From: an uncultured Erysipelotrichaceae bacterium
Lineage (GTDB): Bacteria > Bacillota_I > Bacilli_A > Erysipelotrichales > Erysipelotrichaceae
Assembly: GCA_944325255.1 (NCBI GenBank)
Contig: CALUZH010000017.1
Span: forward strand, 1 to 38,415
Direction of reading: 5' to 3'
DNA length: 38,415 nt
The notes under the pieces were generated by a model, which saw only the letters and a list, made by a program, of their open reading frames with translations, did not search any database and was not told where the DNA came from. Position 1 is the stretch's first letter, and each line of letters opens with the position of its first letter. A program made the position numbers and the translations under genes. Below are positions 1-38,415 of the stretch, piece by piece.

Positions 1-83
1 CGTGTCAGAAGTGGTGCGATAGACTCACCAGTGAAACCGGCCTTTTTCTCCCGCTCACAAAAATGGTGCAGCGTTATCTCTAA
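1..83. other. Unassigned left edge, possible gene fragment
   Basis: This edge cannot be assigned. One plus-strand frame is open from base 3 to a TAA at 81-83 and would be the last 26 residues of a truncated protein. A minus-strand frame is also open from an ATG at 113 to the edge but has no ribosome binding site and begins inside the T-run of a terminator. The stretch looks less AT-rich than its surroundings. I recognise neither peptide. Confidence 0.2.
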
Positions 84-113
84 GTGAAATCCAGAGCAAT
101 CAAAAATGAGCAT

Positions 114-152
114 AAAAAAGCGGGACATCCCTTTAGTTCACAGGGGTGTCCC
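114..152 (-). terminator. Rho-independent terminator after tRNA-Ala
   Basis: On the minus strand GGGACACCCC and GGGATGTCCC form a stem that is followed by GCTTTTTT. It lies about 50 bases past the tRNA 3' end and would close the whole marR-ABC-flavin reductase-tRNA transcript. Confidence 0.8.
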
Positions 153-203
153 ATAACTTTGCGCCGCTATGCGATATCCATAGACGACGTCCTAATCCTA
201 ATA

Positions 204-279
204 TGGTGGACCCGAAGGGGTTTGAACCCTCGACCTCACGGATGCGAACCGTGTGCTCTCCCAACTGAGCTACGAGCCC
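204..279 (-). tRNA. tRNA-Ala (anticodon CGC)
   Basis: The minus strand folds into a full 76-base cloverleaf with encoded CCA. The acceptor stem is GGGCTCG/CGGGTCC, the D-arm GCTC/GAGC, the anticodon stem CACGG/CCGTG with loop TTCGCAT, and the T-loop TTCAAAC. The anticodon is CGC, which reads GCG. The acceptor has the G3:U70 wobble pair that is the established alanine identity element. It lies 9 bases downstream of the flavin-reductase stop with no obvious promoter of its own, so it is probably processed from the operon transcript or served by a promoter inside that gene. Confidence 0.95.
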
Positions 280-283
280 ATAG

Positions 284-307
284 CGATATTATCTTTCGAT
301 AATATCG
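284..307 (-). other. Perfect 10-bp hairpin with GAAA tetraloop before tRNA
   Basis: On the minus strand CGATATTATC-GAAA-GATAATATCG forms a perfect 10-bp stem capped by a GNRA tetraloop. It overlaps the end and stop codon of the flavin-reductase gene and ends 4 bases before the tRNA 5' end. No T-run follows, so it is unlikely to terminate. It may mark a processing site or protect the mRNA 3' end after tRNA excision. Confidence 0.6.
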
Positions 308-762
308 TAAACTTCACCAATAAACATCCGATGCGGAGCATCAACTGTATAATAGCGTTTTTTAGTTTCTTCATCCATAACTTCAAGATTTAAATCCTGA
401 TAATAGATTTTCTTGCAGATAATAGTTAAATTAGCTTCGGCAAAAGTTATACCCTTATCCAAAAATTCAGGATGCAATGAAGTCAGAGATAATTTATCAC
501 CGTCACGTTTAGACCTGCTGCCTAAAAGCGAAAGGTCTTTACGGTAGGTTTCATCATAGAAGCTTACCGTAAAATAATCACTTTCATTCATATAATGGTA
601 GGTATAACGGCAAGGTTTGACATAGACAGTTACACAAGCCTTTCCCCAAAGAGTTCCCATAGCCCCCCAGCTGATGGTCATGGTATTAAAATCTTCCTTT
701 TTTCCCGCAGTAAGCAAAGCCCATTTTTTATCAAATTGTTCAAAAGGGTTTAAAAGTTTCAT
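289..762 (-). CDS. Flavin reductase-like (FMN-binding split barrel) protein
   Basis: This 157-residue protein resembles the flavin reductase-like domain family, split-barrel proteins that bind FMN and often reduce it with NAD(P)H. The family start is recognisable in 'FNTMTISWGAMGTLWGK' near residues 25-41, followed by the 'Y..ESDYFTVSFY' strand near 59-70. No signal peptide or membrane segment is seen. The ATG is preceded by TAAGGAGA at good spacing. It begins 11 bases after the ABC exporter gene and is probably the last protein gene of the marR operon. A role in redox detoxification beside an exporter is inference; substrate unknown. Confidence 0.8.
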   Translation of the reverse strand: MKLLNPFEQFDKKWALLTAGKKEDFNTMTISWGAMGTLWGKACVTVYVKPCRYTYHYMNESDYFTVSFYDETYRKDLSLLGSRSKRDGDKLSLTSLHPEFLDKGITFAEANLTIICKKIYYQDLNLEVMDEETKKRYYTVDAPHRMFIGEVYDIIER

Positions 763-773
763 TAACTTTCTCC

Positions 774-2657
774 TTAATCAAGCTCTAAGGCACCTGTATA
801 CAATTGATAGTATACACCTTTTTCTGCCAACAAAGAATCATGGTCACCACGTTCAATAATACGGCCATGATCCAAGACCATAATGGCCTTACTGTTTTGG
901 ATGGTAGAAAGTCTATGAGCGATAACAAAGACTGTCCGGCCCTTCATGAGTTCATCCATACCGGCTTGGACAATAGCTTCGGTATGGGTATCAATACTTG
1001 ATGTAGCTTCATCAAGAATCAATACCGGCGGATTAGCCAAAGCTGCACGGGCAATCGATAATAATTGTCTTTGACCTTGAGAAAGCGATGCTCCATCACC
1101 TGTCAAAAGGGTATTATAGCCTTCCGGCAAATGATTAATAAAGTCATCGGCGTTAGCTAATTTAGCAGCCGCTACAACTTCTTCATCAGTGGCATCCAAA
1201 TTACCGAAACGGATATTGTCCATAACCGTACCGATGAAAAGATGGGTATCTTGAAGAACCATACCGAGCGAGCGGCGCAAGTCATCTTTTTTAATTAATT
1301 TGATATCGATGCCATCATATGTTATTGAACCTTTTTGAATATCATAGAAACGATTAATCAAGTTGGTGATGGTTGTCTTACCGGCACCGGTAGCACCGAC
1401 AAAGGCAATTTTTTGACCCGGTTTGGCAAAAAGATTGATGTCATGTAAGACAATATGATCATCGACATAGCCGAAATCCACATCATGGAAGCGGACATCG
1501 CCTCTTAACTTAACATATGATACGCTGCCGTCTTCATGCGGATGCCTCCAAGCCCACATGCCGGTACGATTTTTAGATTCCATAATCTCGCCGTCTTTTT
1601 CAAGGGCATTAACCAAGGTAACCTTGCCCTCATCAACTTCAACTTTTTCATCCAAGAGGCGGAAAATTCTTTCGGCACCGGCCAAGGCCATGACGACACT
1701 GTTAACCTGTTGGGATATTTGATTTATCGGCATCGAGAAGGAACGGTTAAGCTGTAAGAAGGCACCCAAACCACCAACCGTAATAGAATGCGTATAAATA
1801 CTTAATAGACCGCCGATAATGGCACATACAACATAATTGACATAACCCAGGTTGCCCATAACCGGCATCATAATATTGGCATACTTATTGGCATTATAGG
1901 CACTGTCAAAAAGTTCATTATTGATATCGGTAAATTCGGCAATGGCTTTTTCTTCATGGGTAAAGACCTTAATAACTTTTTGGCCCTGCATCATTTCTTC
2001 GATATAGGCATTAACCTTACCGATATTGCGTTGTTGTTCAACGAAGTATACGGAACTGTTTTTGATGATATATGCAGAAACCTTACGGATTACTGCGACC
2101 ATCAAAAGGACAACGATGGTAAGCGGAATTGAGATGCTAATCATTGATATCAAAACCCCGATAATCGTCAATACCGAACTGATAAGTGAAGGAAGGCTTT
2201 GCGAAATAAGCTGTCTTAAGGTATCGGTATCATTAGTATAGATAGACATGATGTCGCCGTGGGCATGAGTATCAAAATATGAGATCGGCAACTTTTCCAT
2301 ATGCTCAAAAAGCATATCTCTGGTTTTCCGCAAGGTGCCTTGAGATACCTCGATCAAAATCCGGTTATAAATCAAGGTCGATAAAACACCGACTAAGTAA
2401 ATACCGGCCATCATGGCAAGAGCGGAAATAAGCGGCATAAAGTCCGGAGCTTCCTGACCGATCATTGGGGTAATATAATCATCAATCAAGGTTTCGATAA
2501 ATAATGAACCGGCAACCGAAGCCAGCGAAGAAAGCATAATGAAAATAACGGTTACGATGCAATGAAGCTTATAATTTTCAAAAATAAAGCCTAAAAGTCT
2601 TTTTAAAATAACATCGGCATTATCGATTTTAACCCGATGGGTAACTCTTCTACTCAC
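774..2657 (-). CDS. ABC exporter, catalytic half (membrane + ATPase)
   Basis: This 627-residue half-transporter has an N-terminal six-helix exporter domain (about 25-330) and a C-terminal ATPase domain. Walker A is GATGAGKTT (about 418-426), the signature is LSQGQ, Walker B is LILDEATSS with the catalytic Glu, and the switch His is present in 'FVIAHRLS'. The partner encoded just upstream lacks these two catalytic residues, so this is the hydrolytically competent half of a heterodimer of the BmrC/BmrD or TM287/288 type. It starts with GTG, has GGGAGG 8 bases before it, and overlaps the partner's stop by 8 bases, indicating translational coupling. Substrate unknown; multidrug export is inferred from family and the MarR regulator. 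Confidence 0.92.
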   Translation of the reverse strand: MSRRVTHRVKIDNADVILKRLLGFIFENYKLHCIVTVIFIMLSSLASVAGSLFIETLIDDYITPMIGQEAPDFMPLISALAMMAGIYLVGVLSTLIYNRILIEVSQGTLRKTRDMLFEHMEKLPISYFDTHAHGDIMSIYTNDTDTLRQLISQSLPSLISSVLTIIGVLISMISISIPLTIVVLLMVAVIRKVSAYIIKNSSVYFVEQQRNIGKVNAYIEEMMQGQKVIKVFTHEEKAIAEFTDINNELFDSAYNANKYANIMMPVMGNLGYVNYVVCAIIGGLLSIYTHSITVGGLGAFLQLNRSFSMPINQISQQVNSVVMALAGAERIFRLLDEKVEVDEGKVTLVNALEKDGEIMESKNRTGMWAWRHPHEDGSVSYVKLRGDVRFHDVDFGYVDDHIVLHDINLFAKPGQKIAFVGATGAGKTTITNLINRFYDIQKGSITYDGIDIKLIKKDDLRRSLGMVLQDTHLFIGTVMDNIRFGNLDATDEEVVAAAKLANADDFINHLPEGYNTLLTGDGASLSQGQRQLLSIARAALANPPVLILDEATSSIDTHTEAIVQAGMDELMKGRTVFVIAHRLSTIQNSKAIMVLDHGRIIERGDHDSLLAEKGVYYQLYTGALELD

Positions 2658-4383
2658 CTAAATTGCCTCCCTTCTTTTGAATATTGTAAATCTCTTGATA
2701 GATACTGTCGTTTTTCAAAAGTTCATCATTGGTACCAATACCATGAATCTTACCCTTATCCATGACAATGATCATATCGGCATCTTCAATAGAAGATATT
2801 CTTTGGGCAATGATGATCTTGGTTGTATTAGGAATCTTTTCCCTGAAGGCCTTACGAATCAAGGCGTCCGTCTTAGTATCTACAGCGCTGGTTGAATCAT
2901 CAAGAATAAGGACCTTCGGCTTTTTAAGCAAGGCCCGGGCAATACAAAGTCTTTGTCTTTGACCACCCGATACATTAGTACCGCCTTGTTCAATATAGGT
3001 ATCATAGCCCTTTTCAAAAGTTTGCACAAAGCTGTCGGCTTGAGCAGCCTTAGAAGCTTCAATAATTTCGTCCATCGTGGCATTTTCATTGCCCCAACGT
3101 AAATTATCGGCAATTGTGCCACTGAATAAGACATTATTCTGTAGCACCACCGATACGGCATCTCTTAAAGCATCCAGGTCATATTCTTTGACATCTTTGC
3201 CACCAACCAGTACTTTACCATCCGTGACATCATAAAGACGGGATATTAAGGCTGCCAGAGAAGACTTGCCGCTACCGGTTGGACCGATGATACCGACCAT
3301 CATACCGGATTCAATTTTAAAATTAATATCATCCAAGGTCGCCATTTCCTGATCTTTGGTATATTCAAAAGATACATGTTCAAAGACAACACTTCCGTCA
3401 TCAACACTCTTTATGGCGTTTTGTGGCGAAACAATTGTCGGCTTTTCTTCCAATACTTCGGCAATACGACGCATGGAAGCGATGGACATCGTAATCATGA
3501 CAAAGACCATGGAGATCATCATCAAACTCATAAGGATATTGGAAGTATAAGTAAATAAGGACATCAATTCCCCGGTCGTCAAATTATCGACGACAATCAT
3601 TTGGGCACCGATATAACTTAATAAGATTATGCAGCTATACATCGTAAACTGCATAGCCGGTGAATTGATAAGCAAACGCTTTTCTGCCTTCATGAAAATA
3701 TCATAGATATCTTTGGAAGCCTTCTTGAAGCGCGATGTTTCATAATCTTCGCGAACATAGGCTTTAACGGTCCGAATACCGGTAACATTTTCTTGTACAC
3801 TGGCATTTAAGTTATCATATTTCTTAAATGCCGCATCGAAGATCTTAAAGGTAATCTTGACAACCGAAAATAAGATAATGCCCAAAAAGATAACGGCAAA
3901 TAAGAAAACCATGGATAATTCGCCATTGATGGTAAAGGCCATGATCATGGCGCTCACCAGCATTATCGGCGCCCGGAAACAAATCCGGATAATCATCTGA
4001 TAGGCATTTTGAACATTGGTTACATCCGTTGTCATCCGGGTAACCAAGCCGGCTGTGGAATATTTATCGATATTTTCAAAAGCGTAGGTTTGGATATTTT
4101 TAAACATTGCCAAGCGCAAATTGGCGGCAAAACCACTGGAAGCATAAGCCGAATACTTACCGCTTTTAAAGCCGGCATATAAGCTGATGAAGCTGGCTGC
4201 CAACATTAAACCGCCATATAGAAGCACCATGGACATATCGCCCTTTTCAACACCCAAGTCAATAATCTTGGCCATCAAAAAAGGAATGATAATCTCCAGA
4301 ATTACTTCGATAGTGACAAAAATCGGAGTGAGGATACTAGCTTTTTTATATTGCTTAATCTCCCGCGCTAGGGTTTTGATCAT
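2650..4383 (-). CDS. ABC exporter, degenerate-site half
   Basis: This 577-residue half-transporter has six membrane helices followed by an ATPase domain. Walker A is GPTGSGKSS and the signature is VSGGQ. Walker B is 'VLILDDSTS', with Asp in place of the catalytic Glu, and the switch His is replaced by Gln ('IIAQRISS'). These changes mark the non-hydrolysing site of heterodimeric exporters. I place the start at the ATG at 4383, which has AGGAGGG just upstream; a longer reading to 4419 would run over the marR stop without a better binding site. It sits 13 bases after marR and overlaps its partner by 8 bases. Confidence 0.92.
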   Translation of the reverse strand: MIKTLAREIKQYKKASILTPIFVTIEVILEIIIPFLMAKIIDLGVEKGDMSMVLLYGGLMLAASFISLYAGFKSGKYSAYASSGFAANLRLAMFKNIQTYAFENIDKYSTAGLVTRMTTDVTNVQNAYQMIIRICFRAPIMLVSAMIMAFTINGELSMVFLFAVIFLGIILFSVVKITFKIFDAAFKKYDNLNASVQENVTGIRTVKAYVREDYETSRFKKASKDIYDIFMKAEKRLLINSPAMQFTMYSCIILLSYIGAQMIVVDNLTTGELMSLFTYTSNILMSLMMISMVFVMITMSIASMRRIAEVLEEKPTIVSPQNAIKSVDDGSVVFEHVSFEYTKDQEMATLDDINFKIESGMMVGIIGPTGSGKSSLAALISRLYDVTDGKVLVGGKDVKEYDLDALRDAVSVVLQNNVLFSGTIADNLRWGNENATMDEIIEASKAAQADSFVQTFEKGYDTYIEQGGTNVSGGQRQRLCIARALLKKPKVLILDDSTSAVDTKTDALIRKAFREKIPNTTKIIIAQRISSIEDADMIIVMDKGKIHGIGTNDELLKNDSIYQEIYNIQKKGGNLGE

Positions 4384-4396
4384 TTTCTGCCCTCCT

Positions 4397-4825
4397 TTAA
4401 TCTTTATTACCGGAATCAATTATCCGCATGAGATATTCTTTTAATCTTTGTCTTTCATCATTATTTAAGGCACTTAAAAGATCATTTTCGAACTGGTCCA
4501 TGGTCTTTTTCAACTTCTTGGCCATAGCTAAAGCTTCGTTTGTCGATTTAACGGATTTTTTACGGGTATCATTTAAATCCGTCTCCCGGACAATAAAACC
4601 CTTTTCTTCAAGACGATTCAAGAGTCCCGAAACCGTCGGATTAGAAATATGGAAAAACTTTTCAATATCTTTTTGGTGAACTTCCTCATTACGATGCATA
4701 TTTAAGTAGCGTAAGATCTCTACTTGCGATAGCGTGAGGTTGTATTCCCGCAAGAAGTTATTGAAAACTTGGTCCATGTGCCAATGAATGATTCTGATCA
4801 TGCGGCCAAAATTGATTTCCTGCAT
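4397..4825 (-). CDS. MarR-family transcriptional regulator
   Basis: This 142-residue protein has the winged-helix layout of MarR regulators: an N-terminal dimerisation helix, 'LTLSQVEILRYL' (about 30-41), the recognition-helix region 'ISNPTVSGLLNRLEEKGFI' (about 67-85) and a basic wing 'DLNDTRKKS'. GGAGGG lies 4 bases before the ATG. It heads an operon with two ABC half-transporters, and a near-perfect palindrome overlaps the promoter just upstream. The simplest reading is a self-regulating repressor of the exporter, released by a ligand that is probably an exported substrate; the ligand is not readable from the sequence. Confidence 0.92.
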   Translation of the reverse strand: MQEINFGRMIRIIHWHMDQVFNNFLREYNLTLSQVEILRYLNMHRNEEVHQKDIEKFFHISNPTVSGLLNRLEEKGFIVRETDLNDTRKKSVKSTNEALAMAKKLKKTMDQFENDLLSALNNDERQRLKEYLMRIIDSGNKD

Positions 4826-4836
4826 TTTCCCTCCTA

Positions 4837-4873
4837 AATAAATAGCGCGCTATAATATAGCACGCTATTTATT
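4837..4873. promoter_or_regulatory. 37-bp palindromic operator for the MarR protein
   Basis: The arms AATAAATAGCG and CGCTATTTATT are perfect complements. The inner GCTATA-type bases continue the symmetry about base 4855, with one mismatched pair (4848/4862). It overlaps the -10 box of the marR promoter and ends 3 bases before the ribosome binding site. MarR proteins usually bind such palindromes, so autorepression is likely. Confidence 0.8.
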
Positions 4874-4899
4874 CTAGTCTCATCATTGATGATAGTCAA
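4871..4899 (-). promoter_or_regulatory. Promoter of the marR-ABC operon
   Basis: On the minus strand TTGACT (4894-4899) and TAGAAT (4871-4876) are separated by 17 bases, close to the vegetative consensus. The -10 box overlaps the upstream end of the palindrome, so a bound repressor would block RNA polymerase. Confidence 0.75.
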
Positions 4900-4922
4900 T
4901 TATTTTAAGTAAGGATTTTTAC

Positions 4923-5849
4923 TTATTTAACTTTATCTTCGACCTCTTTAACGATGCGTTCGGCAAAGATGCCATATTTAATTAAGACATCCTTGGCCTT
5001 ACCGCTTTCCCCAAAGGTATCATTGACTCCGATTGGGAATAATTTGGTCAAAGCATATGGCGCCAAGGCTTCGCTTAAGGCCCCATATAAGCCGCCGATG
5101 ATATTATGTTCTTCCAGGGCGAAGCAATATTCATGGCTTGAAGCCAAATTATATACACCTTCAAAATCCAAAGGTTTAAGACAAGAAATATTGCATAGCG
5201 TCACTTCAAGACCCTTTTCTTTTAAGATATCTCTTGCCTTTAAGGCTTCTTGTACCATCATGCCGGTAGCGAATAAGCAAACCTTAGAGCCTTTTTTAAG
5301 GACATCGACCTTACCGATATGAAATTCATGATTGTCATCATAAACATCATCCACCTTGCCTCGGCCCATACGGACATAACATGGTCCTTTGATAGCGGCA
5401 ACATGTTTGATTATCGCCTTAGTTTCTTTTGCGTCGCAAGGTACATAAACTTGCATATTCGGAAGCACCCGCATAATGGCAATATCTTCAATAGCTTGGT
5501 GGGAAGCCCCGTCTTCACCTACCGAAAGACCGGCATGCGAAGCACAAATCTTTACATTCAAATGCGGATAACAAATAGAATTACGGATAATTTCAAAGGC
5601 TCTGCCGGCCGCAAAGATGGCAAAACTTGAGGCAAAGACAGTTTTGCCGCTGGCTGCCAAACCGGCGGCCATGCCCATCATATTAGCTTCGGCAATACCG
5701 GCATTAAAGTGTCTTTCCGGAGCTACTTTTTTCGCTTCAAAAGTCTTGGTCGATTTGCTGAGATCGGCATCCAATACCACGATATCCGGATTTTCCCTTA
5801 CCAATTCAGCCAAGGTCTTACCATAGGCATTACGTAATTCTTCAGCCAT
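4923..5849 (-). CDS. Transketolase, C-terminal subunit
   Basis: This 308-residue protein covers the pyrimidine-binding and C-terminal domains of transketolase. Visible marks are 'HFNAGIAEANMMGMAAGLA' (about 47-65, including the Glu that activates thiamine diphosphate), 'HAGLSVGEDGASHQ' (about 104-117) and a C-terminal domain with 'ALEEHNIIGGLYGAL'. Together with the N-terminal subunit encoded just upstream it forms one two-carbon ketol transferase of the non-oxidative pentose phosphate pathway. The upstream stop and this start share a base (TAATG), so translation is coupled. Family split forms are known in many anaerobes and archaea; a 1-deoxyxylulose-5-phosphate synthase is less likely because of size and arrangement. 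Confidence 0.92.
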   Translation of the reverse strand: MAEELRNAYGKTLAELVRENPDIVVLDADLSKSTKTFEAKKVAPERHFNAGIAEANMMGMAAGLAASGKTVFASSFAIFAAGRAFEIIRNSICYPHLNVKICASHAGLSVGEDGASHQAIEDIAIMRVLPNMQVYVPCDAKETKAIIKHVAAIKGPCYVRMGRGKVDDVYDDNHEFHIGKVDVLKKGSKVCLFATGMMVQEALKARDILKEKGLEVTLCNISCLKPLDFEGVYNLASSHEYCFALEEHNIIGGLYGALSEALAPYALTKLFPIGVNDTFGESGKAKDVLIKYGIFAERIVKEVEDKVK

Positions 5850-6667
5850 TATTCATCCCTCCCGTCAAGTTCGGCCATGGCCTTATGATACTGTTCTTCA
5901 TTAGGGGCACTGCCATGCCAAGAAGCCTCATTTTCCATAAATGAAACCCCCTTGCCCTTAATCGTATTGGCAATAATGGCCGTCGGAAGACCCTTGGTTT
6001 CGCGAGCTTTTTTAAAGGCCTTAGCGAGGTCTTCAAAATCATGGCCATCGCAACTTTCAACATTAAAACCGAAGGCCTTAGCCTTTGCATCAAGCGGCAA
6101 AGGATTCATCACCTCTTCTACCCGACCGTCAATCTGTAAATGATTGACATCAAAAATGATACAGAGGTTATCAAGTTTATAATGGGCCGCTGCCATCATG
6201 GCCTCCCAAACTAAGCCTTCTTCACTTTCCCCGTCACCGACTAAGACATAAATGCGATAAGCATTGCCGTCAAGTTTATTGGCAAGGGCCATACCGACAG
6301 CTGTCGATATACCCTGGCCCAAGGAACCGGTTGACATATCAACACCCTCAAGATAATTCATATTCGGATGTCCTTGCAACTTAGAATTAATTTGCCGGAA
6401 GGTTCTAATATCTTCTTCGAGCAAGCCCTTTTCCTTTAAAACAGCATATAAAGCCGGACTGCTATGTCCCTTGGATAAGACAAAACGATCACGCTTATAA
6501 GTGGCAACATTGTCTTTATTAATATCGGCCTCTACAAAATAGAGGTAAGTCAAAATATCGGCCGCACTCAACGATCCGCCCGGATGTCCGCTTTGGGCAG
6601 CATAAATCATCGTAATAATGTTTTTGCGGATGTTGTTGGCACGCCTTTTTAATTCCTTGTTATCCAT
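5849..6667 (-). CDS. Transketolase, N-terminal subunit
   Basis: This 272-residue protein is the thiamine-diphosphate-binding half of a split transketolase. It shows 'SGHPGGSLSAADILTYLYF' (about 26-44), 'KGHSSPALYAVL', 'GSLGQGISTAVGMA' and the cofactor motif GDGESEEG followed by 'FDVNHLQ' (roughly 145-178). AGGAGC lies upstream of the ATG. It is the first gene of a two-gene operon with the C-terminal subunit and is transcribed away from the HAD gene, with a TATAAT box at 6693-6698 on the minus strand. Confidence 0.92.
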   Translation of the reverse strand: MDNKELKRRANNIRKNIITMIYAAQSGHPGGSLSAADILTYLYFVEADINKDNVATYKRDRFVLSKGHSSPALYAVLKEKGLLEEDIRTFRQINSKLQGHPNMNYLEGVDMSTGSLGQGISTAVGMALANKLDGNAYRIYVLVGDGESEEGLVWEAMMAAAHYKLDNLCIIFDVNHLQIDGRVEEVMNPLPLDAKAKAFGFNVESCDGHDFEDLAKAFKKARETKGLPTAIIANTIKGKGVSFMENEASWHGSAPNEEQYHKAMAELDGRDE

Positions 6668-6692
6668 AAGCTCCTACCTTTCAATTACCCAT

Positions 6693-6737
6693 ATTATACC
6701 CAATGGTCTTAAAATATTCCATGTAGAAGCGTATAAT
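6693..6737. promoter_or_regulatory. Divergent -10 boxes for tkt and HAD genes
   Basis: The 77-base gap between the divergent genes holds a TATAAT on the minus strand (6693-6698) for the transketolase operon and a TATAAT on the plus strand (6732-6737) for the HAD gene. Neither has a good -35 box. The plus-strand box is only 7 bases from the HAD ATG, so transcription would begin at or next to the start codon. Confidence 0.55.
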
Positions 6738-6744
6738 TAAAGCC

Positions 6745-7404
6745 ATGTTGAAAGCTGTTATCTTCGATATGGACGGACTGATGCTCGACAGTGAAAGCTG
6801 CTATCTTAAGGCGGCCTTAAAAGTTGCTGCCCGCTATCAATATCCTATCGATGAAAATTTATTACTTAAAACTATCGGTTTAAATCCCAAAGATACCGCC
6901 CAAGTTTTTATTGATAATTTAGGCAAAGATTTTCCCTTATATTATTTTTTAAATGAAGTAGAAAAAGAGCGCTATAACGCTCTCTATCTTGAGCCCCTGC
7001 CGCTTAAAAAGGGATTGAAGGAATTATTAACATATTTAAAAAGTCATAATATAAAAATGGCTGTAGCGACCTCAACACCCTTAAAAAGAGCGACGATAAT
7101 GCTTGAAAATACTCATCTATTATCATATTTCGCTTTTATCCAAAGTGGCGATGATTTAATAAACGGTAAACCCCATCCTGATATCTATCTTAATTGTTTA
7201 AAGATTTTAAATATCAAAGCTGAAGAGGCCTTAGTCCTGGAAGATTCCCGAAATGGTCTTTTAGCTGCGGTAAATGCCAATATTCCCTGCATCTTAGTGC
7301 CGGATTTGGCCATTGTCGAAAAAGATGACCGCTTAAAAGCCTTTAAAGTCGCCAAAGATCTAAATGAAGTCATTAATATAGTTGGAGCGATAATCAATGA
7401 TTGA
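6745..7404 (+). CDS. HAD-superfamily phosphatase (beta-phosphoglucomutase-like)
   Basis: This 219-residue protein has haloacid-dehalogenase motif I, FDMDGLMLDSE, with nucleophile Asp8 and acid/base Asp10. Motif II is in 'KMAVATSTPL' (about 109-118), the conserved Lys in 'GKPHPDIYL', and motif III is 'LEDSRNGLLAA'. The helical cap after motif I puts it with phosphoglycolate phosphatase and beta-phosphoglucomutase relatives; the substrate cannot be read. It has no Shine-Dalgarno; a TATAAT lies 7 bases before the ATG, which suggests a leaderless mRNA. Its end overlaps rarA by 8 bases. Confidence 0.88.
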   Translation: MLKAVIFDMDGLMLDSESCYLKAALKVAARYQYPIDENLLLKTIGLNPKDTAQVFIDNLGKDFPLYYFLNEVEKERYNALYLEPLPLKKGLKELLTYLKSHNIKMAVATSTPLKRATIMLENTHLLSYFAFIQSGDDLINGKPHPDIYLNCLKILNIKAEEALVLEDSRNGLLAAVNANIPCILVPDLAIVEKDDRLKAFKVAKDLNEVINIVGAIIND

Positions 7405-8653
7405 ACCCCTGGCTCATAAAATGCGGCCGCAAAACTTAGATGAAATTGTCGGCCAAAAACATCTTGTCGGCCCTGACGGCATCATCCGTAAATGTTTAAT
7501 ACAGAAACGCTTTTTTTCATCTATTTTTTATGGTCCGCCGGGAAGCGGCAAAACCAGTCTCGCTAAAATTATTGCCAAGGAATTAAATAAGGCATATCGC
7601 CAATTTAATGCCGTTACCGGCAGTAAGAAAGATCTTGATGCCATCTTTTTTGAAGCTAAGCTTAATCCCGGTTTAATCCTTCTTTTAGACGAAGTCCATC
7701 GCTTAAATAAAGATAAACAAGATTTGCTTTTGCCTTATATTGAAGAGGGCCAAATTATCTTAATCGGTGCCACTACCGCCAACCCCTATCACAGTATCAA
7801 CGCCGCCATTCGTTCACGCTTGCAGCTTTTTGAACTTAAGGCCCTAAGTAAAGAAGATATTCAAATTATTATTGAAAGAGCTCTCTTTTCACCAAGAGGC
7901 TTAAATAATGAATTCCATATGGATGAAAAAACCATTGCTTATTTAGCTGATTTAAGCGGCGGTGACTTACGTTATGCCTTAAATACCTTGGAACTTTTAG
8001 CCATTGCCAGCGCAGATAAGCATATTGATAATGCCCTATTAGCCAAAGTAGTGCCTAAGGCCAATCAAAAAATCGACAAGGACAGTGATTTTTATTATAA
8101 CTTGCTTTCAGCCTTGCAAAAAAGTATCCGCGGCAGTGATCCCAATGCCGCCCTTTATTATTTAGCAATCTTGGCAGAAAGTGATGATCTTAAATCAATT
8201 ATCCGTCGCCTCCTGGTCATTGCTTATGAAGATATCGGTTTAGCTAATCCCGCGCTGGTATCGCGCACATATAATGCCTGCATGGCTGCCGACCTTGTCG
8301 GATTCCCCGAAGCCATAATTCCTTTGGGCCTTCAGGTAATCGATCTTTGCCTTTCACCAAAATCTAAAAGCGCTATTGATGCAACATTTAAGGCTAAGGA
8401 AATTGCCCAAAAACAAGTTTATGATATGCCCCAATATCTCAAATTTAATCAAAGTTCATTATCTGAAGAAGAACGCTATGACTACAGTCGCTATGATCTC
8501 TTTCATAAAATCCAGTACTTGCCGGATGAATTAAAAGATCTTGATCTTTTCTACTTCAACAATAATCCTTATGAATCTAAGCTTAAAGAAATATATGATA
8601 AATTGCGCAAGATCAAGCGTCAAAGTCCGGCCAAATTAAAAAGACCTACATAA
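7397..8653 (+). CDS. rarA: Replication-associated recombination protein RarA (MgsA)
   Basis: This 418-residue AAA+ ATPase opens with the family's 'PLAHKMRPQNLDEIVGQKHL' (about 4-23). Walker A is GPPGSGKTS (about 46-54) and Walker B is LLLLDEVHRLNK. Sensor 1 lies in 'LIGATTANPYHSIN' and the clamp-loader-like C-terminal half has 'IRRLLVIAYEDIGLANP'. RarA/MgsA/WRNIP1 proteins act at stalled replication forks. The length matches the family. It overlaps the preceding HAD gene by 8 bases and is probably translated by coupling. No transcript end is clear before the hairpin at 8805. Confidence 0.95.
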   Translation: MIEPLAHKMRPQNLDEIVGQKHLVGPDGIIRKCLIQKRFFSSIFYGPPGSGKTSLAKIIAKELNKAYRQFNAVTGSKKDLDAIFFEAKLNPGLILLLDEVHRLNKDKQDLLLPYIEEGQIILIGATTANPYHSINAAIRSRLQLFELKALSKEDIQIIIERALFSPRGLNNEFHMDEKTIAYLADLSGGDLRYALNTLELLAIASADKHIDNALLAKVVPKANQKIDKDSDFYYNLLSALQKSIRGSDPNAALYYLAILAESDDLKSIIRRLLVIAYEDIGLANPALVSRTYNACMAADLVGFPEAIIPLGLQVIDLCLSPKSKSAIDATFKAKEIAQKQVYDMPQYLKFNQSSLSEEERYDYSRYDLFHKIQYLPDELKDLDLFYFNNNPYESKLKEIYDKLRKIKRQSPAKLKRPT

Positions 8654-8804
8654 GAAAAAAATAAAATTCCATATAAAAATAAAAGCCCTACAATTTGAGC
8701 TACTTATAAAAGTTAAGCGCAAAAAGTAAAGCTACATACCGATTTAATTATATATCGCCGTCCCTTATATTTCAAAAATCAACAATATTAGGCAAAAGCT
8801 GATT

Positions 8805-8831
8805 AAAGGCAGACTATAAGAGTCTGCCTTT
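8805..8831. terminator. Bidirectional terminator between rarA and the ABC operon
   Basis: AAAGGCAGACT and AGTCTGCCTTT form a perfect 11-bp stem with a TATAA loop. The ends give short T-runs on both strands. It lies between convergent genes and can serve both. The rest of the gap (8654-8804) shows no gene or RNA that I can support. Confidence 0.75.
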
Positions 8832-8858
8832 AAGCTTCATAATACTTGAAAAGGATTT

Positions 8859-10670
8859 TTATCCCTCAAATTGGGAGTTATATAGTTCGGCATAGAAACC
8901 GCCTTTAGCCAATAAATCTTGGTGATTTCCCACTTCGACAATATCGCCCTCCTTTAAGACAATAATCATATCGGCATTTTTAATGGTTGATAAGCGATGG
9001 GCAATCACAAAGGATGTTCGACCCTTCATCAAGTCTTCCATACCCTTTTGAATCAATTGTTCAGTACGGGTATCGACACTGGATGTAGCTTCATCAAGAA
9101 TTAAAATCTTCGGATTTTTCAAAAAGGCCCGGGCAATAGTCAAAAGCTGTTTTTGACCCTGCGATATGGCTGAAGATTCCTCGGATATTTCGGTATCATA
9201 ACCATCATCCAGAGTACGGATAAAGTGGTCAACATAAGCCATTTTAGCGGCCTTAATAACTTCTTCATCACTGGCGTCAGGTTTACCATAGCGGATATTG
9301 TCCTTGATTGAACCCGAATATAACCAAGCATCCTGTAAGACCATACCAAATAAGGAACGTAAATCATGGCGGGTAAAATCATTGATATTATGACCGTCAA
9401 TGTATATGGCTCCACCGTTTAATTCATAAAAGCGCATCAATAATTTAACCAAGGTAGTCTTGCCGGCACCGGTTGGTCCGACAATGGCAATTTGCTTGCC
9501 TGGGGCTACATACATTGAAAAATTCTTGATGATTATTTCATCAGGATCATAGCCGAAACGGACATTTTCAAAGACAACATTGCCGGCAATATTGATATTG
9601 CCCTTATCATCATAAATACTCAACGGATGTTCAGTATCCGGATCTTCTTCCTTTTCTTCTAAGATTTCAAATACTCTTTCGGCCGATGCTGCCATCGCCT
9701 GCAAGATATTAAGAATTTGGGCAACTTGCGATACCGGCTGATTCATTTGTCGTACATACTGGATAAAGGCTTGAATATCGCCAATCGGAATACGTCCTTG
9801 AATTACTTCGAGACCCCCGACAAGGCAAACGGCAACATAGCCGACATTACCTAAAAAGACCGTTACCGGATGCATGACAGCCGATAAAAATTGCGATTTG
9901 TGAGCGGAAGTGAATAATTCTTCATTCATTACATCAAAATCGGCAATGGCCTTATCCTCATAATTGAAGGTTTTGACAATTATATGGCCGCCATACATTT
10001 CTTCAATATGGCCATTGACATGGCCCAGATAAGTTTGCTGGCGATAGAAATACTTTTGTGATTTCTTAACGATAAAGGCCGCACAAAGTCCTGATGTCGG
10101 TATTACCAATAAGGCAATGATGGAAAGTTTCCAGGATATCGAAAACATCATCACCAGAACCCCGATGACCGTAACCACACTGCTTAAAATCTGTTGGATG
10201 GAAGAGTTAAGATTTTGGGAGATATTATCGACATCATTGGTAACCCGGGATAAGATCTCCCCATGGGTCTGGCCGTCAAAATACTTAAGCGGCAGGCGGT
10301 TGAGCTTCAAAGAAATATCCCGACGTAAATTATAGGATATCGCCGTAGAAACCCCGGAAAGTATCCAATTTGAACAATATGTAATCAATGAGCTCAGCAG
10401 GTAGATAAATAAAAGGAAGGCCAGGATACGGAAAATAGCCATAAAGTCAATACCCGGACCGCCGGAGGCCTTGCTTACAATACCGTTGAACAACAAGGTG
10501 GTCGCTTCACCTGAGATCTTTGGTCCGGCAATGGTAAGCAAGGTTCCGATAACAGTTATAAATAAGACAAAGATGATTTTGCCATAGTAAGGACGAAGAT
10601 GGCGAATAAGGTCAAGCATCGTCTTTTTAAAGTTTTTAGCCTTGGCGGCTTGAACCGGTCTTCTAGACAT
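8859..10670 (-). CDS. ABC exporter, catalytic half (second system)
   Basis: This 603-residue half-transporter has a six-helix domain (about 25-320) and an ATPase domain with Walker A GPTGAGKTT, signature ISQGQ, Walker B 'ILILDEATSS' with the catalytic Glu, and the switch His in 'FVIAHRLS'. It closely parallels the 627-residue subunit at 774-2657, including the opening 'MSRR' and the LSQGQ/ISQGQ variant, so the two systems look like paralogues. GAGGAGG precedes the ATG, and the start overlaps the partner's stop by 8 bases. Confidence 0.92.
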   Translation of the reverse strand: MSRRPVQAAKAKNFKKTMLDLIRHLRPYYGKIIFVLFITVIGTLLTIAGPKISGEATTLLFNGIVSKASGGPGIDFMAIFRILAFLLFIYLLSSLITYCSNWILSGVSTAISYNLRRDISLKLNRLPLKYFDGQTHGEILSRVTNDVDNISQNLNSSIQQILSSVVTVIGVLVMMFSISWKLSIIALLVIPTSGLCAAFIVKKSQKYFYRQQTYLGHVNGHIEEMYGGHIIVKTFNYEDKAIADFDVMNEELFTSAHKSQFLSAVMHPVTVFLGNVGYVAVCLVGGLEVIQGRIPIGDIQAFIQYVRQMNQPVSQVAQILNILQAMAASAERVFEILEEKEEDPDTEHPLSIYDDKGNINIAGNVVFENVRFGYDPDEIIIKNFSMYVAPGKQIAIVGPTGAGKTTLVKLLMRFYELNGGAIYIDGHNINDFTRHDLRSLFGMVLQDAWLYSGSIKDNIRYGKPDASDEEVIKAAKMAYVDHFIRTLDDGYDTEISEESSAISQGQKQLLTIARAFLKNPKILILDEATSSVDTRTEQLIQKGMEDLMKGRTSFVIAHRLSTIKNADMIIVLKEGDIVEVGNHQDLLAKGGFYAELYNSQFEG

Positions 10671-12810
10671 TAGCTAATTCCTCCTCACTAAGCTGCGACT
10701 TGGCTATTTCTTGATATACGGCACAATTTTTGAGCAAATCCTCATGTTTTCCCATGCCGACGATCTCGCCGTCACTCAAGACAATGATCTTATCGGCATT
10801 TTTGATGGTCGAAATTCTTTGAGCCACAATAAGCACCATGGCCTTAGTTTTAGCGATCATCTTGGAAAGCCCTTCTCTTAAGCGTTTATCGGTTTGATAA
10901 TCAAGAGCCGAGAAAGAATCATCAAAAATATAAATAGCGGCATCCTTAACTAACGCCCGGGCAATAGAAAGCCGTTGTTTCTGGCCACCTGATACATTGG
11001 TACCGCCTTGAACTATCGGACTTTCTAGGCCTTCGTCCTTTTCGGCGATGATATTGCTGGATTGCGATATTTCAATGGCCATGTTCAGGCGATCGTCGCT
11101 TACTTCCTTGCCGAATTTAATATTTGATTCAATAGTACCGGTAAATAAAAGGGCCTTTTGCGGCACATAACCGATATGCTCCCGCAAATCTTCCTGGGCC
11201 ATATCTCGGATATCAACATCGCCGATGCTTATTCGGCCTTCAGAGACATCAAAAAGTCGCGGTATCAATTTAATCAAGGTTGACTTGCCGCTGCCCGTTG
11301 AACCGATAAAGGCTACCGTTTCTCCCGGTTTGGCACTAAAAGAAATATTTTTTAGAACATATTCTTCAGCCTTAGGATATTTAAAGGATACATCGGCAAA
11401 ACATAGCTCGCCGTTTTCCGGGAAACTTTGCGGCTTTTCAATATCATTGATGCTGTTTTCCATATCTAATACTTCAAATATTCTTTCGGCACTGACCAAG
11501 GATCTTGGCACCATGATCCAAATCATCGCCACGATCATAAAGGACATCAAAACATTCATGGCATATTGAATAAAGGCCATCATTTCGCCGACACTCATGG
11601 CATTGATATTAATTTGTTCAGCCCCGAACCAGATAATTAAAACCGTCAGGGCATTCATCACAAACATCATAAACGGCATCATGACCGACATCGCCCGGGA
11701 AACAAATAAATTAATCTTACTTAATGCCTTATTGGCAAGATCGAAGCGATCTTCTTCTCTTTTTTCATAATTAAAAGCGCGAATGACCAGGATACCTTCC
11801 AAAAATTCCTGCATAACCTTATTTAAGCGGTCAACAAGTGATTGGATCTTTTTAAAGCGTGGCATGGCCACCAATAAGGTTATAATCATCGCCAAGGAAA
11901 TAACCGCAATTGCTACCAGTAATAACCATAAAAGATCCGGATAACGGAAGACTTTTAATACTGAGACAATACCCATCATCGGAGCGATAAGAATGATTCT
12001 GAGCATCATTTGGATAAGCATTTGTACCTGCTGGATATCATTGGTGGTCCTGGTTATTAAAGACGAGGAAGAAAAACGGGAAAATTCCGCACTGGAAAAA
12101 GATTCAACCTTACTGAAGACATCATGGCGCAGATTCTTGGCCACCTTACATGCCACCATGGTAGCTAAATAAGTGGAAGATATTTGGCAAATTACCCCCA
12201 ACAAGGATATGCCAAGCATCTCTAAACCGGTATATAAAATATAATTGGTCTGCAATACTTCGGTATTTACGCCAACCTGTTTATATTCTTGAGTTAAGGC
12301 ACTTATCGCTGCGCTGCTTAGATTATCGGCATATGATGATGTCGCCTCATCAAGTTTTATAATGAGCTCATCTTTGGCGGCAGCTGATGCGGCAATCGTT
12401 TCATAGATTGAAGCGCTGTTTTTATCATTATCGATCAAGGAAACATAGACGATCGGCTTAATGAAATAATCATCGAGCTTAACCTCATCTTTTAGATAAT
12501 AAACATCATTTTTAAAAACTACGCTTTGCCCGCCGACTACCGCTTCCTGTCCGCTATTTAAAAGCTCATAGTGGCTCAAAACTTCTTCTTTGACTGAATC
12601 ATCCATAAAGATGAGATAGTGGTCCATCGTTGTCTTTTCAACGACTAAAGGCGTAGCATTTTCCACCCCGCCATATTGGATACCGTTGGTGACGATATTG
12701 CTCATATAGTCCGGCAAAGATAACTCCGTTTGTACTTGAGCAAAGGTCAAGCCGACAATCATTATCACAATCCACCAGAATGGTTTTAAATATCTGAGTA
12801 ATTTACGCAT
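10663..12810 (-). CDS. ABC exporter, degenerate half with large outer domain
   Basis: This 715-residue half-transporter has Walker A GSTGSGKST and signature VSGGQ, but Walker B is 'IYIFDDSFS' (Asp for the catalytic Glu) and the switch His is Gln ('LIVAQRIST'). It is therefore the non-hydrolysing half. Between the first helix (about 10-28) and the second (about 195-215) there is a hydrophilic insert of roughly 150 residues that should lie outside the cell. BmrD of Bacillus is also known to carry an extracellular domain, so this may be a BmrD-like partner. GAGGAG precedes the ATG. Unlike the first exporter it has no adjacent regulator gene. Confidence 0.9.
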   Translation of the reverse strand: MRKLLRYLKPFWWIVIMIVGLTFAQVQTELSLPDYMSNIVTNGIQYGGVENATPLVVEKTTMDHYLIFMDDSVKEEVLSHYELLNSGQEAVVGGQSVVFKNDVYYLKDEVKLDDYFIKPIVYVSLIDNDKNSASIYETIAASAAAKDELIIKLDEATSSYADNLSSAAISALTQEYKQVGVNTEVLQTNYILYTGLEMLGISLLGVICQISSTYLATMVACKVAKNLRHDVFSKVESFSSAEFSRFSSSSLITRTTNDIQQVQMLIQMMLRIILIAPMMGIVSVLKVFRYPDLLWLLLVAIAVISLAMIITLLVAMPRFKKIQSLVDRLNKVMQEFLEGILVIRAFNYEKREEDRFDLANKALSKINLFVSRAMSVMMPFMMFVMNALTVLIIWFGAEQININAMSVGEMMAFIQYAMNVLMSFMIVAMIWIMVPRSLVSAERIFEVLDMENSINDIEKPQSFPENGELCFADVSFKYPKAEEYVLKNISFSAKPGETVAFIGSTGSGKSTLIKLIPRLFDVSEGRISIGDVDIRDMAQEDLREHIGYVPQKALLFTGTIESNIKFGKEVSDDRLNMAIEISQSSNIIAEKDEGLESPIVQGGTNVSGGQKQRLSIARALVKDAAIYIFDDSFSALDYQTDKRLREGLSKMIAKTKAMVLIVAQRISTIKNADKIIVLSDGEIVGMGKHEDLLKNCAVYQEIAKSQLSEEELANV

Positions 12811-12852
12811 ATCAAAACTCCTCGAGTCTTAATTTTAACACGTTGTAAAAAG

Positions 12853-12888
12853 AAAAAAAGAATTGTGGGATAAAACACACAATTCTTG
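12853..12888 (-). terminator. Terminator after the WecA-like gene
   Basis: On the minus strand AAGAATTGTG and CACAATTCTT pair around a short loop and are followed by TTTTTTTC. The stem begins a few bases after the stop of the sugar-phosphate transferase gene. A TGTTAAAAT extended -10 just beyond it could start the ABC operon. Confidence 0.85.
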
Positions 12889-12891
12889 CAC

Positions 12892-14016
12892 TTATTTAGC
12901 ACTTGTATCATCATGACGTAACTTATTGGCTTCAAAGAAGGCATCGGCACTTTTACGCGGATGACCGATGGTCCTTCTTAAAAAACCGATAAGCGGATGA
13001 AAACGGGGATTAATCATGCCGGTCAATTCAATAAATATCCAGGCACAGATACATAATATTGCCAATATCACGACCCCGATAGCTTCATTAAAATAAGTAA
13101 TAACCGCCGAAACCCCAAACAGGAAGGTCACGAAATATAATAATAAAACGGTATTGCGATGGGATAAACCAATCTTATACATTAAGACATGATGAAGATG
13201 ACTGCGGTCAGCTTCGGAAATCTTCTGGCCCTTAAGCTTGCGGCGAATGATCGCTAAGCAGGTATCCGATAAAGGGACAAAAAGAATAATGATCGGAAAG
13301 CCCAAGGTAATAAAGGTTGAGGTCTTAAAACCTAAAAGACTTAAACAGGCAATCATATAGCCCATAAATAAGGCCCCGCAATCCCCGACAAAGATCGATG
13401 CCGGATGAAAATTATAAGGCAAAAAGCCAGCTATGCCCCCCACCAGAATCAGGGCAATAACACAAATATCCCGGCGACCCATAAAAAAGCCGATCAAGCC
13501 GATAACACACAAAACAATAAAGGATATACCGCTTGAAAGACCATCCAAACCATCAATAAGATTAATCGCATTGGCTACCCCGACAATCCATAATATCGAT
13601 ACCAAGAAAGATATCGGGCGAATATCAAAGGCGATAAATTCAAAATTAATGAAATCCAAGGACAAATTGCCAAAGATAATGACATATAAGGCTGCGGCCA
13701 ATTGAAAGCCGAATTTCACTATCGGTTTAAGATCAAAGATATCATCGATAAGGCCACCCAAAAAGATAATAAGCGCCCCGATCAATATGGCATTTAAAGT
13801 CTTGTCGGCTCTTACAAAAATGGCCATCGTCAACATAAAAGACAAAAAGATGGCCAATCCGCCCATGCGGACAATTCTGCCATGATGGACGGTACGATTA
13901 TTTTCTAGGGCATATATTTTTAAGGCAAAACCGATTCTTTTGGCAAGCGGCGTCAATAAAAGAGCGATTATAAAGGCAGTCAAAAAATACGGCATGGCGC
14001 CCAATACTAAATTCAC
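12892..14016 (-). CDS. WecA/TagO-type undecaprenyl-phosphate sugar-1-phosphate transferase
   Basis: This 374-residue membrane protein belongs to the MraY/WecA/TagO family, which moves a sugar 1-phosphate (often GlcNAc-1-P) onto undecaprenyl phosphate at the inner membrane face. Family marks are 'VRMGGLAIFLSF' (about 49-60), 'LIFLGGLIDDIFDLKP' with the DD pair, 'NAINLIDGLDGLSSG' (about 149-163), 'NFHPASIFVGDCGALF' and the His-rich 'ADRSHLHHVL'. About ten membrane helices are visible. It starts at GTG with AGGAGG 7 bases upstream. It likely starts teichoic-acid, exopolysaccharide or glycan synthesis; the exact product is not readable. Confidence 0.9.
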   Translation of the reverse strand: MNLVLGAMPYFLTAFIIALLLTPLAKRIGFALKIYALENNRTVHHGRIVRMGGLAIFLSFMLTMAIFVRADKTLNAILIGALIIFLGGLIDDIFDLKPIVKFGFQLAAALYVIIFGNLSLDFINFEFIAFDIRPISFLVSILWIVGVANAINLIDGLDGLSSGISFIVLCVIGLIGFFMGRRDICVIALILVGGIAGFLPYNFHPASIFVGDCGALFMGYMIACLSLLGFKTSTFITLGFPIIILFVPLSDTCLAIIRRKLKGQKISEADRSHLHHVLMYKIGLSHRNTVLLLYFVTFLFGVSAVITYFNEAIGVVILAILCICAWIFIELTGMINPRFHPLIGFLRRTIGHPRKSADAFFEANKLRHDDTSAK

Positions 14017-14041
14017 CCGCTCACCTCCTGAAAAAAATCAC

Positions 14042-14062
14042 TTACCGTAATTTTACCGTAAT
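14042..14062. repeat. Tandem TTACCGTAAT direct repeat, 11-base period
   Basis: TTACCGTAAT occurs at 14042-14051 and 14053-14062, one helical turn apart, 26-46 bases upstream of the WecA-like start. Same-face spacing suggests a regulator binding site. The remaining gap to 14152 has only a weak imperfect hairpin near 14105-14136. Confidence 0.5.
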
Positions 14063-14152
14063 CTTTAAGCCATTTCAAACTTTCTAATAAAGACCAACAT
14101 TCTTTTAAAAAGTCTTGTCAATTGCTAAAAGGCTTGATAATTCAATTTATCT

Positions 14153-14368
14153 TTATACCAATGATTGAACATCCCTGAAGCCATACATGATGGCCATAAT
14201 AAATTGGCCCATCAAAAAAGCCAAGGCCATAGCCAAGACAATATATAATACCTGCGCAGCCATGACATGATTTTTCTTTAGAAAACGATTAAAATCCAAG
14301 GCCGACAAAGCATATAAACTAATCGCAAAAGTGACAAAATAAATAAGCAAACGAATAAAATAAGTCAT
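14153..14368 (-). CDS. DUF1146 (YwzB-like) small membrane protein
   Basis: This 71-residue protein has two hydrophobic helices (about 4-24 and 40-62) joined by 'DFNRFLKKNHVMAAQVLYIVL'. This layout, with the basic 'FLKK' patch followed by Q-[VIL]-LY, matches the DUF1146 family typified by YwzB of Bacillus subtilis. The function is unknown; in other Bacillota such genes often lie near ATP synthase or murA. It overlaps the preceding NagA-like gene by 4 bases (ATGA) and is the last gene of the tsaC operon. Confidence 0.75.
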   Translation of the reverse strand: MTYFIRLLIYFVTFAISLYALSALDFNRFLKKNHVMAAQVLYIVLAMALAFLMGQFIMAIMYGFRDVQSLV

Positions 14369-15261
14369 TTTTTTAACCTTCCTTCCTTAAAGCCGCAAAC
14401 GATTGCCCCCTTATTATCCACTATGGCAAAATCGGCATTGCGGCCCTTGATTAAGGCCCCTTTGAGCGGATCTCGGTAATATAAGCGATAAAAATTAAGA
14501 CTTAAAATATTGGCAATATCCATAAAGTCCATACCGGCTTCAAGAAGCTTATAAGCCTCATTTTTGCCTAGAAGATAGCGATGGTCATGGAATTTAGCGA
14601 CAAATCTTAAATTATCCAAGGGTTCATCTTCGCTTAAGACCAAATAAGTCTGGCTTTGCAACATGGCCTCAATCAAAATATTAGTCTTTGGCTTATCGGC
14701 CTTAAATAATTCCCAATAGCCGTCAGCCTTAGAAGAAGACTTTGACGGATAAGGTTTTAAAAAGACAGGCATATCCTCACGCAAGAGTTCGATGGTTTTT
14801 TTATCGCTTCCATAAGGTAAGGATAAGGAAATAATATCCTTATTCATCTTTAACCAGGCAATAGTTCTTAATGGCAAATCCCCACGCTCAAAATCCAAAT
14901 GAAAGCCAAGGCAACTGCTATTTTTAAAATAGCTTTTATCAAATTTTAAAAATAGCGCCAAATCATTTAAATCATGAAGCTTAAAAACGGCAATAAAGCC
15001 AAAACATGCCCGTTTGCAAAGATAATTATCGAGGGCTTCATAATAGGTCTTGGAAGTATCGATAATCGCAATATAGCGGACAAAGGAAGGCAAGACATTA
15101 AGGCCTTTCAAATCGATAATCTCGGTATCTTCTTCGATATCCTGGGGATGATCATAATAGATTCTTTTAATTTTCCCGTTTTCACTAAGTATGGCCCCAT
15201 CCAGTATTTCTTTGATCCCGTCAGGATAGATACGGGCATTAATAAACAGACGCCGGGTCAT
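14365..15261 (-). CDS. Degenerate NagA-like amidohydrolase homologue
   Basis: This 298-residue protein has both ends of an N-acetylglucosamine-6-phosphate deacetylase. The N-terminal part is 'INARIYPDG...LDGAILSENGKIKRI...IDLKGLNVLPSF'. The C-terminal part is 'LSLNFYRLYY...KGALIKGRNADFAIVD'. Family NagA is about 380 residues and carries metal and catalytic residues in HxH, HLEGPF and later His/Asp motifs. Here the expected HxH after 'LPSF' is missing, the HLEGPF region reads 'FHLDFERG', and the middle is shortened. It is probably not a classical deacetylase and may have a changed or regulatory role. It starts 2 bases after the pyrophosphatase stop. Confidence 0.65.
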   Translation of the reverse strand: MTRRLFINARIYPDGIKEILDGAILSENGKIKRIYYDHPQDIEEDTEIIDLKGLNVLPSFVRYIAIIDTSKTYYEALDNYLCKRACFGFIAVFKLHDLNDLALFLKFDKSYFKNSSCLGFHLDFERGDLPLRTIAWLKMNKDIISLSLPYGSDKKTIELLREDMPVFLKPYPSKSSSKADGYWELFKADKPKTNILIEAMLQSQTYLVLSEDEPLDNLRFVAKFHDHRYLLGKNEAYKLLEAGMDFMDIANILSLNFYRLYYRDPLKGALIKGRNADFAIVDNKGAIVCGFKEGRLKK

Positions 15262-15263
15262 TT

Positions 15264-16883
15264 TTATTTTTCCAAGATCTCAATAACTTTAGGCAAAACC
15301 TGTTTTTTACGGGAAATAATATTCGGGGCATATTCGCCATTCATAACTTCTTTGAAACCGTCTTTGGCCAATTCCTTCTTGCGTCCGGCAAATAGAATAA
15401 AGGAACCGGAGGCATTAGGATTGGTGAAGATAACCATCATCAAATCATATTTCTGGCTGATGCATTCTTTTTCGACATACTCATTGACTTTTTCCTTGAT
15501 GGCATTATATTCTTCTTCGCTGCGGCAAGGAGTTTGGCTTAAACCGACCTTATAATGACCGATATTAAATTCCTTAAAGTCGCCATATACGACATCAATA
15601 GTCTTCTTATTCAAGATTGAACCGGCGGAATTAATTAATCCTTCATGCAGATCCGTAATCGAAACGCCGCTGATTTCTTCAAGCTTTTTAGCCGTTGTGA
15701 TATCAATCTCGGTAGTCGTCGGTGATTTGAAATTCAAAGTATCGGCAATAATACCGCCCAATAATAAACCGGCCATCTCTTTGGAAAGCGGAGTATTGCT
15801 GGCGAAATATTTTAAGGCGACAATGGTACAGGTAGCACCGACAATCATCGTAGTAATGGTAATCGGATTGATGGTTTCGATACCACCCATCCGGTGGTGG
15901 TCGACAATCTCAATAATTTCGCCCTCATCAATATCATCGATCGTTTGTTTTTCCTCGTTATGGTCAACCAAAATAAATTGTTTCTTGCGGTAGTTCAACA
16001 TATGATAACGGGAAATGGTACCGACAACCTTGCCTTCTTCATCCAATACCGGATAACTGCGGTAACGGGTCTTGGCCATTTTGCGGGAGACATCGGTAAC
16101 GGCATCGCTTAAACCAAAGGTAATGATATGTTCTTTCTTGACCATGACATTTTCAATGCTTGGAGCTTCAAAGATAAGTCTTGAAACATTGAGAGGACTC
16201 AAGGAAGTATGAATGACGGCAATACCGTTTTCTTTAGCTTTTTGTAAGGTAACGCTGTCAATCCAATTCTCGCCAACAATAATCAAGGCCGCAACTTTAC
16301 CATTGATGCAAAGCCGTTGAATTTCCGGATTATTGGCGGTAATGGCAATTGATCCCGGAGTAACTTCCGTATCAAAACCCGGGAAAAAATCAATAACACC
16401 GCAGGTTTTAAAACCCGGAACATCATAGATAATATTGCCTTCCAAAGTTGAAACCAGGTCCTTAAGTTTTACCTTGGCCATGATTTCTTTAAGTTCATCT
16501 TCATCACTTGATAAAAGAGAAGTCAAATCATCAACGCCGACAATGCCCTCAAGCTTGCCCTTTTTATCAGCGACAATAATACCCATATTATTTTTCTTGG
16601 TTACAATATCCATCGCTTCTTTGACGGTAATACTTTTATCGGCAATTTTCGGTTTATCATAATCAATTTCTCTGATTACCGATTTCGCCGTAAAAAGCGT
16701 CACCGGTTCTTCAAAACCGAAGCGCTCCAAAAGATATTCGGCCTCACTGCTGACCGGACCGATCTTGCCGGCTATACAATTGACCCCGTTGGCTCTTTTA
16801 TATGCTGCATAAGCAATTGCCGAAGTGATGGCATCGGTATCGGGATTTTTATGGCCGATTACATATATTGGTTTTTCTTGCAT
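15264..16883 (-). CDS. ppaC: Manganese-dependent inorganic pyrophosphatase with CBS and DRTGG domains
   Basis: This 539-residue protein is a family II (DHH) pyrophosphatase with a regulatory insert. Metal ligands are visible in 'GHKNPDTDA' (His11, Asp15, Asp17), 'VDHHRMGG' (the DHH motif, about 330) and 'IIADTLNFKSPT'. Between them lie CBS 1 (about 67-125), a DRTGG-type segment (about 126-240) and CBS 2 (about 245-300); a DHHA2 domain closes the protein. Known CBS pyrophosphatases are controlled by adenine nucleotides, and DRTGG types also by diadenosine polyphosphates. GAAGGAG precedes the ATG, 5 bases after the tsaC stop. Confidence 0.95.
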   Translation of the reverse strand: MQEKPIYVIGHKNPDTDAITSAIAYAAYKRANGVNCIAGKIGPVSSEAEYLLERFGFEEPVTLFTAKSVIREIDYDKPKIADKSITVKEAMDIVTKKNNMGIIVADKKGKLEGIVGVDDLTSLLSSDEDELKEIMAKVKLKDLVSTLEGNIIYDVPGFKTCGVIDFFPGFDTEVTPGSIAITANNPEIQRLCINGKVAALIIVGENWIDSVTLQKAKENGIAVIHTSLSPLNVSRLIFEAPSIENVMVKKEHIITFGLSDAVTDVSRKMAKTRYRSYPVLDEEGKVVGTISRYHMLNYRKKQFILVDHNEEKQTIDDIDEGEIIEIVDHHRMGGIETINPITITTMIVGATCTIVALKYFASNTPLSKEMAGLLLGGIIADTLNFKSPTTTEIDITTAKKLEEISGVSITDLHEGLINSAGSILNKKTIDVVYGDFKEFNIGHYKVGLSQTPCRSEEEYNAIKEKVNEYVEKECISQKYDLMMVIFTNPNASGSFILFAGRKKELAKDGFKEVMNGEYAPNIISRKKQVLPKVIEILEK

Positions 16884-16888
16884 AATTT

Positions 16889-17488
16889 TTACTCCTTCGC
16901 CTTGTCTATGTCTGCTTGGCTGATATCGCCTAAACGTAATATTTTTACATCGTCGCTTAAATCGACAATGGTACTGGCTGTTAAGCTTTGGGCATCGATG
17001 GTGACAATGCCGTCAATATCAGGAAGCTTTTTCATTACTTCACTATATTTTTGCATTGCCGCCTCACCGCCGATATTGGCGCTGGTTACCAATAGGGCTT
17101 TGCCTGTCTCTTTAATCAAATTTAAGATATCTTCATATGCCGGAATCCGGATGGCTATGGTCTTAAGACCGTTAGTTACAAATGAGGGTACCTGCTCGCG
17201 CTTTTCAAGGACCATCGTCAAGGGCCCCGGCCAAAAGCGCCGGGCCAGTTTTAAGGCGGTTGGCGTCAGCTTGGCCACCGCATCAACCATCTTTAAGTCG
17301 GCACACATCATCGGTAAGGGCTTATGGGCATCGCGCCTTTTAAGCCTTTTCAGTTTGGCAATGGCTTTTTCATCATCATAAATACAGGCCAAACCAAAGA
17401 CCGTATCGGTGGGAAAGGCGATGACCTTCCCGCTTTTTAAAGCCTGAGCCAAAGCTTTTAAGTCAGCAAATGAAGTGTATTTTTCCAT
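16889..17488 (-). CDS. tsaC: Threonylcarbamoyl-AMP synthase (TsaC/YwlC/Sua5 type)
   Basis: This 199-residue protein makes threonylcarbamoyl-AMP from threonine, bicarbonate and ATP, the first step of the t6A37 tRNA modification. The YrdC-domain signature is clear: 'LKSGKVIAFPTDTVFGL' (about 17-33), 'LKRLKRRDAHKPLPMM', 'FWPGPLTMVL' and 'LLVTSANIGGEAA'. It is close to a stand-alone YrdC domain and lacks the C-terminal Sua5 domain of about 340-residue forms. A TATAAT sits 7 bases before the ATG and there is no Shine-Dalgarno, so the message is probably leaderless. It heads an operon with a pyrophosphatase; the reaction releases pyrophosphate, so the pairing makes biochemical sense. Confidence 0.92.
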   Translation of the reverse strand: MEKYTSFADLKALAQALKSGKVIAFPTDTVFGLACIYDDEKAIAKLKRLKRRDAHKPLPMMCADLKMVDAVAKLTPTALKLARRFWPGPLTMVLEKREQVPSFVTNGLKTIAIRIPAYEDILNLIKETGKALLVTSANIGGEAAMQKYSEVMKKLPDIDGIVTIDAQSLTASTIVDLSDDVKILRLGDISQADIDKAKE

Positions 17489-17495
17489 GGGTTTA

Positions 17496-17501
17496 ATTAT
17501 A
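17496..17501 (-). promoter_or_regulatory. -10 box of tsaC, 7 bases from the ATG
   Basis: The minus strand reads TATAATTAAACCCATG. The distance from the TATAAT to the start codon equals the usual distance to the transcription start, so the mRNA would begin at the ATG. Confidence 0.6.
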
Positions 17502-17560
17502 CCATAGATAATGGGCTTTAGGCATTTTAAGCATGGTTAATTAGTTAAAACTAACAATCA

Positions 17561-17728
17561 TTAACGAAGATTTTTAATGATGATCCAAACAAGATAGGAA
17601 AGCGACAAAATAAAGCCGGCAAATATGCCGATAACTATTTGCCCAAAAAGGTGACCGATATACATGCAAAAACCGAAAGTCATGACAATGGCAAAGGCCA
17701 TTTCCACAACATAAGCCAACATCTTCAT
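17561..17728 (-). CDS. Small two-helix membrane protein (AtpZ/AtpI-like)
   Basis: This 55-residue protein has two hydrophobic helices, about 7-23 ('VVEMAFAIVMTFGFCMY') and 29-50, and a basic C-terminus. The layout recalls the short AtpZ/AtpI proteins that accompany ATP synthase, but similarity is weak and no atp genes are nearby. No convincing ribosome binding site is visible. I use the ATG at 17728 because an upstream ATG at 17803 would run into the divergent addB start; the longer 80-residue reading remains possible. Confidence 0.5.
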   Translation of the reverse strand: MKMLAYVVEMAFAIVMTFGFCMYIGHLFGQIVIGIFAGFILSLSYLVWIIIKNLR

Positions 17729-17764
17729 ATATCTTAATTTTACATCCCTTTTTCTTAAATCCTG

Positions 17765-17770
17765 TATAAT
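17765..17770 (+). promoter_or_regulatory. -10 box of addB, 6 bases from the ATG
   Basis: The plus strand reads TATAATTAAAGCATG, almost the same string as before the HAD gene. No Shine-Dalgarno intervenes, so a leaderless addBA transcript is likely. A TTTACA lies upstream at 17739-17744 but with a long 20-base spacer. Confidence 0.6.
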
Positions 17771-17776
17771 TAAAGC

Positions 17777-20278
17777 ATGTCTGATTATCTTTTGAAAAGT
17801 CATGCAAAAAACTTTTTCTTAAATGCCCTTTTAGCCCATAATCAATGCGATTACCTGGTCGGCAGCCGACTTTTAACTTTAGAGGAACTTTTATATGCCG
17901 ATGTAGAAGTGCCGACCATCTATGATTTTTATGATGCCCTGCTTAAAATCCAAGACAGTCCTTTGCATAAAATGTTTAATGACTATGGTTTTATTGCCGA
18001 ACTCTACCAGGGCAAAAAAGAACTTGATATCTATGATGTCGCTATTGATGAGCTTGAGCTTGATAAAGAGCTTAAGGATATCTATGCCGCACTGCCTTTA
18101 TTTCCTTATCGGCAGATCAAGGCAAAGATCCAAAATAATGATTATAGTAAACTAAAAATTATTGACGAAGCTTATGACTATAATGATAATTTTTTTATTC
18201 AACAATTAATTGCCCAAAAGGCTACACTCATTCAAGATGAAAGGCCGGCAAATCATCAAAATTATCAATGTCTTTTCCAAAATAAGGGTCTATGCATCGA
18301 AGGCATGCTTCAATATATTATCAATAATAATATCGCTTTAAAGGATGTGGCAATTATAGTCCTGGACGGGGAAAGCAAGCTTTTAAAAAGTCTTTTAAAG
18401 GCCTATGGTCTTAGTTATTACAGTATTATCAATGATGAAGTAAATCCCCTTGCCTTAAAATTTATGACCCTTTTAGATTTCTATCAAAAAAGTGACCGCG
18501 CCAATCTTGAGGCCCTTTTAAATGTCTGCATCTTACCCTTTGCAAGCAAAGATTTAGCCAATTACCTAAAAAAATATAGTGCTGATACTTTTAATATCCA
18601 TGAAACTATAAGCCTTAGATCAAGTAATGAAAAGCTTAATGAAAGTTTTATTGCAGCTGAAAAAGAGCGTGAAGAAGCCTTGGCTTTCTTAAACCCCCTT
18701 ATGCAGGCCAAGGATTTTAAGGAAGCTATTATCATTGCCTATAATATGATCAATGATAAAAGTCTCAATGCCCGTCGCTTAAAAGCCTTCATTGAAAAAA
18801 ATCTTAAGTATTTGGATTTAAAATATTATTTTATCTTCCGTGAGGAATTGCAAAAGCTCCCTATAGCCAAACAAGAAAATGATGGCATCTTAATTGAAAG
18901 TCTTTTTGACGGTATTGTCCGCCCCTACCTTTTTATCTTAAATGCCAATCAAAATCTTTTCCCGGGTTTTAAGGGCCAAAGCGGTTTAATCAATGAAGAA
19001 GTCTTAAAGACTTCAAACTATCCCGCCCTGGATTTACGTTATCGTCATCATCTTGAGAGTCTGGCCTATCTGGAAAAATCTAAGGTCAGTTTTTATCTTT
19101 GCCCTAAGGGCAACTATGAGGGAAAAAGTGTCGAAGTTTCTTCCTTTATTGAAAATTATCCCCTCAAAGATTTAAGTCCCCTGGTCCTTGATGCCCCAAA
19201 AGAAAGCAAGCACGAGCTAAGCCAAGATGCCGCCAAGAAGGCCTTTTTAAAGGATAATGTTTGGCTTACTTCCGTATCGGCCGTTGAACAGTATCATGCC
19301 TGTCCCTATGCCTATTTCTTAAATTATGGCTTAAAACTTCGCGATACGGAAATTATGGCTTTTGATGCCGCCAGTTTTGGCCAGATCTTGCATGATATCA
19401 TGGCCCAAGCCTTAAATAAATATCATAAACAATATCCAAGTATTGATGATGCAACAATTGAAGAAATAATTGCTCCTTATTTTAAAGAATTGGCCAACTT
19501 ATATCCTCAAAAAGCCACCCAGCTTAAGATTAGCCACAATAAACTTTTAAGTTCTTTAAAAGTAGAGCTGGCCTTCCTTCAAGCTTTGGAAGCCCAAACA
19601 AGCTTCATTCCCCAAAAAGCCGAGGCCGCTTTTGAAGATTATTTTATTGATGAAGAAGATATAAAAATCAAAATCAAGGGTTTTATCGATCGTATTGATT
19701 ATAATGATGCTTACTTCCGTATCATCGACTATAAGACTTCAAGCCACACTTTAAATAAAAATGATTTAGAAAGCGGCAATAAATTACAATTGGCCACCTA
19801 TTTAGTAATGCTGGCCCAAAAAGATGATAAAAAAGCTTTGGGTGCCTATTATTTGAATCTCAATCATCCTTCCTTCAAATTTAATGATTTTAAATACGGC
19901 CTTACAAGAGGCTTGGAATATGAAGACCAGGATGAGGATAAGCTGTTTTTGGCAGAACATCGTTTAAACGGCATATCTGTTGAAGATATTAATGAATTTG
20001 GCGAAAACTTTCTTTATTTGGCTAACGGCAATAATAAAAAACATATCAGTAAAAACAGTCTTTGTGACATAGATGAATTAAAAAACCTCCTAAAAACGAT
20101 ATATAGTGAGCTTTATAAGGAACTCAGCTCCGGCAATATCGCCATCGATCCGAAAAAAGGTGCTTGTACCTACTGTAAGTATCGGAAAATCTGCCATTTT
20201 AAGGGCGGAAACTTCCGCAAAGACAAAATCTACTATCAATTTGCGCAACAAGAGGGAGAAAAAGATGAATTTCAATGA
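17777..20278 (+). CDS. addB: AddB-like nuclease subunit of AddAB
   Basis: This 833-residue protein is the B subunit of the AddAB (RexAB) helicase-nuclease that resects double-strand breaks. The C-terminal PD-(D/E)XK nuclease is clear: 'GQILHDIMAQAL' (about 535), 'GFIDRIDY' and 'RIIDYKTSS' (about 648-656), then 'LQLATYLVML'. Four cysteines that can hold the family's 4Fe-4S cluster lie in 'YHACPYAYF' (about 512) and 'CTYCKYRKIC' (about 796-805). It is much shorter than Bacillus AddB (about 1160 residues), and the N-terminus lacks a visible Walker A, so the helicase-like part looks reduced and non-ATPase. It overlaps addA by 14 bases. Confidence 0.88.
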   Translation: MSDYLLKSHAKNFFLNALLAHNQCDYLVGSRLLTLEELLYADVEVPTIYDFYDALLKIQDSPLHKMFNDYGFIAELYQGKKELDIYDVAIDELELDKELKDIYAALPLFPYRQIKAKIQNNDYSKLKIIDEAYDYNDNFFIQQLIAQKATLIQDERPANHQNYQCLFQNKGLCIEGMLQYIINNNIALKDVAIIVLDGESKLLKSLLKAYGLSYYSIINDEVNPLALKFMTLLDFYQKSDRANLEALLNVCILPFASKDLANYLKKYSADTFNIHETISLRSSNEKLNESFIAAEKEREEALAFLNPLMQAKDFKEAIIIAYNMINDKSLNARRLKAFIEKNLKYLDLKYYFIFREELQKLPIAKQENDGILIESLFDGIVRPYLFILNANQNLFPGFKGQSGLINEEVLKTSNYPALDLRYRHHLESLAYLEKSKVSFYLCPKGNYEGKSVEVSSFIENYPLKDLSPLVLDAPKESKHELSQDAAKKAFLKDNVWLTSVSAVEQYHACPYAYFLNYGLKLRDTEIMAFDAASFGQILHDIMAQALNKYHKQYPSIDDATIEEIIAPYFKELANLYPQKATQLKISHNKLLSSLKVELAFLQALEAQTSFIPQKAEAAFEDYFIDEEDIKIKIKGFIDRIDYNDAYFRIIDYKTSSHTLNKNDLESGNKLQLATYLVMLAQKDDKKALGAYYLNLNHPSFKFNDFKYGLTRGLEYEDQDEDKLFLAEHRLNGISVEDINEFGENFLYLANGNNKKHISKNSLCDIDELKNLLKTIYSELYKELSSGNIAIDPKKGACTYCKYRKICHFKGGNFRKDKIYYQFAQQEGEKDEFQ

Positions 20279-23200
20279 ACAACAATTGGCAGCTATAAAT
20301 CATCGCGGTCAAAATGTTTTGGTCTTTGCCTCGGCCGGGGGCGGCAAGACCACGGTCTTGGTTAATCGTTTATTGAAGCGCATCGTTGATGACCATATTG
20401 ATATCAGCAATATCTTGGCTTTGACTTTTACCGAAAATGCCGCCTTAAATATGAAAAAAAGGCTTGAAAAAGAGCTGAAGAAGCAAAAGACGGACCCCTT
20501 TATCGAAAAACAGATTGCCGCCCTGCAAACGGCCCAAATATCGACCATCCACGCCTTTTTCCTGGAACTTTTTAAAAGCTACTACTATCTTTTGGACCTA
20601 CCGAAAATGATGGCGGAAAATATCCTTGATGAAGGTCATGCCCAGGCCCTTTTTGATGAGGCCTTCTCAGAGGCTTCTTGTCAATTTTCCGATCTTCCTT
20701 TCTTGGATCAATATCTTAATGCTTCCCTTTTTGCCGATGACAATTTAAAAGCGGCCGTCAAAAAAATAATCAACAAGGCCAGAACCCGCCATGAACCTTT
20801 GGCCTGGCTCAAGCGTATTCAAGATCCCAAAGTAAATAAGCTTGAAGATATCAATACGCTTATTTGGGAATATTATCTTAGTGAACTCAAGGGCCAATTC
20901 AAGATTGCCGCTTTTTATTTACAAAAATTAGCGGCCGTCGATAGTGATCATCAAGAAGATCTTAAAAAGAAATCGGCCTTGATCAATGAACTTTTAAGCC
21001 TTGATGACTATCAGAAATTCTTAGAAAAGTGCTTCGTTTTAATGCGCTCCTTGCCAAATAAAAAAGATGAACTTTTTAAATATTATCGTCAGGAATTAAG
21101 CGATGTCTTTAAAACTATTGCCGAAAAACTGATGACTCCGGCCAATATCCTTAATTCCTATAATGAAGCCGCTTTAATTGCCGATAAACTTATTGCCTTA
21201 AGTATTAAGACCTATGAAATTCTTCAAAAAAAGAAAGAGGATGCCAAAGTTATGGACTTCAATGATTTTGAAATCTATGCTTGGCAAATTTTGCATTGCC
21301 AAAACGGCCGCATTGCCCATAAGCTCCAAAAACAGTATCAAGAAATTATGATTGATGAGTTTCAGGATACCAACGACAGCCAATTTGCCATTCTTAAGTT
21401 AATTTCCAATAACAATCTTTTCATTGTCGGCGATATTAAACAATCCATTTACCGTTTTCGTTATGCCAAACCGGAAATTATGGCCGGCCTTAAAAATGAT
21501 CCGACATATCATAAGATCCATATCCGCAATAATTATCGTTCCGCCCCCCATATCGTCGCTTTCAACAATATCCTTTTTAATAAGATCATGAATCTGAATG
21601 ACCATCTGGTTGATGAAAGCGATATGCAAATTCCTTTTAAAGAAGATGCCGAAGGAAAAAAAGTCATTATGAAATTAGCCTTTGGTGAAGATGAAAAAGC
21701 CTCTAAGGCTAAACTTTTAGCCAATACGGTCTATGAGCTGCACCAAAAGGGTGAAAGTTTCCGCAGCATCTGTATCTTAGTGGAAACCCATGAAGACAAA
21801 AAGCTTATCCGCCAATACTTAAATAATTATCATATCCCTTATTTCATTATCGACAATGCCAGCTACTTTGCTTCTTCAAGTTTGGATGTTATCGCTGCCT
21901 ATTGCCGCTTATTATTGGATAAGGATGATAGATATGCCGCTGTCACCGTCTTATCATCACCCCTATATAATTTAAGCGATGATGAACTTTTAAGATATCG
22001 GGATAATTTTATGGCCTACAAGCCTTTAAAAGATGACCTTTATCAGATGCAAAAAGCGGTCAAAGACAATCGCCTGGGACAAATAGTAGGCAGTATTTTA
22101 AATATTAATGATTACTATCGAAAGTATCTTGATGAAAAAGAAAAAGCCAATGTCGCCTTATTTTTGGAAAATCTCGACCGTTATGGTTTTAATACCCTAA
22201 GTGAACTGGTCGAATATATTGATCAAAGCCGTGATTTAAAGGCAGAAAACGCTTCGACCGTCGCTGAAGATGAAGATGTGGTCAAAGTCATGACCATTCA
22301 TGCTTCCAAGGGCTTGGAATTTGATAATTGCCTAATTTACAGCAGTCATCGCCAGCAGCTTAAAGAATCTTCCGATAATATTAATGTCGATGAAAAGCTG
22401 GGTCTTTGCCTTAGCTATCGTAAAAAAGCCAACGGTTTAGGTCAAAATACCTTAAAAAGAGCGGCCTTTTTAGCCAAAGAAAATGTTGCCGATTTACTCG
22501 AAGACCAAAGACTTTTATATGTTGCTCTTACCCGAGCCAAAAATAATCTCATCATCATTGATGCCTTTAAAAATGCGGATGAGCTTGATAAATGTCGCTT
22601 GCCTTTGGATTTGGGACTCTTTTATGCCCGCAAGGGTTTCACTGCCCTTATTTTAAGTGCCATGGGAAATGATGAACTTTTAAAACTTGAGACCTATCAA
22701 AGTCTTGAGGAATATGAACCACTAAAATATGCATATGCAAAAAAAGAAAAGGAATTGCCGCATGGTGAATATAATATCAAGGCAGTGGAAGATATATCGC
22801 CATCATCACTGGAAGAAGGACGCTTAGAACTGGCATTAGATCAAGGCGCCGCTATGGATTATGGTACGAGGATCCATAGGGTTTTAGAACTTTTGGATTT
22901 ACAAGAAACCGTCAATGAAAATACTATCCTCAATATTGACCAAGACCTTGCGCCTAAGGCTCTTTCATCCATCATGTATTTTGCCCAAAGTCCCTTAATT
23001 CAAGAAGCTTTAAAGGGTAAAATCCTTAAAGAATTTCCTTTTTATCTGAAAGAGGGAAATAAGCTCCTGCATGGCTTTATGGACTTTGTAGCGATTTTAG
23101 AAGATAAGATTATCTTAATTGATTATAAAAGTGATGCTATGAATTGCCCAAAGGAATTTATTGAGCGCTATCAAAACCAGCTTTTAGCTTATCAAGAGGT

Positions 23201-23282
23201 TCTTGAAAAAGTATATCATCTACCGATAGAAAGCTATATCTATGCCCTAAATCTTAAGGAATTTATTAAGATTGATAAATAA
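20265..23282 (+). CDS. addA: AddA helicase-nuclease subunit
   Basis: This 1005-residue UvrD-type helicase carries Walker A 'ASAGGGKTT' with Lys28, motif Ia 'ALTFTENAA', the DEXQ-type motif 'IDEFQDTND', 'GDIKQSIYRFR', 'VMTIHASKGLEFDNCL' and 'LLYVALTRAKNNL'. The C-terminal nuclease domain shows 'HGFMDFVAI', 'LIDYKSDAM' and 'YQNQLLAYQEVL'. It is shorter than the roughly 1230-residue Bacillus enzyme, in line with the reduced AddB. The ATG at 20265 is chosen because GGGAGA precedes it and the protein then starts with the family's 'NEQQLAAI'; upstream codons only shadow addB. Confidence 0.93.
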   Translation: MNFNEQQLAAINHRGQNVLVFASAGGGKTTVLVNRLLKRIVDDHIDISNILALTFTENAALNMKKRLEKELKKQKTDPFIEKQIAALQTAQISTIHAFFLELFKSYYYLLDLPKMMAENILDEGHAQALFDEAFSEASCQFSDLPFLDQYLNASLFADDNLKAAVKKIINKARTRHEPLAWLKRIQDPKVNKLEDINTLIWEYYLSELKGQFKIAAFYLQKLAAVDSDHQEDLKKKSALINELLSLDDYQKFLEKCFVLMRSLPNKKDELFKYYRQELSDVFKTIAEKLMTPANILNSYNEAALIADKLIALSIKTYEILQKKKEDAKVMDFNDFEIYAWQILHCQNGRIAHKLQKQYQEIMIDEFQDTNDSQFAILKLISNNNLFIVGDIKQSIYRFRYAKPEIMAGLKNDPTYHKIHIRNNYRSAPHIVAFNNILFNKIMNLNDHLVDESDMQIPFKEDAEGKKVIMKLAFGEDEKASKAKLLANTVYELHQKGESFRSICILVETHEDKKLIRQYLNNYHIPYFIIDNASYFASSSLDVIAAYCRLLLDKDDRYAAVTVLSSPLYNLSDDELLRYRDNFMAYKPLKDDLYQMQKAVKDNRLGQIVGSILNINDYYRKYLDEKEKANVALFLENLDRYGFNTLSELVEYIDQSRDLKAENASTVAEDEDVVKVMTIHASKGLEFDNCLIYSSHRQQLKESSDNINVDEKLGLCLSYRKKANGLGQNTLKRAAFLAKENVADLLEDQRLLYVALTRAKNNLIIIDAFKNADELDKCRLPLDLGLFYARKGFTALILSAMGNDELLKLETYQSLEEYEPLKYAYAKKEKELPHGEYNIKAVEDISPSSLEEGRLELALDQGAAMDYGTRIHRVLELLDLQETVNENTILNIDQDLAPKALSSIMYFAQSPLIQEALKGKILKEFPFYLKEGNKLLHGFMDFVAILEDKIILIDYKSDAMNCPKEFIERYQNQLLAYQEVLEKVYHLPIESYIYALNLKEFIKIDK

Positions 23283-23307
23283 TTGTTTAGTTTTAAAAAA
23301 TGCCCCC

Positions 23308-23336
23308 TTGAGAAAGAAAGGTAATTATGCTATATT
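23308..23336 (+). promoter_or_regulatory. Promoter of the GyrI-like gene
   Basis: TTGAGA (23308-23313) and TATATT (23331-23336) are 17 bases apart, and a strong AAAGGAGAGG ribosome binding site follows before the ATG at 23382. Confidence 0.65.
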
Positions 23337-23381
23337 TATATAGGTTTTCAGGAAGAAAACAATATTATAAAGGAGAGGAAA

Positions 23382-23882
23382 ATGGAACATCGTATTATCG
23401 ACATGCCAACATTCTTCTTTATTGGCAAGCTCGTGCGGACCAAGAAAAGTGAAAACCCAAGCTCCGCATTAGGCGAACTGGCTAAAAAGATGACTCCCGA
23501 AGTCGAAGCCGAATTAAAAAAATTATGCGACTTGCAGGTGAAGGACATCGTACACGTCACATACTCTACCGGCGAAGATTTCGACGATCCCAATGGTGAA
23601 ATTGTCCATCTTATCGGTGTAATATCTTCCAAAGAGATTCCCCATGACAAATATGCCGTTATTGAAATGCCGGCATGTGCCTGGGCAATATTCCCCAGTG
23701 AAGGAAAATTCCCTGAGTCCCTTCACGAAACTTTAAATGGCATTTACCTCGAGTGGCTCCCACACTCGGACTATAGCTTAGCCGCCCATATATCTTTTTC
23801 ATATACACGCGTAAACCCCCAAAATTATCAAAACGCTTATACAGAAATATGGGTTCCGGTTATGCCTTACTTCGAAGCTTAG
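23382..23882 (+). CDS. GyrI-like effector-binding domain protein
   Basis: This 166-residue protein looks like a free-standing GyrI-like (SOUL/AraC effector-binding) domain. It begins 'EHRIIDMPTFFFIGKLVRT', has 'YAVIEMPACAWAIFP' (about 86-100), 'LNGIYLEWLPHSDYSLA' and ends with the strand 'AYTEIWVPVMP' (about 150-160). These match the repeated beta-alpha-beta-beta units and the closing 'E.WVPV' typical of the family, which binds or hydrolyses small hydrophobic molecules. No DNA-binding domain is attached. It has its own promoter, a strong ribosome binding site and terminators after it, so it is probably monocistronic. Ligand unknown. Confidence 0.82.
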   Translation: MEHRIIDMPTFFFIGKLVRTKKSENPSSALGELAKKMTPEVEAELKKLCDLQVKDIVHVTYSTGEDFDDPNGEIVHLIGVISSKEIPHDKYAVIEMPACAWAIFPSEGKFPESLHETLNGIYLEWLPHSDYSLAAHISFSYTRVNPQNYQNAYTEIWVPVMPYFEA

Positions 23883-23900
23883 TCACTCGTGGGTATATGA

Positions 23901-23932
23901 AAAAGGGCCTTGCTTATGCAGGCTCTTTTTTT
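23901..23932 (+). terminator. Terminator of the GyrI-like gene
   Basis: AGGGCCT and AGGCTCT pair with one G-U around the loop TGCTTATGC and are followed by seven T residues. Confidence 0.8.
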
Positions 23933-23944
23933 ATTTTGAATAAT

Positions 23945-23997
23945 AAAAGATGGCTAATTGGTATTGAGCAGAAGTCTAACAAATAGCCATCTTTTTT
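23945..23997. terminator. Hairpin terminator downstream of trxA
   Basis: AAAAGATGGCTA and TAGCCATCTTTT are perfect complements about 27 bases apart, with T-rich tails in both directions. It lies 3 bases past the thioredoxin stop and can end transcripts from both sides. Confidence 0.75.
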
Positions 23998-24000
23998 CTA

Positions 24001-24312
24001 TTATTTTTTCAAGGCAGCTTCAATGAATTGCTTCATTTGGGCCTTAGGCTGATAGCCGCCGGTCTTAGCTACTACCTCACCATCCTTAAACATATAGATG
24101 GTCGGAATAGACATAATACCATATTGGGCAGCTAAAGCATTTTCTTCGTCGACATCAACTTTAATAAAGTTAACATCACTAAACTCAGCATCGAGTTCTT
24201 CAAGGATAGGGCTCAGCATCTTGCAAGGTCCGCACCAGGTAGCGAAGAAATCAACCAAGGTATAGCCTTTGGCTGTTATTTCCGTAAATTGGTTTTGATT
24301 TACTTTTTTCAT
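24001..24312 (-). CDS. trxA: Thioredoxin
   Basis: This 103-residue protein is a typical single-domain thioredoxin with active site WCGPCK (Cys27, Cys30), 'VDFFATWC' before it, the conserved cis-proline in 'MSIPTIYMFKDGE' (about 70-82), and a short C-terminal helix. It reduces protein disulfides in the cytoplasm. The ATG at 24312 is chosen because AAGGAGA lies 8 bases upstream; a TTG six codons earlier overlaps that site and is unlikely. It follows nagB by about 35 bases and may share its transcript. Confidence 0.96.
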   Translation of the reverse strand: MKKVNQNQFTEITAKGYTLVDFFATWCGPCKMLSPILEELDAEFSDVNFIKVDVDEENALAAQYGIMSIPTIYMFKDGEVVAKTGGYQPKAQMKQFIEAALKK

Positions 24313-24346
24313 AATTCTTGTCTCCTTCAACTTTGATTATAAGGGA

Positions 24347-25078
24347 CTAGTATGATTTTTCCAGCAATTTGCCCGCAGCCTTATCGATAATGACCACGAC
24401 ATCCGGATGCCTTTGTAAGATTGAAGCCGGCAAGCTTTCATCCACTTCCCCTTCAAGTAAGCCTTTGATGGCCTGGGCCTTATTTTCACCATTAGCCACC
24501 AATAAAACCTTCTTAGCTTTCATGATGGTTGCCAGACCCATCGTGCAGGCTTGGGTTGGCACTTCCTCACCAAGCGGATCAAAGAAGCGGGCATTATCCT
24601 TACGAGTAGAGGCCGTTAAATCAGTGACATGAGTCAAGCTTTCAAAAGAAGTTCCCGGTTCATTAAAACCGATATGGCCGTTAGAACCAATGCCCAAAAG
24701 CTGGATGTCAATCGGATGTTCATCAATCATCGCCTCATACTTTTGACAATTGGCTTCCACATCACCCAATCCCGAAGGCACATGGACATTGGCTTCCGGT
24801 ATAGCGATATGGTTAAATAAGTTTTCATGCATAAAAGTATAGTAACTTTCCTGATGATTTAAAGGCAAACCAACATATTCATCCAAATTAAAAGTTAAGA
24901 TGTCTTGGTAGTCAGTGCCGTTTTCTTCATGGTCCTTAATCATTTCCCGATAAAGACCGACCGGACTTGAACCGGTAGCCAAGCCTAAGACCTTGCCCGG
25001 CTTTAAAAATTCCTTAATGACCTTAAAAGCTTCTTTACTGACAGCTTCATAATCATCGACGATCAATACTTTAATCAT
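24347..25078 (-). CDS. nagB: Glucosamine-6-phosphate deaminase
   Basis: This 243-residue enzyme converts glucosamine 6-phosphate to fructose 6-phosphate and ammonia, linking amino sugars to glycolysis. Family marks are 'LGLATGSSPVGLYREM' (about 33-48), 'FNLDEYVGL' with the catalytic Asp (about 63-71), and 'LLGIGSNGHIGFNEPG' (about 128-143). The length fits short Gram-positive forms that lack the C-terminal allosteric tail of the E. coli enzyme. GGAGGA precedes the ATG and a TATAAT lies about 30 bases upstream. The only NagA-like gene in the window is the degenerate one at 14365-15261, so the deacetylase may be elsewhere or absent. Confidence 0.96.
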   Translation of the reverse strand: MIKVLIVDDYEAVSKEAFKVIKEFLKPGKVLGLATGSSPVGLYREMIKDHEENGTDYQDILTFNLDEYVGLPLNHQESYYTFMHENLFNHIAIPEANVHVPSGLGDVEANCQKYEAMIDEHPIDIQLLGIGSNGHIGFNEPGTSFESLTHVTDLTASTRKDNARFFDPLGEEVPTQACTMGLATIMKAKKVLLVANGENKAQAIKGLLEGEVDESLPASILQRHPDVVVIIDKAAGKLLEKSY

Positions 25079-25135
25079 AATTCCTCCGTTTTTTCCTTTT
25101 CGTATTATAGCATTTTAAAACACTGCCTTAAAAGT

Positions 25136-25897
25136 TTAAGACAAAAACAAGGCTTGATAATTGGCGGCCATTTGTTTTTGCAATAATAAAGGATCAATAC
25201 CTAAAATCTGGGCCGCACACTCCCCGGTCTTGGCGACAAAGGATGGTTCATTGCGTTTTCCCCGATAGGGAACCGGACTTAAGTAAGGCGCATCGGTTTC
25301 GATTAGAAGACGATCCAAAGGGACAACTTTTAAGGCTTCTTTAGGCTCTTTGGCATTTTTAAAAGTCAAGGTTCCCGAAAAAGATATATACATGCCAAGC
25401 TTAACAAATTCCCTGGCCATCTCTTTCGATTCGCTGAAACAATGCATTACCCCCTTCACCGGATGAGCCTTTAAAATATCATAGGTATCTTTTACCGCAT
25501 CGCGGGTATGGACAATTATTGGTTTATGCAGCTTATTGGCCAATTCTATTTGTTTGATAAAGATGGCTTTTTGCAGGTCCTTATTGTCTTTGCGCCAATG
25601 ATAATCAAGACCGATTTCACCGATGGCTTTAATGCGCTTATCATTAAGGCACAAGTCATATATCTGATCCATGGTCTTTTCATCCATTTGCGATACATCG
25701 CCCGGATAAATGCCTAAAGCCAAATCAAATAACAAGCCCGGATGTTTAAAAGCGGCACTTTTATAAAACTCTTCAACATTTAAAGATACAACCATCGCTC
25801 TTAAAACATCAGCCTTAAGCATCCGCTTGTAGACCTCATTAATATCCCCATCAAAGGCCTTATCGTTAATATGGGTATGTGAATCAATCCAAGCCAT
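25136..25897 (-). CDS. TatD-family metal-dependent deoxyribonuclease
   Basis: This 253-residue TIM-barrel hydrolase shows the TatD metal-ligand motifs in order: 'DSHTHIND' (about 4-11), 'IGEIGLDYHW' (about 92-101), 'KPIIVHTRDA' (about 124-133), 'VMHCFSES' (about 149-156) and 'IETDAPYLSPVPYRGKRNEP' (about 199-218). TatD proteins are Mg-dependent 3'-5' exonucleases linked to DNA repair and degradation. The start lies 1 base after the mnmE stop, so the two are co-translated. The close relative YabD is similar, and the exact subgroup cannot be fixed here. Confidence 0.92.
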   Translation of the reverse strand: MAWIDSHTHINDKAFDGDINEVYKRMLKADVLRAMVVSLNVEEFYKSAAFKHPGLLFDLALGIYPGDVSQMDEKTMDQIYDLCLNDKRIKAIGEIGLDYHWRKDNKDLQKAIFIKQIELANKLHKPIIVHTRDAVKDTYDILKAHPVKGVMHCFSESKEMAREFVKLGMYISFSGTLTFKNAKEPKEALKVVPLDRLLIETDAPYLSPVPYRGKRNEPSFVAKTGECAAQILGIDPLLLQKQMAANYQALFLS

Positions 25898-25898
25898 T

Positions 25899-27215
25899 TT
25901 ATTTACCTAAACAGAAATTTTTAAACATATGATCAATCAAGTCTTCCTTATATTCAAGACCCAATATTTCAGCAAGCAAGCTATAAGCTTCCATGATGCC
26001 GTTATAAGTTACATCCAAGGGATAATCATAAATATTATTCTTGGTCTCTTTAATAACGCCAAGGGCCTGTTTCATTAGGGCAATTTGTCTTTCGTTATTT
26101 AAGACATCGGCATCAAGCAAATCCACATCTTCGGCAAAAAGCTTATCGATGGCTTCTTTGAGATCTTCAATATCGCCCTTAGCAGCTGCAATATTAATGC
26201 CTTCATGGGCCTTGATATCCTTTTTATTATAGACGACAAGATGACGCTTATTCTTGGCCACTGCCAATATTTCCGCATCTTCCTTATCTAAATCTTTTGA
26301 CCCGTCCAGCAAGACAATCAAAAAGTCCGCTTCATCAATGGCTTTCTTACTTTTAGCGATACCGATTTGTTCAATCTTGTCATCACTTTCATGAATGCCG
26401 GCCGTATCAATAAGATTGAGTGTTATATTTTTTAATTGAACCTCGCCTTCCACAAGATCTCTTGTCGTTCCGGCAATGTCGGTGACGATGGCCTTATCTT
26501 CGGCAATCAATGCATTTAAAAGGGAACTTTTACCGACATTAGGCTTACCGACAATGACGGTCTTTAGGCCGTTGCGGATGGTCATGAAGCGTTCAGCTTC
26601 ATCAATCATCGTCATAAAACGTTTTTCCCAAGCTGTTAGATAGGGCATAATCTCGGTATCGGTCATCTCTACTTCATCGGTATATTCGGGATAGTCGATA
26701 TTGACTTCAATCATGGCCAAAACATTCTTGATTTCCGTAAAAAGCGGTTGAAGCAGACGTTCAATGCTGCCGTCAATACCCCGCATGGCACTCTTGGCCT
26801 GGAAACGGTTTTTGGCATTGATCATATCATTTACCGCTTCGGCCCCAGCTAAATTAATACGACCGTTAAGGTAGGCCCGGCGGGTAAATTCACCGGGTTC
26901 AGCCAAACGGGCACCGTTAGCCAAAAGTAAGCCCAGTATTTTCCTGGTCACATAGATGCCGCCATGACAATTAATCTCCACCATATCTTCGGCTGTATAG
27001 GATTTAAAGGCCGCAAAATAGGAAATAAGCACTTCATCAAGGCGTTCGTCATTATCATAAATATGCCCATATATTATTGTATTGGGTTCAAGATCCTTAC
27101 GAAGATGGGCCAATTTTTTAATAATCGGCAAGGCATCTTTGCCCGACATGCGGACAATGGCAATTGCCCCCTTGACCAAGGCTGTAGAAATAGCACAAAT
27201 TGTATCTTCAAACAT
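25899..27215 (-). CDS. mnmE: tRNA modification GTPase MnmE
   Basis: This 438-residue GTPase works with MnmG to add a (carboxymethyl)aminomethyl group to U34 of certain tRNAs. The N-terminal folate-binding domain begins 'DTICAISTALVKGAIAIVRMSG'-like and contains 'REFTRRAYLNGR'-type 'GEFTRRAYLNGRINLAGAEA'. The inserted G domain has 'GKPNVGKSSLLNAL' (about 217-230), 'DIAGTTRD' and 'DTAGIHES'. The C-terminus ends 'FCLGK', where the Cys is conserved in the family's C(I/L/V)GK motif. AAGGA lies upstream of the ATG. The usual partner mnmG does not follow; tatD does. Confidence 0.96.
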   Translation of the reverse strand: MFEDTICAISTALVKGAIAIVRMSGKDALPIIKKLAHLRKDLEPNTIIYGHIYDNDERLDEVLISYFAAFKSYTAEDMVEINCHGGIYVTRKILGLLLANGARLAEPGEFTRRAYLNGRINLAGAEAVNDMINAKNRFQAKSAMRGIDGSIERLLQPLFTEIKNVLAMIEVNIDYPEYTDEVEMTDTEIMPYLTAWEKRFMTMIDEAERFMTIRNGLKTVIVGKPNVGKSSLLNALIAEDKAIVTDIAGTTRDLVEGEVQLKNITLNLIDTAGIHESDDKIEQIGIAKSKKAIDEADFLIVLLDGSKDLDKEDAEILAVAKNKRHLVVYNKKDIKAHEGINIAAAKGDIEDLKEAIDKLFAEDVDLLDADVLNNERQIALMKQALGVIKETKNNIYDYPLDVTYNGIMEAYSLLAEILGLEYKEDLIDHMFKNFCLGK

Positions 27216-27253
27216 TTTTCATCGTCCTTAAAATAAAAGAAAAGACTTTAGCG

Positions 27254-29242
27254 TCAATTCTTTAAATCAAAATCACTAAGCAATAAGACATCCATCGGTG
27301 CACTGGGGTCAGCTAAAAGCCGTTTAGATTGGCGAAGGATGGCATCTTCCACCAAATTGCGGGCCAGACGACCGTTACCGGAAGTGGCATCCTTTTGCAT
27401 TTGGACAATAGTAAAGTAGTCCTGCAAAGGTTTTAAAGCCGACTCTTCAATAATATAATCCTTGCCCTTGGCAATACTCACGGCAATTTGCATTAACTCT
27501 TCACCGGTATAATCATCAAAATGAATAATATTGGCAAAACGTGACTTAAGACCGCTGTTAGCCTTCAAGAAGTCTTCCATTTCCTTGGAATAACCGGCCA
27601 ATATGACAATCAAATCATCCCGGTGGTCCTCCATAGCCTTGACAATCGTATCAATAGCTTCAAGGCCAAAGGAATCGTCTTTACCCCGATAAAGCGAATA
27701 AGCCTCATCGATAAAAAGTACCCCGCCGATGGCACTTTGAATGACATCCATCGTTAAAGGTGCAGTATGGCCGACATACTTGCCGACTAAATCAGCTCTG
27801 GTAACTTCCACCAGTTGTCCCTGTTTTAAAATGCCGCAAGCCTTCATCATCCGGGAAACTAAGCGGGCAATAGTCGTCTTGCCGGTACCGGGATTGCCGG
27901 TAAAGATCATATGCTTGGATACTTCAGCAGTTTTTAGGCCTTTTTGTTTACGAAGCTTAGAGACCTTAATATGATTTTCCAAACTCAAAAGATAGTCTTT
28001 GACCGCCTGCAAGCCGACAATGGCATCCAATTCTTTTTGGATAGCTTCGCGTTCCTTACGATTGTCATCTTCAAAATCCAAGGCAAACTTATTATCCCCG
28101 TTAACAGCGACAATCTTGTCTTCTTCATAAGTCAATGTCAAAGACAAAAGATTATCTAGGCGCAAAGCCAAATCAACCAATTCATCATAAATATTGCGAA
28201 TTATCGGGGCCAAAGAATCAACCCCGTCATTGGGTTCAAAGGAAGCGATGATATGCTCACGCAAAGCATCTTCGATATGAACATCCATTTCTAATTGACT
28301 GGAACACTTCTGCTTAAAAGATAATAATAATTTATCAACGATTTTATTGACCGAATTCTGGTCTAAAATGCCCGTCTTGACCCGATCGCTTACGGCCTCA
28401 ATAAAGCCCCGGCCAAAATAATCGGTAATCTTGGCAATATCATTTTCGCTGATATAAACAAGGGTCTTATTATTGCCGTCAAGATGATCAATCACATCCT
28501 TAGATAATCGGGAAGTGGCTTCTTGCAGCTGGTTAGCCACAAAGACATAACGCTTATTTAAGGTACACTTGCCGCTTATGCTAAGCTCAGCCAGCATCCG
28601 GTTATAAATCGGACTGGCCATTTCGAAATTTTCAATGACAACGATCGGATTTTTACCCTGCAAGGCCACATAGATATCCTGCAAAAACAAAATTTCCTGA
28701 CTTTGGCTTTGATAGCGGGACATATCGATCGTGTTGACTTCATTAGATACCGTCAAACCATATTTTTTTAAAAGCCCGGCCATCGTAGTTACTAAAAGAT
28801 GGCGACCACTGCCGTTAGAACCTGACAAAATAATGGAACTGCGGATTTTTTCCGGGTCACTGCCCACCACATAGGGTCTTCTAAAGGCGATCGTCAAGGC
28901 ATCGCAGGCATCATCTTGGCCAATCACCGAGGTCTTTAATTCGGCATTGATCTTATCAAAGACTTCTTTTGAGGCCTTGCCGTAAACAATCGTCCTTGGT
29001 GAATCAATCTTCACATTAAAGTCTTTTTCAATCTCCTGACGCAGGGAACTGATATCTTTATCCGACAAGGATGTAAGTTTATTCAATTCTTCAATACGCC
29101 GTTCATTTTCTTTAATAATATCCTTTAAGGCACTATCACTTTTATCCAAGACATCCAAGGCATCTTGATAAATGCTCGGACTGCTGCGTCTTTTGCCGAA
29201 AACTTCCGCCATTAATTTTGTCTTCTCGGGATTTTCTTTCAT
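27254..29242 (-). CDS. Two-module AAA+ ATPase, C-terminal CbbX/SpoVK-like
   Basis: This 662-residue protein has a helical N-terminus (about 1-70), a first AAA-like module (about 90-350) and a second one (about 390-655). The second is a clear CbbX/SpoVK-type AAA+ domain: 'IVGLQAVKDYL', Walker A GNPGTGKTT (about 445), the pore-like 'LVGKYVGHT', Walker B 'GVLFIDEAYSLY' (about 508) and sensor 1 'VILAGYSKEM'. The first resembles a Clp-type module ('SVIGQDDACDALTIAFRRP') but its Walker A reads GSNGSGRH, lacking the Lys-Thr pair, so it is probably inactive. CbbX relatives remodel proteins; here the substrate is unknown. It overlaps the upstream gene by 4 bases. Confidence 0.85.
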   Translation of the reverse strand: MKENPEKTKLMAEVFGKRRSSPSIYQDALDVLDKSDSALKDIIKENERRIEELNKLTSLSDKDISSLRQEIEKDFNVKIDSPRTIVYGKASKEVFDKINAELKTSVIGQDDACDALTIAFRRPYVVGSDPEKIRSSIILSGSNGSGRHLLVTTMAGLLKKYGLTVSNEVNTIDMSRYQSQSQEILFLQDIYVALQGKNPIVVIENFEMASPIYNRMLAELSISGKCTLNKRYVFVANQLQEATSRLSKDVIDHLDGNNKTLVYISENDIAKITDYFGRGFIEAVSDRVKTGILDQNSVNKIVDKLLLSFKQKCSSQLEMDVHIEDALREHIIASFEPNDGVDSLAPIIRNIYDELVDLALRLDNLLSLTLTYEEDKIVAVNGDNKFALDFEDDNRKEREAIQKELDAIVGLQAVKDYLLSLENHIKVSKLRKQKGLKTAEVSKHMIFTGNPGTGKTTIARLVSRMMKACGILKQGQLVEVTRADLVGKYVGHTAPLTMDVIQSAIGGVLFIDEAYSLYRGKDDSFGLEAIDTIVKAMEDHRDDLIVILAGYSKEMEDFLKANSGLKSRFANIIHFDDYTGEELMQIAVSIAKGKDYIIEESALKPLQDYFTIVQMQKDATSGNGRLARNLVEDAILRQSKRLLADPSAPMDVLLLSDFDLKN

Positions 29243-29748
29243 TTGCCAATCTCCCTTTTTAATTTCTCATACATTTTTTCGCTAATTAATTCTTTTGAGC
29301 GCTTCAAAGCCTTATATACATAGACTAAGCCATCATAGTAGCCCTTAACATAAAGCGAATTCTTATTGGCTCGGGCATACTTGCCGATTTCATCATCAAC
29401 CTGTCCTTCGGCCAAATAAAGATTGCGGGGATTTTCTTTAGCCTTAAGCAGATACTTGCTCAGAGCATCCCGATGTCCTTCAACATAGTCTTTGGCATTA
29501 TTGTTTCCATAATCAACGCGACTTAAAAGCTGCATAAAACAATCCGAACGATTGTCATAATCATAAACCGACGGAAGTGAAGGTTTTTTTACCAAACGGG
29601 CAGCCCCGACGCTTTTACCGATACCGGCCAAGGAAACTTTCTTTTCCTCTCTGTCGGATGCTTCCTTTTCTTCATAATTTCCTTCATCCTTGGTTACTTC
29701 ATCAAGGAGTGAATAAATATCATCCAGTTTATTCTTGTCCGTCATCAT
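29239..29748 (-). CDS. Conserved-looking protein of unknown function, AAA+ partner
   Basis: I do not recognise this 169-residue protein. Its N-terminal 60 residues are highly charged (runs of Asp, Glu and Lys) and probably disordered. The rest is predicted helical, with 'DCFMQLLSRVDYG' (about 69-81) and 'YYDGLVYVYKALKRSKELI' (about 141-159). It has no signal peptide or membrane segment. It overlaps the XpaC-like gene by 20 bases and the AAA+ gene by 4, so the three are tightly coupled and the product is likely an adaptor or substrate of the ATPase (inference). An ATG one codon later is an equally good start. Confidence 0.7.
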   Translation of the reverse strand: MMTDKNKLDDIYSLLDEVTKDEGNYEEKEASDREEKKVSLAGIGKSVGAARLVKKPSLPSVYDYDNRSDCFMQLLSRVDYGNNNAKDYVEGHRDALSKYLLKAKENPRNLYLAEGQVDDEIGKYARANKNSLYVKGYYDGLVYVYKALKRSKELISEKMYEKLKREIGK

Positions 29749-30682
29749 CAGTTTCTTCCTTCTTAAACGGATTGCCGTTTACCAAACCGTCTTTTTTAAG
29801 CAATGATTGTAAGGTCGTTATATCAGCCGAAAGATTCATATAATCATCTTCATGAATCGATTTATTCATTTCCTTGAGAGCCTCATTAATCAGCACAATT
29901 GTCTTTAAAAGCTGAGTCTCATTATGTTTAAATTCATTGGAATCGGCACTGACCTTACCGAGTTCCTTATAATTTTCCAGGATCTTAGTAAGAATAGGCA
30001 AATAGTAATCATAGAGTTTAGAAAGCCGCTCGGCATCTTCTTCGCCGGCATATAAATCAATTTGTTTTAATAATTTACAAGTCTGGTCCAAGCTATTTTT
30101 AACTTCGGCATTATTGATATCAATATTAAGACCGCTGATTTTATCAATATAGCTTTGAGCCTTGGATACTTCCTTGATCGGTGTAACTGTTTTGGCTTGG
30201 GTACTTTCTTTTACTTCCGTATCATCCGACTTGGCAAAGGCCAACAACAATTCAAGAATTCGCTGATATATATCGCCATAATTATTACGGAACTCGGCTA
30301 AGGAAATGATCAACTCATTATCATAGGTAAGATAAAGATCATCGACTCCCGTATAATTGCCGTTTTTCGTCGTCAGGGCAATACCGTCACATACTGCCAA
30401 TTTCATATTATCCTTATAATAAGCATTTAATTTCTTATCAATGCGATTTAAATCGCGATTGGACATTGAGCGATAACGGCCCCCATCGCCGGACTGACTG
30501 TTGCGAACCCGGGAATAGCTGCGATTATCTTCGCTGCCTGCGCCTTTAAAAAGACCCGAAAAAATAAAAAGCACAATAAAAATCGGCAAAAGTGTAAAAA
30601 GGCCGGATAAAAGCGATCCGCCAAAACCAAAAATCAAAATTAACCAAAAAATGACGGTAAAACCGGAATTATTTCTGTTCAT
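29729..30682 (-). CDS. XpaC-like membrane-anchored protein
   Basis: This 317-residue protein has two N-terminal hydrophobic segments (about 8-26 and 28-46), a Ser/Arg-rich linker, and a soluble helical C-terminal half. That half ('YYLPILTKILENYKEL', 'INEALKEMNKSIHEDDY', 'LQSLLKKDGL') resembles the XpaC family (5-bromo-4-chloroindolyl phosphate hydrolysis protein), whose real role is unknown and which often occurs beside TelA-type toxic-anion-resistance proteins. No TelA gene is present here; an AAA+ gene takes that place. A TATAAT at about 30697 lies 10 bases from the ATG with no Shine-Dalgarno, so the message is almost leaderless. Confidence 0.75.
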   Translation of the reverse strand: MNRNNSGFTVIFWLILIFGFGGSLLSGLFTLLPIFIVLFIFSGLFKGAGSEDNRSYSRVRNSQSGDGGRYRSMSNRDLNRIDKKLNAYYKDNMKLAVCDGIALTTKNGNYTGVDDLYLTYDNELIISLAEFRNNYGDIYQRILELLLAFAKSDDTEVKESTQAKTVTPIKEVSKAQSYIDKISGLNIDINNAEVKNSLDQTCKLLKQIDLYAGEEDAERLSKLYDYYLPILTKILENYKELGKVSADSNEFKHNETQLLKTIVLINEALKEMNKSIHEDDYMNLSADITTLQSLLKKDGLVNGNPFKKEETDDDGQE

Positions 30683-30715
30683 ACTATTAATTATTATACT
30701 AGGGAAGCAAACAAT

Positions 30716-30752
30716 AAAAAAGAGGAAAGCTACTTAAGCTGTTTCCTCTTTT
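30716..30752 (-). terminator. Terminator overlapping the end of the 268-residue gene
   Basis: On the minus strand AAAAGAGGAAACAGC and GCTTTCCTCTTTT pair with a small bulge and are followed by TT. The left arm is made by the last codons (Lys-Glu-Glu-Thr-Ala), so the terminator is built into the coding end. It separates this gene from the XpaC operon. Confidence 0.75.
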
Positions 30753-31540
30753 ACACCGCGGTGCATTTCCGCGATAGATACAAAACGAATACTGTCGGCA
30801 TATTGCTTAGCTTGATTTCTTTGAGCCTTGACATTGCCTTCAAAGCGGGTATTAAGAATATTCTTATCGACCATGAATTGAACATAAACGACCTTTTTGA
30901 TCAAAAACCAACGGCTGATGCATGAACGAATAAACTGTTCACGATTATCACTGTTTTTAATGTCCGTAAAAAGGCTTTCGCCGATAGCTTCCGACAAAGC
31001 CAAACAATGTGCATAAACATCATCGTAATTATTAAAATGACGATGATCAAGTTCCCTTTGAACCTGACCGGCCCGTTTGATAAAAAGTTTGGCAAAGGCG
31101 TCTTTTACTGTTTCCGTATCAGCCATATCAACAGCCACAATATCATTCTTGGCTTCTTGATAAGGACTTGAAGGTTCGGTCAGACAATAGTACATGCCCT
31201 TGGCATAAATATAATCATCGTCTACCAAAAGTAAAGCTTTTTCATTTTCTTCGCGCTTGCCGTAAACGATGTAAGGGCAGATGACAGCCTCATTTTCCAA
31301 TTTGAAAATGTCTTTGTAACGAATAATTTGATTTGAGATCGATTCTTTAGAAACACCTATTTTAAGATTGACAACGATCTTCAAATCATGATCCATCATA
31401 AACAGGGCCTTCAAAGCAGGCGCTTGGTTACTACCTTCGTTTAAGGTATCTAAATAATCTTCTAGATAACCATTAAAATCACAAGCATTAGAACCTTTTC
31501 TAGCATCTTCCAGAGATCCTAAGAGCTCATAAATTCCCAT
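30734..31540 (-). CDS. Protein of unknown function next to the XpaC/AAA+ operon
   Basis: I do not recognise this 268-residue protein. It appears soluble, with a mixed alpha/beta N-terminal half (strands such as 'LKIVVNLKIGV' and 'AVICPYIVYG') and a helical C-terminal half ending in a basic stretch. No catalytic motif stands out. AGGAGG lies upstream of the ATG. It ends in its own terminator and is transcribed separately from, but in the same direction as, the XpaC-like operon. A divergent helical-protein gene begins about 125 bases upstream, and the shared intergenic region has a TTTCTAGAAA palindrome, so joint control is possible. Confidence 0.7.
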   Translation of the reverse strand: MGIYELLGSLEDARKGSNACDFNGYLEDYLDTLNEGSNQAPALKALFMMDHDLKIVVNLKIGVSKESISNQIIRYKDIFKLENEAVICPYIVYGKREENEKALLLVDDDYIYAKGMYYCLTEPSSPYQEAKNDIVAVDMADTETVKDAFAKLFIKRAGQVQRELDHRHFNNYDDVYAHCLALSEAIGESLFTDIKNSDNREQFIRSCISRWFLIKKVVYVQFMVDKNILNTRFEGNVKAQRNQAKQYADSIRFVSIAEMHRGVKEETA

Positions 31541-31567
31541 TTTTGCCTCCTATATAAACATAGGCTT

Positions 31568-31644
31568 ATTATACACTATTTTCTAGAAATTATATAATTT
31601 TTAACATAACTGTTGCGGAAATTTTCTTTACTAAAGCATATAAT
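31568..31644. promoter_or_regulatory. Divergent promoter region with TTTCTAGAAA palindrome
   Basis: A minus-strand TATAAT (31568-31573) faces the 268-residue gene. Plus-strand TATAAT boxes occur at 31593-31598 and 31639-31644 toward the helical-protein gene. A 10-bp perfect palindrome TTTCTAGAAA (31580-31589) sits between them. The -35 boxes are weak. An operator controlling both genes is an inference. Confidence 0.45.
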
Positions 31645-31666
31645 TAAAAAAGGGGGGATAGTAAAA

Positions 31667-32155
31667 ATGGATATTAATAACTTTAATCAAAAAGTCGATC
31701 ATGCCTTAAGACAATTGCAAAAAGAAGCTTTGAAAAAACGTTCCTTGGTCAATGATACAAATCAAAAAATCATTGATGATCTTTTAAATAAAACCCTTAA
31801 CGGCATCAATGAGGTCGTTCAAAAAGTTAATAGTACGACTGATTTGCAAGAAGCCGAAAATCTGGATTTGATTTACGATAAGTGCCTGGCCACAATTGAG
31901 CATAATCAAAAGCGCATTGTTGAGCTTAAAGAAAGAAATACCGATAAGGGACTCAAAGATTTTTTAAATAGCGAAGAAGTACAAAATGCCTATTCCGCCG
32001 TCAAGGATGTGGGTGTGAAAGTTTATGATGACCTTAAAAATTATATGAATAAGCCGGAAACTCAGGAAAAAATAAATGATGTCAAGAAAAAGACCATCGA
32101 TTATGCCCAAAAAGGTCTTGATAAATTGCGGGATATCTTAAAGGTCGAAAAATAA
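31667..32155 (+). CDS. Helical protein of unknown function
   Basis: This 162-residue protein is lysine-rich and appears almost wholly alpha-helical, with likely coiled-coil stretches (about 5-60 and 75-105) and a C-terminal part rich in 'DVKKKTIDYAQKGLDKL'-type amphipathic repeats. No signal peptide or membrane helix is visible. I do not recognise a family. The ATG at 31667 is chosen because a GGGGGG ribosome binding site lies about 9 bases upstream. It is the only plus-strand gene among minus-strand neighbours here and is divergent from the 268-residue gene, so it may belong to the same set. Confidence 0.7.
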   Translation: MDINNFNQKVDHALRQLQKEALKKRSLVNDTNQKIIDDLLNKTLNGINEVVQKVNSTTDLQEAENLDLIYDKCLATIEHNQKRIVELKERNTDKGLKDFLNSEEVQNAYSAVKDVGVKVYDDLKNYMNKPETQEKINDVKKKTIDYAQKGLDKLRDILKVEK

Positions 32156-32195
32156 AACGGCCTTTAAAAGACCGCCTTATATCATTAATTATTAG

Positions 32196-32230
32196 AAGCT
32201 TTATAATATTATCTAATCTTTATAAAGCTT
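32196..32230. terminator. Bidirectional terminator between convergent genes
   Basis: AAGCTTTATAA and TTATAAAGCTT are perfect complements around a 13-base loop, with T-rich sequence after the plus-strand arm. It lies between the helical-protein gene and the nitroreductase. A second imperfect hairpin (CGGCCTT/AAGACCG) lies at 32158-32174. Confidence 0.7.
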
Positions 32231-32731
32231 TTATTTTACCCAGTTGACCTTATCCGGATCATAACGGTCAACATCTTCTTTGACCTCATCGGCTACCCCG
32301 AAGGCCACGATGCCCACCGGCAATAAGTTATCCGGAAGTTTAAGTGTTTCCTTTATTAGATCCATCCGCTCCTTGATCGGACCAACGGCGCACCAGCAAG
32401 TGCCTAAGCCTTCTTCATAGGCCTCTAAAAGCATATTCTCGATGGCGGCTCCGCTATGAACATATAAGTAAGCTTCATCATTTAAAATATCACGATCACC
32501 GCTTACTACAATAGCAAAAGCTGCTGTTTTCATCATACTCATAGCTTTTTGAGCAGCAGCTAAAGAATTTAAAACGTCCCGGTTTTCAATAACCGTAAAC
32601 TTCCAAGTTTGCGTATTGCGGGCTGTCGGTGCCAACATAGCAGCCTTCAAGATTTCCTTAATTCTTTCTTCTTGGACTTTTTCATCTTTGAAGGCGCGGA
32701 TGCTGCGTCTTTTTAAGATTGCCTTAAGCAT
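32231..32731 (-). CDS. Nitroreductase-family NAD(P)H-dependent FMN oxidoreductase
   Basis: This 166-residue protein belongs to the nitroreductase family. It opens with 'AILKRRSIRAFKDEKV', the phosphate-binding part of the FMN site, followed by 'ILKAAMLAPTARNTQTWKF' (about 31-49), 'SGAAIENMLLEAYEEGLGTCW' (about 97-117) and 'LPVGIVAFG' (about 141-149). The protein is short, as in many small single-domain members. The ATG at 32731 has GAAGG 8 bases upstream; an upstream codon at 32767 has no better site. It follows jag after a terminator, so it is probably transcribed separately. Substrate unknown. Confidence 0.88.
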   Translation of the reverse strand: MLKAILKRRSIRAFKDEKVQEERIKEILKAAMLAPTARNTQTWKFTVIENRDVLNSLAAAQKAMSMMKTAAFAIVVSGDRDILNDEAYLYVHSGAAIENMLLEAYEEGLGTCWCAVGPIKERMDLIKETLKLPDNLLPVGIVAFGVADEVKEDVDRYDPDKVNWVK

Positions 32732-32785
32732 TATAATTACCTTCTTCCTAAGCCCATTTTCGCGCAATCAAAGCTCAAGGTCAAG

Positions 32786-32811
32786 AAAAAAACCGTCACA
32801 TTGACGGTTTT
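32786..32811 (-). terminator. Terminator of the rpmH-jag operon
   Basis: On the minus strand AAAACCGTCA and TGACGGTTTT pair around a very short loop and are followed by TTT. The left arm overlaps the jag stop codon. It closes the rpmH-rnpA-yidC-jag unit. Confidence 0.85.
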
Positions 32812-33415
32812 AATCAACATATTTGATGATTAGATGGCGCTTGTTGCCTTCGCCTTCCGACTCGGTCTTAATATGTTCACGGTTACTTAAGAATTGATGA
32901 ACCACCTTACGCTCATCATTAGGCATCGGATCTAAGGCCACATCAATATGGCTTCTGACTACTTCCTTGGCAATCCGATTAGCCATACCCCGTACCTTAC
33001 GATAGCGGTCTTCCTTATAATGATTGACATCAACAGTTAAATTGATGCGTTTTTTAAAAGTGTTATTGCAGGCAGCCTTCAAAACCGTAGAGATGGCTCT
33101 AAGTGTCTGCCCGGCCTTGCCGATGATGATGGCATTATTTTCGGCATCTAAGATAATTTTATAATTGTCGTTTTCGACAATAATCTCAATAGCCACTTCC
33201 TGATTTAAATTGGTAAAATAGGCTCCCAAATAATCAAAGATAAAATCCTTGATATCTTGCGGGGTATAAGCTTCAATAGTGACACTGTTGCCGATGCCCA
33301 AGAAGTGCTTATTTTCTTCAAGAACATTATAGGTAATCGCATCAAGCGGGCAATTTTTTTCCTTGGCCACCAAAGCCAGAGCTTCTTCTAAATTTTTCGC
33401 AGTATACTTTTCCAT
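32810..33415 (-). CDS. jag: RNA-binding protein Jag (KhpB)
   Basis: This 201-residue protein has the three Jag parts: an N-terminal Jag_N domain (about 1-50, 'EKYTAKNLEEALALVAKE'), a KH domain with the GxxG-type loop 'IIIGKAGQTLRAIS' (about 94-107), and a C-terminal R3H domain with the RxxxH pair in 'DERKVVHQFL' (about 167-176). KhpB works with KhpA as an RNA chaperone affecting cell elongation and division in related bacteria. It starts 2 bases after the yidC stop, in the conserved rpmH-rnpA-yidC-jag order. Confidence 0.95.
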   Translation of the reverse strand: MEKYTAKNLEEALALVAKEKNCPLDAITYNVLEENKHFLGIGNSVTIEAYTPQDIKDFIFDYLGAYFTNLNQEVAIEIIVENDNYKIILDAENNAIIIGKAGQTLRAISTVLKAACNNTFKKRINLTVDVNHYKEDRYRKVRGMANRIAKEVVRSHIDVALDPMPNDERKVVHQFLSNREHIKTESEGEGNKRHLIIKYVD

Positions 33416-33417
33416 TA

Positions 33418-34290
33418 TTAAGCCTTCTTATTCATTGTTTTCTCAGTAAGTTTATTGACCAAAAGGGTCTTAGCGATCATAACCAAAGAGGAAATGAGGT
33501 AGTAAAGAGACATCGCACTCGGCCAAGAAATCATCAAGATACCAATAAAGATAACCATGGCATACATCATGCCGCCCATCGGATTTTCCGGTTTGTCATA
33601 ACGGCGGTGATGAATTTCCGATTCACGTTTTAATTTTTGTTCCTGCAAAAACATCGGTGTCTTCATCGCAGCGATCTGTGCCACAATCATTAAAGCGAAA
33701 ATAACGACATAGGTATATTGACCGGTTTGGAAACCTTGAAGCGGAGTAACTTCCAAACTTAAACCCATAAATGATGCAGTCGCAATAGCGCTTGAACGTC
33801 TTACGGCATAATAAATAGCGATCAAAATCGGATATTGAATAAATTGGGAAAGAATCGTTCTGAACGGATGAATGTCATGTTTCTTGTAGACATTCTGCAT
33901 TTCTTGAGCAGCCCGCATCCGGGAAGTTTGATCGTCCTTGCCCTCGTATTTCTTTTGAATACGGGTAAGTTCCGGTTGGATAAGCTGCAATTTTAGGGAT
34001 TCCATACTGGAGCGGAAGGTCAAAAGCAGGGCCAAGGCATTAACCAAAATCGTTACTAGGATGATGGCTACCACCACATTGGTGAGCGGCGTCAACCAGT
34101 TGATGAGCTTGGCCAAAGGGAAAACGAAGATGGCCGAAAATAAACCTTCACTGTTCATTATCGATTCAAACGTCGTATCATTGGTAATAAAAATGATATT
34201 GCCGCTATCATCAGTCGGAATGGTACAACCGCTCATCAGAAACAAAAGTCCGACCAGAGTCAGTACCAATATTAATCTTTTTTTGTTCAT
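33418..34290 (-). CDS. yidC: Membrane protein insertase YidC (lipoprotein type)
   Basis: This 290-residue protein inserts proteins into the cytoplasmic membrane alone or with SecYEG. It has a lipoprotein signal with lipobox LMSGC (Cys22), then five membrane segments. Family marks are the amphipathic 'LQLIQPELTRIQKKY' (about 100-115), 'PFRTILSQFIQYPILIAIYYAVR' region (about 150-172), in which the hydrophilic-groove Arg is expected nearby, and the C-terminal 'SWPSAMSLYYLISSLVMI'. I start at the ATG at 34290, which has AGAGG upstream; an ATG at 34308 six codons earlier is less well placed. It follows rnpA by 19 bases. Confidence 0.94.
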   Translation of the reverse strand: MNKKRLILVLTLVGLLFLMSGCTIPTDDSGNIIFITNDTTFESIMNSEGLFSAIFVFPLAKLINWLTPLTNVVVAIILVTILVNALALLLTFRSSMESLKLQLIQPELTRIQKKYEGKDDQTSRMRAAQEMQNVYKKHDIHPFRTILSQFIQYPILIAIYYAVRRSSAIATASFMGLSLEVTPLQGFQTGQYTYVVIFALMIVAQIAAMKTPMFLQEQKLKRESEIHHRRYDKPENPMGGMMYAMVIFIGILMISWPSAMSLYYLISSLVMIAKTLLVNKLTEKTMNKKA

Positions 34291-34309
34291 TAGCTTACCT
34301 CTTAACATA

Positions 34310-34642
34310 CTATCTCATTTTAACTTTTTTAATAGTGTTTTCCAAGTCTTTTTTATTGTCCGCAAAGCTTTGTTTAAGGTAGGGCTGACGGACGATTATA
34401 ATGTAGTCATTATCTTCTTTGGCGAAGTCCACACTCGCCATAAGCATCATTCTTAATTGCCGTTTTATCTTATTACGGACATGGGCCTTGCCCAGCTTCT
34501 TTGACACGCTGATACCGATTCGGGCATTATCACCCTTACGTTTTTGCCGATATATAATATAAGTCGCTGAAGCTACCGAATGTTTTTGGGCAATTATTTC
34601 CTTAAACTCTTCATTTTTACGAATCCGTAAAGCTTTTTTCAT
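34310..34642 (-). CDS. rnpA: Ribonuclease P protein component
   Basis: This 110-residue basic protein binds RNase P RNA and helps it cut the 5' leader from pre-tRNAs. It opens 'ALRIRKNEEFKEII' and has the family signature 'GISVSKKLGKAHVRNKIKRQ' (about 48-67), the RNR-type motif here reading RNKIKRQLR. The length is usual. No strong Shine-Dalgarno is present before the ATG, and a hairpin lies between it and rpmH, which may lower its expression relative to the ribosomal protein. Confidence 0.96.
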   Translation of the reverse strand: MKKALRIRKNEEFKEIIAQKHSVASATYIIYRQKRKGDNARIGISVSKKLGKAHVRNKIKRQLRMMLMASVDFAKEDNDYIIIVRQPYLKQSFADNKKDLENTIKKVKMR

Positions 34643-34656
34643 AATTTAATAAAAAT

Positions 34657-34679
34657 AAAAGTCACCTTCGTGACTTTTT
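34657..34679 (-). terminator. Attenuator-like hairpin between rpmH and rnpA
   Basis: On the minus strand AAAAGTCAC-GAAG-GTGACTTTT forms a perfect 9-bp stem followed by ATTTTT. It starts at the rpmH stop codon. It probably terminates part of the transcripts so that L34 is made in excess over RnpA. Confidence 0.7.
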
Positions 34680-34812
34680 ATGCGGATAACACTTTTCTTC
34701 CCTTAGCCCGACGTCTAGCTAAGACTTTACGTCCGCCTACTGTCTTCATGCGGGCTCTGAAACCGTGGACATTCTGGTGTTTTCTCTTGCTCGGTTGATA
34801 CGTTCTTTTCAT
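34678..34812 (-). CDS. rpmH: 50S ribosomal protein L34
   Basis: This 44-residue, very basic protein starts [18 protein letters not shown] and continues [20 protein letters not shown], the nearly invariant L34 sequence. It lies in the peptidyl-transferase side of the large ribosomal subunit. AAGGTGG precedes the ATG by 6 bases. It is first in the rpmH-rnpA-yidC-jag unit. In most Bacillota dnaA lies just upstream and divergent, but here an unrelated ATPase gene occupies that side. Confidence 0.98.
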
Positions 34813-34858
34813 ACTAAGCCACCTTACTTCCTTTCCTATAGAGCAATTGCTTTAACAT

Positions 34859-34886
34859 TTTATAAAATAAAGGGGCGTCTTGTCAA
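34859..34886 (-). promoter_or_regulatory. Promoter of the rpmH operon
   Basis: On the minus strand TTGACA (34881-34886) and TATAAA (34859-34864) are 16 bases apart. The -35 is a perfect consensus, as expected for a ribosomal protein gene. No cluster of DnaA boxes is seen nearby. Confidence 0.75.
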
Positions 34887-34931
34887 CCGCATTTTTTGCC
34901 GCCATGCCTCTGCTTAGATGATATATCGATT

Positions 34932-36164
34932 TCAAAATTCTTTATTCTCTTTCATAAACTCAATTATATTTATATGCTCAATTCCATTTCGCTTTTTTAA
35001 TATATAGTCGGTTGTCGCAACATATTTCGGATAATTGTCTTTGATTTTTTCTAATGGTCGATACTCCCTGTCCTCGGTATCTTTGCTTAAAGCCATAGAA
35101 TATGATACCTGAATATAACTATAGTTCAGCTTGGCGTCTCGCAAAATGAAATCACATTCCAGCTTGCCTATCCTTCCAACACTCACCGAGTAATTATGGC
35201 TTCTTGTATATAGATAAACAACATTTTCTAAACTTGGTCCATAATTAAATTGGTTATCGGTATTTAATGCGTAATAAAAACTAAGATCGGATAAATAATA
35301 TTTCTTTTCTCCTTTTATCATCTTTTTGGATTTCATATCAAATCTACGACATTCATAAATTATTTTTGCATCCATTAGAGCTTGGATATACCTAGATACC
35401 GTGGCTTTGCTGATTGAATTTCCTTGCTTATTCAAGGCATCAACTATGCCATTAATACTTATTAGCGAACCATAGTTATTAATAACGAAGTTTCTAACAA
35501 TTTCAAAGGCATTTCTATCTCTGATTTTTACTCGCCTTCTTATATCTTTTTCAAATATCTCTTTAATGACTCCTGAAGTATAAGTTCTCTTATCTTCTGA
35601 GCTGTCAAATTGCACAGATCTCGGAAAACCTCCTTCCATAATAAAGGAATTTAATTCTTGTAAAGGGTTTGTGCTAATGGGTTTTCCAAAGAATTTCTTC
35701 ATACTTTGGTATTCTTCATAATTTAAAGTAAAGATTTCAAACTCAACATATCTACCCGTTAATTTAGTAGATAATTCGCCACTAAGCAAATAAGAGTTTG
35801 AACCGGTTATAAAAATAGAATACTCTTCTTCCAAGCCAAATCCGTTTAAAACCAGTTCAAAACCTCTAACATTTTGAACTTCATCGATAAATAGATATTT
35901 TAGTCCGCCAATTCCTTTCGACTTTTCCATAATCAAGCGTTCAAGTTGATCATCATCAGTGATTTTTCTATATTCTCTTCTATCTAAATCAAGATAGATT
36001 ATATTTTCGGCAGGAACACCCTTCTCTGTCAATTCGTCTGCAATTGTCATCATCAGTGATGATTTCCCGCATCGGCGAACTCCGGTAAGAACTTTTATTA
36101 TATCTGCAGCATCATAAAACCCACGAATCCTTTTTAAATAATTTTCTCGTTTATAAAGTTTCAC
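34932..36164 (-). CDS. AAA ATPase with DUF4143 domain
   Basis: This 410-residue protein has an N-terminal AAA_14-type ATPase with Walker A GVRRCGKSS (about 27-35), Walker B 'KYLFIDEVQNV' (about 91-101) and 'FITGSNSYLLSGELSTKLTGR' (about 115-136), then a C-terminal DUF4143 domain with 'IQVSYSMAL' (about 355-363) near a nuclease-like fold. Such proteins are common in accessory regions; their function is unknown. I choose the GTG at 36164 because AGGAGG lies 7 bases upstream; a reading back to 36215 would start before the TATAAT at 36184-36189. Its codon use looks different from the housekeeping genes, suggesting acquisition. Confidence 0.88.
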   Translation of the reverse strand: MKLYKRENYLKRIRGFYDAADIIKVLTGVRRCGKSSLMMTIADELTEKGVPAENIIYLDLDRREYRKITDDDQLERLIMEKSKGIGGLKYLFIDEVQNVRGFELVLNGFGLEEEYSIFITGSNSYLLSGELSTKLTGRYVEFEIFTLNYEEYQSMKKFFGKPISTNPLQELNSFIMEGGFPRSVQFDSSEDKRTYTSGVIKEIFEKDIRRRVKIRDRNAFEIVRNFVINNYGSLISINGIVDALNKQGNSISKATVSRYIQALMDAKIIYECRRFDMKSKKMIKGEKKYYLSDLSFYYALNTDNQFNYGPSLENVVYLYTRSHNYSVSVGRIGKLECDFILRDAKLNYSYIQVSYSMALSKDTEDREYRPLEKIKDNYPKYVATTDYILKKRNGIEHINIIEFMKENKEF

Positions 36165-36465
36165 GTTAATGCCTCCTACCGGTATTATATCATAGCAAAT
36201 AGGCAAAAATCCCATTTAACGTTACCATTTTTGCTATTTTTTAAATTTTGGTAACGTTAAATGACATTTTTAATCAAACTTACTTCTCAGAATCTGATTA
36301 CTTTTAAATACAGATGATAAATTTTTTAATATTTATTTCAGCTTCTTTTATACTTTAAGTTCGCTTATTTGGTCATTCATAGTAACTTAAATCGATCAGT
36401 CGATTCGTCTTTAGGTTTTGTGCATAATTATGTTATAACAATAGACAAAAGAAGAAGGCAGCGAT
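36165..36465. other. Gene-free AT-rich stretch with promoter elements
   Basis: It holds the ATPase ribosome binding site, a minus-strand TATAAT (36184-36189) and the 15-bp inverted repeat. From 36264 to 36465 it is AT-rich with no supported gene. A single DnaA-box-like TGTGCATAA (36419-36427) and a TATAAC near 36434 for the antitoxin remnant are the only other signals I see. Confidence 0.5.
36213..36263. repeat. 15-bp perfect inverted repeat upstream of the DUF4143 ATPase gene
   Basis: CATTTAACGTTACCA (36213-36227) and TGGTAACGTTAAATG (36249-36263) are perfect complements separated by 21 bases. Each arm contains the self-complementary TAACGTTA. It lies just upstream of the expected -35 region of the ATPase gene, so it may be a two-site operator; a fold in RNA is also possible. 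Confidence 0.7.
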
Positions 36466-36672
36466 ATGCCGATAATCAAACCAATCACTGACTTGCGTAA
36501 CACCAACGGGGTTTCAAATATCTGCCATGCAAGAAGGGAACCGGCGTTTATTACCAATAACGGATATGGCGATGAAGCTGATAGTCCAGATTTAGGAGAA
36601 CAGCTTCCTATCGTTAATCAATTTATCGTTAAGAGAAACCAAGATCACTCAATTATGGGTGGTCTTTTTTAG
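36466..36672 (+). pseudogene. Decayed Phd/YefM-type antitoxin
   Basis: The first 35 or so residues (MPIIKPITDLRNTNGVSNIC, then 'EPAFITNNGYGD') match the N-terminal DNA-binding half of Phd/YefM antitoxins, which usually continue into a conserved 'MVVMS.E.YE' stretch. Here the sequence after 'GYGD' changes to an unrelated reading, probably through an internal deletion or frameshift, and no toxin gene follows. An AAGAAGG site precedes the ATG. It may still make a truncated DNA-binding protein. A terminator overlaps its end. Confidence 0.55.
36641..36670 (+). terminator. Terminator of the antitoxin remnant
   Basis: AAGATCACTC and GGGTGGTCTT pair over 10 bases with two G-U pairs around AATTAT, followed by TTTT. 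It overlaps the last codons of the remnant. Confidence 0.65.
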
Positions 36673-36755
36673 TAGTAGATGTCATTAAAAGTGTGTTCTG
36701 AAGTATAAACATTATTTCATCTTGTAAACGAATTATACTTCACTGTGTTATACTT

Positions 36756-36786
36756 TTGGTGAACTCGCAATCTGTGACTTCACCAA
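36756..36786. promoter_or_regulatory. Inverted repeat TTGGTGAA/TTCACCAA in the ORF6N leader
   Basis: Perfect 8-bp arms (36756-36763 and 36779-36786) flank 15 bases, just upstream of the ORF6N gene. Two TTATACTT copies (36733-36740, 36748-36755) lie before it and probably include its -10 box. The half TGTGACTTCA here recurs inside the gene. Confidence 0.5.
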
Positions 36787-36811
36787 ATTATGCAGAGAAA
36801 GAGGACTTTAA

Positions 36812-37762
36812 ATGTCGAATATTCCAACCACTAAATTTACTTCTGTCAGTACAAAACCTGATGTGGTAAAAACGAAAGAATTTGAAGTGCAAAATATGAT
36901 ATATACTATTAGGAATCAGCAGGTTATGCTCGATTTTGATTTGGCACGTATATATAACTATGAAGTAAAAGCTCTCAATCAGCAGGTGAAGCGAAATATC
37001 GGTAGATTCCCAGAAGATTTTATGTTTCAGTTAACTAGCGAAGAAATTGCTGCTGTGAAGTCACAAATTGTGACTTCATCTGATAGTACATTTTTCAACG
37101 GTCAAGCTGGAGGCCGTCGTAAACCTCCGTATGCGTTTACTGAGCAAGGTATTTATATGCTTGCAACGGTACTAAGAGGACCTGTTGCAGAACAACAAAC
37201 AATCTTTATCATGAGAGCATTTCGTGAAATGAGAAGGTTTGTTTCAAATAATGCACTTATGTTTGAACAAATAAGGAATATTGAACTTCGTCAACTTGAT
37301 TATGAGAAAAGAACAGATGAAAAACTTGATGAAATATTCCAGTATATAACTGATCATGAGGAATCGACTCAAAAAATCTTTTTTGATGGACAAATATATG
37401 ATGCTTTCAGTTTGATCTCTGGACTGATTCAGAAAGCAACCAAGGAAATCATTCTTATTGATGGATATGTTGATACAGGTACGCTAGATTTATTAAGTAA
37501 AAAACAACAAGGTGTTTCTGTTGAAATCTATACATTCAAGAATACCTGTAGGCTAACTAATCTAGAAATCACTACATTCAATCGACAATATCCAAATCTT
37601 GATATCAAATATATGAACAATTTTCATGATCGTTTTCTGATTTTGGATGGTTCTATAGGATACCATATCGGTGCATCTATCAAAGACGCAGGAAAGAAGA
37701 GTTTTGCTATTACGCTTCTGCAAGATCAACAAACAATTCAAGATATAATCAGTCGTTTATAA
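36812..37762 (+). CDS. ORF6N-domain protein with phospholipase-D-like C-terminus
   Basis: This 316-residue protein has an N-terminal ORF6N (KilA-N-related) DNA-binding domain (about 27-120) with 'VMLDFDLARIYNYEVKALNQ', 'RFPEDFMFQLTSEE' and 'PYAFTEQGIYMLATVL'. A coiled-coil-like link (about 140-185) leads to a C-terminal part (about 200-316) with 'IILIDGYVDTGTLDLL' and 'NFHDRFLILDG...YHIGAS', which resembles one half of a phospholipase-D-like fold. The HxK(x4)D motif here reads HDRFLILD (HxR(x4)D). ORF6N proteins are typical of phages and mobile islands. Role unknown; antirepressor-like regulation or nucleic-acid processing are both possible. Confidence 0.8.
   Translation: MSNIPTTKFTSVSTKPDVVKTKEFEVQNMIYTIRNQQVMLDFDLARIYNYEVKALNQQVKRNIGRFPEDFMFQLTSEEIAAVKSQIVTSSDSTFFNGQAGGRRKPPYAFTEQGIYMLATVLRGPVAEQQTIFIMRAFREMRRFVSNNALMFEQIRNIELRQLDYEKRTDEKLDEIFQYITDHEESTQKIFFDGQIYDAFSLISGLIQKATKEIILIDGYVDTGTLDLLSKKQQGVSVEIYTFKNTCRLTNLEITTFNRQYPNLDIKYMNNFHDRFLILDGSIGYHIGASIKDAGKKSFAITLLQDQQTIQDIISRL
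37056..37078. repeat. 23-bp perfect palindrome inside the ORF6N gene
   Basis: TGAAGTCACAA and TTGTGACTTCA flank a single base. The palindrome encodes part of 'VKSQIVTSS', a segment that is fairly conserved in ORF6N proteins. The same TGTGACTTCA string occurs in the gene's leader at 36773-36782. Confidence 0.6.
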
Positions 37763-37923
37763 CTCAAATAAAGCGCTACAATCTAATGTAAATCCAATTA
37801 ATGTGATTTAAGCACGCTAGTAGCACGCAAAATTGCCAAAAAAGCCTTTATTTAAAGGATCACGCAGTTAACAAAACGTTAATCGTTGTATTGAGAAGAT
37901 CAAAGAAGTATTTAGACTTTGTG
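37763..37923. other. Gene-free stretch after the ORF6N gene
   Basis: No complete gene is visible. It contains the twice-repeated AGCACGC (near 37813-37833), a CCTTT/AAAGG hairpin and a TTAAC/GTTAA pair near 37868-37883. It may be a scar of a mobile element, but no transposase or integrase can be read. Confidence 0.3.
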
Positions 37924-37947
37924 AGAAGTTTGGATACTTCTTTTTTT
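37924..37947 (+). terminator. Terminator upstream of hicA
   Basis: AGAAGT and ACTTCT form a stem followed by a run of T residues. It insulates hicA from upstream transcription. Confidence 0.65.
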
Positions 37948-37956
37948 AATATAACA

Positions 37957-37985
37957 TTGATATACGTAAAAATACGTATTATAAT
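37957..37985 (+). promoter_or_regulatory. hicAB promoter with embedded inverted-repeat operator
   Basis: TTGATA (37957-37962) and TATAAT (37980-37985) have a 17-base spacer. Within the spacer ATACGTA and TACGTAT form a perfect 7-bp inverted repeat around AAAA (37962-37979). HicB antitoxins commonly bind such repeats to repress their operon. Confidence 0.8.
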
Positions 37986-38011
37986 GAAGCTGTGATGAGG
38001 AGGTACATTAC

Positions 38012-38203
38012 ATGCCTATGACGTCTAAGGAAATGTGTAAACTCCTCAAAAAGAACGGGTTTATTGAAATAAAGGGAGGCCCAACGGGACATCGAAAATT
38101 CTTTAACCCCGTCTCTAAGAGGACTACTGTTGTTCCTTGTCACAGTAAAGACCTGAAGAAAGGGTTAGAACAAGCCATTCTTAAACAAGCGGGGCTTAAA
38201 TAA
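38012..38203 (+). CDS. hicA: HicA toxin (mRNA interferase)
   Basis: This 63-residue protein matches the HicA family, small double-stranded-RNA-binding-fold toxins that cut mRNA. It begins 'MTSKEMCKLLKKNGF', has the catalytic His in 'GPTGHRKFFNP' (about 24-34) and the family's 'VPCHSKDLKKGLEQAILKQA' (about 42-61). GAGGAGGT lies 7 bases before the ATG. hicB follows 37 bases downstream, the usual toxin-first order. The reading frame is intact, so the toxin may be active. Confidence 0.93.
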   Translation: MPMTSKEMCKLLKKNGFIEIKGGPTGHRKFFNPVSKRTTVVPCHSKDLKKGLEQAILKQAGLK

Positions 38204-38221
38204 AGGACTTTTCTTCAGGTC
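38150..38221 (+). other. Possible long-range stem across the hicA end
   Basis: GACCTGAAGAAA in hicA (38150-38161) and TTTCTTCAGGTC after the hicA stop (38210-38221) are perfectly complementary. The 3' arm can also pair locally (AGGAC/GTCCT, 38204-38222). The two folds exclude each other and sit just before the hicB ribosome binding site. Confidence 0.4.
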
Positions 38222-38240
38222 CTACAAAAGGAGGGGTGTA

Positions 38241-38415
38241 AATGTCTATGACTTTTTATCCGGCTGTATTTCATAAGGCCGATCAAAGCGAAAAAGGTTA
38301 TTGGGTAGAAGTCCCAGACCTCCCAGGTTGTTTTAGTCAAGGAGATAGCATGGAAGAAGCTTTTAAAGAAGTTCAAGAAGCAGTAGGTCTTTATTTAGAT
38401 GAAAATAATGATTTT
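38241..38415 (+). CDS. hicB: HicB antitoxin (partial, runs off the window)
   Basis: The first 58 residues are present and no stop is reached. The sequence 'YPAVFHKADQSEKGYWVEVP' followed by 'DLPGCFSQGDSMEEAFKEVQ' is the HicB RNase-H-like fold, which binds and blocks HicA. A DNA-binding domain would be expected further downstream. AAAGGAGGGG precedes the ATG at good spacing. Confidence 0.92.

Follow-up and report, generated by a model that had tools for sequence, protein, structure and literature searches.

A long XpaC-like membrane protein (XpaC-L), a small helical protein (p169) and a two-module AAA+ protein form a core gene set that is not strain-specific and recurs together in dozens of genomes, which is more than a chance arrangement and in keeping with the unit of membrane protein, small protein and ATPase proposed in a preliminary description of the locus. 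The set was analysed in a 38,415-nucleotide stretch of DNA (the window; contig CALUZH010000017.1) from an uncultured Erysipelotrichaceae bacterium, whose genome comprises 1.4 Mb and is 98.8% complete. Its AAA+ protein joins a Clp-D2-like domain with degenerate ATPase motifs to an intact domain of the SpoVK/CbbX/EccA type, and nearly every surveyed genome that encodes it also encodes TelA. In our judgement the chances are about even that the core works as a membrane-docked AAA+ chaperone dedicated to the XpaC-TelA envelope-stress module, a variant of the SpoVK/CbbX/EccA chaperones.

All open reading frames from the rpmH-rnpA-yidC-jag series through the inserted genes to mnmE were confirmed where the preliminary description had placed them (Table 1). 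The first four genes are consecutive on the minus strand and are followed by a hairpin and a nitroreductase gene. This terminator-like hairpin would set the rpmH-jag operon apart from the genes after jag. The core genes overlap, XpaC-L and p169 by 20 bp and p169 and AAA+ by 4 bp, while p268 lies 51 bp apart from XpaC-L. The gene mnmE starts 38 bp 3' of the AAA+ stop codon and may be cotranscribed, as the gap contains no terminator-like site.

Table 1. Features of the window between rpmH and mnmE
Feature	Coordinates	Strand	Remarks
rpmH	34812..34678	-	
rnpA	34642..34310	-	
yidC	34308..33418	-	
jag	33415..32810	-	Pfam Jag_N, KH, R3H
Intrinsic-terminator-like hairpin right 3' of jag	32789..32811	-	10 pairs, T tail; consensus match only
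Nitroreductase	32767..32231	-	PF00881, 7e-29
p180, 162 aa from ATG 31667	31667..32155	+	Helical protein, transcribed divergently; facultative
p268	31540..30734	-	Conserved, family unknown; facultative neighbour, not core
XpaC-L (long XpaC-like), 317 aa	30682..29729	-	Membrane protein, core gene
p169	29748..29239	-	Small helical protein, core gene; candidate adaptor
AAA+ protein, 662 aa	29242..27254	-	Two AAA+ modules, core gene
mnmE	27215..25899	-	Not part of the system

In two relatives (G001 and G003) the AAA+ gene also lies directly upstream of mnmE; in L077 a small opposing ORF comes between these genes, and G019 retains the order rnpA-yidC-jag, module, mnmE. The other relatives that were examined yielded no jag or mnmE next to the module. 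The jag-mnmE position is thus lineage-specific and common to near relatives only, and the insertion was rejected as meaningful by itself.

The two-module architecture of the AAA+ protein was borne out, with Pfam placing AAA (residues 445-576) and AAA_lid_6 in the C half and profile comparison identifying the N half as a Clp D2 domain. After a coiled N-terminus (residues 1-85), a Clp-D2-like pseudo-ATPase domain extends over about residues 88-385, matching ClpB/ClpC profiles of the Clp/Hsp100 D2 type at about 1e-21 and Hsp104, as a single sequence, at 1e-7. Its Walker A is degenerate (GSNGSGRH) and its Walker B reads VVIENFE. Across 25 relatives, Walker A takes the form GxxGxGRH; 7/25 retain its lysine and 0/25 the Ser/Thr that comes next. 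Walker B is ENxE-like, with the catalytic glutamate in 0/25 and N, H, G or K at the second position in 25/25. HMMER alignments leave unaligned the stretch between two matching pieces, which is the Clp pore-loop region. Judged by these motifs, the N half appears to have decayed as an ATPase across the whole family.

The C domain (residues 398-657) is of the SpoVK/CbbX/EccA type, with intact ATPase motifs. The C half matches CbbX structures at E 3e-60, EccA1 at 4e-55 and a SpoVK model at 1e-92. Its motifs comprise GNPGTGKT, LFIDEA, the pore loop LVGKYVGHTA, a sensor-1 GY, an SRF finger and GNGRxxRN, and among 14 relatives the pore loop and every ATPase motif show little or no variation. The lysine, aspartate and glutamate of Walker A (GNPGTGKT) and Walker B (FIDEA) are invariant (14/14), as is LAGY (14/14), which carries the sensor-1 GY signature that serves as a criterion in PMC10659427. 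The asparagine preceding the SRF finger is kept, N562 and R568 being invariant (NxGLxSRF); N562 was placed by motif and not by count, with six residues counted here versus four in PMC10659427. Both arginines of GNGRxxRN, which provides the second arginine finger (sensor-2), are likewise invariant (14/14). Scores stay below the equivalog cut-offs for SpoVK (TIGR02881, 309.8 against 422.95 bits), CbbX (TIGR02880, 242.5 against 459.25) and EccA (TIGR03922, 256 against 466.65).

XpaC-L combines a hydrophobic hairpin at its N-terminus with an additional alpha/beta domain at about residues 75-151 and a C-terminal helical XpaC-like domain at 170-297. The window protein scores 29.7 bits against PF10112, whose gathering cut-off is 29.8, and 17/21 members of the XpaC-L family match at E < 0.01. 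Its fold gave no PDB match at E ≤ 0.001, and profile comparisons with TelA and with p169 gave no homology. As a separate observation, and as a lead only, the helical domain superposes on the four-helix bundle of plant Rx-CC (TM 0.71 by target length, 3.1 Å, E about 1).

In the small protein p169, a disordered N-terminus precedes a helical domain (66-167) in which AF2 pLDDT is mostly above 90; the protein has no PDB match at E ≤ 0.001 and no Pfam family. Its gene adjoins an XpaC-L in 37/37 genomes carrying it, a count that includes G091, where a second XpaC-L copy lies 23 bp away and the better-scoring copy is non-adjacent. It adjoins AAA+ in 27/33 genomes having both. This candidate adaptor is optional, being absent from 26/59 AAA+ genomes, in most of which XpaC abuts AAA+.

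The distribution of these genes was surveyed in 157 genomes of the order, using profiles of the AAA+ N half, full-type TelA, p169 and XpaC-L. The N-half threshold was at least 135 bits; everything else scored below 50 and consisted mostly of genuine Clp proteins, save one split-gene fragment. Seeds for p169 and XpaC-L came partly from surveyed genomes, and most matches fall in non-seed genomes. Carriers numbered 59 for AAA+, 64 for TelA, 37 for p169 and 62 for XpaC-L. Full-type TelA is present in 58/59 AAA+ genomes versus 6/98 others (p=7.8e-35), and XpaC-L in 57/59 versus 5/98 (p=3.2e-34), although the genomes are related and both p values overstate independence. At the level of 69 genera, TelA occurs in 23/23 with AAA+ versus 2/46 without it (p=2.5e-16, with independence again overstated). 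The corresponding counts for p169 are 33/59 and 4/98. AAA+ adjoins XpaC-L in 49/57 genomes.

Close named relatives of the window genome are Erysipelotrichaceae MAGs and Lactimicrobium massiliense, whereas more remote carriers bear the labels Lachnospiraceae, Oscillospiraceae/Ruminococcaceae and other Clostridia, and a rumen or gut origin is common among them. Within a second family, AAA+ is confined to the scattered genera g43, g74 and g76, with TelA present in each. TelA also occurs in 17/18 named-collection genomes reached by AAA+ search and in 14/14 carriers of the L080-L095 series, which span varied families and in which TelA is mostly unlinked. For comparison, the base rate of TelA in a phylum sample, whose coverage excludes Lachnospiraceae, is 19/295 genomes. 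Exceptions run in both directions: G135 (98% complete) carries AAA+ with no TelA detected, and G114, G091 and G118 have XpaC-L, p169 and TelA with no AAA+ detected.

The genes flanking the core behave differently. The preliminary description had asked for co-occurrence of all five unknown genes and had considered that p169 and p268 might be restricted to this strain or occur apart from AAA+ and XpaC. For p169 neither applies, as it extends beyond the strain and always accompanies XpaC-L; p268, in contrast, is widespread without AAA+, occurring in 71/157 genomes of the order, 33 of which lack AAA+. It lies next to XpaC-L, often upstream, in 18/40, and has no relative among solved structures. 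For p180, the ATG at 31667 is a likelier start than the TTG at 31613, with a G-rich stretch before the ATG as a possible ribosome site. Weak homologues of p180 divergent from XpaC-L were found only in L040 (G003) and L077, making three loci in all, and the loci tested in relatives yielded no nitroreductase homologue. A single system of all five genes was accordingly rejected.

TelA (PF05816) is encoded in the window genome on another contig (G000:C11:3087-4064, E 1.5e-122). It lies at most 3.5 kb from AAA+ in 21/58 genomes and farther away in 37/58, the window genome included. One MAG (L082) carries XpaC-L, p169, AAA+, a short XpaC, TelA, a LemA-like gene and TPM in a single run; L046 and L047 show the same order (Pfam on L046 genes), which is complete in L082. 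The genes xpaC and telA are adjacent in L046, L047, L050 and L082 and on different contigs in the window genome. In G011 and G025 the genes of the set are distributed over different loci, and many named-collection carriers have TelA beside an XpaC-type gene, with AAA+ alone elsewhere. Because TelA is found elsewhere in the window genome and directly downstream of AAA+ in many relatives, the ATPase does not replace TelA, and the earlier suggestion that it stands in TelA's place was abandoned. No relative of TelA was found among solved structures.

The suggested link to envelope stress fared better, as the company of the module (XpaC, TelA, LemA-like, TPM) points in that direction. TelA works without this AAA+ protein in other bacteria, B. 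subtilis and Listeria not being known to carry more than the xpaC-telA pair. Only from Bacillus and Listeria is induction of the pair by envelope stress known. The B. subtilis xpaC-yaaN(telA) pair belongs to the core sigma-W regulon (PMC3498285), Listeria lmo1966-1967 is induced by bacteriocin (PMC12791056), and xpaC is up in an Enterococcus liaR mutant (PMC10269926). An earlier telA-homologue mutant, as cited in a passage of PMC12791056, was 4-fold more sensitive to nisin and 2-fold more sensitive to tellurite. In PMC7824862, TelA figures among the components of Ter systems as a structural, sub-membrane element, for which a function in countering phage or xenobiotics is proposed. Passages of PMC10659427 on the SpoVK/CbbX/EccA clade describe dedicated chaperones with narrow clients and variable N-terminal recruiting domains, several of them in envelope work; there, SpoVK activates MurG and EccA1 affects mycolic-acid enzymes.

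Taken together, the chaperone role of the clade, the stress pairing of xpaC with telA and the sub-membrane proposal for TelA suggest a membrane-docked chaperone of the XpaC-TelA module. By analogy with CbbX and SpoVK, the AAA+ protein would form a ring. Its live C-terminal domain would perform ATP-driven work via the conserved pore loop, and the N-terminal domain would most likely serve as a docking or ring-stabilising platform. The hydrophobic hairpin of XpaC-L may anchor the ring to the cytoplasmic membrane, and p169, where present, may bridge or present substrate. TelA or an XpaC-TelA assembly is the likeliest client and, upon envelope attack, would be remodelled or activated at the membrane. 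Counting against this reading are the function of TelA without the AAA+ protein in other bacteria, its distance from AAA+ in 37/58 genomes and the exceptions in G135, G114, G091 and G118. An unlikely extension is that TelA, with XpaC, constitutes a sub-membrane scaffold or polymer guarding the envelope, with the pseudo-Clp/SpoVK AAA+ protein as its dedicated remodeller, following the logic of Vps4 on ESCRT-III and with the dead Clp ring as adaptor. If true, this would amount to a bacterial ATP-driven membrane-stress remodelling machine.

Other explanations bear on the identity of the client and on the association itself. The AAA+ protein may instead be recruited to the membrane by XpaC-L to serve as dedicated chaperone to an enzyme of cell-wall or lipid biosynthesis, while TelA would act alongside it within one stress response. 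The precedents of SpoVK with MurG and of EccA1 with mycolic-acid enzymes in the cited passages of PMC10659427 favour such a client, as does the far commoner adjacency of AAA+ to XpaC-L than to TelA. However, at the loci inspected none of the recurrent neighbours was recognised as a cell-wall enzyme, and the genome-level partner that tracks AAA+ is TelA, leaving this explanation doubtful but worth weighing. Shared descent and general envelope complexity could also account for most of the co-occurrence, AAA+, XpaC-L and TelA being separate housekeeping or stress genes kept together by chance. Many sampled genomes are indeed close relatives and TelA is unlinked in most, yet the association persists among genera (23/23 versus 2/46), TelA accompanies AAA+ in each of the scattered genera of the second family, and AAA+ and XpaC-L are adjacent in 49/57. 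We therefore consider this explanation quite improbable.

The sub-membrane placement of TelA in Ter systems and its proposed anti-phage or xenobiotic role (PMC7824862) would also fit a biological-conflict module, in which TelA forms sub-membrane structures in phage or plasmid exclusion. However, PADLOC returned generic AAA matches and no defence family beyond them, on which ground a defence system was rejected, and the annotated loci have ordinary neighbours only, with no defence-island context. The AAA+ N half gave one weak match each among 72,556 plasmid and 50,697 phage records, which led us to reject a strain-specific island or a plasmid or phage origin as well. These observations make a conflict role very unlikely.

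Studies of tolerance to nisin, daptomycin-like peptides and tellurite repeatedly come upon TelA and XpaC. If the AAA+ protein, whose occurrence follows that of TelA across gut Bacillota, is indeed its dedicated partner, it would provide a testable handle on the role of TelA. No AAA+ partner of XpaC or TelA is described in the literature found, although an earlier mention of the linkage may exist. Nor does this literature report a protein joining a Clp-D2 pseudo-ATPase with a domain of SpoVK type, and relative to it the fusion of a dead Clp-D2 module to a SpoVK/CbbX-type motor is a new architecture.

Despite sharing the GY sensor-1, the asparagine before the SRF finger, the sensor-2 arginine and the pore loop with the SpoVK/CbbX/EccA clade, the window AAA+ protein scores under all three equivalog cut-offs and is linked to XpaC/TelA. 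Its degenerate Clp-D2 N half is absent from the N-terminal domains listed in the text of the clade paper (TPR, beta-helix, beta-prism, helicase and the short SpoVK NTD). This N half aligns with the D2 domains of ClpB, ClpC and Hsp104 over the large and small AAA subdomains, but the catalytic Walker B glutamate is missing, Walker A is mostly lost and the pore-loop region does not align. Unlike Clp/Hsp100 proteins, the AAA+ protein has neither a D1 domain nor a known Clp N-domain. The window genome has TelA in common with the Ter (tellurite/TerD/TerF) stress systems, whereas nothing of the TerD/TerF type was recognised among the genes next to the module. With the XpaC-TelA (yaaN) pair of Bacillus and Listeria it shares a full TelA (PF05816) and a C-terminal domain resembling XpaC (PF10112, scoring just under the gathering cut-off); it differs from that pair in the extra alpha/beta domain of XpaC-L, the AAA+ partner and the location of TelA on a separate contig.

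The module reaches its most complete form in an Erysipelotrichaceae MAG, where seven genes form one run: XpaC-L (the long XpaC-like membrane protein), p169 (the small helical protein), the AAA+ protein, a short XpaC, TelA, a LemA-like gene and TPM. An exception to the co-occurrence of the AAA+ gene is genome G114, which carries two XpaC-L genes in tandem together with p169; the AAA+ gene was not detected in this genome, which is 99% complete and contains TelA.

p268, encoded upstream of XpaC-L, belongs to a family that is well conserved within the bacterial family of the window and found in 71 genomes, with no match in Pfam, NCBIfam or PDB. Elsewhere in the window, the AddB/AddA-like ORFs overlap by 173 bp, and the true start of the second therefore probably lies further downstream. 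The AAA_14/DUF4143 ATPase immediately upstream of rpmH occupies the place where dnaA might be expected.

Table. Coordinates of the features discussed
Feature	Location
AddB/AddA-like pair (PD-(D/E)XK nuclease, UvrD helicase)	window 17777-23282
p268	window 30734-31540
AAA_14/DUF4143 ATPase	window 34932-36215
ORF6N-domain gene, phage antirepressor-type, near rpmH (Pfam 1e-34)	window 36812-37762
Seven-gene run	L082:6453-13322
Tandem XpaC-L and p169 (G114)	L187:7861-10161
830-aa protein (G016, C52)	L056:8280-10772
1,128-1,213-aa proteins	L096:2052-5648; L097:7812-11453; L100:7965-11351; L118:7992-11609

Proteins of 1,128-1,213 aa from Paraclostridium, Lysinibacillus, Sporanaerobium and Terrisporobacter match the AAA+ protein at 32-34% and probably combine several AAA+ domains in a single chain. 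The 830-aa protein of G016, with two SpoVK/CbbX-type domains in succession, is a further architecture of the SpoVK/CbbX/EccA clade of dedicated chaperones.
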